DNA from: Isoetes taiwanensis
Taxonomy: Eukaryota; Streptophyta; Lycopodiopsida; Isoetales; Isoetaceae
Assembly (NCBI GenBank): GCA_021234155.1
Contig: JAJEKV010000080.1
Span: 2,899,867-2,963,866, forward strand
Length of the DNA: 64,000 nt
Reading direction: 5' to 3'
This document shows, one piece after another, positions 1 to 64,000 of this stretch. The notes beneath the pieces were generated by a model. It ran no database searches. It worked only from the letters and a program-made list of their open reading frames with translations, and was not told the origin of the DNA. The position numbers and the translations under genes are program-made. How positions within the stretch are numbered: position 1 is the stretch's first letter; each line of letters begins with the position of its first letter.

Positions 1-522
1 TTCATGACTCCGGCGTCGTGGACGGTCGCCGGCATCAAAAAGACAAATGGGGGGAAGCAACAGAGACACCATGTCTCTAACTAGGTACACACTACCGAGA
101 CCCATCACAAATTTATCACTCTTGTGCTGCCATCCCCGCAAATGAAGGGATTTATATCCTTCACCGGGTCCGCACGATGCAAGATGTGACCAGCTCTTGG
201 GTATGAAGACCGTAGGGGTGTCTGGCATCAAGGCTTTCCCCTCCGGCCGAGAGGTGAACTTCCTGTCCGCATGTTTGACAATACCTAAAAGCGGGCATGC
301 TTTTGAGGTGGAATAATGATCTAGTTAGGGTTTGTGGGGTGAAGGTGTCGGAAATTTTAAGTGCAGCCGCTGGAACAAAGATGATACCCTACGCCGAGCC
401 GTGGCAGCTCGGAGATTCAAGCATCCGCAGTACGAGAAGCGTAAATACACCTTCCATTCTCGTCGGCCAAAGAAAGCATCAAAGCCTCCAAAGTTAGATC
501 GGCTAACAAAAATGAAGCCATC

Positions 523-2808
523 TTGAGGTATAGGAAGACCATGTGTTGCAAACAGAGATGTTGTGAGAAATTCAGTAGGGATCAAGCTATAAACATGCGA
601 AAGGATTTCTTCGCCATGAAATCGAGTGACAGGACCACTTTTGTGTATGACATGTTAGGCAACAATATGAAGGGTAGAAGGGTTCATCGACTAGTCTTGC
701 AAGGCATCAGTGTCTGCGAGAGAGCTTGGTATCTAGGTCTTGGGATTTCAAAGTCGGGGTATCTGAAGTGGAAGGCAGAATTCCGCTCCGGTGCTCGAAA
801 GGCCGAGCATGGCAATTCAGGCACTATGAAAGCACGTGCGGCCACCTTGGCCTCAGAGGCTGTTTTTTCCATGTTTGTGAAGGAAAATTGTGAGTCCTTA
901 CCTCACCGTAGCAGGAGGAATGATGATGGGATTCGAGAAAACGTGAGGAAGTTGCCTGCTATGTTTACGAAGACATGCATTCTCGAAGAGGTCAACGCTG
1001 AAGTGATGGCACTCACAAGCAAGAAGGTATCTCCGACAGGATTTCATAGGACGTGGAGGCGAGGCTTCAAGGACGCCGGATTGCTAAGAAGAATGCATTC
1101 TCCAAGTGTGACACTTATGGGGTTATCCGCACGGTTGCCAAGACCAAGGATGAGGCCGAGAGGAGAATATTGCATGATCGAGAAGGGCACATAGACTAGA
1201 GCAGCAATCATGTCGCACCCAAAGATCGGGTCATGGAGATCCTATCCCAATGTGCATCCTCGAGACTTTGTATGTATCATTCACGCACAAAATGGATCAG
1301 CAAAGACTATGATTCCAAAGTTGTTCGATTCCTCGCGAAGTCCCTTTGAGACTAGATAAGCTAAAGACTTCATTGACAGTGCACTTACCCACGCCATGGG
1401 AGAGGGTGCTATGGAAATTTTGCTTTGATCCGTGGGTCGACGACTCCAACTTCCATGTAGGTTCTTTGAATAGTATTTTGAAAAGGTTGAGCTGCCTAAT
1501 GAGTTTGCAGGAGGCCATCTTGCAATCGCCTGATCCATCAGTCCCAGATTGGGCCGTGGCCTTTACGTGACAACCACCGCGCTTAGCGCCCAAGTTGTCG
1601 CCCCGAAGAGCATCCCCGCTGCCATCCCTCAACCTGAGGGACCCTCATTGAAGCGTCTCCCCTCGCAAATTGTCAAGGTAACTAGACAATGCATCCGGAC
1701 AAAACAAGAATAGGTATGTATTCTCATATCTTTCATACCTTGTATATCCGGGTGTTTTCGAGGAGATTGAGTTAGGGTTTTATGATGCCTGGCCATACAC
1801 ATGATGATATAGATGCTATGTTTGGTAATTTTTCATCTACCTTCAATCTCAACACGCCAGTGCCATATGTTGTTGATAAGGTTCCAGATTGGAAAGGTTT
1901 CATAGAAGGGTATATCCCTGATGGGGAAGATAGATTGACAGTCACACCGAGCCTCGACCTTTATGTTTGCTATGAATGGTGACTGGCCCGCTATGTACCA
2001 TAAGGCTCGTCCCGACGCTAAGGGATTGGCTACCTCACCGGTGGAATAAGAATGTGGAAAGAATGAGAGGATGGAAAACCCCTAATGCCATCCGGAACCA
2101 AGATGCTAGCACCTAAGAGCTCTGTGAAAGACATTGGTCAGCTCCAAACAAGATCCATAAGCATATCCTCCATTGGGTCGCATGCTCGACGAACAAGAAG
2201 GGCACACCGAGACGGCCAAATATACAAAGCATACAATTTACTACGCGACAATTGAATATTGGATGGGACTCTTGGAGCATCCGAGTAACATCACCAACGT
2301 GGAAGGTCCTTACGAGGACTTTTGGCCGCCAGACTAGGCAAGATAGACTTGACGCATTCGATGTGGTGGGCGTGGTGGAGCCAATTGCAACCATCACTCC
2401 CGCTTATGTTGGTCCATTGAAGGATAAGCCCGCATCGCAATTCAATCCTTTCAAGGATTTGAAGAAGGGCATGTTTGTATTGGCGCCACGATGATGTCTT
2501 GTGCCCAACATGGCTAGGGTATGCTACGTGAGAAAACCCCAAATGGATGATAAGAAAGACAACTTCTCGAGACTATCCGTGTCACTTGGTGGGAGCCTGT
2601 CCCCTGTTAGGGAACCGTGTGTTCCCGTACCAACTATGTCAATTGTTGGAAGAAGAGATGGAGGCCGACCACTGCTAGTGACCACATTGAGATAGAGAGT
2701 ATTGACTACGCTTGGAGTTCTTCAAATAAGAAGAAGCTACCAAACACTGTCAAGATTCCCACACTTGTTGCAGAAGCATATGCGACACTTGCCGGGGATG
2801 TATGTTAG
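523..2808 (+). pseudogene. Decayed DUF7869-type protein gene
   Basis: This stretch holds the broken remains of a large protein of the family usually annotated as DUF7869, a multicopy, transposon-associated family of unknown function. The first open segment (523-1194, 223 codons) has a Cys-rich start and helical N-terminal sequence. In the next frame, from about 1,090, the relic reads CDTYGVIRT then EAERRILHDREGHID, a characteristic block of this family, followed by a stop. At 1,782-1,982 comes the hallmark GHTHDDIDAMFG. Further pieces follow at 2,252-2,494 and 2,650-2,808, where the C-terminus ends in KIPTLVAEAYATL. At least four frame changes and stops separate the pieces, so it cannot encode the full protein. 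The family assignment rests on the GHTHxDID motif and the order of blocks. It is clearly a different lineage from the copy at 34-36 kb. Confidence 0.65.
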
Positions 2809-4860
2809 TGTTATCGAAGCGTCTCTTTTATAAAAAGTCCACAATTCAAGGTATTGTCCATATTTAATGAAACTGTGCTTTGACATGTAAGTTCAGAAAT
2901 TATGCTCCAACAAACTTAAATGTATTAGCTGAATACCTAAAAAAGAGTGGAAACTTTTGTGCTCACTATCCATATTAGGGTTCAATACAAAACTATAGTC
3001 TCTCGTTCTAGATTTGACAATACAGTTTTCTTTTTTTTCCTCCTTTTGGAGGGCTATAATATAAAACTTGGGTGCAGGCAGCTTCCAAATCAATATCTTA
3101 ACGTGCTGCCTCAACATCTTACAATCATTATACACCTTGAACAATATATTTCAACATGGCAATAAATCTATTTCAGCACTATAAGAATCCAATTATAGAC
3201 CGTAAATAATTTACATGAGAAGCACGTTGCAGATGTAACTTTGAGCAATTCAGTTCCCTATAAGAGTTCCTAAGCAATAATGCATGAAGTTTGAGCTCCA
3301 AACAAAATAATGCATGAAGTTTGAGCTCCAAACAAAATCCGGATCTTGAAAGAATCTTGAAGAACCAAAGCAAGCAACATTGAAAATTGGGTTTCATGGA
3401 ATAAAATAACGGCTAAGGTTAGCCAAATGGCTATTTTGTAGCAATTTTTCCAAGAAAAATGGCTAAAGTAAATGGAAAAAAGGCCCAAAAAAAAAAGAAA
3501 ATTTTAGCCCAATTTTTTTGCCGCCCAAGTGAGTTTTTAAGTTGAATAGCCAAACCTTTACCTCCAGACATATCCATCAGGACATCGATTAGCTAAACCT
3601 AAGACAGAGTGGGCTTGGAAAAATGGATAGATTAGCCCGAAAGTCAACATCAATGTATGTACTAACTTTAAGAAATTTCAAATAGGGTTTATATTTTTCT
3701 TTTTTTTTTCCCACTTTCTTTCTTGTTCCAAGTATAAAGTTGAAGAATTAGAGGAAAAGGAACAATGTAGTTCTTTTTTTTTTTTAGGTTTTTGAACATG
3801 TTCATGTATTTACAATAAGTTCAATGTCTTTGCCAAAATGCTTGGATTTTTTTAAATTGCTATAGCGTGATGGCTAATATTTACCTTTCCATTTTGTGAA
3901 AGTTTAGCCAAAAGCAAGAAACTGTGATGGAGAAAAACTATTTAGTTTAGCCAAGTGTTAGAAATTTCTAGCCCCAATTTGAAGGTAGTTTAGCTAAACC
4001 TATTTTGGCTACACTAAAATATGGGAGTAGTAATTTATTCCATGTTGGGTTTTGCGTTCAATCTATGTTAAAGAACCTTGAAGAACCAAAGCAACATTTG
4101 AGTTTTGGAACATTGAGAGAAAAGGTTGTTGGAAAACTGAAATGCTAACGCAACCTTAATAACATTGCAGGTTCCTAAATTATGCCCATCAACGCTGGGC
4201 GTCAGTATGACTAAAATCCAGCGGATCCATTTGATCCATTGGGCCATTGCCGGATCCTAAGCGGCTTCTACCAATTTGAGCGGCTGGGCAGAATGAGCGA
4301 AAGCGAGGGAAAATGAAAGCGCCAACAGCCGGATGATCCACATTCGTGCTTTTTTTTTTTATAGCTATCTATCTATCTATCTATCTTTTCAAAATAAAAA
4401 TATTATCTATTTTCTAAAATACATGTTGGCATCAAGTTGTTCCTATACATAACAAATGTAAGATGTGTGGCATTCTTCCATCACAAATTCGTCATGATTG
4501 TACTCTAGTGTCTTGGTAGTTTGCTCTCATTTTTACGATTCTCCATATACCGGATGAGACACGAACTAGATGTTGAGAGAGCCAATAGCACCTGATGGCA
4601 ATCGGAGTGCTGGCGACCGTATGTAATTATCTTAGTGCCGTCTGTTGTTTGTTTGTCCCGATTGGGAACCTTATACATGGGTATTCCTTGCTTTTTTTCT
4701 GACATTTGCATCTTTCCTATTATCTTTCCAATAAAGAATAAAATACTCCCAACAATGTCCCCGAGATTGCCCCTTGAAGAAAGCTTGTCTATTCAATGCA
4801 CCCATGGTTGTTTTTACTCAAGACTATTAGCCATGAAGGAAGGGGAGTATAGAGAGCAAG
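2809..4860. other. Intergenic, no gene seen
   Basis: This AT-rich stretch has scattered poly-T/poly-A runs and a TATC microsatellite near 4,365-4,385. Between 3,400 and 4,030 the words TTAGCCAAA and GGCTAA recur, which looks like decayed repeat sequence. No reading frame here has a recognisable product. Confidence 0.5.
3276..3340. repeat. 30-bp tandem duplication
   Basis: Two adjacent near-identical copies of a 30-bp unit containing TGCATGAAGTTTGAGCTCC start at 3,276 and 3,306. Confidence 0.8.
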
Positions 4861-5147
4861 GATCTATCAGCGAAGGGCGATGTTTACAACTTTGGATATG
4901 TGTTGTTTGAGCTTGCCACTGGGAAAAGAAATTATATTAAGTTGATTAACTGGGTAAGGACTTTAGTTCGTGATAAACACAGCCGCAAGGCACTAGATGG
5001 CTTTTAAGTGAAGAGTCTACTGAGGAAATGCTTGAAATGTTGCGAATTGCATATTTATGTACTGCTGAGCACCCTTCGAAACGACTTACAATGCAACGGG
5101 TTGTTGGTTTGTTGAAATACTTGAAGAAAAACCAATCAACTTGCTAG
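4861..5147 (+). pseudogene. Receptor-like kinase C-terminal fragment
   Basis: A relic of the C-lobe of a plant receptor-like protein kinase. The first segment (4,861-5,004) reads AKGDVYNFGYVLFELATGKR, which is kinase subdomain IX (D-V-Y-x-F-G and the E-L-x-T-G motif of plant LRR receptor kinases), followed by [14 protein letters not shown] stop at 5,005 requires a frame change at a TTTT run. The second frame (5,004-5,147) continues with [14 protein letters not shown] and [14 protein letters not shown], the subdomain XI region with its conserved Arg, and ends in TAG. The catalytic loop and ATP-binding lobe are not recognisable upstream, so this is a truncated, frameshifted remnant. The LRR exon at the right edge of the window belongs to the same broad class but need not be related. 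Confidence 0.7.
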
Positions 5148-5383
5148 GGCCATATTTATTACTGTATTCCCTTGAGTTTTTTCTTAAGTATGAAAATATA
5201 TGGATGTTGGGATTCTCTTTTTTTTTTTTTTTTTGATTGAAGGCTATATATATTTAAGTATTAGTTGAATATACAAAAAAACTTTTTTCAAGGGAAGTAT
5301 AACCCTGGCGAGAATTCAAGACTGCACTGATTATAAAGTAACAGAGATCAAAAAGTTCAAGAAGTTTGTAGACATATCATGAG

Positions 5384-5590
5384 TTAGTGAATTGATTTGA
5401 GATTCAGGTTGCTGCATTTCCTTGCCCTCCCTTTGAGAGTAGTGTGGAAAGTATAGTAGATGCACAAGCAGGTATCCGCCTTAGCCATATTATATCTTCC
5501 TTTGGCGTCTTTGGCCTTGCAAATCAGCTTCCTTCTGACATTCAAATTCTGGTCGCAACAGCAACCACAGGTACACAGGGTATCTCCATG
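5384..5590 (-). pseudogene. Open frame cut by the CACTA element, 3' half
   Basis: A minus-strand open frame of 69 codons begins exactly at the left target-site copy (codon CAT, 5,588-5,590) and ends at a stop at 5,384. It is Cys-rich near its start (CTCGCCCDQN). Deleting the transposon and one ATG duplication joins it in frame to the 43-codon frame at 26,962-27,090. I do not recognise the product. It could be a host exon, part of the adjacent LINE tail, or chance. Confidence 0.3.
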
Positions 5591-5599
5591 CACTACAAA

Positions 5600-6030
5600 A
5601 ACGTTGAGCCTTTTCGACGTCTATATCGACCTTTGAACGTCGATGCAACGCCGATCATCGACGCTCAAAGGTCGACGGTAAACCTCTATATCGACCGACG
5701 ATCGCCGATCGTCGACCAAAACCGCCGAAATATGTGTCGAAAATAGCGGGCGCGATGGTCGCATTTATGGATGATCGATCATCGACGACCGGACGTGGCG
5801 ATGCCACGGGTGATGCCATCACTGCCGCCCAGTCGTTATCGCCCAATCAACGCCGATGATCGACGCTCACCGGCGTGCCATGGTGGCGTGGCGCGCAACA
5901 CCGGAGGTTCGGCAGGCGGCGGCGGCGTGACGCCAGACGCCGATGATCGACGCTCATGCGAAGGACGGCAAAAACCCATCGCTACCATGCCGTGGCGTGC
6001 CATGGTGGACGCCGATCATCGACGTCTCTA
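5600..6030. repeat. Left subterminal palindromes of CACTA
   Basis: About eight copies of the hyphenated palindrome CGTCGATNATCGACG or close variants (GCCGATCATCGACGC, GCCGATGATCGACGC) are spread over 430 GC-rich bases. In CACTA elements such subterminal repeats are transposase binding sites. That function here is inferred from position and symmetry. Confidence 0.75.
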
Positions 6031-6240
6031 AATATTAAAAAAAAATTAAAAAAATTAAAAAAATTAAAAAAATTAAAAAAATTAAAAAATTTAATGGGTG
6101 CAATTTAAGACTAAAGACTTCGAATTTTATTTATCAAATAAAATATTTGGAGAAATCTAAATTAATCAATTAAAATCTAATTAAAAACAACTAAAATCTA
6201 AATTAATCAATTAAAATCTAAATTAATCAATTAAAGATCG
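6031..6240. repeat. AT-rich simple and short tandem repeats
   Basis: An (AAAAATT)n run occupies about 6,032-6,090. It is followed by several copies of TAAAATCTAAATTAATCAAT. Confidence 0.75.
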
Positions 6241-6399
6241 CTTTTAAAATAGACTTAGGTATCGAGGCGCATTAATTTAATCAAAATATAAAAAGTAGTG
6301 AGAAAATATACTTTCAAAATCATATTCAACAAAAGTTAATGTATCATTGAACTACAAAATACTTAAAGTCTATTCACCACATTTGGAGTTGGAGAATAG

Positions 6400-9300
6400 C
6401 GAGACATAACATAAAAAATCGAAGAGTTCAAGTTTGCGCCACCGTGATGACCTCTCGCCTTCCCTCGTCGTCCCCGCCATGAAAACATATCACGGCTTAA
6501 AGCTAAATACTTGCAAAGAATTATGTAGTGAATAATACATACATCACCCTTTTCACCAAGAGCGATTCGATGGTCGCCGCATTGCCCAAATGATTAGCCC
6601 TTTCACATCATCTCTAGTCACCGGCCGCTTAAGGATTGTTTGGCACAAGTCGTTAAAATTACTATAACCACCAGATCCAAATATGTTGGTAGCATAGCGC
6701 CGGATTCTCAAGTCGTACCTTCTTTGCCAAAGCCGGGCCGAGTTGTCGCTTACTCCTCTCACCGACAATATGTTGGCCTTGCAAGATCGCAACACAACAC
6801 AAGTCCTTAGTCCCTTTATATAAATCTAGATATACGCCTACGACTTGTGCTAAGCATTAGAGATGTACTACTTAATGACGCTTCGCTCATCCAATGGGGT
6901 CGAAGCCGCTTCTTCTATCTGGACATTTTCCATATCAAGATGTTTTATCACCGTTTTTTTCGGTCGGTCGGTTCCGCATAACGAAATCAAACATGAGTAC
7001 CATATTGATCAATGATTAAGAACAAGGGAAGGTAATACCTCATGGCTTTAACATGTTGACCAGCTCGCCATCACGCCTTCTTGACATCTCTCCTGCTTTG
7101 AGCTCGTGATATTCCTCCTCTAGCCTATTCCTTAGTTCTATTTTCTCCTGATCAAATGAGTCATCCCTCCAAGTACCCTTTGTGGACGTTGGTAACAATG
7201 TTGTTCGTGAGGGCATTCAAATCTCCTATGAAATTCCTCTCCATCTTTAGTAGTGCCCAAATGAAACTTGTGTTCGCTTCACTCAACAAAGAAAATCGAC
7301 TTCAAAGTTAATACATATGAATAGGTGTTAGTGAACCATAAATTACGTGAATTGAAGATGAACTCACTCATATAAGAAGTGGTGTGCACGCCTGCTGGGG
7401 TCCGTAAGCCTCTCTAGCTGCTGAAGAGGAAAGCCTGGGACCTTATTTTGCCGCCGACGCCATTACCGACGCCCTTCGGGAGGTTCCCCGAGGCTCACCG
7501 ATATTCGCCAAGTGTAGGCAAACCTATGTCGAAATGGAACACCCCTCGCCTCTAGTTGCGACCAGTGGCCCTTTGCACCGCGGGCGAATTCTTCAGCGAC
7601 AACGCCGCTGATCGCCGAACCGGACCGGCTTCTGGTGGTGGTGTTTCTTTCTTCCCGGCCGAGACTATAATGCGATATGACGGAGATCCATACCGAGATC
7701 GTGGATCCTCGTCCCCCGAGATGAGCCCTCGCCTCTTATTCTTCTTGGTGCGGTTATGTTTGGGGTTGGTACCCAAACAGGCCCCAAATATAAGGGTGCA
7801 AACCAAGCACACGAAGAAAAGAACAATGGTGGATATGCACCCCACATTTAGAAAAATATTTATTAGAATATATTAGAAATAAACTACTAACCTAAATGTT
7901 AACCTAGCTAATAATGCATACCAAATCCAAGAAAATGGTTTAGGTGGCGGTGGTGGACTACGTCCAACCAAGTACTTCCCCAAACGCGGGCTAACGCAGG
8001 TTTGTTGTCGCCAAGAATGTTGTCAATCCACCAAAGTAACAAATGGGTTGGCAACCCATAGTAGGTCACGCCACTAAAGCTCATAATTGCCGACATGCAC
8101 AAGTACCCCTAAGTTATTAATATTGAGTGTGTTGAATGACATATTAAGAAATTAAGAAACCTTAATTACATAGAAATTTCATTGCACATTTAACAAGCTT
8201 TGTTTTATTATATTGACGTAATAAAAGTTTGACGATATTAACATGGCTCGACTTACAAATGTCTTTAAATATTTACTAGTTACACAACGCTCTAGACAAG
8301 GTATACAATGTCTAATTCATTCTTTAAGTGCTTGCAAACAACAACTTTGACATCTCCAAGACATCCATGCACTTCATATGTCGCCTTTGTCTCACAACCA
8401 TGGTAGAAGATATTCCAACACTTCAGAAAGGCTTCAACAACTTCAAGCTTTGCATCGTTGTGTGAACATGTAATTAGCGTGATGAGCCATCATTCTTGTT
8501 TTTGCTCCTCCAACTTGTCAAGACGCCTGTTGGTACATATGTGTTGGATTGATGTATTGGCCATTGTCGACATTGTTAAACCACTCCATTCGTCGTGATA
8601 GCTTGCACAAAATCAAGGAGCATGTCATAGATGTATCCCAATGCATAGACATCTTGAATTTCGCCCCCAAACACGATCATCATCCTTCGATTTCTCAAAG
8701 ACACTTTTCTCGTACCAAGGATATTTCGCTTGTCCATCCGAAAGTCGATGATATTGGCTCTTCAACACGGACGACGTTCTTTGCAATAATAATGTAATGC
8801 GCCCTCCCAATCACCAATTGCCACCCAAACATTTGTGTACTTGTCGTCAAAATGTAATTTGACTCTTTTGCAATTGAGCTTTATGTGAGTAAATGGCCCT
8901 TGTGGATCTCAAATGACACCTTCGCTAGGGCAAGAGCTATCTCTGAAACATACCGATATACAACTCTCATTCGAGCCCTAACTTCAAATGGATATGTGTT
9001 TGGGAGGCCTTTTTTTGTCGTGTGGGCTATTGGCGCTTGACCATCTCCTATAACGTGAAAGGTCATGAGGTAAATAGTCAAACAAGTGTGCAAGTGTTTC
9101 TCCATTCATAAATGGTAGAATCACCATTGGCCCTATTGTACCCCCAAAATAGAGCTAGCAACTTCATAAGCAAGTCCAATGGGTGTAGCCGGTCAGATGA
9201 TCTGGACTCTTGAAGCGTATATATTTTGGGCCTTCTCATATGACATGCTCCTATCTCCCCTTTATAAACCCATCCAAAGATAGAACTTCATCATCTTGGA

Positions 9301-9900
9301 AGTGTTGTGTTCCAATGATCTTGATTTGATATGTGTTATGAGTTGATCTCTCTTCAATCAAAGATCAGGCTCTACGGCCTCTATGGGTATGGGTTCAACG
9401 AAGATTGATGTCTTCATGTGATTTTCCAAAGAAAAGTGGGGCATGCTAGGCCCTCGCTCCCACTAGAGCTTCCCCTTGATGCAAAGCGTTTCTTATTATC
9501 TCCAACCGACGTGCATTGAGATCCTTAATGACATTCTTGTGATGATCCGTGACGCTTTTTTTGGAGGAATTCCAACTAGGCTACCCATTCCTCGACCACG
9601 AGCCTTTGCATTGGGACTTTGAAGTCGACCAATGGTTCAAACATGTCTCCAGTTCGACCATAGGGTTTCCAAGCATTGACTTTACATGTGTGTTCGGAAG
9701 AGATGTCAACATTTCCTTTCGGCCCGGCCATTTTGATGCTAACTCATTTTGACACTTCCTTTGGACATGCCTTACAAAATGGTCGAGACGTTGACCAGCT
9801 TTGCGTCTCCTCCGGGACTTTCGTTACATATCTCATTTATGAGCACACGCCTAATCTCACTAAGCATTTGTGTCTTCACATTTGGGGCCATACCTACAAA
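6400..9900 (-). pseudogene. Coding relics inside CACTA, product not identified
   Basis: Several minus-strand open patches look like old exons but do not join into one frame. They lie at 6,553-6,795 (basic, with RRPSNRSW at its end), around 7,030-7,290 (including a coiled-coil-like RNRLEEEYHELKAG), 7,908-8,102 (a hydrophobic WWIDNILGDNK segment), 8,625-8,810 and 8,881-9,105. An AG acceptor-like site (TTTGTAG) sits near 9,893 on the minus strand. In CACTA elements this region would be expected to carry TnpA/TnpD-type genes, but I see no diagnostic transposase motif, so the function is unassigned. Spacers between the patches contain many stops. Confidence 0.3.
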
Positions 9901-10317
9901 CCAAATTAAACTAATTTTATCGGCAATGCATAAAAAAAAATACAAAGAAAAAAGGATTCTCGGATTAACCTAAATACATTAGCAAATAAATTTACAAAGA
10001 GTAGTAGGTGAGCTTGGACCCGAAGCACTTAGTCCCTCCACTCAAGGTGGAGTCGACCATGCCCCTTGCCCAAGTCTCCCCAAGTTTTTTAAACCTAAAC
10101 AAAGCATTAAACTTAAACGTATTAAAAATAAATTCTTACCCGAATAAGTACAAGGTGTTCGCTGTCGCTCAAAAAAGCAACGCATTTTGTTAGGAGTTAT
10201 GCATGCAAAACAAGACATCCAATGGTTAGAAAAATATTAAACTAAGTAAGAAACAAAACATTGCAAGGTCGCTCATCGACCTTGCATTAAAAAAAAAAAA
10301 ACAAAAACAAAGGAAGT

Positions 10318-10800
10318 CGTCCTTCATCGAATTTTAAGAAAATAATAGAGGAAGAATCGAAGAGGAAAACGAATGGTGAAAAAGAATTCGAAGAAGAAGA
10401 ATGGAGGAGGAGGAGGAAGAAGAAGAAAAAGTGGAGGAGGATGATGAAGATGAAATAGAAGAAGAAGAAGAAATAGAGGAAGAGATGATGAGAGAAAGGG
10501 ATGTAAGAATTCGGAAAAGAATATAGAAGAGGGAGAGATTTGGAAGAAGGAAGAAGAAGCAAGAATTTGGAAGAACAAAGAAGCAAGAATAAAAAAAGGC
10601 ATGGCAAATATGAGGATAGAAACATTGGAAGGGATCAAAATGGAAAGGGGATGGAAGAATCAACTAAAAGAGGCCAAGATTGATGAGAATGGGAAGAACA
10701 AACAACAAGAATATAAATCCCTAAAACTTGGAAAAAAACAAGCATGGATTCAAAAAAAGAGATGGTTGATCCAAGCACATACCTTCTGGAGCTTCAAGAC
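10318..10800. other. Purine-rich low-complexity tract
   Basis: The + strand is almost entirely A and G over about 250 bp (GAGGAGGAAGAAGAAG-type sequence), then grades into A-rich sequence. Long frames on both strands here (Glu/Lys-rich on +, Ser/Phe-rich on -) follow from composition and are not taken as genes. Confidence 0.6.
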
Positions 10801-10900
10801 CGATGGGCGCAAAAAATCGCCGGAATAAATGCTCCTCCAAGTTTCTTGCTTGCTCGAAATAGGTCACAGGTTTTCCGCCCTGTTCCGGAAATATTACAGA

Positions 10901-11010
10901 GCAACGTCGATAATCGACGTCGCGACGTCGATAATCGACGTTCAGTATAAACGTCGATGATCGACGGATATACCGACAAAACGGTCAATATCGACGTTGG
11001 CCAAAAAAAA
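10901..11010. repeat. Internal cluster of CACTA-type palindromes
   Basis: Three ATCGACG palindromes (two ACGTCGATAATCGACGT and one ACGTCGATGATCGACGG) lie next to a poly-A run. The part from about 10,946 recurs at 22,087 as the left edge of the duplicated segment. This may be an old element end now inside the larger CACTA. Confidence 0.65.
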
Positions 11011-12238
11011 AAAAAAGTTAATTGTACCTACAAAGGTTTGAATTGAAGCAAAAACCCTGACATCCAAAACCCTAGCCGCTTCAAATTTCTTGGTTGAGGC
11101 AACAAGAGCTTGGCCGCTTCAAATCTAGTTCTAGCAAGCATCCCAGGCGTCTTTGGAGCGATCTAAGGTTACATTTTGTATTTCCTTTCTCTGCAATCAC
11201 TCCTTGTTCATTATCGTTCTTCGCCCCTTATTTGTAGCTCTTTCTAATGTGAGGATGCAGGATGCCTCGCCCTACTATACGAATAACGCCATTGGAAAGA
11301 CGTTTCAGAGTATGGTTGATCGTGTGCCAGCCGCGTCACGAAATCCTCCAGGAACTATGCAGTTGCGAAGATGAAGCATTAGAGGAAATAGAATACCAGC
11401 TAGAGCTGTTGAAGAAGAAGAGAGATGAATACAATAGCTTGCCCGATAATACCGACCGCCAAGATTTGGAGATAAGTTGGCAAATTATGTGCGTGAGCTG
11501 AATTTCTTTGAAGGCATTATTGGATGTGCCGGCGACGACATTGAGTGTGAGGTCGTTCCTCTTCCACCTTTTGAGGCAACCTCACGATCTCGACATTTTT
11601 GCGTGATATTTGTACTCTAATCATAGTATTTGAGCCACATTGGATAAGTATTTGAGAATATTTGAGTATTTTGTTCAAGTTTTGGATCTTTATAATCGCT
11701 TATCTTTTGTTCTAGCATTTCTTATACTTATATTCTCTCTCATATTGTTAGATAGGCTCGGTCTTGGATTGAAGTGGAATAGCAAAGATCTCCTCTTGCA
11801 TATGATTAAGCGATTCATCTACATAGCATTGCAAAATCTCAAGATCCTATGCTCAAATTGAAATGTGCAATCTCACGTACATATCGGCGAATTGGTTGCG
11901 CTCGATGGGGTCCGGCTCTTTGGGGTAGGGTTAGGAGCTCGAATTTAACTCATGGCTTAGATAATGCTTTAGATAGTTGATGACAATCAAAACCAAAGAG
12001 TAGAGAAAGAAAAGGATGGAGCGCATTCTTGCCTAGATGATGACAAAGTAAACCAAGTATGTCAAGTATTGAACATGGAGATAAGGGTGGAACGCCAAAA
12101 TATTATTCCATTGCTGCATGGCTTAGATAAAGACAACATAAATGGTGTATATCCTAGTTCCTTTCTTTGAGAAATTGACCGTGACATGGTCACTAAGCGT
12201 GCCGCATTACACAGGCGCCACGCAGAATTAGAATCTCT
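10946..12238 (+). repeat. 1.3-kb duplicated segment, copy A
   Basis: This segment matches 22,087-23,370 almost base for base with small indels. Shared anchors are the CGTCGATGATCGACGG palindrome, the poly-A after GGCC, CCCTAGCCGCTTCAAAT, and the approach to the first 1.1-kb repeat unit. In both places it directly precedes a run of the 1.1-kb repeat, so segment and repeat were probably duplicated together. Confidence 0.85.
11262..11501 (+). pseudogene. Small ORF of the duplicated segment, frameshifted copy
   Basis: A 79-codon frame starts MPRPTIRITPLERRFRVW and contains a charged, coiled-coil-like middle (ALEEIEYQLELLKKKRDEY). Compared with the copy at 22.4-22.75 kb, it loses the frame just after SLPDNT. 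The downstream sequence that would continue it in the other copy is still present but out of frame. I do not recognise the product. Codon 1 is chosen because the other copy has an ATG at the same place. Confidence 0.35.
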
Positions 12239-13232
12239 GGGATTTTAGGGTCCGTGCTCAAGGCCGGCCAACACCCCCACTCCACGCCAAGTCACGGCGC
12301 AAGGTCCCACCGAATCGACAAGGAGAGGGCCTCCAAAACGAAACCCCTGGGCTGCGTGGTTCTAGAAGGGTTTGCGTTTTGGGGCCGAGACTTGGTTTGT
12401 TGCACTTGGGACCTGGCGAGAAGCCGCAGCCGGAATACGGAGCAAGGGGAACGACGAGCAGAGTTTGGGCCTGTCCTCCTCCGATGTGGCAAGTAGAAGT
12501 CGGGGGCTTTTGCAAAGGGCAAGACATTCATAAATTTGTACTTAATGCATTGTACGAAAATAAATTCTGATTTTTGCCAGCTGGATTCCTAATCCATCTC
12601 CAAAGACACAGCCCAATTTTCAAATTTTCTGAGAAGGTCTAGGTCAAAGGGTTAGCATTAGAACGGCTCGGGGCAGCCCGCTGCGTAGGCAACCGAGCCG
12701 CACCCTTCCCAAGTCAAACGAGGCCGATCTTGCAGGATCCTCACAAGAGGGGGGAGAGTCCGACCCCAAGAGGCGGGATCCAAAAAAGTTCCCGAGGCAG
12801 CCCTTCCTGGCAGCGCCCCCGGGTCGCACGCTAACGACCACCCTCCCGAGCCCTTCCCCTATCCGACCGCTTGGATCCTCCGCTCGGGGGCCTCTTTCGA
12901 AGGCCCAAAAGATTCCGTGATCGGGTCCCGGGAGAACTTGTCAAACCGGGCCTTGCCCCGAGGGTTGGCCTTTGTAGAAACCGCAGTTGTCTTGTCGCTC
13001 GCACTGTGGAGGCTCTGAATGGCAAATCGACCGCCAAATCGTCCGAATGGCCAAATTACCCTAGGGAGCAAGTTACAAGGTTGGTTTTGCAAAAGAAAGA
13101 ACACTCATGCCCTCCACGACAAGATATCTCAGCATCCACATCCTAGGCCAATTGCCTACGAGTGTGATGGAAGTGAGCTACTTTGGCGCTTCTTGGAGGT
13201 CGGGTGGTCTTTTGGCCATGGAACTTGGTCCC

Positions 13233-13548
13233 AGGGATAGGTTCAATACGCTGTACGTTTTATACGGAATACGTATGAATTGTATGATACAACACATTTT
13301 TGCCGATAAAACGTAAAAATACCAAGAAAAAAAATTCTGGCTGGAAGATTTTCGCAGACGCTGAAACCTTCTAATTACAGACGCTGAAGTTTTTTCGCGT
13401 CTGTAACAGTTAAAAATCAGCGTCGCAAAAAATATATATATATTTTTTTGAAATTCAAATTTTCGTCTGAACCTTCCGTTTCAGACGTCTTAAAGTTTTT
13501 TCACAGACGCATAAAACGAAGGTTTTTCGCAGACGCCAACCGTAACCA

Positions 13549-13633
<85 letters not shown>

Positions 13634-13947
13634 TATATATATTTTTAATTAAAATTTACAGACGCTGGAAACCTTTCGTTTTGCGACGCTGAAAGTTTTT
13701 CACAGACGCTAAATTGTTGGGTTTCAGACGTAACCCCCGAAAAAAAAAAAAAAAATCGCTGTGACGCTGTTTTTATCGCTTTCACAGACGCCTGGAAAAT
13801 TTCACAGACGCCATCGGTAGTTTTCGCCAGACGCCAAATTTTTCCCACGGCTACGAGGGTTTTATATCGTTAACGATTTTTATTAAAAAATACGTATTTT
13901 TGACTTTATACCGAATTTTAATTTTGTACGATAGAACCTATCCCCGC
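13233..13947. mobile_element. 0.7-kb TIR element inside repeat unit 1
   Basis: An insertion of about 714 bp interrupts the 1.1-kb repeat at CTTGGTCCC|CGTGGCAATG. It starts GGGATAGGTTC and ends GAACCTATCCC, an 11-bp terminal inverted repeat that extends imperfectly inward (TACG...CGTA). TGGTCCC is present on both flanks, giving a target duplication of about 7 bp. The interior has roughly ten copies of CAGACGC in both orientations and a long (TA)n run. There is no coding capacity. Short TIR and duplication length fit a hAT- or Mutator-like non-autonomous element, but I cannot place it firmly. Confidence 0.7.
13551..13641. repeat. (TA)n microsatellite
   Basis: About 90 bp of nearly pure TA dinucleotide with two ATAATA interruptions, inside the TIR element. 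Confidence 0.95.
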
Positions 13948-16900
13948 TGGTCCCCGTGGCAATGTCGACGTTTCGAGTCCATTGGCGAGCCAAATCAGCG
14001 ATTCTCGAGAGGGAGGTCGCCCGTCCCGGCCCCGTGGCCTTGGGGAGAGGAAAATTCGGCAAGCAGCCCGGGGATTTTAGGGTCCGTGGCTCTGGTGTCA
14101 ACACCCCCAAATCCACGCCAAGTCACTTACAAGGTCCCTACCCGGGATGACGGAGAGGGCCTCCCACCACAATGGGTTGCGAGGTTCTAGAAGGGTTTTG
14201 CGTTTTGGGGCCGACTTGGTCTCGGTGAACTTGGGACTGGCCGAGAAGCTGCAAATGAGAATAATCTGAGTAAGGGAACCGACGGGCTTGAGTTTGGGCC
14301 TGTCCTCCTCCCGATGTGGCAAGTAGAAGTCGGGGGTGCTTTTTGCGGTGGGTAAGACATTCATAAATTCGCAATTAATGCATTGTACGAAAATAAATTC
14401 TGATTTTTTGCCACCGGATTCCTAATCTATCTCCAAAGACACACCCCCCATTTTCAAATTTTCTGAGAGAAGGTCTAGGTCAAAGGGTTAGCATTAGAAC
14501 GGTCGGGCAGCCCGCTTCGGGGGCAACCGCACCCTTCCCCAAGTCAAATGAGGCCCGGACCTTGCAGGATCCCTCACAAGAGGGGAGAGTCCGGACCCCA
14601 AGAGGCGGGATCCAAAAAGTTCCCGAGGCAGCCCCTTCTGGCCCCCCGGCTCGCAGACGCTTAATGACCACCCTCCCCGAGCCCTGCCCCTATCCCAACC
14701 GCTGGATCCTCCGCCTGAGGCCCCTCTTCGGGAAGGCCCAAAAGATTCCGCACGGCCCCAGAGAACTTGTCAAACCAAGGGCGCCCCGAGGTCGGCCTTG
14801 TAGAAACCGGCAGTGTCTTGTCGCTCGGGCACCGGGAGGCTCGAATGGCAAATCGACCGCCAAATCATCCGGAATGGCAAAATTACCCTAGGGGAGCAAG
14901 TTACAAGGTCGGTTTTGCAAAAGAAAGAAACACTTATGCCCTCCACGGCCGATCCCGCATCCACATCCCACCGCCAATTGACTACGAGTGTGATGGAAGT
15001 GAGCTACTTTGGCGCTTCTTGAGGTCGGGTGGTCTTCCGCCATGGAACTTGGTCCCTGTGGCAATGTCGACGTTTCGAGTCCATTGGCAGAGCCAAATCG
15101 CTGACTCGAGGGGAGGTCGCCTGGCCCCCGCCCCCGGGGCCTTGGGGAGAGGAAATTCGGGGCAAGCGACTTCGGGATTTTAGGGTCCGTGCTGCGGTGT
15201 CAACACCCCCACTCCCGCGTCAAGTCACGGCCAGCAAGGTCCCGCCTGACCGACGGAGAGGGCCTCCCGCACTGTGGGTTGCCGGTTCTAGAAGGGTTTG
15301 CGTTTTGGGGCCGAGACTTGGTCCAGTGAACTTGGGACCTGGCCAAGAAGCCGCACTTGAATACGGAGCAAGGGGGAACCGGCGGAGCAGAAGTTTGGGC
15401 CCTGTCCTCCCTCCTGATGTGGCAAGTAGAAGTCGGGCTTTGCTGGCAAGACATTCATAAATTCGCAATTAATGCATTGTACGAAAATAAATTCTGATTT
15501 TTGCCAGTTGATTCCTAATCTATCTCCAAAGACACACCCAATTTTGAAATTTTTTAGGAGAAAGGTCTAGGTCAAAGGGTTAGCATTAGAAGCGGTCGGG
15601 GCAGCAGCAGGCAATCGGGGCCGGTGGCACCCTCCCAAGTCAAACGAGGCCAGACCTTGCGGATTCCTCACAAGAGGGGAGAGTCCGGACCCCAAGAGGC
15701 GGGATCCAAAAAGTTCCCCAGGCAGACCCTTCCCCGGCAAAGCCCTCCCGCGACGCTAATGACCACCCTCCGAGCGGTTCCCCTATCCAACCGTTGGATC
15801 CTCCGCTCAGGGGCCCTCTTGAAGGCCCAAAAGATTCCAGATCGGGTCCAGAGAACTTGTCAAAACCGCTGGGCGCCCCGAGGTCGGCCTTTGTAGAAAC
15901 CGCACTGCCTTGTCGTTCGGCAACGCGGGAGGCTACTGAATGGCAAATCGACCCTAAATCATCCTGAATGGCTAAATTACCCTAGGAGCAAGTTACAAGG
16001 TCGGTTTTGCAAAAGAAAGAAACACTCATGCCCTCCACGACAAGATCCCGCATCCACATCCTAGGCCAATTGACTACGAGTGTGGTGATGGAAGTGAGCT
16101 ACTTTGGCGCTTCTTGGAGGTCGGTGGTCTTATGGCCACGGAACTTGGTCCCCGTGGCAATGTCGACGCTTCAGTCCATTGGCCGAGAGCCAAATCGCTG
16201 ACCGGGAGAGGGAGGTTGCCCGTCCGGCCCCGTGGCCTTGGGGAGAGGAAATTCGGGCAAGCGGCTTCCGGGATTTTAGGGTCCGTGCTCGGCGTCAACA
16301 CCCCCACTCCCGCGTCAAGTCACGCGCAAGGTCCCGCCTCGACAAGGAGAGGGCCTCCAAAACGTAAAACCCCGTGGGTTGCGTGTTCTAGAAGGGTTTG
16401 CGTTTTGGGGGCGGTGACTTGGTCTGTTGCACTTGGGACCTGGCGAAGCTGCAACCCCGAGAATACGAGCAAGGGGAACTGGCCGGAGCGGAGTTTGAGC
16501 CTGTCTCCTCCCGATGTGGCAAGTAGAAGTCGGGGGCGGCTTTGCGCGGCAAGACATTCATAAATTAAAATTAATGCATTGTACAAAAATAAATTCTGAT
16601 TTTTTTTGCCACCGGATTCCTAATCCATCTCCAAACACAGCCCAATTTTTCAGCCTTTTCGGAGAAGGTCTAGGTCAAAGGGTTAGCATTAGAACGGTGG
16701 GCACCCGCTGGGGCAACCGAAATGGCACCCTTCCCAAGTCAAACGAGGCCAGGACCTTGCAGGGGATCCCTCACAAGAGGGGAGAGTCCGACCCCAAGAG
16801 GGCGGGATCCAAAAACGTCCCGGGCAGCCCTTTCAGCGCCTCCCGGTCGACGCTAATGACCACCCTCCCGAGCCCGTTCCCCATCCCACCGCTGATCCTC

Positions 16901-17128
16901 CTCGCTCGAGGGCCCCTCTTCGGAAGGCCCAAAAGATTCCGGGATCGGTCCGGAGAACTTGTCAAACCGCTGGGCCCCCCGGTCGGCCTTTGTAGAAACC
17001 GCAGTCTTGTCGCTCGGCACCGGGAGGTTCCGAATGGCAAATCGACCACCGCCAAATCGTCCGGAATGGCGAAATTACCCTAGGGAGCAAGTTACAAGGT
17101 CAGTTTTGCAAAAGAAAGAAACACTCAT

Positions 17129-17513
17129 TGTTGAAATATGGGGTTCTTGGCATGCACCTTGCTGCAGCAGACCATGGCTGCCGGATGCAACAAGGCTGCC
17201 ACAAATGCTCAAGAATGACAAAACAAAGGGGGAGGAAACTCCAAGAACACAAACAGGGCACAAATGCCAAGAAATGAACAAAGTGGATCATATTGCCAAA
17301 ATGAGGCGCTCCAAAACGTGAGCTGAAACCCTCACAAAATGAGGCGCTCCAAAACGTGAGCTAAAACCTTAACAATGAGGGGAAATGCTCTCTCTATATA
17401 GTGAGCAAACCCTAACCCTATATGATGACAACATGTGGCCATGTGCCACTAACATCTATGATGACATGTGGCCTATGCCACTAACGTCTATGACTTAGCC
17501 CAAGGGGCTAACA
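17129..17513. repeat. 5' LTR
   Basis: The copy starts TGTTGAAATATGG and ends CTAACA. It contains a duplicated GAGGCGCTCCAAAACGTGAG word and ATGACATGTGGCC repeats. It differs from the other LTR by only a few small changes. Confidence 0.9.
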
Positions 17514-20214
17514 CTCCCCCCCACCAAACCTCACTATATGCAAACCTTTATAATATTAGGTTTGACATGTTTACAAAAACGGAGGGGAAGTAACAAAAAT
17601 ATTTGCCAAAAAGTCTTCTTCAAGGTGTTGGTGACGAATTAGATCAAAAAGAATGTTGATGCCGTGTAGATCACATAGGGGCAATAAATAATGATGGCCA
17701 TCCCTTATATCATGGGGAAGGCAATTGTAACCAATAGTGGCAAAAATACAACTTAAAATAATGATAGAGGGTCTTCAAAAATGTAAGCACCAAATATCAA
17801 CCACGGGCGTGGACAAGCGTGTAAGGATGGCCCGTGGGTGGCGTGAAAAAAACTTGCAAGGGTTCAAAGCGTGGCCCTTAAGTGTTGCTAAAAGTATTTC
17901 AAAGTGTGAACTGTGGGCGTGGGCCCATGCGGCAAGAGGGGCCCTTGGTTGGGCGTGACCAAAAAAAAAGCCAAAGTGTAGCTCGTGGGTGGGGTGGAAA
18001 AAAGTTCGCGGGGAGTTACCGTGGGCCAAATGTGTCAAGTGTTAGAGTATGCACATAACAAAAAATAGTGGGGCGTGGGTTTAACAAGGCCCGTGGTTGG
18101 TTGTGACAAACATGCGTGTGTTAGCAGGCGTGGGTAAAATGACTAAGCGTGGCGCATAAGCGTGCTCCACACCGTGCGTGAGTGGCTATGGGCAAATGAT
18201 TTTCAAGCGTGGCGGGCCGTGGGTAAGATTTCAAGTACCTACGCGTGGCCGTGGGTAAGAGTGGAAAAATTGCAAAGTGGTCCAGTGCGAGGATGGCCCG
18301 TGGGTTGAGTAGGGAAAATAAGTGTTGACCAAATAAGTTGTTCTAGCCGTTGCGGGTGGTTGGGCGGATGAAAGTGTTGCGGGGGGGGCGTTGCATGAAC
18401 TCCTGGAGAAAGTGTATGCCCTAAAATGTAAGTGTATCACGGGCCATAGAGCTGGGCCCAAATCTTAGCCGTGAACAAAAATTGCCCTAAAAATCTTTTA
18501 CTGCTTTTTTATTTTGTCGGGTATGTTTGCAACAAGAACAAAAAAAAATGGGTCTCTACGGTTTGTAACTTCGATTTTGTTGATGTACCGCTTGAATCTG
18601 GAGAGGCGGCGGATTGGTGTCAAAATGGCCTGCGTCTTGAAATAGCCGAAGTTCGATTGTTTTTGGTTTGAATCTTGGCATCCGGTTACGAATAGCCGGA
18701 TTTGCTTGAAAAACATAGTGGGTTGCTTTGGAGTCCGCAGAATGGCGGCGACCGAGCTATTGGGCGGGTTTTTTGCTTGGAAGACGAGTTTGGATGGTAG
18801 ATATTTGCATGATTCTCGCACAAGGGCAACTGATTTGCCGAGCAACCACGCTTAGTTGCTATATTCTTGGATTCGCTTGCAAATGGTGGCGGATTTGTTT
18901 AATGTAGACCTGAACCGGTGGTTGGATTTGAAGGCGTCCTACCGCTAGTGGGATGTTTGTGCTTCTTGCTTCAACGGTGAAAAACAACATCGATTCTTGA
19001 AAATACTAGATCTGAGACATCGAACTCGAGGCATACCCATGTTAATCTTTGTGCTTGTTTCTTTTGTGCGGATGCCGGTGTTTGTTGTTGCAGATGAGTC
19101 GACTTGAAGATTTGTTTGCAGATGTTGCAGACCAGCCAAACTGAGGCGTCAAATGTCTGCTGAGAGATCTTTGCTTGCTTGAAAAATAAACTGCTGCTGT
19201 TTTCTTTTGTTGTGTGCTTGAACAGAGGAAAGGGGGCTAGCCCAAGGTCTTTGCCCTCCTAAAAACTTAATACTAAATGTTGTGTTGATTTGATTGTTGT
19301 AAAGCTTTTTGCAGATAGATTCGACCAGAGTCTTCAGGATGTGCTTGACAGATCGATTGGAGTTGTTGCTGCAGCCTCTATAGGCTTGAACAGAGGAATG
19401 GGGCTAGCCCAAGTCTCGCCCCTCTTGAAAATTTGAACAAGAACTTCGCACAGACCGAAATGAGATTGTTGTGCGCATGTGTTGATAATTTGTTGTTGCG
19501 AGATCTTTGAATCTTTGAATCTTGAATCAAGCTTTCTTGAAGATGATTGTTGAAGAGTGTTGAAAAAATTTGTAACAAGAGTAACAAGAGCCTTCTGTTT
19601 GGCACGCTTCAAACAGGGCTGATTGTATGATAACCCATAGTTTCTTGCAGATGACAGAAGACAAAGAAAACAGAGGATATTTTTGGAAATTTTAAACAAA
19701 AACAAAGAAAACGTCCAAATCGAGGGACGAAAAAAGCTTTCGTGAGGCAAAGAAAAAGCATGATATTTTTGGCGGTTTTTTCAAAGAAAACGCCCCTCGC
19801 ACACAGAAAATGGGACGAAAAAAGCTTGTGAGAAACCGATTTTTCTGAAAAATTTTTCAAGAATGAAGTCTTTACCACCACTCCAAAATGCCGTAACGCA
19901 TTAATCGTGCTTGCTGCAATTGAAGAACGAGTTTTGAAAAACAGCTTTTGAACAAGATTGATTGGATCACCGGCTTATCATCACCGGGTTTGATTTGAAA
20001 GACAAAGGGCCTCGCACAATTCGGCTGGTTGGGCAAATGAACGGAAGGCCTCCGGACAATTCAGCCCGGGTTGGGCAAAGGGAAAAGAGTTTAGAGTAGT
20101 GTACACAAAGTTTTCAAAGATCAAGAACCATGAGAGCAAAGAAGACAACGGGATAAACAAAGAAGGATCAAGAAATTCTTGAGTTTAACCCTAACCGAGC
20201 ATCGACGGCCCCGG

Positions 20215-20598
20215 TGTTGAAATATGGGGTTCTTGGCATGCACCTTGTTTGCTGCGGCAGACCATGGTCACGGATGCAACAAGGCTGCCACAAATGCTCA
20301 AGAATGACAAAACAAAGGGGAGGAAACTCCAAGAACACAAACAGGGCACAAATGCCAAGAAATGAACAAAGTGGATCATATTGCCAAAATGAGGCGCTCC
20401 AAAACGTGAGCTGAAACCCTCACAAAATGAGGCGCTCCAAAACGTGAGCTAAAACCTTAACAATGAGGGAAATGCTCTCTATATAGTGAGCAAACCCTAA
20501 CCCTATATGATGACAACATGTGGCCATGTGCCACTAACATCTATGATGACATGTGGCCTATGCCACTAACGTCTATGACTTAGCCCAAGGGGCTAACA
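20215..20598. repeat. 3' LTR
   Basis: Near-identical to 17,129-17,513. Visible differences are a few short indels and substitutions within the first 150 bp, which suggests a fairly recent insertion. Confidence 0.9.
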
Positions 20599-20603
20599 CT
20601 CAT

Positions 20604-22085
20604 GCCCTCCACGACAGTATCCCGCATCCACATCCTAGGCCAATTGACTACGAGTGTGATGGAAGTGAGCTACTTTGGCGCTTCTTGGAGGTCGGGTGGT
20701 CTTCCTGCCACGGAACTTGGTCCCCGGGCAATGTCGACGTTTCGAGTCCATTGGCGAGCCAAATCGCGATTCCGAGAGAGGGAGGTCGCTCGTCCGGCCC
20801 CTGTGGCCTTGGGGAGAGGAAATCCCGGGCAAGCAGCTTCGGGATTTTAGGGTCCGTGCTCAAGGCCAACACCCCCACTCCACGCCAAGTCACGCGCAAA
20901 GGTCCCACCCGAATCTGACAAGGAGAGGGCCTCCAAAATGTAAACCCTGTGGGTTGCCAGGTTCTAGAAGGGTTTGCGTTTTGGGGGCCGAGACTTGGTC
21001 TGTTGCACTTGGGACCTGGCCGAGAAGCCGGCAAAGAAATACGGAGCAAAGGGGAACTGACGGAGCGGAGTTTGGGCCTGTCCTCCCGATGTGGCAAGTA
21101 GAAGTCGGGGTGCTTTTGCAATGCCAAGACATTCATAAATTCGCAATTAATGCATTGTACGAAAATAAATTCTGATTTTTTTGCGGCAAGATTCCTAATC
21201 CATCTCCAAAGACATAGCCCAATTTTGAAATTTTCGGAGAAGGTCTAGGTCAAAGGGTTAGCATTAGAACGGTCGGGGAGCCCGCTGGCAGGCAACCGAG
21301 AGTGGCACCCTTCCCCAAGTCAAACGAGGTCAGGACCTTGCAGGGGATCCCTCACAAGAGGGGAGAGTCCCAGGACCCAAGAGGCGGGGATCCAAAAAAA
21401 GTTCGAGGCAGCCCTTCCCCGGCCAAAGCCCTCCCGGTGACGCTAATGACCACCCTCCCGGGCCTGGTTCCCCTATCCCACCGTTGGATCCTTCGTTCGA
21501 GGGGCCCCTTCGAAGGCCCAAAAAGATTCCAGATCGGTCCGGAGAACTTGTCAAACCGCGTGGCGCCCCGAGGTCGGCCTTGTAGAAACCGGGCAGATGT
21601 CTTGTCGCCGGGCACCGGGGAGGCTCCGGAATGGCAAATCGACCCTCGCCAAATCGTCCTAATGGCGAAATTACCCTAGGGAGCAAGTTACAAGGTCGGT
21701 TTTGCAAAAGAAAGAAACACTCATGCCCTCCACGACAAGATCCCGCATCCACATCCTAGGCCAATTGACTACGAGTGTGATGGAAGTGAGCTACTTTACG
21801 CTTCTTGGAGGTCGGGTGGTCTTCGCCACGGAACTTGGTCCCTGTGGCAATGTCGATGTTTTGAGTCCATTGGCGAGCCAAATCACAATTCCTCAGAGAG
21901 GGGAGATCGCCCGTCCCCGGCCCCTGTGGCCTTGGGGAGAGGAAATCTCGGGCAAGCGCTTCGGGATTTTAGGGTCCGAAGCTCATACAACACCCCCCAC
22001 TCCACGCCAAGTCATAGCGGGCCGCAGCCGAGAATACGGAGCAAGGGGAACCGACGGAGGCCGGAGTTTGGGCTCGACGACATTT
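20604..22085. repeat. 1.1-kb tandem repeat, rest of unit 4, unit 5, partial unit 6
   Basis: The array resumes after the CTCAT duplication. Anchors are at 20,841 and 21,963 (1,122 bp apart). Unit 6 is cut after about 120 bp and joins the duplicated segment at the palindrome near 22,087. The junction shows a deletion within the unit between about 22,019 and 22,080. Confidence 0.9.
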
Positions 22086-22086
22086 T

Positions 22087-23370
22087 AACGTCGATGATCG
22101 ACGGATATACCCACAAACTGGTCAATATCGACGCTGGCCAAAAAAAAAAGTTAATTGTACCTACAAAGGTTCAATTGAAGCAAAACCCCGACATCCAAAA
22201 CCCTAGCCGCTTCAAATATTCTTAGTTGAGGCAACAAGAGCTTGGCCGCTTCACATCTAGTTCTAGCAAGCATCCCAGCGCCTTTGGAGCGCGATCTAAG
22301 GTTACATTTTGTATTTCCTTTCTCTGCAATCACTCCTTGTTCATTATCGTTCTTCGCCCTTATTTGTAGCTCTTTCTAATGTGAGGATGCAGATGCCTCG
22401 CCCTACTATATGAATAACGCCATTGGAAAGACGTTTGAGTATGGTTGATCGTGTGCCGCCAGCCGGGCTGCGAAATCCTCCGGGAACTATCAGCAGCGCG
22501 AAGATGAAGCATTAGAGGAAATAGAAGACCAGCTAGAGCTGTTGAAGAAGAAGAGAGATGAATACAATAGCTTGCCCGATAATACCGCACCGGTATTTGG
22601 AGAGAAGTTGGCAAATTATGTCGCGGAGCTGAATTTCATTGAAGGCATTATTGGATGTGTTGACGACATTGAGTGTGAGGTCGTTCCTCTTCCACCTTTG
22701 AGGCAACCTCACGATCTCGATATTTTTAGCGTGATATTTGTACTCTAATCATAGTATTTGAGCGACATTGGATAAGTATTTGAGAATATTTGAGTATTTT
22801 GTTCAAGTTTTGGATCTTTATAGTCAGTTATCTTTTGTTCTAGCATTTCTTATACTTATATTCTCATATTCAATCTAAGGATGTTATTGTTAGATAGGCT
22901 CTGGTCTTGGATTGAAGTGGAATAGCAAAGATCTCCTCTTGCATATGATTTTGCACTCATCTACATAGCATTGCAAAATCAAGATCCTATGCTCAAATTG
23001 AATGTGCAATCTCACGGACATATCGACGAATTGGTTGCGTTCGATGGGGTCCGTCTCTTGGGGTAGGGTTAGGAGCTCGAATTTAACTCATGGCTTAGAT
23101 AATGCTGAGATAGTTGATGACAATCAAAACCAAAGAGTAGAGAAAGAAAAGGATGGAGCGATTCTTGCCTAGATGATGACCAAAAGCCAAGTATGTCAAG
23201 TATTGAAGATGGAGATAAGGGTGGAACGCCAAAATATTATTCTCGCTGCATGGCTTAGATAAAGACAACATAAATGGTGTATATCCTAGTTCCTTTCTTT
23301 GAGAAATTGACCGTGACATGGTCACTAAGCAGTCGCATTGCACGGGGACGCCACGAGAATTAGAATGTCC
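22087..23370 (+). repeat. 1.3-kb duplicated segment, copy B
   Basis: Second copy of 10,946-12,238, about 11.1 kb downstream in the same orientation. It is followed again by the 1.1-kb repeat. Confidence 0.85.
22402..22748 (+). pseudogene. Small ORF of the duplicated segment, second copy
   Basis: The 3' part is open from at least 22,542 to a stop at 22,746-22,748. It reads YNSLPDNTAPVFGEK, then FIEGIIGCVDDIECEVVPLP, and ends DIFSVIFVL. Upstream, the equivalent of the start in copy A is broken by a TGA after the sixth codon. Each copy therefore keeps a different part of what was probably a protein of about 115-120 residues with a charged coiled-coil centre. I do not recognise the family. Confidence 0.4.
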
Positions 23371-25469
23371 GGGATTTTAGGGTCCGTGCTCTGCGGCGTC
23401 CAACACCCCCACTCCACGCTAAGTCACGCGCTAAGGTCCCGCCTCGAATCGACAAGGAGAGGGCCTCCAAAACGTAAACCCCGGTGGGGTTGCCGTGTTC
23501 TAGAAGGGTTTGGCGCTTTGGGGGGCGAGACTTGGTTTGTTGCACTTGGGACTCCGCGCAGAAGCCGCAATGTGAATACGGAGCAAGGGGAACTGACGGA
23601 GCGTAGTTTGGGCCTGTCCTCCTCCATGTGGCAAGTAGAAGTCGGGGGCTTTTAAAGTGGCAAGACATTCATAAATTTGCAATTAATGCATTGTGCGAAA
23701 ATAAATTCTGATTTTTGCCAGCGGATTCCTAATCCATCTCCGGCCTACAAACCAATTTTCGAAATTTTTAGAAGGTCTAGGTCAAAGGGTTAGCATTAGA
23801 GCGGTCGGGGCAGCCTGCTGCGGGGGCAGCGGCACCCTTCCCCAAGTCAAGCGAGGCCCAGGACCTTGCGGGGATCCCTCACAAGAGGGAGAGTCCGGAC
23901 CCCAAGAGGCGGGATCAAAAAAGTTCCCGAGGTAGCCCTTCTGGCGGCTCCCCCGGGCCGCACGCTAATGACCACCCTCGGGCCGGTTCCCCTATCCGGC
24001 CAGTTGGATCCTCTGTTCAGGGGGCCCCTATTCGGGAAGGCCCAAAAGATTCCAGATCGGTCCGGAGAACTTGTCAAACCATGGCGCCCCGAGGTCCGCC
24101 TTGTAGAAACCGCAGTGTCTTGTCGTTCGAGGCACCGGGAGGCTCGGAATGGCAAATCGACCACGCCAAATCGTCCTGAATGGCCGAAATTACCCTAGGG
24201 AGCAAGTTACAAGGTCGGTTTTGCAAAAGAAAGAAAAACACTCATGCCCTCCACGACAAGGTATCCCGCATCCACATCCTAGGCCAATTGACTACGAGTG
24301 TGATGGAAGTGAGCTACTTTGGCGCTTTTAGAGGTCGGTGGTCTTCTGGCCACGGAACTTGGTCCCCGTGGCAATGTCGACGTTTCCGAGTCCATTGGCC
24401 CGAGCCAAATCTCGATTCCGAGAGGGGAGGTCGCCCGTCCCGGCCCCTGGGGCCTTGGGAAGAGGAAATTTGGGGCAAGCAGCCCGGGGATTTTAGGGTC
24501 CGGTGCTCGGCGTCAACACCCCTACTCCACGCCAAGTCACGCGGCGCAAAGGTCCTTCCCGACCGACAAGGAGAGGGCCTCCAAAACGTAAACCCCGTGG
24601 GTTGCCCGTGTTCTAGAAGGGTTTTGCGTTTTGGGGGCGAGACTTGGTCTGTTGCAATTTGGGACCTGGCCAGAAGCTGCAGCCGGAAATGCGGAGCAAG
24701 GGGCCCTGGCGGAGTGGAGTTTGGGCCTGTCCTCCTCCCGATGTGGCAAGTAGAAGTCGGGGGTGCTTTTGCAAAGGCAAGACATTCATAAATTCGCAAT
24801 TAATGCATTGTACGAAAATAAATTCTGATTTTTTGCCAGTGGATTCCTAATCCATCTCCAAAGACACAGCCCAATTTTTCAAATTTTCTGAGAAGGTCTA
24901 GGTCAAAGGGTTAGCATTAGAATCGGTCGGGGCAGCCCGCTGGAGCAACCGAAATGGCACCCTTCCCCAAGTCAAACGAGGCCAGGACCTTGCGGGGATC
25001 CCTCACAAGAGGGGAGAGTCCTGACCCCAAGAGGGGATCAAAAAGTTCCCAGGCAGCCCTTCCCGGCAACGCCCCGGGGTTGCGCTAATGACCACCCTCC
25101 CGGAGCCCGGTTCCCCTATCCGACCGTTGGATCCTCCGTTCAGGGGGCCCTCTTCGGGAAGGCCCAAAAGATTCCAGATCGGGTCCGAGAACTTGTCAAA
25201 CCAGCTGGGCGCCCGAGGGCCTTCCTTTGTAGAAAACCGCGTAGTGTCTTGTCGTTCGCACCGGGAGGCTCGGAATGGCAAATCGACCACTGCCAAATCA
25301 TCCGAATGGCGAAATTACCCTAGGGAGCAAGTTACAAGGTCGGTTTTGCAAAAGAAAGAAACACTCATGCCCTCCACGACAGTATCCCGCATCCACATCC
25401 TACTGCCAATTGACTACGAGTGTGATGGAAGTGAGCTACTTTGGCGCTTCTTGGAGGTCGGGTGGTCTT
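23371..25469. repeat. 1.1-kb tandem repeat, units 7 and 8
   Basis: Anchors are at 23,371 and 24,487 (1,116 bp apart). The last unit stops at GGTGGTCTTC near 25,469, where transposase-related sequence takes over. Confidence 0.9.
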
Positions 25470-25860
25470 CGACCATTCACCGTATTTATCAACGTGATCG
25501 ATGATAGTCTTTCTCATCCGTTTTATTTGTCCTTTGCACATCGCGCAATTGCAATAAAGCCGCTCTGTCAAGTACAAACCGAAAAAAGTTTATTAGGATA
25601 CAAAGTTGGCAATCATTGAAAACATGTTTCTAGTACATACGTCAAGGCATTCATTTCATCGTGCATGCCACTAAGGCTATGGGGAAGACTCGGACCACCG
25701 GGTCTAAGTGGACTATTTGTGGCAATTGTTGGAGTAACATCTTTCTTGCCGATCGCCATTTAACAATCTTAAGGCTTTTGTTGCATTTTACGTTCATGGT
25801 CGGCCTCACGCTTGTCCATGTTGTTTACTACAAGCAAAAAATGTTAATAAAACTAATTTA
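25470..25860 (-). pseudogene. Transposase-associated zinc-binding segment, relic
   Basis: On the minus strand, 25,577-25,470 reads LYCNCAMCKGQIKRM followed by RKTIIDHVDKYGEW. The CxC..C....R....H...G...W pattern resembles the small domain at the N-terminus of plant CACTA TnpD-type transposases (Transpos_assoc). Upstream on that strand, an exon-like stretch after a TTGTAG acceptor near 25,830 reads MDKREADHERKMQQK. The 1.1-kb repeat array begins where the protein should continue, so the transposase gene appears to have been split by the array. Stops and a frame break lie between the pieces. Confidence 0.45.
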
Positions 25861-25869
25861 ATGTATTAA

Positions 25870-26310
25870 TGTGACTTTAGATCTATTTGATTGAGGGCCC
25901 CCTCAACTTCGATACATCTAGTCCTCTCCATTCAAGATGGAGCCAGCCGATCCTTGATCACGCAACCCTAAACCCATATTGTAATGTTTAGCAACCACTA
26001 ATTGTGGGGCTGAACCCGATACACACCTAGTCCTCTCCATTCGAGATGGAGCCGGCCGATACCTTGATCATGCTACCCTTCATACAATTTGTAATATTTA
26101 TAGACAATATGATTGAGGTAGGCCTGAACCCGATACACGTAGTCCTCTCCATTCGAGATGGAGCCGACCAGTACCTTGATCAAGTTACCCCACACTTTTT
26201 GAAAATTTATAGACAATATGATTGAGGTAGGCCTGAACCCAATACTATAGTCCTCTCCATTCGGGATGGAGCTGACCAGTATCTGGATCAACCTACCCCA
26301 CACTTTTGTA
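25870..26310. repeat. 110-bp tandem repeat, four copies
   Basis: CCTCTCCATTC recurs at 25,923, 26,032, 26,144 and 26,252 (spacing 109, 112 and 108). Each copy has GGGATGGAGC-like sequence and CTTGATCA. A diverged single copy (CCTCCACTCAAGGTGGAGTC) lies at about 10,010-10,085 inside the same CACTA element. Confidence 0.8.
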
Positions 26311-26504
26311 AAACATTTTTTAAAGAACTTTTTGCTTTAATCAATATCTATGAGGAATTAATGGTATGAACATGATAAACTTAGTGTTAATGCAAGATTT
26401 TACCTTATGAAGAGAGAAAACGCATTACGCCAAGAACTCTCAAGAGGTCGACTACAACAACAATGAAATGAAGATAAATACCCTCTCGGGTTCCCGCCAA
26501 AAAC

Positions 26505-26961
26505 ATCGTCGATCATCGACGTTTATCGTCGATCATCGACGTTTAACACCACGTAGGCATGCCTAACGGGCGACCACGTCGGCCTCGGCCAGACCACGCA
26601 TTCAACGTCATCTCGACACAACGTCGATCATCGACGTTCCACGCCATTGCCTGCACCACGCTAGCCAGGACCACGTAGGCATCGGCCAGGCCACGCATGC
26701 CATGTCATCATCGACACAACGTCGATGATCGACGTTCTATGCCATGCGCACAGCCACGCGGCCGTCGGGCGACCAGGTAGGCATGCCACGAGGCCAAAGG
26801 CGACACGTCACTCCAACTGAGCGTCGATAATCGACGTTCAATGGTCCGCCGGTCGACGTTTGATCGGCAATAGGCGATCGACGTTGACCGTCGATTGTCG
26901 ACCCGTTTAGGTCGATAATCGACGGACAAATGTCGATTATCGACGTTGATCCCTTGTAGTG
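26505..26961. repeat. Right subterminal palindromes of CACTA
   Basis: At least eight copies of AACGTCGATNATCGACGTT or variants, ending at the GTAGTG terminus. The same motif fills the left end, as expected for one element. Confidence 0.8.
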
Positions 26962-27090
26962 ATGCGCGGAAGTGTCGGCAGCTCCAAAGAATTTGACCCA
27001 CTCCCTGTTATTGTCAGCTCTGTTTTTCTTCCACTTGAGCCTCCTAGTCATGAGGAATAGAGTATCTGCAATACCACTGGGATCACCCAT
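26962..27090 (-). pseudogene. Open frame cut by the CACTA element, 5' half
   Basis: A minus-strand frame starts ATG at 27,088-27,090 (MGDPSGIADTLFLMTRR) and runs 43 codons. The last codon, CAT, is the target duplication at 26,962-26,964. The left flank continues in the same frame (5,384-5,590), giving about 111 open codons once the element is removed. It lies just beyond the LINE relic and might be part of it. Confidence 0.3.
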
Positions 27091-27094
27091 TAAT

Positions 27095-29500
27095 ACTTAA
27101 TATCCAATTCATGTCATACAATACCTGCTTATGATTCCTTCGGAGGGATGATTTCATGATTAAAAATGAAAGCATTCCTTCCTTTCCAGATCCTCCAAAG
27201 GAGGATGTAAATTCTCCAGTCAGTTGGGTTATTGGGCATAAAGAAATCCCTCTGGCTCAGGACTACCAGGTTCTGACCAAGGATGTCTGAGGCTAATTCC
27301 AATATCCATTCTGACCACAGGCATAGTCTATAGAGATGATCCTCGATCTTCTTTATCGGTAAGACACCTGTCACATATATCCGAATTAGCCATAGATAAT
27401 CGATACCTCTTACAATTGGTTGCCAGGCCCTTGTGCCAGAGCTGTCACATGAAGGCCTTGATTTTTGGATTGATCGGGCTGCTCCACATGAAGTCTAGAT
27501 TTTTTATGGCCGTACCCGGGGAGACTCCCCATTTTAGGTGAATGGTGATCTCTGTTTGACTCATCAAGAATCTATAGGCTAGCCTGACCTTGTATCCTGT
27601 TTTATCATTGTAATTCCATGAGTCTGAGGGGTGAGACCATCTACCCTGCACAACAGTGTTAATAATAGCATCATAAAGCAATTTAGTTTGATGATCTTCC
27701 TCGGCAAGGATGGAATTCTGGAATGGGATAATGCCATTATCATCAAAGAGATCACTGATCAGATTAATCCCCTTTTGCTTCCATAATTTGGCCTGCTCTT
27801 GGAAATGGCAAGCAAGGCATATGCTGGGATTATCAAGAATTAAGGCTGTGTTCCAGAAGATGGATTGCTCCACAGAAAGTCCTTTTTCCCAGGTATACAT
27901 CTGCCTAACCTCAAGCCACGCTTTGATCCATTTCTTGATTAAGCCCGGAATAGTAGCAGGAACTGGGAAGTAAATAGAGTAGGGCAGTTCCATCTTGAGG
28001 ATCCTCCATCCATACGGGTGACACTTGTTGATGTAGTGCCTAATCAAGATCGAGATTGGATGCTTTATTTTGTCATAGCAAGCTCTGTAAAAGTATTTCG
28101 CAGCTAATGCCAAGCCCTGTTTTCTGATATTCATGGTGCCTAGACCACCTTCCTTTTTGGGCTTGCAGCATTTCTCCGTGGAAACAGGGTGCCAGCACCT
28201 TCTGTTTTGACCACAAGAGATAAACCTGCCAATAATGCTTTGAAGCTTGTTAGTAACTTTTTTGGGAGCTAAAATGACCGAAGATTGATAAACCTACGAA
28301 GAGGAGATCACAAAGTTGGCAACTATGGCCCTTTCATTTTTAGAAAGATACCTGGAGTTCAGGGAATCAACCTTTTTGTAGAATTTCTCAATAATGTCAT
28401 TCCATAAATCGGAGGCATTACTTCTAATGGCAAAAGGGATTCCTACAATTTTAGATTTAGTACATGGGGTGTAATACTTACAGCCAAAGAGGCCAGCTGC
28501 TTGTGTACCTTTGTCAATCTCCCTAGATTGAATGGCAGACTTAAAAGGATTAATTCTGCACCCCGAGGCTTGACAAAGTCCTGAAGGATATACTGAGTGT
28601 TGATGATGGAGTTGTGATCCATTGAGGTCAGAATAAAAGTGTCGTCAGCGAAGTGTCCATTTAGAATTTGGTCCACACAAAGGTTATCCGAAGTCAAGTC
28701 CCTTAATGAATTATTGTTCTTGGCAGCTTCCAGTCTGCTATGCAAAGCCTCCATAACAATTAAAAAGAGAAAGGGTGCAAGAGGACAACCTTGTTTGACC
28801 CCTCTTTGAATTGAGAAGAAGGGGCTGCACTCACCATTAATGAGGACTGCAGTTCTAGAATTACCAAGAATAGCTTTGAACATACCGATGCTTTCTTCGT
28901 TGAAGCCCAATGCCCTGCAACTCTTGAAGAGAAAATTCCAACTAACCGTGTCGAAGGCTTTTGTGATGTCCAATTTGAGAATGGCTATATCTTGCTTGGA
29001 TTCTTTAGCCCAGTGGATTCCTAAAATTGCAGTAACCACATTATCAAGGATAAACCTGTCTTTGAGATACGCTGATTGAGTGCTGCTAATAGCAGAGTCC
29101 AAAACTTTCTTGAGTCTGGCAGCAAGAGCACCTGCAATTATCTTATAGATGACATTAGTAAGCGAGATAGGTCTATAATCAGCAAAGGAGATGGGAGAAT
29201 CAATTTTCGGGATAAGGGTGATAAGGCTCGTATTGATTCTGGCATCCAAGCGCTTACAGATCCTGAATTCGTTGGCAAGCTTGGTAACACCTTCACTTAA
29301 GATTGGCCATGCCTTTTTGAAGAATTTAGCAGGCAGGCCGTCTGGTCCCGGGGTCTTTCCATTATCCATGCCTGAGATTACATCCTTAAGCTCATCCTCG
29401 GTAAAGGGGGAAGAAATCATGTCATTCTGATGTTGACGAATTTGAGAGCCAACATCTTTTGTACATGGACATTGCAATGTGCCAGAAATATTGTTTGGGA
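27095..29500 (-). mobile_element. Plant L1-type LINE, 5'-truncated and broken
   Basis: The largest frame (28,443-29,477, 344 codons) is a reverse transcriptase. It has MDNGKTPGPDGLPAKFFKK, then FADYRPISLTNVIYKIIA, KLDITKAFDTVSWNFL, QRGVKQGCPLAP and the catalytic FADD box (GHFADDTFIL). After a frame break comes a 229-codon C-terminal part (27,445-28,134). Then a zf-RVT-like segment reads LWHKGLATNCKRYRL, CDRC and LLWRIWKGRNAFIF (27,129-27,430). No endonuclease domain or ORF1 is present, so the copy is 5'-truncated, as is usual for LINEs, and it has several frameshifts and stops. The family is the standard plant L1 type, distinct from the LINE at 43-47 kb. It abuts the right end of the CACTA element. 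Confidence 0.85.
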
Positions 29501-29878
29501 TTGGAGGTTACTGTGGCAAATGCATTATATGTTGATCTATGCACTCCAAGTGAATGAAAATTGTGTGTCTCTACAAAAAGTTTGACGACGGACTTTGAGC
29601 ACTAGCATGTAGAATGCGTTCCAACTTCGCACAAGGTTTCAAACTAATAAGTGAGTGAGTGAAGAGAAATGTTCGCGGCGGCCTTGGCCGCAGCGATAAA
29701 TTTCTTGTAGTATTATAGGGTAGCATGTTTGCCAGCTTGCCTAATTTAGGGTACACGATTTCGTGCAATTCTAGGTTGTCCACATGGACATCCACATCAC
29801 CAAATTCTATGGCTTCCCAATCTCATTCAGTAGACCCCTTGTTCACAAGTTTAGTTGTTTAGTGATGCAAAATGGGAA

Positions 29879-29880
<2 letters not shown>

Positions 29881-29972
<92 letters not shown>
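29881..29972. repeat. (GAT)n microsatellite
   Basis: About 30 uninterrupted GAT/ATG triplets. All three + frames stay open and give poly-Met, poly-Asp and similar runs, which are not taken as proteins. Confidence 0.95.
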
Positions 29973-32900
29973 GTGATGGTGAAGAGGATGATTACTTAGG
30001 AGAAAGTTGTGAGTATTCTGCTCCCCATTGGTCAACTTTATCGACGTGATTTTTAGAGGTACTTAAGCCTGTGCACAACCATATAAAGGACTGGGAACTA
30101 TGACAATTTGGAATAATAAGAATCCGATTCTTAATATCTACTATGCCTTGAACTTGTACTGCCAAAAAAATCTCTAATAAGATCAGATGGAGCAAATATT
30201 CGGTTGTGCATTTCACGGGAATTGACTGAATCTTAGTCCAGTTCAAGGCTTTTAGGATAGAATATACCTCATTAACAAGGAAAAGCATTGCCATGATTGA
30301 TAATCCGTGGCCTCTAGAGATGTTGAATTGCAAGTAGGACTGCATGTATTTGCTGGCACCACAGTTGTTAAACGGCTGCTACATTTGCATTGTGGTTATC
30401 ACAGAAATGTTACATTGATTGGTAAGAAACGTATGTAAATTATACAAACGACATAGAAGATGGACACTAAAAAGGATGTTTGCTTCACCAATATGTCCCT
30501 TAGCCTAGATAATCAGTCTAGTATTTTCTATAATAGTACTTTTCGAGAAATGCACATACTACTTTGAAATTGCAATTATCTTGGCATGATATTAGATATA
30601 AAGCATTTGTAGAGTCAATATTTCTAATTGTTTCTTATTTCATCATCATAGATATGCATCAGTATATTGTTATTATAATGATATTTAGAAGATCGAGTAA
30701 AAAAAACATGTTCAAGCAAGGAAATTCTTTTGCTACCTATATAAATGGTACATGTTCTTAAAAGACGGCCATGCATTGTTTGGTAAATGCATAATATGTA
30801 ATGTTCTATCTGTAATCTATTCATGTTGTACCTTTATTTACGTTCTTTGTTTCTAGATAATATACGCTTGTAGAAACTCTACTCCAGCATAAACCAGTAA
30901 CCATCAAATCCCAAGAATACAAGTTTCTGTAGGATCTTTACCTTTCCACATTTTAAATCCATCTCAACATTTTTTTAAATATAGTTTTGTAAAAAGGGTG
31001 CTATTTGATACTCATTATTGCTAGTTTACAAGAATAAAAAATTGCTAGTTTACAAGGAATAAAGTTCCGTATGAGACATAGTAGCCTTCATTAGAACACT
31101 CTGGACTATCTGTATAGCTTAGGTACTACCAAAGAAATAAGCTGTGGTTAATGCTTGTGGCTGTAGTTCTATCGACAACGTATCATTTCGGGATGTAGCT
31201 TTATGGAATCAACTTGCATTGGATTTATGGACAACTCCTTTTATCAACTAAATTGTTACCTTCATATCTTTTCTCTTGCTCCTTATATTTGGTTTCTACA
31301 TTTCTTTCTTTATTTCAGGGTTTGATGAAAAAGTCTTGAACATCTTCTAAGTTTCCAGGTTTACAATATATGTCAAGAATGGCACTTCATAAATAAGTAT
31401 CAGACTCGCATCTAACTTTTGAAATTTGAGCATGAGCTAATTTACCATGTCCATGGAATGAAATGTTTGTTGAGACACTCAATATAATGATAAATGTAAC
31501 TGTGTTGGATTCTATGCCTTCTTGCTCCATGGCAGTACAATGGCAAAATGGAAATTCACTTTATCCATCCTGAGAACATGTTGCAATTAAAGAATTCCAG
31601 GTCACAACATTTCAAAGAGGCAACATATCAAATACATAAGAAAAAACTTCTATCTCTCCAAGGCATCCAAAATTTAACTGCCATAATTAACCACTAAGGA
31701 ACCACTATAGATGTGGCTATTTATGCAAAAAATAAGAATCATAATGAAAACCACACATTATAGTGGTTTATTAAAATTGCTAATGGTTTCTAGCATGGTT
31801 TTCTTGTTAGTTTATTGATACAACATGGGTTATTAAGTTTGTAATGGTTTATAGTATGGTTTGTCAATGCTAGATAATGAATATCCACATTGGTTTTCTT
31901 TTGCAGTATGGTTTATTTCAATTGGTGTAGTCTACAAGATGGGTTTTGATGCCAATTTAAATACCTAGTGGTTATTCAAGTTGGTTTTCTATTGCAGAAT
32001 TGTCTATTAAAAGTCAACCACATTGGTTTTCTTGTGTGGTATGGTTTATCAAAATCAACGTAGTCTTCAAGGCGGTTTTCATTACCAATATAATTATCTA
32101 GTAGTTATTCACGTTGGTTTTCTATTGTACAACTGTTTATTAAAAATTGATTATGATTCGTAGCATGTGGTTTCTGTATCAATTTAGTTTGAATGGTGTT
32201 TATTCATAATTCCCAACCAAAGGGGTGGTTATTCATAGTCGTCAGTCATAAAGCAATAATGTAAATTCGATTTATTACTTAGATATATGCAACAAAATTT
32301 TATATTTTGAGGAATTATCAGTATATCTTCTACATGCATTTAAGACAAGCCCTATATAATTATTGATCAGTGTTGCCTTGGTTTGAATACATTTGACAAT
32401 CATGATCTTAATAGTAGATCATGAAGCTTACGTAAGTTCCAAATAATTAAGACAAGCCCTCTATAATTATTGCTCAGTGTTGCCATGGTTTGAATACATT
32501 TGACAATCATGATCTTAATAGTAGATCATGAAGCTTACGTAAGTTCAAAATAATTAAGACATTTTGGGTGCCCAATGTTCTAAAACAATATATTCCGAAA
32601 TTGTTCTCTTGAATGTATGCGCACAAGACGCACCAAAAAGCTGATGTTAATCATGTTAATCCAATATTAAAACAATACCTTTTACGTTTCTATTTCATCC
32701 AAGGAGCTAGGTGATTGCGTAGTTAACTAGAGAATCAATAGATATTAGCCCTAAAGTAGCCATGACATGGTGCCATGACATGATACCATGACATGCAAAG
32801 AATGATTATGAGGGAACCCTGGTGCTAAGATGGGCATAAGGCCTTCTACATTTAGCAAACAAAATGAGCACATGACAATGATTTACTTTACATGAAGAAT

Positions 32901-33960
32901 TGTCAGTAACAAATGAAGATAAGAAAAACCTTCTAGGAAGCTCTAACACATCCAATGAACCTCTTCATGTCTGTATGATAAGGAATGATATGGTAGTTAA
33001 ATCAATGAATTAAATGCGCGTTGGCATCAGTTTTCTAATAAGTGTGAACAAGGGTATAAAATGTAACTTTTGTGTGTTAAATATAGCCCTTGATGGACTC
33101 CCAAAGTAGAATTAAATGAAGGCAAGTGCCCGAACATAAAAGTGATGGTCTCCTTTTTCATTTGAACTTTGTTGTGCTCCTCTTTCTTTTTGCAATATAT
33201 GTTTGCACTTGTCTAGAAATAGATACAACTTCAAAAGTTTGCTGCAAAAGAGCAAAGTTTGAGCATTGAACCGTAGGTCTCATCTTATTAGGTCATTTTA
33301 GTTAGTTTGAAACATTTGTGCATGTGGCATATGGATCAAAATGCACCCTAGGGATTTAGAGTGGCAATCCAATTCACCAATTTAGATAAGACTAGAGTAT
33401 ACAACCCCATAGTGTTGACTCCATTGCTTCTAGAAACAATATGTTATCTGTTGAAACATCCCCCACCATTAAAAAGACACCATTTGTTTTTTTGGGTCCA
33501 AGAATAAAAATTTTGCCAGACAACAAAGTTGAAAATGAAACTCACTTATTTGCTGCAAACGCACTTCAAAAGGAATCTTTGAAAGATTCCCTAAAATTCC
33601 CTTAAAAAGTCCATTTTTAAGATTTTTTTGTGACGGGTGTGACAATTTAAGTAATTTAGGTACCATTTTTGAGGGGTTGATTGAACATAACTTTCATGCA
33701 AAATTTTTAAATAGCAATTTTCATCCTTCTAAACTAGAACAAAAAATAATTACTTTTATAAAGTGTAGCAAAAAAGGGGCAATAAAAAAAATAGCAAGGG
33801 TAGTAGAGTGACAAAGAAGTGATATATTCATGGTTGTGAAAATTGTACAAAATTATGAACAAAATTGTCAAAAATATAGGACATTTTGACAAACACTCAT
33901 CACACACTTTACGTTCTTTATGTTCGAGTCATCGGACAAACTTACATTTTGCAAACAAGA
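29973..33960. other. AT-rich intergenic, no gene supported
   Basis: This 4-kb AT-rich stretch has short frames only. The longest (29,992-30,345, minus, 117 codons) contains NEVYSILKALNW but no motif I can assign. At 31,750-32,200 there are degenerate TTGGTTTTCT...GGTTTAT repeats. ATGACATG recurs at 32,762-32,800. Confidence 0.45.
32342..32556. repeat. 107-bp tandem duplication
   Basis: AAGACAAGCCCT starts at 32,342 and again at 32,449. The two 107-bp copies differ at about four positions and both contain ATCATGATCTTAATAGTAGA. Confidence 0.9.
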
Positions 33961-33988
33961 TCGGGATGCATCTCATCCTCCGACTCAT

Positions 33989-36160
33989 TTAATCCCTGAT
34001 CACTTGAGCCTTCATCCTCAGCTTCACTCTCAAAGGCCCGGATGTACTCGAACGATCTTCTTCCTCACTATCTACAAGTGAGTCTTCATCATCATCTTTT
34101 TTTGCCATCTTTCTAGGTTGTTTGTCTAATCCACATGTCGACCTTATTAAAGTTTGAGTGACCATCACGTAACTTATTAGCGGCGGTCGAACAAAGTCAT
34201 ATGCAAGAACCTTTACTTGACTAGATCTATGGCAGCCGGTGCTTGCTTTGGACTTAGCTCTCTTTCCCACTCTGTTTTACCATCTCCAAAGTATAACTCC
34301 CACCGAAAAGCATTGGCGATTCGTTCTCATTCGGTGCACTTTTAATTGAGTGGGAATTCCATCCTCTCTTGTTACCTCCGTACTTTAGCTAGCCAGAATG
34401 GCTTCCCAGTTCATCATTATCGGTTTGGGGCAGCTATGAGCATTCCTTTCTGAATCTCACGAGACTGAACCGCCGCACACTTTCGAGCAACTTGTTGTCT
34501 TTGTGCGTCACGGGGCGGTGTACATGACTCATCATCTTCATCCGAAGCTAGCCAATATCTCTACATGTTCCTCTTGATTCTCAACTTGCACGAGGGAGAG
34601 TTTGCCTAGATGGCCAGTTGAATATAACCGGTCTTCGACCTTGTAATGAAGCTTGCAAAATGTCACGTTGTTAGAAAAAAAAAGGCCACCATAAAGCATC
34701 TGCCTCCCCAAAGTGGTTAGAGCACGATGAATACTTGTCTCAATAAAATCCAATGATTTGTTTGAGTCAAATGCTCTTCCCTCTTTTTTTACTCTTTGTG
34801 ATTTCTTTCAAGCTTTTAGAGGCATTTGCTCTGCGCAGAGAGCATGGAACTAGTATTGGGGATGGTGCGAATGAATTGAATACTTTGCTGGCTGCCACTG
34901 CAAGGATGTGGCATATTTCTTTCCTTGTGAAATGGCCTTGCCATCTACAAGTGAAATTTTGATCTGATGCTGAAATGTAATGTTTCTCAAGAGCTCAATA
35001 GCACAATGACCCAGTTGATCTCTCCGAAAAATCCATTCCTTGAAATCATAAGTTTCTTCTAATAACTCGATGTCTGGACGAGGATTGTAGGAATCTTGGA
35101 TTACCTCAATCATTCTTTGGTAGGTCGAGAGCTTTTTTGAGCAAGACGTTTAGAGAACCTCTTGAACATCCCACGTCAATTTGATCGTGACAAGCGGGGA
35201 AACCAATCTTCACCTTCTTGAAGATTTGTTTCTCAACTAGCATAACCTGATGTTTAACAAGGCCTGATTCTTATTATCTCTTGTCGTGTTGTCTAGCTGA
35301 AGATATAGAACCGGTGGTATATGTTCTAGATTGGAAAGAAGCTTAGTCAAGATTGTGATAGTGAGATTTGGATCAGCATGAATGTTTGGATAGTTCAAAA
35401 ATGCCTTGCAAGATAGTTTTCCATTAAATACCATAGCACCAACAACATGCAGGTGTATGAAATCTTCTTCAGCAGCATCCTTAGGCACATTGACAAAATG
35501 TGGTAGGGTGGTCTTCTTCTGGTCCATTCCATCAATAACAACCGATATGTAGTTGAGTGGTTGCTCCAGTGCTTTCTTCCTATGTTTTGTCAATTTTCTC
35601 CTTTCTAAAGATTGTTGTTCTCTGTGCTTGTTCAGTTTCTCTTTCAATGCATCTGAAATGAAAACATGTTTAGGAAAGAACCTACTTTTAAGTAGAACTA
35701 GGCAAGAACACGTCCTGGAAGCTTACTTTTAGTGTGAAGTGTCCTTGCATTTTGTCTCTGAGCTTTTAATTCAGAGCATGTAGCACAAACAGACATCCGG
35801 TGCTTCTAGGAATGGACACGCCGGTGAAAAACTCTTTTTTCCAGAGCACAGTGAAGTAAGAGTAGCAAACATGGCGTTCTCCAGCCTCAACACACATGTC
35901 CTTATAATTATCGTAGACTTCACGTTTAGCGGAAGTTGTCACTCAAGTGGTACATGGGGCTGTTAGGGAGTTTCGCGAAGACTCCTTAAAGAAACCTTCC
36001 ATCCAGGAAACACATTGAAGGGCATGAATTCGGATATACCTCCCGAATGGCGAGAGTCATTAATGCCCGGATTCTTGTCAAGCCTTTTCTTCAGGTCAAG
36101 TCGTCTGTTGCCTAAAGCATGAAACAATTTGAAGGCCGTTTGATTTATGTGTGTGGCCAC
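33989..36160 (-). pseudogene. Second DUF7869-type gene, broken
   Basis: The best-preserved part (35,237-35,652) reads LNYISVVIDGMDQKKT, then HLHVVGAMVFNGK, AFLNYPNIHADPNLTITILT and LYLQLDNTTRDNKNQ, the conserved core of the DUF7869 family. Upstream, an exon with FTVLWKKEFFTGVSIPR and SVCATCSELKAQRQ is separated by a clean GT-AG intron (35,653-35,726). Downstream, the hallmark G-H-T-H-x-x-I-D block is damaged: GFPACHDQID remains, then a frame change gives MFKRFSKRLAQKSS. Next come IEVIQDSYNPRPDIELLEET (34,850-35,113) and an acidic Asp/Glu-Ser tail (33,989-34,270). The core is intact, but several frameshifts and stops disable the whole. The retained intron argues that it descends from a genomic gene copy rather than a processed transcript. 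Confidence 0.7.
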
Positions 36161-36199
36161 CAGCCGTAAAGTAAACCTTTCACCATAATCGGCCTAATA

Positions 36200-37070
36200 T
36201 TGAAGGCTAAGTAGCCCCTTTGGTCTAGCGAGTCATTGAATCAGAACTATCACGAATCAACCTCAATTCCTTTAGTCCAATCTTAAGCAAACAACGTCGA
36301 GAACAACGATTAGCTTTGTATGTGTTGCCCTCAAGTGAGCCTCGGCCATGAGTTTCTTTCTTCTAACGGTTGTACATGCTTTCTTGTGTAAGTTACGGCT
36401 TTAAGATTCTTACTTGCGGGGGCTTTGAATTCAACATGGAGTCTTGTGGCTTTGGTAGGTCCTCGTCCCGAGATCAACATGAGGTGTTTCTTCGCCACGA
36501 GAGATCAACATGAGGTGTACTTAGACGCCCGAGGTTTGGTGTGGGCAAGTCCCGGGGGGAGGTGCTTTCCTGTCTCCGGGAAAAAGTAATCGAGGTTGGT
36601 GGCGTAGTTGACCAGCTCTGGCGTGTCGTAGAACACGGGGAGTTGTGTCTCACCGACTGCCCCCACTTGTTGTAGTACCATTTAGCGAAATGGATGGAGT
36701 TGGCGTGATTAAGCCTCCAGGGATTTAGCCTCACGATGGACTATAGGGGCGATGCTAAAATGAAGTGGGGTAGGTAGTCCGACCTCTCTAGCCTTGTGGT
36801 GGAGTAAAACGCGCGTGGGTGGGGCAAACGGCGTTTAGGAGCTGGGTGTGGTGGAGTAAATTGAACTGGTGGGTGGAAGCCCAGGTGGTCGTCTTTGGAG
36901 AAAACTCAACAGAGCTGGGGGTTTGAATATCGGAGGCGAAATTTTCGAGGCTACTTCCAGTGTCGAGTTGAGGAGGTGTGAATGTCATTGCAGGAGGAAG
37001 CCCTCGCGAACGAGGATTGGAGGCTCTGCAATTCTTTTTCTCGAGCGATACCGAGAAAGTTAGCGTCCAT
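36200..37070. other. GC-richer intergenic, upstream of methyltransferase locus
   Basis: Frames of 60-90 codons overlap on both strands (for example 36,474-36,734 minus) with no recognisable motif. The palindrome array begins at 37,075. Confidence 0.4.
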
Positions 37071-37074
37071 TACT

Positions 37075-37248
37075 CGTATAAATTTATAATGACGTAAGAG
37101 CGTGACGGTAAAAGTTTACCGCGGGGATGGTATAAATTTATACTGAGAAGGCAAACTTGAAGCGGAATTGTATAAATTTATACGAGAGATGGTATAAATT
37201 TATACCGGAGGAGGGCAACATAGAAAAGAAAACGTATAAATTTATCAC
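37075..37248. repeat. Palindrome cluster 1, upstream of the gene
   Basis: Five copies of GTATAAATTTATAC or one-off variants, in about 170 bp, at 37,076, 37,130, 37,170, 37,192 and 37,234. A further imperfect palindrome, GGTAAAAGTTTACC, lies near 37,108. Each half contains TATAAAT, so these could also act as two-way TATA elements. That is inference. Confidence 0.85.
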
Positions 37249-37532
37249 GAAAACTCACGTAGACAGTTGTATTGAAAACTTTATGGAGAAGCGCTATCTG
37301 AAAGCGACACTTAGCGAGAGGTACTTAAGCCCGCGTGCGGCCACTTTATTTTTTCTATATCTGGCGGCTACTGTTGTCGAAGGCGCTCGCGGTCTGGCTT
37401 ATATACCCCTTATTTGCTCTCTAGAACGTCTATCTGGCGAGTCCATCTTGCCATGGCCCGCGTAAGTCTCCCTAACCGCAATCTTGTTTTTAGTTTCTCT
37501 TTGTTTTAATGTGTTAGAGTGTAAAAAGCATC

Positions 37533-37898
37533 GGTATAAATTTATACGAAATGGTTCTCGAGGCGGTATAAATTTATACCGTTCAAGAATTCCGATCGGT
37601 ATAAATTTATACCCGCCCGACAGAAATTCTGGAGCGGTATAAATTTATACCGCTTTCGAGCAGGCAAGGTATAAATTTATATAGTTTCTGTATTATAAAT
37701 TTATCCGTTCTTGCGAACACGATCGGTATAAATTTATACACATAAGTGTTACGGGCGGTATAAATTTATACCGCTTCGTCTTCGAACGGTATAAAATTAT
37801 ACCGCTCCAGAACCATTTCGGTATAAATTTATACCGACTGTGTTCTGCAACGGTATAAATTTATACCGCTCGTGCTCGAGCGGTATAAATTTATATCG
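37533..37898. repeat. Palindrome cluster 2, twelve copies
   Basis: Twelve copies of CGGTATAAATTTATACCG or variants are spaced about 30 bp apart on average. Eight have the intact 14-bp core. The intervening sequence is unique and GC-richer. The cluster lies either in intron 1 or in the promoter/5' leader, depending on which start codon is used. Confidence 0.9.
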
Positions 37899-38100
37899 TT
37901 CCAGAACCATTTCGGAATCTTGGTGTCTAGTGCTTAGAGAATGGTCCCGAACCTTAATATTTTAGTAATATTGTTGTGTTTTAAGCTTAAATGACACAAA
38001 TATAGTGTTAATTTAGTGTGGATTTTATGCCCTTTCAGCCTCTTTTTTTACGGTTTTTTTGTTTCAAAAAGTCGAAAAAGGTTCTGTTTCTTGTATAAAA

Positions 38101-41100
38101 ATGGTTTTTTTTTACGCTTTTTCCAGCCCTAAGATCAAGTTTGTACACAGAGGCCAATCATCAAAGGCTACACCACCAGAGCCACAGACTTATGAACTAA
38201 AGGAACAGATTTGGTACGTCCACAGGGGCGCAAGAGTGAGCAAACCCACTGAGGCGTACCTTTACTTGTGCCATCAATCAGGGAAGGGCAAGTACAAGTC
38301 TGATGATTATTACCCTGCTGGCGAAATTATAAGCCTTGTTACTACAGAGAACGATGATGAAATTTTGATGAAGTGCAATCATGACAAGGGGGAGGTCTAC
38401 TATGTTCTGAATAGTGGAATGCTTAGAATAAGCATGTGCAAGCCCAAAGACGTGTATGATTACATTGCGGACAATTACAAGAACGGCTTTGTAAGTTATT
38501 CTTAGTTGCTTTCCGTATAAATTTATACCGTCATTCTCTTAACTTAACCCTGCATTACAGGACATAGTAGAAATTTTGATGTCAATAGTGCTGTGTGAAG
38601 AAAAAGTGTTGGTCAAGGGTCTATGGTACCCCCGTACTATTGAAGAGGAAGATAAGGACGAGGAAGTAGTAGAAGAAGAGGAAGAGGAGGAACCAGTCGT
38701 CACAAAGGGAAAGGGTAGGAAGCATTCCATGGTAGTAGACACACAGCCTCCTACCAAGAAAAAGTCTAGAACCACAAAGTCCTTGACTATAGAGGAGTCA
38801 GCAGAAGCTCTTCAGAAGGCTCCTGGAGCAGATATCGTTGTGAAGCCCGCAGATAAGTCAAGTGCTATTCTTAAGCGGGTTAATGAAACCAAACTGCTCA
38901 AGCAGACCATTTCGTTGACACTAAGCACTATTAAGAGGCCACCAAAAAATGAAGATGGGGTCAGAGTGCTTCAGGTCCGAAAGTTGTACGCGGCACATGT
39001 GGCTATCCTTAAGCAAAGAATGAGAAGGAATCCTCATGCCCATGTGTCGCCACTAGTTGTGATGGTAGACAGAAGTATTATGTTCTTGGAGGCAGACATA
39101 GTTATAAAGCAAGAAAAGAACTTTCAAAAGAAGAAAGCCGTAATGAAGTCTGGAGGAGCGTGGAAGCACATATCTATGTGGGGGTGACAGACGAAGAGGC
39201 AAAAGTCATTGCCGTGAGTCACAATCTCGACAATGACTTCAGACTAAAGATGAGCCTAATAGACAAGATTCGCTTCATGCACCGAGAGTACGTGGATTTC
39301 AAACAAGTGCATGGAGACGACTTCAAAAAACAAAAGAACAAGCTTCAAGAGCTTCGAGAAGCCTGTGTGACAGAGTGCTGCCTCAGTTATGATTCGGATA
39401 AGAAACCCATTATGGCTGTCAAACAATACGATAACTACTTTCAGCTCGCTTTCAGAGATGGTCAAGTAAGTAAAAGCTTCAACTCAATCTTTTGTAGTAT
39501 GTTTAGCGTGGTTAGAAGTGTGTAATAGCCTGGTGACGGTATAAATTTATACCGCGACCGGGAATATAATACCGCGACCGGGCTCGGTATAAATTTATAC
39601 CGCGACCGGGAACGGTATAAATTTATACCGCGACCGGGCAAGGTATAAATTTATACCATGCTTAGTCGCCGTGCCCATCCTCTTACGCCATTCAACACTA
39701 AACTTCGTTTGACCATTTACAGGTGTGGGATCTTCAAGAGAGAATTTTTTGTATGTTCGAAGATGGTGAGCTTAAAGAACAAGCTAGCAACGCAGGAAAG
39801 AAACCAAAGAAAGGTGGTGAATCAAAACAAAAAAATATGAGCACTGTACCCTGGACGCAGTTACAGGGTCTCAAAAGCAAAAAAATATTTGTTCGCCTGT
39901 TGGAAAAAGTAGTTGCCAAAGAATTCACATTAGACGAGATGGCCAAGGAAGCTAAGACGTAAGCTTCACTTGCTATGCCATGTTTTTTTCTACATTTTTT
40001 GTCTTACAATATTTTTCCCTTTGCAGTCAGAAAGACATTGTCACTTGCCAGGCCGAGTTAATGAAGCAGCTAAACCTAGAGGACTGGGAAGAGTGCAAGC
40101 TTTTGTACCCAAGTTGCACCACAGATAGTATCATCAGAGAGCACGCTGTTAACTTCAGTGGCTGGGTAAGTTTTGCAAAAAATATGTTATGTGTTTGTGC
40201 CTTTGTCTCATATTATTCTTACAGAACAAGAAGAAGGGGCTACCAACTGGATTTTTAAACCTCGTTCGTAGGGCCAAGGAGGAGAGGCATAGGCTTAAGG
40301 CAATTGAACAGGGTAAAGAGGTCGCCACTTGCAGGTTTAACACTACTTATGAGAGATTTACTACATTTGGTCAGGATGTCCAGTACAGGGTTGTTCAGGG
40401 TGATTGTACAAGGCTGGGGACTCTTTTAGACAAGCAAAATTTTACATTATGCATTGCAGATATTCCTTATGGATTCAAAATAAAGGATAGCGCTTTTGAC
40501 GAGGAGGCTTTCACTCACGTGCAAGTCCGGTCTTTCTTGGATGGCCTAAAAGAAGTCACGACATCTGAAAACTGGAGGGTCATCATTTTTCATTCCGACC
40601 TGCAGACGATGTCGGTGCTTAAACCTATGGGAGCGGTCTGTAACGCCGGCTTCGAAAACTGCGTTTGGTAAGCTTTACATTTAACGCTATGTTTTTACGG
40701 TAACTTCACGGTACAAATTTATACCACATCTGTCTTAAGGTTTAAAGTTTAAAGGCTGGAACAACCGTGGTATAAATTTATACAGCAAGGCAATGTCTGT
40801 ATAAATTTATACGGCTTGCCGCCGTGGTATAAATTTATACAGCAAGGCAACCGTGGTATAAGTTTATACCGCCACACTACTGGGGTAACTTATTTTCCTT
40901 GTTTTCTTTCTACTAATTTTTAATTGCTGTATTGCTTGGCAGGCTTAAAACAAACGTCAAGGGTCATGGTGGTGGTCCGCGCTTAGTGAGTTGTTTCGAG
41001 AATTTTCATATAGGTTTTTACAGCGCGGACACCAAAAAAACCATGATTCATTTCAACACGCAGAATGAGAAGACTCCTCCCTGCAATGCATTTCAGTTTC

Positions 41101-41630
41101 CAGCTGTTCTGCAGAAATTAAGAGACCCACAGCGACAAGGCGCTGTGGTGTCCCATTATCAGAAGCCACAGCGGCTTATTAATAATTTGATACAGTGGTT
41201 TTCTCGCCCTGGAGACTGGATCTTAGATGCCTTCTCTGGATCAGGCACCACAGCAGTTTGCGCCCTTAAGCAGGGGTGCAATGTCGTCTCCATCGACATA
41301 GACCCAGATAAAGTAAGTTTCATCAGGACTAGGATAAGCTCTTGTGAATCCTTTCCTGATGAAAACGAGGAACTGGGAGCAAAGAATGGTGCCAGCGATG
41401 TTAAGGGCACTTACACAGAAATACAGCCTCCACTTACCGGAAGAAAAGATGAGGAGGTGGAGTTTGTCGACTTGGAGCCTGTGGTGCCCGAGCCCGAGAA
41501 ACCGCCTGTGCCGGTAGGTTTGGAATCAGAAGGAGGCGTCTCTGCTGTTGTAAGCTCGCAAGAGCCAGATCCTAAGGGGTACGAGAGTCCTGTGGACTGG
41601 GAAGAGCCACCTCCCCCACCTTTCGTATAA
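38101..41630 (+). CDS. ParB-like / DNA amino-methyltransferase fusion gene
   Basis: Exons: 38,101-38,490, 38,561-39,465, 39,723-39,958, 40,027-40,165, 40,225-40,667 and 40,943-41,630. All five introns are GT-AG and phase-consistent. The product is about 933 residues. Residues 1-170 are unassigned. An acidic stretch and basic PTKKKSR (possible nuclear signal) follow. Near residues 250-335 a ParB/Srx-like domain has YYVLGGRHSYKARKEL and YVGVTDEEA. A beta-class DNA methyltransferase follows, with motif IV DIPYG (about 636), motif I DAFSGSGTTAVCA (about 802) and an acidic IDID. DIPYG replaces the usual DPPY/SPPY, so base specificity (N6-A or N4-C) cannot be called. Exon 3 is 905 bases and reads in two frames meeting near 39,070, so one base seems missing. 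The alternative start is ATGGCCCGC at 37,453 spliced to 38,134. The N-terminus is the least certain part. Confidence 0.8.
38513..38530. repeat. Palindrome copy in intron after exon 1
   Basis: A single copy, CCGTATAAATTTATACCG, lies in the 70-bp intron 38,491-38,560. Confidence 0.9.
39537..39658. repeat. Palindrome cluster 3, five copies in an intron
   Basis: Four intact copies and one damaged copy are separated by the spacer CGCGACCGGG, giving a short tandem array of about 27-30 bp period in intron 39,466-39,722. Here the palindrome has been amplified together with a spacer. Confidence 0.9.
40709..40871. repeat. Palindrome cluster 4, five copies in an intron
   Basis: Three intact and two one-off copies (GTACAAATTTATAC, GTATAAGTTTATAC) with the repeated spacer AGCAAGGCAA lie in intron 40,668-40,942. 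The two other introns (39,959-40,026 and 40,166-40,224) are short and have none. Confidence 0.9.
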
Positions 41631-41638
41631 ATTTATAC
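41625..41638. repeat. Palindrome copy overlapping the stop codon
   Basis: The last copy, GTATAAATTTATAC, contains the gene's TAA stop (41,628-41,630). The array therefore ends exactly at the 3' end of the coding sequence. Confidence 0.9.
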
Positions 41639-41640
41639 AG

Positions 41641-43300
41641 ACAGAGTTCTTAACTACTTCCATTGTAAACTATGTGCTAAGTATTATTATAATTTATTTT
41701 GATGAAGATTTTTAAACTGAAAGCTTTGTCTCTTTAACAATGCTTAATTGAAAGAACTCTTTCTTGCTCCATGATTTCACACTCTTTGTCTTTCCAATGT
41801 TTGACTTTTTTAGTACTTCTATTAAGCTTGCAAAAAGACAATCTATATTTCCTTCTGTTTTTAACAATAAATACTTACTGAGTTATCAAAATTAATGTCT
41901 CCCTCCTCAAAACAAGCATTTTTTTTCCCTCTTTTAAAAATGAAAAGGCTTCAAAAATGTTGCTTTTTTTGGGGTATCCCGAATGCTAATTGCTCAACAA
42001 TCTATTTTGCTCCCTATTTTGTGTGTTTTTTTTAAGTTTTCAATTTTTATAAAGGAATCTTTCAAACGCACTTCTTAAATAAGTGCGTTTCATTTTAAAC
42101 CTTGTTAGACCAATTTTGTAATTGGCATGCATATTTGTTCTTGGCATAATATACTATTTCAATGGTATGCTTGGTTTGGAATATTGGTTGCATGTTCTCT
42201 AATGTATATTATTGTGGTGCGGCAACATCGTTAGACTAGGTATTGCCTTGGCTTTACTGCCTTTGAATTTCCTTATGGGTAGTGGGACATCAAGTTAATT
42301 TGTAAGGCAATATAATTGCCTTAGTTTTGCCATGCCAATATATTAATGGTTTAACTCCATTCAAAATAAAAGACGAGCACCTTGAATATCGTGGGATTCC
42401 ATTATCGATTATAAGCTGCAGATGTGTTGCGCATCTAGAGGCCTTAGAGCAAATCTTGAACTCCCTGATCTGCTTCAGGCAGATCCATCTAACCACCAAG
42501 ATAGTGCGACGTGGCTTTGGCATGGGAACAAGAGGTCATGTTTTGTTAAAGACAGAAGGCCAAAAGGCTGAACATGGATGCCTCTCCATAATGGACGGTG
42601 AGCCCTCACCCTGATGCTGCCTCGAACGATACTCGAACCCTCCCTCTCTCTTCTTCATTCCCAGCTTACTTTCTTCTTTTGCATTAAATCCCTTAACTAT
42701 TAAGACAAGGACCTTTAATAAAAAGAAATGATATAGGGGGCTTTCTTAAGTACATGCTAGGAGGGCTCATACCACCACCTTGACATTTAATAACAAACAA
42801 TATAACCTCCAGGATCGAAACCAATAATACAAGAAGTTTATCTTGGCAGCCAAGGTCGTTGCGAACATTCATTTGGTTCTAGACCTATGAGGTTAGACCC
42901 CCCCAGTAACATCTAACATTTGATACTGCGATTCAACACAAATAAAACTCATAGCTTGATGTTAAATTTTCATTACCGGTAACTTAGTCAATCTGTGGAA
43001 TATAATTTATTGTAGAAGAACTACTTGTTGTAGCATATATGCAAAATGTGTACAAGGAAACCTCTAAAAGTTGTCATGAGCAAAGCAAGGAGCATCCTTA
43101 CATGTTTTCATAGCAGGCTGCAGATTTAGGGCACCAACAGGTCGGTTAACGGATTTCATAGCAGACTCTCCCCATTGGGGGGAGAAGGAAAACTTTTGGA
43201 ACATCAAGCAAAGGAGAAACCCAGGATGATTTCGATTTGCTTCATAATCAGATGAAGAAGCTGATGCAGGAAATAACTGAGACAAAAAGCCTGGTGCTGG
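41641..43300. other. AT-rich intergenic, no gene supported
   Basis: Short frames only. Overlapping frames at 42,290-42,614 on both strands show no family motif. No palindrome of the upstream type was seen here. Confidence 0.45.
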
Positions 43301-43319
43301 ATCTGGTGGAACAAAAGAA

Positions 43320-43912
43320 AACTCCAGGAGGCAAATCGTCAGTTGCAAGCACAAAACCAAACCCTAGAAATAGCAAGAGCATATGATGCCACAAAAATGA
43401 TTCGTCTCAAAGCTAAATTGGATCAGAATTCTAATGCTAAGCAACCCCAGGATTTTATTACTCAGATTGAATCTAAGGTTTCTGATCTTCTCCGACAAGA
43501 GTAGGACAGAGTTTTAAAGCTGGAAGATAGACAACAGAGAGCAGCTAATATCAAAATATCGGGCATTGAAGAAGTAGCAGGAGAAATTTTATCTGATACT
43601 GTCAATGATATTTTCAAGAATAAGATCTTTCTTCATGAACCTGGGATCCAATCCTGCTCCAGGGTTGGCAGGAAAATCGAGGGAAGACAGAGACTTGTTA
43701 TTGTTAAATTCCATAGTCTGGAATTGTGCAACCGTGCAATGCAACACAAAGGGAACCTCAAGGGACACAACATCTGGCTAAATGAGGATCTAACTCTCCA
43801 ACAGCAAAAAGATAGAAAAATGTTACTAAATGAAGTCAAGAAGCATAAGGCTGATGGAAAAAATGCATATATTCTTGGAAACAAAGTTATTATCAAAGAA
43901 AGCAGAGCATAG
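43320..43912 (+). pseudogene. LINE ORF1 relic (coiled coil plus RNA-binding domain)
   Basis: A near-complete ORF1 of a non-LTR retrotransposon, interrupted by one TAG at about 43,502. The first part is a coiled coil (RQLQAQNQTLEIARAYD, then DFITQIESKVSDLLRQ). After the stop it continues in the same frame with RQQRAANIKISGIEE, SRVGRKIEGRQRLVIVKF, NLKGHNIWLNEDLT and LNEVKKHKADGKNAYILG. This is the order seen in L1-type ORF1 proteins (RRM-like Transposase_22 domain plus C-terminal domain). It ends at TAG 43,910-43,912, just before the endonuclease of ORF2. Confidence 0.75.
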
Positions 43913-46900
43913 AAAGCCTGGACCCTCAGACTCTTGGTGTGGAACATCCATGGTGCAAGCGAATTCAAATTCTTGTCCAGTATGGATCTATTCAAGCAAC
44001 ACGATGTCTTGATCTTTCTTGAAACATGGGAATATGACATGAAACCACTAGTTGAGATCCGAGACTTCACAAAAATTGCTGCCCTGCACAATAAGAAAGG
44101 AGCATGTCATAGAGGTTGGGGAGGTTTGGCCTGCTATGTTCGCTCCTCCTACACATATGCAATGAAAATTGAACACACCTGCCCCTATAAACAATACTTG
44201 TGGCTGCGCATTAGCAGACAAAAGCCTCTTTATATTGCTTGCGTTTATTTTGCCCCATTAGATCTTGAACCTGCAAAAATGTATGATCAGCCAGATTTGG
44301 ACTCTCATGTCCCTTTCTTGCATCTTACCAGAGACATTCTTAACTACCAATCTAAGGGATCATTTTACGTGGCAGGAGATTTCAATGCAAGATTAGGAAC
44401 GAGGCATGCTCCTTTATTTCCTGATGATAGCAATGAAATCTGGTTGAAATTCAGAGCAACCTTGGAAGTGGACATCCAATGATCACATTAGCAATGCTAT
44501 GGGAAATCATGTATTGCAGCTATGTGGGGCATTAAAGTGGATTGTTTTCAATGGCATACAGACTTTTCCAGATTCACATAATTACATATGTTTTCAGCCA
44601 AATGGCAGCTCTGTTGTCGATCTCCTGTTAGGTAATCCCAATTGTACAATGCCCCGTGACTTTCATATACTTGAAAAGCAGCTAGTTTCGGACCATGAAC
44701 CTCTCAGTCTGGCTTTTAAAGCAGATAAGTCTCAAACTCCAAAACAGATTTTGAAGCCTCAATGCATCAAACTCAATTACAAAATTGCAGGCAAATATGC
44801 GGATACTTTAACCAGCAGGCTAGAGCAGATAAAGTGGCCAGCTGATGCATTTGATTATAACCAGGTTTTGGTTGGAAGCATATTGGCAGTAGCAATTGAA
44901 GTCTTTGGGAATACTAAGCATAGAGTAAACCGGCAGAACCAAAAATGGTTTGACAAGGAATGCATGCTTGCTAAGCAAGCATTAAGTATGGCTATTGACA
45001 ATAAGAAAGCCAGCAAAACTTATAAGGCGCTTTTGAGACACAAGAGAATAGAATGCGAGCGCATACATGAAGCAAAATTAACTAGCAGGATACTTGACGA
45101 ACCAAAGGCCTTTTGGAACATAACTAAAAGCCCTCTTCCATGTTTTGATTTTACAGCAGAAGAGATGATTTCCTGGCTCAAAGAGCTCTACATGATTCCT
45201 GCTCAGAAAACAATGTTCCAAAAGCTCCCCATAACTGAATCTATTTTTCTCCCTTGGATGTACAGGAAACACTGGCCCGCATGAAAAATGGCAAGTCTAT
45301 GATAATCTAGGTAAGGTGGCAAAATTATGTAAATGGGGAGGTGACTCACTCATATTTTCAACCTAGTGCTCATACATGGCAGCCTTCCTGATGCATGGTA
45401 TGTTAGCAGAGCTGTCCCAGTATATAAATGTAGCGACATACATGACTTACGCAATTACAGAACAATTCTAGTTGGAAATGTTATGGCTACAACTTTTGCT
45501 TCCTTGATTGAGCGAAAATTAGTGGATTGGGCTACAAATGCGGATGCTATAGCAGCATGCCAAGCTGGTTTCAGGGCTAGTTACTCAACTCTAGTCATTT
45601 AGTGACACTCAGAGTCTCATAGAAAATGCTAAGGGCCGAGGGAACCAATTATATCTTGCATTCATAGATCTTACGAAGGCATTGAGGCAAACTTCATGAC
45701 AGATTGGAGGCAATTGGGATCCCTCAAGCTCTCCAAGAGGCAGTTGCTTGCTTGTACCAAAAGGTATTGGTGGAATTCTCATTTCCCCTATGCTCTGATA
45801 CACAGATCCACAGTACTGTCGGGGTCAAATAGGGCTGCCCCTACTCGCCTGCTCTCTTTGGGTTGTTTATCGATGAAGTCGAAGCTTGGCTTAATGACAT
45901 AAGTGGAGTTGGTGCTGATTTATGTGACCATGTCATAAAGTTGCTACTCTCTGCAGACGATATCGTACTCATCTTCAAAACTCAATTAGGATTGCAATCA
46001 CACCTCCTCGATGATTTTTGCAAGCATAAAGGTATGTCTGTTAACCATTCCAAATCGAAAATCATGGTGATTGGTTCGCGCTCTCATGCTGATTTTTCAA
46101 TTGGAGGGGTTACTCTAGACGCGGTCAATCAGTATAAATACTTAGGGATTGAAATTTTCTCTAACTATAAATAGTCAGCTGCAGCATCAAAGAGAGCATT
46201 AGGAGGGCTAAGAGCTTTGTTTGGCATGCTCCAGGTATGTGAAAAAAATAACCTAGAAAGCTGGCACTTACATAAGTTGCTTTTTGGTGTTCTAGTTAAA
46301 CCTATCATGCTTTATGGATGCCCATCTTGGGCTTCTGGGCTGGCTGGATGGGTCAAGCTAGAGAAAATACAGAAGAGATTCCTCCTTGAAGAATTGGGAG
46401 CAAAAGCCCAAACACCGTACATTATGCTTTTAGCTGAAGCGGGACTAGTCCCTATTGAAATTGATGCTCTATGTCAGACACTGCATTACTTAGATAGAAC
46501 CTTGCATCTTGATTCTAAACGCCTTCCTGCCCAGGCGCTTAGGCACTCCCAATGAAAAATGAATGGATGGTATTCTGCAGTGATCAAATGGGCAAATACC
46601 TGGGATATACTGCGTCATAGTTGGCCTCATAAATGGGATGAGCTGCAAGCATTTGTATCAGCAAAAGCAGTTGCTAAGCTTTAGGGGGGACTGCGAGAAT
46701 AGTGTGAAGGCGACTTTCTAGAAGAGCGAAATTAATAGCCTTGATAACTGCTGTGAGCAGTCATATCTAGGAGCAGATCTAAGCTTGAATTTAAGAAAAA
46801 CCATCTCCAGAACACGACCCTCTTCCCATTACCTTGCTATAGAAAGTGGCAGATGGCAAGGATTAGCGCGAAATGATCGACTATGTCCTTGCTGCTTGGC

Positions 46901-47095
46901 AGAATCGCAAATTGAGGATGAGGCCCATGCTCTGCTTTTTTTTCCGTCATATGAGCATATTCGTGAAGCTTTCGATATTAGCGCTGATAATCTTCGAGAC
47001 TTGTTCGGCATGCATCCGACCAAGTTGGGACCTGAGGGTCCCCAAAAAATGGCATGATTAATTGATTGATTGGCTGACTGATTGATTGATTGTGC
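43913..47095 (+). mobile_element. LINE ORF2 relic (second LINE family)
   Basis: An APE-type endonuclease comes first (43,920-44,740): LLVWNIHGASEFK, LIFLETWEYD, FYVAGDFNARLG and, after a frame change, SVVDLLLGNP with SDHEPLSL. The reverse transcriptase follows in several frames: DLRNYRTILVGNVM, ACQAGFRASYSTL, LAFIDLTKA and LLSADDIVLI (active-site box SADD rather than FADD), then VNHSKSKIMVIG and YKYLGIEIF. The C-terminal part has IMLYGCPSWASG and a Cys/His segment (CPCCLAESQIEDEAHALLF, 46,785-47,057). The 3' end carries a degenerate (ATTG)n tail at 47,058-47,092, typical of some LINE families. At least six frameshifts make it inactive. It is clearly unlike the L1-type LINE at 27-29 kb. Confidence 0.8.
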
Positions 47096-48229
47096 TTAAA
47101 GTCAACGATGGGAACTAAAATTTGTTTTCTTAATGCTCTCAATTTCAAACTTTGTAATTGACCAATTGCCAGAATGATATGTTATGTCCTTTATAATGTC
47201 AAAGCAACAAAGAAAGTTTGTTTCTGAGCTCTTGTTCATAATATATTGACTGTTTGGAGTCATATACACCTTCAACATTCAATTTTGTGTGGCTCGTATA
47301 CCAAAAGGAAAAAAGTGGGATTTATACCTCCACCTTCAAAAAATGATAATAAAATTGGGTCCCTAATAATTAAAAAAAAAAAAGAAAGAAAGAAAAAATC
47401 ATTGTGGAAACCTAACCCCAGAATGTGGCGAAACGGCTCTTGAATCCAATTGTGTGTAACAGCAGATTAATCGTGTGGACAAATTTTCTCAAATTTTATT
47501 TGTAAGTCGTATTTAATTAAAGTGGGACTCATTCCATTCCCACTTTTTTTTTTCTGACTCAAGTATTTTACACAAAAGGAGCACCTCGACCAAAAACCGC
47601 CCTTAATTCAATTTTTCTTTCTTCGTGCATCCAAGCTTTCTCCCAGTTTTCTTGGATAGCGAGTCGAGTCCCTGTTTTGGGGCTTATTTGTCATTCAAAA
47701 TAAGAGTTTTTCGCGTGAGGGTGAATTCCTTTACCAAGACATTTTGGCTCTATTTTCTGAGGTGGGTAGACAAGAGATCACAAATTCCAACAAAAAATAA
47801 GCAAATTGTTTACTTAATCACCAAAAATTACTAGTTTTGAGATACTTTATATTTATAAATGGGCTCATTACAATATATATTACAGTGGGTGAAGCGACCA
47901 TAGTGGTCGTATTATCACAATGATTACACCCTCTTCACACATGAACCACCTAGTGCAAACGACGCGTGGAGCCCCCAGCCCAAGTCACGGAGCAACTTAC
48001 GTATTTATAGAAATTTGTATGAGGAGTTCCTTCATAGACCACGTGCTTGTATGTCCAATTGACGTCACCACCCTCTTCTCGGCATCTTTCTTCAATAAAC
48101 TGGTCTTTTCATTGCTCCCAAGCATGTACTATCCGTCAAGATAAGGACCGCAAAAAGACAAAATCAAGTTAGTCAAGTGATGCTACAGAAAAAAAAATTA
48201 AAATAATACACGCCTTAGGGCCATTTTTG
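47096..48229. other. Intergenic, no gene seen
   Basis: AT-rich sequence with an (A/AAG)n run near 47,372-47,400. One arm of a 23-bp inverted repeat lies at 47,506-47,528. No coding frame is supported. Confidence 0.45.
47506..47528. repeat. 23-bp inverted repeat, left arm
   Basis: GTCGTATTTAATTAAAGTGG plus GAC is the exact reverse complement of 51,643-51,665, 4.1 kb away. The pair could be the terminal repeat of a non-autonomous element, but I see no clear target duplication. Confidence 0.7.
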
Positions 48230-48234
48230 AAAAT

Positions 48235-48610
48235 AGTCGAGAGAGCCTTCGACTCGCGAAATGAGAAAGGTATTTCAAAGCCAAAAAAACGCAGTTTTCA
48301 ATAGTTTCTTTTCACTCGCGAGTCGAAAAGGCAACTCAAAGCGAAAACACAAGTTTTAGGGTCGAAGGACTTTCTCGACTCGCGAAGTCGCAGAAAGGCA
48401 GCTCAAAGCTTAAAAACGCAGTTTTGGGTTAAGGTTCTTTCTCGACTCGCGAAATGAAAGGAAGCTCAAAAGCCAAAAACGCAGGTTTTAGAAAGGCCTT
48501 TCTCGACTCGCGAAGTCGAAAAAGGCAGCTCAAAGCTTAAAACCTAGGTTTGAGGGCCTTTCACTACGCGAGTCGAAAAGGCAGCTCAGAGTGAAAATGC
48601 GCCTAAGGCC
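48235..48610. repeat. 62-bp minisatellite with CGACTCGCGAGTCG symmetry
   Basis: Six imperfect units lie near 48,246, 48,312, 48,374, 48,441, 48,503 and 48,563. Each unit contains either the left or right half, or nearly all, of the palindrome TCGACTCGCGAGTCGA, followed by AAAGGCAGCTCAAAGC and an A-rich GCAGTTTT segment. Confidence 0.85.
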
Positions 48611-51220
48611 CTCCAAAAATAAAAAAAGGTGTTTTAAGCTCCTCAAGATGAAAAATACATGTCTAAGGCCATTTACAGTGAAAAACACAACAGGCCATTT
48701 TGTGGCGAACCTACTTGCCTACAAAAATAGTTTTCTACCTCCAATATCATAGAGTGCAAATCATTATTAGTTACATCATATCCTATGTATTTTCTAAGTG
48801 CACACCATACCTGTGCATTTTCTATGTATACATAGACCAAAAATAGGACCCCCCCCCCCTCCGGGCCTTTTCCCCTTTTAGTATGTCAACGTTTTCTAAT
48901 AAATACAATATCCTATCCTATATATTGTATAATAAATACAGTATGTATTTTCTAAATGCCAAAACACCATAGTTCTAAAACATAGAAAATACAGTTCTAA
49001 AACACCATAGTTTATTATTTTTTCTCATCTTAGTTTATTGTTTTAACACACTATAGTTTATTGTTTTATCTTATGTATTTTTTCCAATGGACACCATATA
49101 TTTTCTACGAAAAAATAGACCATCCCCATGTATTTCTACGAAAAAATACACCTTATGCTATGTATTTTCTAGGTATACGTATAGAAAATAAATGGACCCT
49201 CTCCTATTTTCGAACGGGGCATTTTTTTTATATTAATGTTTACCCTTTTTAATATATTAATGTTTACCCCGCCTTTTTTTCCCGCCTATACTTAAAATTT
49301 AAAATTTAATTGTTTCTTATACCCCGCCCTTTTTTCCCCCCAATATTTGAATTTTGAAATTTGGTACACACCTTTGTGCCGCACATCCTGTTGTACCACT
49401 TGGAAAGCACTTGGAAAGGAGAAACCACTCTGGTTTCCGGCAGATCTGTAACCACGAATCCGTCGAAAGGGGATGACAGAGCTTCTTAAAGGCTTTGGCG
49501 GAGCTTTTTTAAAGGTATGGCCCTCATTCCGTCTCCATCTCCAAATCTAAACCTGATAAATAAAATCCGTCTCCGCAAAGGAGGTCGCCACCATGACCCG
49601 CCAAAATATCATTTACTTATGTGGCTCTTCAGGAGAGTTATTTTCTGGATGAGAAGCAAGATCTGAAGAAGAAGAGTTAGAAAAAGAAGCAGAAGCTGAA
49701 AAAGAAGGGCCGGAAAGGGGGTATGCCTGGTTTGGAGGCTATGGCGCATAGCTTTGTGGCTATGGCCGCGGTTCCACAGAAATGATCATCTGGATGCAAA
49801 AATAGACTGCATGAAACTGACAGTGATATGGCGGCCGGTCAGGGCTTCAAGAACAGGGCTATGGCGATTGCTTTAAGAAATGAAAATGATCTGATGCAAC
49901 AACCGACTTTGAAGGCCTCCAGCAGATTTAGAAACCGATCTAAAGGCCGATGATGAAAGGCCGATCAATGTTCTTGACCCCTTCTCTGCAAATACCTGCA
50001 TTATGTGAATCCGGCCTTTCCCTTCACACACTCTCTGTTCCCTTGGCATGAATCCGGCCTTTTTAAAACAATATCTCGTTTCCGAAGCTGAATCCAGAGG
50101 TCAAGAATCAGTTATCTAAGATTACAGGTCAAGAATCGCATGCACCAGTAAATACTCACAGAGTAAGAAGGAAAGCCAAAAGGGGAAGCATAGGTAACCC
50201 CTTAAATCGATGGAGGAAAATCCACATCGCTTCTTCCAGGTATTTTCTCTCTTTTCTGCACAAATTCTTGCCAATCTGCTAGTTCTTGCTCGTTTCTTGG
50301 ATGAAATCCGGTCTGATATGGCACGCCAACCTTCGCTTTTTGCGCCTATTGCTTTCTTCTGGTTGCTTTGCTTTCCTGACGTTGCTGGACGATTTGTCTG
50401 TAATGTTCATTACAGATGCTCAGATCGAATAGCTTTTCAAGATAATGAGCTTCATTTCTTCACGCTCTCAGAAATTTGAAAAATCAAACCGGCGGTTATT
50501 ATTCGCCGAGATGGGGACGTTGTTGATATTGAAGGAGTCGCCGGGCATACCACGAGATCGTCTGACGATCGAGAAGCGGCCGGCCGCCTAAGAAATGAAT
50601 GGGGATTTATACGGGGAAAATGGGAAAACTAGTGAATGGGGAGGTCGAGGTCCTTGCAATCGAGGCCAGTTTGTCTCAAAGAGCGGAGAATCAAGAGCGT
50701 TTCAATTCTCGACTCACTAGTCGAGAAAAAAAAACGGTTTTGTATAGTTAAGAAATGGCGGGAGGGGGCTGTTCCACGGTGTAAGAAAAATGACAAGCAA
50801 GCGAGTCAATATGAAGCTATCGAGAACGAGGAAAAAAGACAAGATCGCTTTCAGGTGGAAACCCAAATGCACCATCGCCAAGTTTGAGTCAGTATTTTGA
50901 AGCGGTGGGAGGAAATAAAGGTTTGGAAGCTTGGAGAGATCCGGCAGAAAAAAGAGAGTCACACAAAAGAAAACTCAGTAATGAGAGATTTGTAATGAAG
51001 AATATTTTAAGAGGTGAATCTGGATTTTTCCATGTGTAGGGTGATGCTTTGCTCATCCAAATTCGCAGAACGAGGCGAGGGCCAAAAGTAGAGTCAAGAC
51101 ACGAGAAAGCTTTGGGGCCGCGCCTCAAAATTTTGCTCCTCAGTATATTAAATTAATTAAATTAATTTTATATTTAATTAAATTAATTATTAATTATATT
51201 TTAATATTATCTTTTTCTTA
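48611..51220. other. Intergenic, no gene supported
   Basis: TGTATTTTCTA-type words repeat at 48,720-49,200, and a C13 run lies near 48,850. A paired AATATATTAATGTTTACC occurs near 49,230-49,270. Frames at 50,210-50,479 and 50,636-50,887 show no recognisable motif. Confidence 0.45.
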
Positions 51221-51229
51221 ATCTCGATG

Positions 51230-51590
51230 TATTCCCCTTTAGTTATTTTGGTTTTAAGCCTCTCCTTCCCCTTCACCTCTTCCCCAACTCTTCCCACTTG
51301 CCCTCTTTCTCACCCCCTTCCAGAACTTCCTCCCCTTGCCCCCCTCTTTTCACCCCCCCTTCTCACCCCCCTTTCCAAACTCACCTCGCCTTGCCCCCTC
51401 TTCTCATTTGCTTTCGAGACTCACTTCCTCTTGCACCCTCCTCTCACCTCCCCTTGCCCCCTCTTCTCAACCCCCCTTTTGAACTTCCTCCCTCCCCCCT
51501 TCTTCTAACTTATCCCCTTCCATTACTTCTCTCAACTTCTCCCCCAACTTCTCCCCTTCCCCTTCCCCTCCCCCCATCTAACAATGATTC
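51230..51590. repeat. Pyrimidine-rich (CT) tract
   Basis: About 360 bp in which the + strand is nearly all C and T (CCCCTTCTCACCCCCCTTTC-type). Such tracts can form triplex DNA. Pro/Leu/Ser-rich frames through it reflect composition only. Confidence 0.8.
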
Positions 51591-51642
51591 AATGTAAAAA
51601 AATTTGTCCCATTTTCAGTCTGAGTCCCAAAATTCGAGATTT

Positions 51643-51665
51643 GTCCCACTTTAATTAAATACGAC
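51643..51665. repeat. 23-bp inverted repeat, right arm
   Basis: Exact reverse complement of 47,506-47,528. Confidence 0.7.
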
Positions 51666-52316
51666 TTTTGTGGCATTCGCTAGTGGGCTGTGCAGCTATG
51701 GCGCTCCTTACTGGCGCCTATGCTCATGCCTTTTTCCGCTCTTGCATGCTAGCCAGGTCTGCATGCCTACGGCCATTGGATACCAGAGAAGCATAACTTA
51801 TCTCTGAAGCGAAGTTTTTTCTGCAAATCCTGTGAAGCTTCTTTTGCAAACCCGGTGATGTTTCTTTTCTTACGCTATAGAATCTGTATTCCTCAGCTCC
51901 ATGAAGTTTGTGCTCTGCAAATGGTATTTTTAGCTGCCAAAGTTCTAGGTTCTAGCTATGGAATAGGCTGGCGATGGCAGATAATCTCCATTTGAGCTTC
52001 TGCATTCTTTTCCTCTTCGGACCTTTCTGCCTTAAGACTCTGTGGGACTTCAAGCAAGTGCTGGGCGATCCTCAATATGAGTGTACATTCCTTGGGCAAT
52101 ACGATCGGTTGCACAACAGTGGCCCTTCTATCTGGAGTGCTTGAAGTATCATGTGAAGATTCTCTAATGGATGAGGAGCTTTCAAGTTGGTACCACCACT
52201 TCCCGTCACCTGCTGAGTATTCTTTTCCATTCAGCGTGGACTCAACTTAGGACTTAGCGTAAGACTTCTTCCTGTTTTTTAGGAGTGGTTGCCTTGTCGG
52301 AAGATGCTAGTCTATG

Positions 52317-52468
52317 CTTTTCCTTTTTCCTTTTCCTTTTCCTTTTCCTTTTCCTTTTCCTTTTCCTTTTCCTTTTCCTTTTCCTTTTCCTTTCGTTTCC
52401 TTTTCCTTTTCCTTTTCCTTTTCCTTTTCCTTTTCCTTTTCCTTTTCCTTTTCCTTTTCCTTTTCCTT
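52317..52468. repeat. (TTTTCC)n hexanucleotide repeat
   Basis: About 25 units with one interruption (TTTCGTTTCC near 52,393). All + frames are open here and encode simple dipeptide runs. The minus strand reads as Lys/Glu or Lys/Arg repeats and lies directly downstream of a Lys-rich gene relic. Confidence 0.95.
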
Positions 52469-52489
52469 CTCAACTTCTTCTTCTTTCTC

Positions 52490-53290
52490 CTCCTTTCCCT
52501 CTTACCTAATTTTCCCCCTCCTTCCCAGCTTTGTCCTTCTTAGATTTCTTCACCTTCTTGCTATCTTTCTTGTTGGCCTTCCCCTCTTTTTCTTTCACAT
52601 GATCTTTATGATCTCACTTCTTAGCCTTAAGATTCTCGGTTGCTTTTGCTCCCTCCACTTTGTGATCTCCCTTCTCTTCCATATCAGAAGAAGATTGGGG
52701 ACCAGCTGCAACTGCGTTTTTGACTTGTCTTGCATTCTTCTTAGTAATTGTTTCAAGCTACTTCGTGTCCACGATGCTGGAAGGTTTCTGGGAGACCAAT
52801 GCCTTCACAACAAATGAAGGAGAATTTGTACCCCCTCAAAATTTCATCAGGGCCCTTAATCTCTGCTTCCTTAAAGTTATTATAGGAGGGAAGCACCCAT
52901 CCCTGCTTGTTGGTAGACCCATGTACATTAGCAATACTAGCAGACATAAGTGTTAGTCATTGAAATTCTAGTCCACATAGTATATGTATATCTTTAGTTC
53001 ATTCATGTCCTCCACAACCACACGGAGCCAGTTATTGCGGCCGTTCTTCAGAACTTTCTTCATGTTGACATTTTTTGGTCTAAATGTTGTATATTTTGTT
53101 TGTCCAAGATTGCTTTACATGGTCATGTCTTTGAGGTTATATATTTTAGTCTCCAGAAGTTCCAGTGTCAAGTCTGGTATGCTTGAAATTCCAGTCCAAT
53201 CCTGCTCTAATTATCTTGACAAGCGATATATGGAGGGACACATTAGACAGAAAGTCAATTTTATTCCAGGTCTTGGGAGAAATTATTCTC
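52490..53290 (-). pseudogene. Gene relic with Lys/Glu-rich tail, family unknown
   Basis: On the minus strand a protein-like stretch reads NKQGWVLPSYNNFKEAEIKG, then DEILRGYKFSFICCEGIGLP and ETFQHRGHEVA (52,753-52,947). A frame change then leads to ETITKKNARQVKNAVAAG, and, after an in-frame TGA, the highly basic DHVKEKEGKANKKDSKKVKK. That part stops at TAG|GTAAGA, a possible donor, just before the (TTTTCC)n repeat. Further exon-like sequence upstream (53,290-52,960) contains VLKNGRNNWLRVVVEDMNE. I do not recognise the family. One stop and one frameshift within 250 bp suggest recent decay. Confidence 0.4.
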
Positions 53291-53536
53291 GTTAGATTAG
53301 CTTAGCTTACCTCATCTTTATGAATGGCTTTTTGCCAAATTACTTGCTTCAAATTGTGGCCTTGTGAAGGATGCTTATATATCAGATAAATTAATTATGT
53401 TGCATTTCATTTTGGTATTTTAAACCATGTGCTTTGGTTCTTGCCACAAATGTTCGACTACTAAAATGCAGCATTCGAAATTTGAATGAAGAGCGTTTAA
53501 TAAAGGTTTCCTCTTCCATTTAATTGGTGGTGCAAA

Positions 53537-53595
53537 CAGCTATTCATATAAAATGGCATATAATAGCTATTCATAAAAATGGCATATAATTTCTG
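53537..53595. repeat. 26-bp tandem duplication
   Basis: AGCTATTCATATAAAATGGC and AGCTATTCATAAAAATGGC are each followed by ATATAAT, in direct succession. Confidence 0.8.
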
Positions 53596-54756
53596 TAAAA
53601 CACTTACAATAGACTACCTAGAACATTATACCAATATAACACCATGTTGTTGTTAGTTCCATTTTTTGTACTAACAAGTTTAAGATCTTGCAACTCTTTG
53701 ATAGCAATTATGATCTTACATTCATTGGAAGGTTCGCATGGCAAAACCATTAAGCCTGCATAATAAAAATATTGTGCTCTACACTTATTTGATGGCAACT
53801 ACGGTTACACTTTAATTGCAAGATTTTACACGTGTGCACCCCATGTATACATTGAGAATTTGCGACAACATTAGATTGTCACAAACACCTGCCTATATAT
53901 TACAATCTACAATAATTTACAATACAATCTACAACATGACAACTTATAATAAGAGAATTATTCTATAGCTTGAGCAACTTACCATTTGACAACTCTTCAA
54001 CTTCAAGACCAAATTTAGCAACCTTGCATAATACACCATTTATTGCAAAATTCATTATTCAACTCTATATATTTAATAAACAAACAATAAACACAGTAAC
54101 TACCAAATCAGGACACCCACTAACCCTACTCATATACTCTATTTTCATATGCTAAAACCTGGCTATTCTCTCGCCCTCTCTTGCGGCTGGCCCCAACGAC
54201 ACGTGACTTGTACATATATATGTGTGATATCTTCCAGGCTTCTTTATCTTGTTAAGGGTATTATGTCTGTCAAGGTGAGAGTTAGACACATTGATATATG
54301 TAGATGCTGGGAGTTGTCCTGGACAACGAAGAGGTAGAGAACACCATTTTGGGATTGGCATGTAGAGATGCAACTACAATCATATTTAAAGGCAGCGTGC
54401 AAGCATCTGCTTCATAGTACGGGCATAGCACAAGCAATTATGAATAATTATGAATTCTAGAATGGGGCTCCCATGAAAACGACAAAAACCTCTCGATTCG
54501 ACAAGGGGCTTGGACAAACATAAAGTTGAGAATTCGCTTCCAAAAAACCCACGAATGGAGAAGTCGAAGCTGTTGCTGCTTGCCAACCTGTACCTGCACA
54601 TCACCAACACTAGAACAAATGTGACAAAATAAACCTCCCAAAGTGGAAGGGCTGATCACGCGTGCCACGCGACAACAAAACAAAAACCTCTTCAAATAGA
54701 GGGGCTGGTCATGCGTGCCAGGCGACAAATACATTAAACAATTAAGGGGGAGAGGG

Positions 54757-54943
54757 TGGGTTTCAAAGAATAGAGAATAAGGTACTGCTGAGAGAGAAGA
54801 GGAAATGCCGATGAGACGTTGATGAAGAACCTCGCCTAATATAGCGATCTCCCAACCAGAGAAGGCATGCAATGCATGCGTGCAAGACATGCATTCTCGC
54901 CCCCTCTAGTATCTCGATCCGAGGGCTCGAATCGATGCAATTC
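54757..54943 (+). repeat. 185-bp direct repeat, copy 1
   Basis: This copy matches 55,126-55,309 with about ten differences. Both contain AACCTCGCCTAATATAGCG and CTCGATCCGAGGGCTCG. Another short match (GAATGGGGCTC with CATGAAAACGACAAAAAC) lies at 54,455 and 54,945. Confidence 0.85.
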
Positions 54944-55125
54944 TAGAATGGGGCTCGCATGAAAACGACAAAAACTTCCCGAATAGAAGAGAACTTCCTT
55001 ATCAAAACGGGATCAAGGACGAAGGTCAAAAGATTACGGCTAAAGAAGAGGCAAGGCCGAGAAAGGACATGCCAAAAGAAATGCCAAATTGGTCAATCGA
55101 AGCAGGGAGAAGCCCCTCCCCTGCA

Positions 55126-55309
55126 TGGTTTCAAAGAATAGAGAATAAGGTACTGCTGAAAGAGAAGAGGAAGCGCCGATGAAATGTTGATGAAGAACCT
55201 CGCCTAATATAGCGATCTCCCAACCAGAGAAGGCATGCAATGCATGCATGCAAGACATGCATGCTTGCCCCCTCTAGAATCTCGATCCGAGGGCTCGGAT
55301 CGATGCAAT
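55126..55309 (+). repeat. 185-bp direct repeat, copy 2
   Basis: Second copy, 369 bp downstream of the first. Confidence 0.85.
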
Positions 55310-56528
55310 AGTGGTATGCGGACATGCCATATGTGATGTGCCTTGATAAGCTATGTGATGGCAATGGTAGAACACACTAATAGAATATCTTTTCAGTAAA
55401 GGCCACTTTGGAGAGTTAAATACTCTCTGTCTTGAGGTAATTTAATACAAATGGGTAAACTCTAGGTTGTATCAGCAAAACAATCATCAGGAAATAAAGG
55501 GAATAAATGCAATTCCACCCCTTAAGGGCAAAACTCACCACCCAATAGGATTTATCTCCAAGAAAGACTGGATTTTGCAATAGGAGCTTAAGGGAAAACA
55601 ATCTAGGCACCAGAGAATTTTCAATCTAGCAAATCACAAATTTAAGGAAAAATTGGTGTTAAGAATAGACTTAGACAAGAATTTGGATAACCACAAAGGA
55701 TTGAAGGTTTCTCCAAACAAACAATTCACCACTCAAGTTATACTAGAATTTTAGAAGGAGTTGGCTAGGAATTGGGAAATCGATCTTTGGGGTCGGGGCC
55801 AGATCGCAGGTTCTGATTCGGCAGCTATTAGTGGTCATAAAGTTAATGTTGAGGTCGAGTTGTTGGTCTAACAGGTACAGATGTCATTGCACAACTATCA
55901 GTTAGCTCTCGTTGTTTATCCATGTAGGTAGCCTATGTCTTCAATATATAGCAAAGGTTGTTGCCTTTTATCTCCTTTGAATCCCTTATTTTTAGAATAA
56001 AAGCCATTGTCTACTTAAAAGTTCCTTCCTATTCTAAAGGACTTAACTCACAATAATCTTTAAATCATTAGATAATTCAACCACTCGAGATCCACTTTAG
56101 CAAATAATTTGGATTTGGAAAAGGCTAGGATGAAGGGCGAATCAATTAAGATGATTAGAGGTTTCACTCTAGCAACTGCAATTACAGAGGATATGGCTTA
56201 AGACATGACTCAAATTGTTGGATCATGATCTCAAATTGTTTGCTCTATTGAATAGAAAACAAGTTACGTACATTATAAGATCTTTTTGCAACCTCACCAT
56301 TACCAATTGCCTTTAGTTATTGCACTCCAAAATACTCTTGAACTCTCATCATACAATAATATAAAGCTAGCATTAACTATTATAAAGCGATTATTAACCA
56401 TTATTAACATTAAAATAAATGCCACATGTTCACGCTTCTTATAGCAATAGACATAGAAACTCTAGCTATAAAACCATTATGCATACACTATAGTAAAGTA
56501 TTAGCATCTTAGTTGTATATTTTGAATC

Positions 56529-57087
56529 ATAGGGTATGGTTGCCTCCTATCGCGCATGCACCCTTTACCGCCCACCCCCCTCCCTTGTAACATATTTTGC
56601 AGACCGTTAAAAGATAAAAAATCAATGGACAAGATTTGTTTGCACTATAACAGGGCCTAACTACCACTATTTATGGGTTCAAGTGCGCGATGGGTGGGTC
56701 CAGAATAAAAGTGTTATAATTTCTCTTTCCCATCTCTGTTTGGGACATGGACACGTGCATGTGAAAGCTATTTTGAAGGGCTTTTTGGGGATGTAAAAAT
56801 TTTCCACGTTTGTTTCTTAAATCTCCTTGAAACGCTTTGAAGAAGAGGATGGAGACCCCCTGCGCGATAGATGGAGACCCCTCCCACGAAGGGGGCCATC
56901 AGACCCCTAATGTTACGCCTACTCTAACTTTTTGCAGGTATGTCGGAATCTGACGGTTTTGGGTTCATCTGAAACGCAAACAGATTAGGAATCCAAAAAA
57001 TCCATTTTTAAACAATTCTGAGTTTGGCCGTGTCTCCATTTTTATGATCTGCTCTTAAGTGCGCGAGATATGGAGACCATACCCTAT
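56529..57087. mobile_element. MITE-like element with imperfect TIRs
   Basis: The left end reads ATAGGGTATGGT and then CCTCCTATCGCGCA. The right end, on the other strand, reads ATAGGGTATGGTCTCC and then ATATCTCGCGCA. The 12-bp outer part is identical and the next 16 bp are similar with indels. The 559-bp body is non-coding and has an internal copy of ATGGAGACCCC near 56,850. No clear target duplication was found, so the class is open. Confidence 0.6.
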
Positions 57088-58036
57088 AGTGTATAACACA
57101 TATATTAACAAATTAAACACTTATATTAAATCTCCCCGAACATAACTGGGTAGTTTGTGCATTTATTTTACCCCTATCCTTGTGTCTTCCTCCTTGAAAT
57201 CTTCATGAAATCCCTAGAATGTAAAAGAATATTGGGAATCTTCATCAATTGGCTTTGGCTACTAGATAAATTTGAGAATGACTTTGGCTTTGATCATGGC
57301 TTGTAGTACGTTTAACTGGAAGTTGACTCCAATTTTTTGAGTTGACATTGCGCTCTAGGGACACCTTGACTTGCAATGAAGACTTTATCTTTTGCCTTTA
57401 ACTTCAAATGCACCTTAACTACTAGAAGAACCTACACCCAAGAGAATCTAAGAATATATTGAGCGAATATAGGGAACCTTTATGCAATCTCAAGGAACCT
57501 AAGGGAAACTTTAAAGAAGGTAAGGGAATTTCATAGCATCCTACCTAACCCATTCCCCAAGGCTGCCTTACACCTAGTTGTTTTAGGTGTTAGATGTGTA
57601 TTGCTTGTTGAGCATTATCCAATTATCTAGCATTATCTAATTTCTATGACATTTTAGAACATTCTTAAAAACTAAAGGTCTAGATTTTGCCACATGGCAA
57701 CTTCTAGCACTCATTTGTTGAGAACATCCAAGGGTCTAAATGGTGCCACGTGGCAAGATTCTAGCCCTCAAGCATTGGATATGTGACACGATTTCCTTAA
57801 AATTTCAAATGATTTCTATTACATTCAAGCAATTTTTAATTTTATATTAAAAGTTGGTAGGAAGTTTGAGACAAACTATGGAAAATGCTATATGAATATA
57901 GCCAACATATGTATCATTTTGAAGAGCACGAGAATGATCCAATTTATTTATTGAAGAAAAAATTCATATGAACCTTGTCGTTTGCATGATTATGCAATTG
58001 ACAAAGTTGTTAATTGATAAAACATCCTTTAACTTC

Positions 58037-61000
58037 TCAAAGACAAAGAGTAGGCTTTCCAACTCCAGTGCATTGTTTCACAATACTATCTCTAGTCATC
58101 ATACCAAATAATGCTTGAGACAACACTCTTTGGATTTTCTTTGATAAAGATGTCGAATTCTGCAAATAAGACATCAAGATGATTTAGAGAAGGTATTATT
58201 TCTAAGAATGAAATAGAAGAAGGCTTAAGTAATATAAGAAGGCTAACCTCAAAGGATGAAAATCGACAATCTGGAGCAAGTATACTACTAGAAACATAGT
58301 CCATTTGAGAGCCTTGTATGTAATAATGAGATGCATCAATTCTACTCTTGCCTTTTGCTTCTTCAATCCTTTTGTAGGTTTCTGAGGTTTCTTGATATGT
58401 TTGTCCTATAAGAGCTTTGAGCCTTAGTTTCCAATCCAAAAATTAAATGTAGAAAAATGAGATGAGTTTGAAATTACCAAGAACCCCATGAACATGAGAG
58501 GTGACCTTGAGCTCATTAACCTTGAAGTTCAACTGCAAATAGAAAGAAAAAAGTTAAAAGACCTTTAGATTTTAGATAAAGAAAGAGAGTAATGGGGAAG
58601 AGAAACACACATAATTCAAACCGGATCCAAGCTTTCCAAAACAAGCTGGCATTATCATGACATTCAAATCAATTTCATTAGGTGCTTGAATTTGTGCAGA
58701 CACAAGAAAATGTGAGATAGATAGTCCACTCTCAAGTATAAGAGTCCTTCCTTTAGGCAACTCCTCCTATACGAAAGAGAAAAGAACTTAGTGCAACTTC
58801 AAAAGAATGAAAAACTAAACACTAGAAAGAAGGCAAAAACTTACATCATTCACAAAGATCTTCCATTGATCTTCAAGCTTGATAGCATCTTCATTAGCAT
58901 GAGCTTCTAAGAGGATCTTATCTTGTTTATAGAGCATCCCCATGGTGGAAACAAACTGGCAAGTGAAGAAGAAACCCAATGATGAATGTTGGAACAAAAC
59001 TAGACTTAAGAAGACTACAGAATTGAGAGGAAAAGAAGATTACTTACAGTGTTACGACGATATAGACCCTTGAAGAACTCCATGTTGATGTGGAGATGGA
59101 GATCAGAGACGACGCAATAATCGGTACCAGGTTGGCCATGGAAATCAAAGCGCTCACCATGACGGCCAACGAAGTGAGGGTCACCAGAGATGCTACCATT
59201 ATCGTGTCTACGACCATGGTGAGGGGGAGGGGGGGCACCACGGTGACGACTTTGGCCCGAACTTCGACTTCGACTGCGACCATGGTGACGGGGAGGGGGA
59301 GGCGGGGCGGCAGGGGCCTCTTCAATACTACCATTCAGGCTCGGAGGAGGCGGTGCGTGCTTTTTCGGTCCTTTCGGAACCGGCCACGGTAAACCAGATT
59401 GCGGCGACGGTAAACCAGATTCTGGCGCCGGAGAAACTGCCGGTTGGGAGGCCGGAGTTAGGGTTAGGGTTGGCGATGGCGCCGGAGTTAGGGTTCGGTC
59501 TGGCGCTGGCGATGGCGCAGGAGTTTCGGCAGTTGGCGATGGCGAGCTTGACGATGGCGTTGGAGGTGATGAAACAGGGATTTGGGATGTCGGCGGTTCA
59601 GAAACAGGCGTTTGGGATGGCGACAAAGGGGCAGAAATTGGTGTTTTGGAGTTCGGCGATGGCGATGGAGGCGAAGAAACGGGTGTTTGGGAGCTTGGCG
59701 ATGGCGCCGGAGCAAGTGCAGTAGTGCCAGGTGCTTGAGAAGGTGAAGAAACAGGGTTTTTGGAAGGGGTTGGAGAAGATTCAGCCGGTGGTTTTGCAGC
59801 GGCAGGTGTTGGAGCCGAGCTTGGTGAAGAAGTTGGTGCTTCAATTGGAGCTTCGGTTCCGTTGATCGGAAAGGTATGGCAGTTTGTGGGTTCCCAGTTG
59901 CACAGCGGTGCCGGCTCTTCTGGGCATGAAACTGCCATTTAACAGTAGAATCGAATTAGCAGATGAATCAGAATTTTGCAACGGAATTGGATTAGAGCAA
60001 TAGAATTGGATTAGAATTCAGCAACAGATTTGCATCAGAATTCACCACACACTTCGATCCATCAACAGAATTGACTTCCATTAAGCAGGTACATTTGAAG
60101 GTTGTTTACCTTGGTTTGTTCTTGCAGATACATTGTGCACTTCTGAACAAGACACAGTGCAAGTACCCTGGCATTGAATTCCCTTGTCTTCCCCCTGTTT
60201 CAGTTTCAAATCAATCTCACAAAGAAAAAAGGGAGAAAGAAGGATTTCTTTGCAGCATTAAAAATCCTTACTTCTTGAAGATCATGGAAATCGCAATAGG
60301 TGAAATCGCCTGAAGAATATGGTCTCACGTTGATCGAAGAACCATTCTGTTAAAAATTCATGCATACAGAGAGTGATCAGTTTTTAAACAAGATGATGAA
60401 ATGCAAGAATAAAACCTAATCTACATACCACAGATCTACTGCCGGAATAAAACAGAACTTTATAAGCATGGAATCGGGCTCCTTTGGTTCCAGGAAGGCC
60501 AGATGCTGTAGCTATATCTCCTCCAACACCCTGTAAAATTGAAAATATATATCAGTATTTGACATATGAACAATTAGAATGACCTTAATTCTTACCATGG
60601 CAGTGTTGTTAGCAAATTCGCTGCTTCTAAATACTGCAGCCCCTCCTGATGCATCATAGTCAAGAAAAATAGCTCCTCCATCGTTCTAGAATCAAATTCA
60701 TATTCGTTAGAACAGAAATGGATTAATTTTGAGGAAGAAAAACTTACAGCAGCAGAATTGTTGCTGAAAGTACAAGTTCTGCAGTCAAATCTGGCTCCTT
60801 CTTCCTTGGCACAGGCTTTGTTTGTATCATCTACAAAAATGGATCCACCATAATCTGCAAAGTTCTGAATGAATTCTGCACTAACGATTGTGGCACAACT
60901 GCTTTGGCCGCACAAAGCCGGGCCATCTGTTTTGGAAAATTCTTCGCTTGCGCCCATATAAATAGCACCTCCTTTAGTGGCCTGCAGCATTAAAATTTTT

Positions 61001-62269
61001 GAATTAGACATATTCGTTTGAATCAAGAGAAATGCTTTCAATTAAAATGAAGAATGCAAAGCCTTAGATTCTGACAGATTACCTTGTTTCCGTTGAATAC
61101 TCCGTTGTGAATGAAAGCTGCGCCTCCGCTTTTGACACTCAGAGCTCCTCCACGACCCTATAATTTGGATTCTGTAGTTAGAATTGCATGAAATCTAAGA
61201 ATTTGAAATTGTAAACCTTACATGGGCTTTATTGTTTGTAAATTCGACCCCAGTTGCAACAAATTTGCCTCCAGTTATGGAGTTGTTTAATCCGGCACCT
61301 GTAACCAGTATGGCGCCTCCTTCCTTGCTTGTTCCGGCAGTAAGGTCCACTTCTCTTAGCAGCAAAAACCCGTTTAATCCAATGACAAAAATCCTAGACT
61401 TTCCTTTTGCGTCTATTTTGCACCGATCTACGTTTCCGCAAGTGCCCATTATTATTACATGGCTTGTTATGACCGGAAGGGGAGCAACATCTGCGGAAAA
61501 GATTTAAGAACTGAGCATCAGATTATAAAGGATGACTTTTGATCCAGCAAAAAGAAAAACAGACGAAGAACATGAAAAAGAAAAGACAGAGTATCAGATT
61601 TTTTCAGATATAAGAGTTGCGCATTAATTCTTTGGTACCTGAAATGTCTATGTCGTTTAGAATGTAGATCATGGCGCTTTGATTGTTGAGGGCTTTAAGA
61701 AGACAGTCTGATTCAGAACATAGTGTCACAGTTTCTCTCCCAATTGGCTCTGGAAATTCTGGCACATATCCGTATTGCAAAGAAGGCATGCATTCTGATC
61801 CGGGAAACGAGTTATTACACTGGATCGGAGGAGGCATATTGGCCTTCATTTCTGATCCTGCACAAAGATGAACACGAACCCAATATTAATTCATCGAATT
61901 TCTCTGTTCCACCAAATAAAAAAGAATTCAATTCTTGAACAGATTGTTCCGACATGTCTCAGAGTAATATTTATAGGCAAAATGCAGAAGCTAGAAGCTG
62001 TTCCGACCTGCTCGGAAGGTGCTGGCGATAATCTGATTTGCTTCCCGACGAATTTCGCTTAACGAAGGCCAATTGTTCTCCACTGGCAATTCATGTTTTT
62101 GATGCTGCGCTGAAAACCCATGTCCCAAAACCGCTGCAGCACAAGATCAAGCACAGAATTATAATTTCCGAACGGCAAGGATCGAATCGAATGAATCAGC
62201 TAAGAAATTTGAATTGCATAGCTCACCCAGAAAAACTAGAGCCAAAGTATAGCATTGCATGCTCGCCAT
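58037..62269 (-). CDS. Secreted beta-helix / Pro-rich / root-cap-domain protein
   Basis: Fifteen exons, 892 codons, every junction GT-AG and in phase: 62,269-62,227; 61,857-61,639; 61,490-61,222; 61,157-61,083; 60,981-60,748; 60,685-60,596; 60,530-60,429; 60,346-60,272; 60,194-60,110; 59,931-59,048; 58,955-58,845; 58,766-58,611; 58,532-58,478; 58,405-58,248; 58,159-58,037. Residues 1-16 (MASMQCYTLALVFLG) are a signal peptide. Residues of about 110-355 form Pmp-like beta-helix repeats (GGAI...FxNN: GGAIYMG, CTFSNNSA, GGAIFLD, FANNTA). Residues of about 400-600 are Pro/Ser/Ala-rich, extensin- or arabinogalactan-like. From about 640 GDPHFVGRHGERFDFHG, DYCVVSDLHLHINMEFF and VHGVLGQTY match the plant Root_cap-type domain. 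A cell-wall or extracellular-matrix role is inferred. The Pro-rich exon could be mistaken for a gene start at ATGGCAG (59,938), but that ATG lies in the acceptor. The last exon is the least certain. Confidence 0.85.
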
Positions 62270-63519
62270 GGCCGGACTTGAGAAGGTAAAACAGAGCAGC
62301 AGGGCGCTGCTTTCTTCGTTAATAAATTTGATATGAAGGTAGAGAGGATTAAGAGAGGAGGGAAACCATCGCAACAAGAAGGTTTAAGGATTTTGCGAAG
62401 CAAGATCTGTTTGAAAAAATCCCAACTTAACAGCATTTGGTGGCATTCGAAAATTCCTTCTTGCCTGAATGCGGTGATATCGTCTCCGTTGAACAGCCAC
62501 ATTTCTTATTTCGCAACATAAGGCCTCTTACATACCATTGGTTATATTATCTTAAATTTAAGAATTTATATCAACAATTATATACTACAAGAAAGTTATC
62601 GCGGCCGCCATTTCTCTTTATCAACTTGGTGTCAATTTTAAACTAGAACAATATAAAGGACATCTCAAAATAAAAAATTTAAATTCAAATTATAATTTTT
62701 GTGTCATTGCTTCTTAAAAAAAAAAAAAATTATTTGCACCGAGATAATTACAAAGTCTCTCTTGCTTCAAATTGCATTGCAGTTTCCCTCTTGCCTCAAA
62801 TTGCATTGCTCTAAGGTGCTCTGTTAGTGTAATTTTAAGATTGATTGTTATATACTGCCACTTAGACACAATAAAAATGATATTTTGAAAATAATTATGC
62901 ACTTTGCATTCTTTCAAATTTGCAAACTATTAAGTCATTTGCAACATGCAGCAAGACAAAGCCACGGATGATGGCTTCAACCAATGGGACCTTTTCGAGA
63001 TAAACTTTAGCAGCTTTAAGTCATGCTTCAACAATATGCAACAAAATCAAAAGGCCTACCCATAAGATTGTTCAACGCAGTTGAGTAGCGCTGTGCTTAG
63101 AATGAGCAGTTGAGTAGCATGTGCTTAGAAAGAAGCTCTGACATACTTTTCTTTTCTATTTTCTAATCAACTGATAATCCACATGCGTCTCATTTCCTAA
63201 TTAGATTCAAAATTTCCTATGGCTCTCGTGTTCCTTACCTGGGAGCGAAGAGGTCTGTGAACCAAACATAACGAAGCTCTAAATCGCAGTAGCAGATAAA
63301 AAGAGGAGAGCTTTTCGGTCCTGATGTTTTGTGAAACATAAAATTTGGACCCCCTGCTATGGCCTTTTTCATCCAGCTTAAGCAAAGTAATGACCTTAAA
63401 CAAAGTAATAAAAAATCAATGGGACTTTGCAATAATGTTATAGCCCGCAAAATAAATTGGTGCTAGCTTGTTAAAAGACTGAATTCTCAATGATCGCATG
63501 ATGATGCTGCATAAATTCA
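62270..63519. other. Upstream region of the secreted-protein gene
   Basis: Presumed promoter and intergenic sequence. No further coding exon is recognised. A direct CAAATTGCATTGC repeat lies at about 62,768 and 62,798. A paired TTGAGTAGC...TGTGCTTAGAA occurs near 63,082 and 63,110. Confidence 0.45.
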
Positions 63520-63599
63520 GTTAAAAGATGGTATAAAAAAACATTATTCAAAAAACATTGTTAAAAGATGGTATAAAAAAACATTATTCAAAAAACATT
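63520..63599. repeat. 40-bp perfect tandem duplication
   Basis: GTTAAAAGATGGTATAAAAA begins at 63,520 and 63,560. The two 40-bp copies are identical. Confidence 0.95.
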
Positions 63600-63689
63600 A
63601 AGGTAACTTTGTTTTCAGCCAGTACATCCAGGGGTTAATACGCATCGTCTAGTGATGACATGTGCAATTTGCCATTGCACTACTGCTTA

Positions 63690-64000
63690 CATGGCGCCAA
63701 TGAAGCGGCCACATAAACCAGGGTTTCCCTCAAAGCTAGAAGCATCAAGACCTCGATTTGCTAATGCCATTGGAATTTGACCTGATAACTTGTTGTTGGA
63801 TAAATTAAGAAAATATAAATGCATATCTGCAAGACCAGGAGGAATGCCACCACTCAGTAAATTGCTTTGCAGATAAAATGCTCCAAGCTTGGCATTCTTA
63901 AACTCCGGCGGAATTTTACCACTGATATTGTTGAAAGATAAGTCCAATATTGGCCATGATGAAGATCTACCAATGTTAAAATCCTGCATTTGTAGCGTAG
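63690..64000 (-). CDS. LRR protein exon, partial at window edge
   Basis: An open exon with plant-type 24-residue leucine-rich repeats: ILDLSFNNISGKIPPEFKN, then AFYLQSNLLSGGIPPGLAD and LYFLNLSNNKLSGQIPMAL. These are followed by the cap FEGNPGLCG that usually ends the ectodomain of LRR receptor-like kinases and proteins. The exon appears to end at a donor, GCCAT|GTAAGC, near 63,690. No transmembrane or kinase exon is recognisable further left before the secreted-protein gene, so the protein may stop soon after the LRRs, or the gene may be truncated here. The 5' part lies beyond the window. An AG acceptor (ATGCAG) near 63,978 may mark the exon start. Confidence 0.75.

What the first reader, a model, noticed from the sequence alone, without database searches (positions are those of the whole stretch)
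37075..41640. About 29 copies of a perfect 16-18 bp palindrome confined to the methyltransferase locus
(C)GGTATAAATTTATACC(G) or near variants occur in the upstream region, in four non-coding intervals and at the stop codon. By eye, 20 copies have an intact 14-bp core, and I saw none elsewhere in the window. By chance a given 14-mer should be almost absent from 64 kb. Copies sit in different spacer contexts, so this is not one simple tandem repeat. Symmetry is kept while spacers diverge, which suggests selection or repeated insertion.
Basis: seen in the sequence. Interest (0 to 1): 0.92.

Follow-up and report, generated by a model that had tools for sequence, protein, structure and literature searches.

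The report
Plant transposon carrying methyltransferase and palindromes
The palindromes belong to one copy of a large plant jumping-gene family that carries a bacterial-type DNA-methylating enzyme, and the related families examined carry different palindromes of their own, which suggests that these elements mark their own DNA by sequence, perhaps to escape silencing.

Summary
In detail: 28 copies of GTATAAATTTATAC with up to two mismatches, 20 of them exact, all within 37,076-41,638. The locus is one copy of an 8,585-bp DNA transposon, 33,522-42,106, with 30-bp terminal inverted repeats and 4-bp target duplications in the four copies compared. It carries a DUF7869 transposase-like gene and, head to head, an intron-rich gene for a ParB-like/N6-type DNA methyltransferase; both reading frames are broken here. 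The genome (1.66 Gb, most likely Isoetes taiwanensis) holds 12,556 copies of the motif against 17 of the reversed control. Related families carry other palindromes in non-coding places: GTATGAATTCATAC, GTATTCCGGAATAC, CTATGCGCGCATAG. All share TAT-N6-ATA with a different palindromic centre. Motif bases diverge much less than the spacers between them; the methyltransferase appears under purifying selection; a 2.2-kb copy without intact genes keeps the array. Best reading: recognition sites of the element's own methyltransferase, a self-marking and probably anti-silencing system working like Arabidopsis VANC/VANDAL but built from unrelated parts. Binding, methylation and anti-silencing are inferred, not shown.

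The parts
33522..42106 (.). Whole DNA transposon copy (8,585 bp)
   Evidence: Homology to copies on contigs C970, C919, C907 ends at 33,522 (33,519 in one) and 42,106 (42,109 in one); the 3' end is also seen in 25 of 29 loci L006-L034
33522..33551 (+). Left terminal inverted repeat (27 of 30 bases match the right one)
42077..42106 (-). Right terminal inverted repeat
33518..33521 (.). Target site duplication AGAC, left
   Evidence: the other copies have TTTT, TTAA, GGAT
42107..42110 (.). Target site duplication AGAC, right
34430..36740 (-). Transposase-like gene (DUF7869), broken in this copy; approximate span by homology to copy C919
   Evidence: ORFs of C919; PF25273 E 6.2e-54 on the C919 ORF; window ORFs 34,853-35,149 and 35,240-35,722
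37076..37247 (.). Upstream array: 5 palindromes (3 exact)
37453..37461 (+). Methyltransferase gene, exon 1 (9 nt, tentative)
37534..37896 (.). Intron 1 array: 12 palindromes, spacing mostly 30-33 bp
38134..38490 (+). Exon 2
38515..38528 (.). Single palindrome in intron 2
38561..39465 (+). Exon 3 (ParB-like region; reading frame broken in this copy)
   Evidence: phrog_1033 ParB-like E 2.4e-7 with a relative's exon 3 in the query
39539..39656 (.). Intron 3 array: 4 exact palindromes, 28-48 bp spacing
39723..39958 (+). Exon 4
40027..40165 (+). Exon 5
40225..40667 (+). Exon 6 (methyltransferase motif IV, D-I-P-Y-G)
40711..40869 (.). Intron 6 array: 5 palindromes (3 exact)
40943..41630 (+). Exon 7 (motifs X and I; PF01555 N6_N4_Mtase)
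41625..41638 (.). Palindrome that contains the stop codon
42065..42089 (+). Perfect 9-bp inverted repeat near the 3' end

Best explanation
The palindromes are the cis-acting recognition sites of the transposon's own second gene product, a ParB-like protein fused to a beta-class (N6-adenine type) DNA methyltransferase. The protein, supplied by intact copies, binds the arrays in the promoter and introns of its gene and those in non-autonomous copies, methylates adenines there or nearby, and so labels the element as open chromatin and keeps it expressible against host silencing. Each transposon family has evolved its own palindromic centre within a fixed TAT...ATA frame together with its own protein, so families act mainly on their own kind. 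Shown: the transposon, its genes, the motif families, conservation of motif and enzyme, an array retained in a gene-less copy. Inferred: binding, methylation, chromatin effect.
For: Element with inverted repeats and target duplications. PF01555 E 1.5e-14; best solved relatives CcrM, MboIIA and RsrI, adenine methyltransferases by molecule name or my recall; ParB-like phrog_1033, E 2.4e-7. Four palindromes in four sampled families; genome counts 12,556, 64, 3,720 and 1,551 against reversed controls 17, 11, 0 and 0. Of 68 loci, some overlapping, only L054 holds exact copies of two motifs. Exon-7 tree of 39 rows (34 different): 35 AAATTT rows form one clade (99/97), 3 GAATTC rows another (95/88), support values rough. 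Intron-6 motif columns diverge 5.1% against 13.5% in spacers and 8.3% in exons; 1.2-6.7% against 25-31% in spacers over the whole element. dN/dS median 0.045. Gene-less 2,203-bp copy with inverted repeats, AAAT duplication and 6 exact palindromes. Motif arrays in non-coding regions of a transposon are how VANC works (PMC5735166, sections 8 and 9 read). 6mA marks permissive chromatin in unicellular eukaryotes (PMC12695648, passages).
Against: No binding, methylation or expression data. Transposase and methyltransferase diverge together, so the motif could follow either protein. Distance of exon 7 alone does not predict the motif: C1071 (74%) and C1083 (71%) keep AAATTT although as far from the window as the GAATTC copies (70-74%), and only the tree groups them with AAATTT. 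The GAATTC promoter array mixes AAATTT, GAATTC and hybrid sites, and its genome count is only about 6 times its control. In copy C919 motif bases differ slightly more than exons (6.7 against 5.1%). No Pfam ParB hit, and the ParB-like region of C1075 gave no ParB-like PHROG. The dN/dS sample was picked by protein match and is biased low. L067, one of seven extra promoter windows, shows none of the four motifs.
Confidence: 0.5

Rival explanations
1. Autoregulatory operators: the ParB-like methyltransferase (or another element protein) binds the palindromes only to control its own gene, with no role in marking or anti-silencing.
For: In the window the arrays lie upstream of and in introns of the methyltransferase gene, and none in the transposase gene.
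Against: The gene-less copy L003 keeps an array; 28 sites over 4.5 kb, most of them in introns, are more than an operator needs.
Confidence: 0.2
2. The palindromes are binding sites of the DUF7869 transposase, comparable to subterminal repeats of CACTA or hAT elements.
For: The transposase diverges in step with the motif: 83% identity for two hits beside GAATTC clusters, 73-76% for the group that includes the TCCGGA copies. In C1075 one exact copy and one with a single mismatch lie beside the transposase gene. Subterminal palindromes of what look like CACTA elements exist in this window.
Against: In the window no copy lies within 3.5 kb of the left end or 460 bp of the right end; sites are internal and mostly in the other gene.
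Confidence: 0.13
3. Neutral tandem-repeat expansion in introns, homogenised by slippage and gene conversion.
For: Units are locally tandem with periods of about 28-38 bp.
Against: Spacers differ between introns while the motif is the same; motif bases are conserved well above spacers, near exon level; the same design occurs with four different palindromes, in intron 3 of the window family but intron 4 of TCCGGA copy C1034.
Confidence: 0.07
4. RNA-level function: self-complementary intron repeats pair in the transcript and affect splicing or small-RNA production.
For: 22 of 28 copies are in introns.
Against: Five lie upstream of the ATG, the gene-less copy keeps an array, and all four motifs are perfectly symmetric around a fixed TAT/ATA frame, as dimeric DNA-binding proteins would demand.
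Confidence: 0.06

Closest known systems
VANDAL transposons with VANC anti-silencing proteins (Arabidopsis; PMC5735166, PMC10398659)
   Same: Transposon-encoded protein gene; short family-specific motif in dense arrays in promoter and introns; motif differs between related families; arrays lie in tandem repeats
   Different: Here a methyltransferase with a ParB-like region instead of VANC; long perfect palindromes instead of an asymmetric 9-mer; DUF7869 instead of a Mutator-type transposase; effect on silencing untested
Retrotransposons that encode DNA methyltransferases (DIRS Dam-like; SymbioLINE-Dnmt, KnitGypsy-Dnmt3; PMC5890265)
   Same: Mobile element carrying a DNA methyltransferase
   Different: Those are retrotransposons; the passages I read describe no cognate motif arrays; the enzyme classes named there (Dam-like, Dnmt) are not the CcrM-like one here
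DNA transposons encoding TET/JBP dioxygenases in fungi (PMC12730594)
   Same: Cut-and-paste transposons carrying an enzyme that acts on DNA methylation
   Different: Oxidation instead of methylation; a passage reports no palindromic sequence at the ends of the compared TET/JBP stretches
Bacterial beta-class adenine methyltransferases (CcrM, MboIIA, RsrI)
   Same: Motif order IV, X, I and sequence similarity
   Different: Spliced eukaryotic gene, ParB-like N-terminal part, no paired restriction enzyme seen in the segments scanned

Membership tests
VANDAL/VANC | VANC protein (DUF1985/DUF287) | tested here: not met
   No such Pfam hit in the five window methyltransferase-gene segments or the four relatives' segments scanned
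VANDAL/VANC | Mutator-type transposase | tested here: not met
   DUF7869 is the only strong Pfam hit in the three ORFs of copies C919 and C907 scanned
VANDAL/VANC | Family-specific motif arrays in non-coding parts of the element | tested here: met
VANDAL/VANC | Protein binds motif and removes silent marks | not testable with these tools
   needs binding and methylation data
Beta-class N6/N4 DNA methyltransferase | PF01555 domain above cut-off; motif order IV-X-I | tested here: met
   55 bits against 26.7; D-[IL]-P-Y-G, HYQKP, DAFSGSGTT shared by one representative each of 3 families; motif names recalled
Beta-class N6/N4 DNA methyltransferase | Methylation of adenine or cytosine | not testable with these tools
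   no activity or modification data; adenine is inferred from relatives
ParB | ParB N-terminal domain | tested here: inconclusive
   phrog_1033 ParB-like E 2.4e-7 for the L054 query but not for C1075; no Pfam ParB hit; one phage match at E 1
Cut-and-paste DNA transposon | Terminal inverted repeats and target site duplication | tested here: met
   4 of 4 copies compared and the gene-less copy L003; ends of the TCCGGA family not found, those of the other two families not sought
Cut-and-paste DNA transposon | DDE/RNase H-like catalytic domain | not tested
   Conserved D-containing motifs seen by eye in DUF7869; no fold computed; no solved relative by sequence
DIRS retrotransposon with adenine methyltransferase | Reverse transcriptase and tyrosine recombinase | tested here: not met
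   Structure is inverted repeats plus target duplications, and the second gene is DUF7869; neither enzyme among Pfam hits of the segments scanned
Restriction-modification system | Linked restriction endonuclease | tested here: inconclusive
   No nuclease among Pfam hits of the segments scanned, but not every ORF of the element was scanned

The most novel reading that the evidence does not exclude
A land-plant DNA transposon lineage runs a self-recognition epigenetic system: a horizontally acquired bacterial-type adenine methyltransferase with a ParB-like part loads on arrays of family-specific palindromes and writes a methyl mark that keeps the element active. At least four specificities have evolved by changing the palindromic centre inside a constant TAT...ATA frame. 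It would be an independent invention of the VANC strategy and a sequence-specific 6mA system in plants, which are reported to have lost the AMT1 6mA pathway (PMC12695648, passage).
Probability: 0.42. Interest if true: 0.93.

Novelty: new variant of a known kind. Interest (0 to 1): 0.85.

Why it matters
It offers a second, unrelated candidate for transposons that recognise their own DNA by short motif arrays, so the arms-race model proposed for VANC can be tested by comparison. It gives a natural series of protein and palindrome pairs with changed centres. It predicts where 6mA should occur in a plant, a disputed subject, and this can be read from raw Nanopore data because the I. taiwanensis genome was assembled partly from Nanopore reads (PMC8566536, passage). 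It also points to DUF7869 as a transposase candidate with up to thousands of copies.

Tried and rejected
Host gene with local repeats: rejected, homologous copies have different flanks. Helitron: the hairpin near the 3' end suggested one, but inverted repeats and 4-bp duplications argue against it. Mutator/VANDAL or DIRS element: not supported. Phage origin of the methyltransferase: matches of 31-48% identity over 41-80% of the query in the 20 of 45 records listed; the ParB-like part gave one match at E 1; one weak viral-contig relative and none in the bacterial/archaeal genome contigs, so the donor is unknown. Ends of the TCCGGA family were not found. Loci without exact motif: L067 none even with 2 mismatches, L063 only 3 near copies; L058, L060 and upstream pieces L038-L040 none; of ten transposase windows L041-L050 six hold none and four hold one. 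C1018 has only an exon-2-like match of the methyltransferase gene. Literature: DUF7869 0 papers; searches, judged from their listings, showed no report of this system; the library holds only open PMC papers.
Full report
Observation. GTATAAATTTATAC occurs 28 times with up to two mismatches in the window, 20 of them exact, all between 37,076 and 41,638; shuffles give 0.36 on average. Eight copies extend to the perfect 18-mer CGGTATAAATTTATACCG. They lie upstream of, in introns of, and across the stop codon of a spliced gene; 0 of 28 lies wholly in an exon.

Gene. I placed seven exons by splice signals; the first, of 9 nt, is tentative. The last exon matches PF01555 N6_N4_Mtase (E 1.5e-14). Against solved structures the catalytic part matches CcrM, MboIIA and RsrI best; the N4-cytosine enzyme PvuII appears far lower (E 0.048). 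The stretches D-[IL]-P-Y-G, HYQKP and DAFSGSGTT are shared by one representative each of three families, in the beta-class order as I recall it. A query with the exon-3 region of L054 matches the phage family 'ParB-like partition protein' (E 2.4e-7), the same region of C1075 does not, and neither hits a Pfam ParB model, so I call it ParB-like only. In the window copy the reading frame of exon 3 is broken, and the transposase gene is broken as well: this copy is probably inactive.

Transposon. The genome has 1,658,258,908 bases in 1,110 contigs; Isoetes taiwanensis is published with 1,658.30 Mb in 204 scaffolds and 909 contigs (PMC8566536, passages read), so I take it for that species. Exon 7 has 2,903 first-look candidates, of which the best 150 were scored (71-98% identity apart from the window's own copy). 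Comparison with three other copies sets the ends at 33,522 and 42,106, with a 30-bp inverted repeat (27 of 30 match in the window) and a 4-bp target duplication in each: AGAC, TTTT, TTAA, GGAT. One of these copies, C907, lacks about 0.9 kb inside. The same 3' end is seen in 25 of 29 loci L006-L034. The second gene, on the minus strand, encodes DUF7869 (E 6.2e-54 with copy C919), which has 9,902 first-look candidates in this genome, 150 scored, and none in the tool's 14 control genomes. Among 150 methyltransferase and 117 of 151 transposase hits that I entered, 35 pairs lie head to head 4.8-8.5 kb apart, and 1 pair within 12 kb lies otherwise.

One motif per family. Other copies carry other palindromes. 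C1037, C1059 and C1043 (exon 7 70-74% identical to the window) carry GTATGAATTCATAC. C1034 (57%) and C1018 (only an exon-2-like match) carry GTATTCCGGAATAC, extended to AAGTGTATTCCGGAATACACTT in four copies of C1018. C1075 carries CTATGCGCGCATAG. Distance alone does not decide: C1071 (74%) and C1083 (71%) keep the window's motif. Genome counts against the same pattern read backwards, itself a palindrome of equal composition, are 12,556/17, 64/11, 3,720/0 and 1,551/0. Of seven further promoter windows, four hold exact CTATGCGCGCATAG, one only near copies of it, one GTATAAATTTATAC, and one none. Across 68 loci, some overlapping, only L054 holds exact copies of two motifs, five of its own and one of the window's; its promoter array also contains hybrids. 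All four motifs share TAT-N6-ATA with palindromic centres AAATTT, GAATTC, TCCGGA or GCGCGC. The arrays lie upstream and in introns, but in intron 3 of the window family and intron 4 of C1034, so they were not simply inherited in place. In a tree of 39 exon-7 rows (34 different; three copies entered twice) the 35 AAATTT rows, C1071 and C1083 among them, form one clade and the 3 GAATTC rows another (99/97 and 95/88; bootstrap not settled). The TCCGGA family has one row there and the GCGCGC family none, as its exon 7 was not fetched. The motif labels are mine.

Selection. Across 30 loci, intron-6 motif columns differ from the window by 5.1% (97 of 1,916), spacers by 13.5% (400 of 2,966), the rest of the intron by 15.0%, exons by 8.3%. 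Against three full copies, motif bases differ by 3.7, 6.7 and 1.2%, array spacers by 26, 31 and 26%, exons by 4.9, 5.1 and 9.4%, so in one copy the motif differs slightly more than exons. Alignment of repeats is uncertain, which inflates the spacer figure. dN/dS of exon 7 over 28 of 30 loci (306 pairs with dS above 0.05) has median 0.045 and maximum 0.27; the loci were chosen by protein similarity, so this is biased low. L003 holds a 2,203-bp derivative with both inverted repeats, duplication AAAT, six exact palindromes and only a relic of exon 2: the array is kept where the genes are gone, as expected of a cis target of a trans-acting protein. This is one such copy.

Mechanism. Dense, family-specific, symmetric sites in the non-coding part of a transposon that also encodes a DNA-modifying protein are best explained as recognition sites of that protein. 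The closest working model is VANC, which binds family-specific motif arrays in non-coding regions of VANDAL elements and causes loss of silent marks (PMC5735166, abstract and sections 8 and 9 read; PMC10398659, abstract read). Here the effector would be adenine methylation. In unicellular eukaryotes 6mA goes with permissive chromatin, and plants are reported to have lost the AMT1 pathway (PMC12695648, passages). That the protein binds the palindromes I hold at about 0.65; that the outcome is anti-silencing at about 0.5.

Known and new. Transposons with DNA methyltransferases exist (PMC5890265, passages), as do DNA transposons with TET/JBP (PMC12730594, passages) and motif-array anti-silencing (VANC). 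I found no report that joins a DNA transposon, a bacterial-type methyltransferase and cognate palindrome arrays in the listings of searches, in an open-access library only.

Noticed in passing
window 5647-6026, 10903-10968, 26505-26947 (also 10265, 22087): A second, unrelated palindrome AACGTCGATNATCGACGTT: 15 matches with up to 3 mismatches (shuffle mean 0.00); its 17-bp core occurs 321 times in the genome against 0 for the reversed control. CACTACAA-type ends beside two clusters suggest ordinary subterminal repeats of CACTA elements (recalled).
   Followed up: partly
window 48249-48588: Tandem array of 63-67 bp units with the near-palindrome TCGACTCGCGAAGTCGA.
   Followed up: no
window 28446-29507 (-): Reverse transcriptase RVT_1, E 1.4e-28, probably a LINE.
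   Followed up: no
window 20595-25471: Repeated copies of about 1-1.3 kb sequence, 86-91% alike.
   Followed up: no
window 63690-63998 (-): Leucine-rich repeat coding fragment.
   Followed up: no
L016: Rearranged copy: 363 bases matching window 36,658-37,028 in inverted orientation directly before sequence matching 39,810-42,106.
   Followed up: no
own genome, DUF7869 (PF25273): 9,902 first-look candidates in this plant (150 scored) and none in the 14 control genomes; a little-described transposase candidate.
   Followed up: partly
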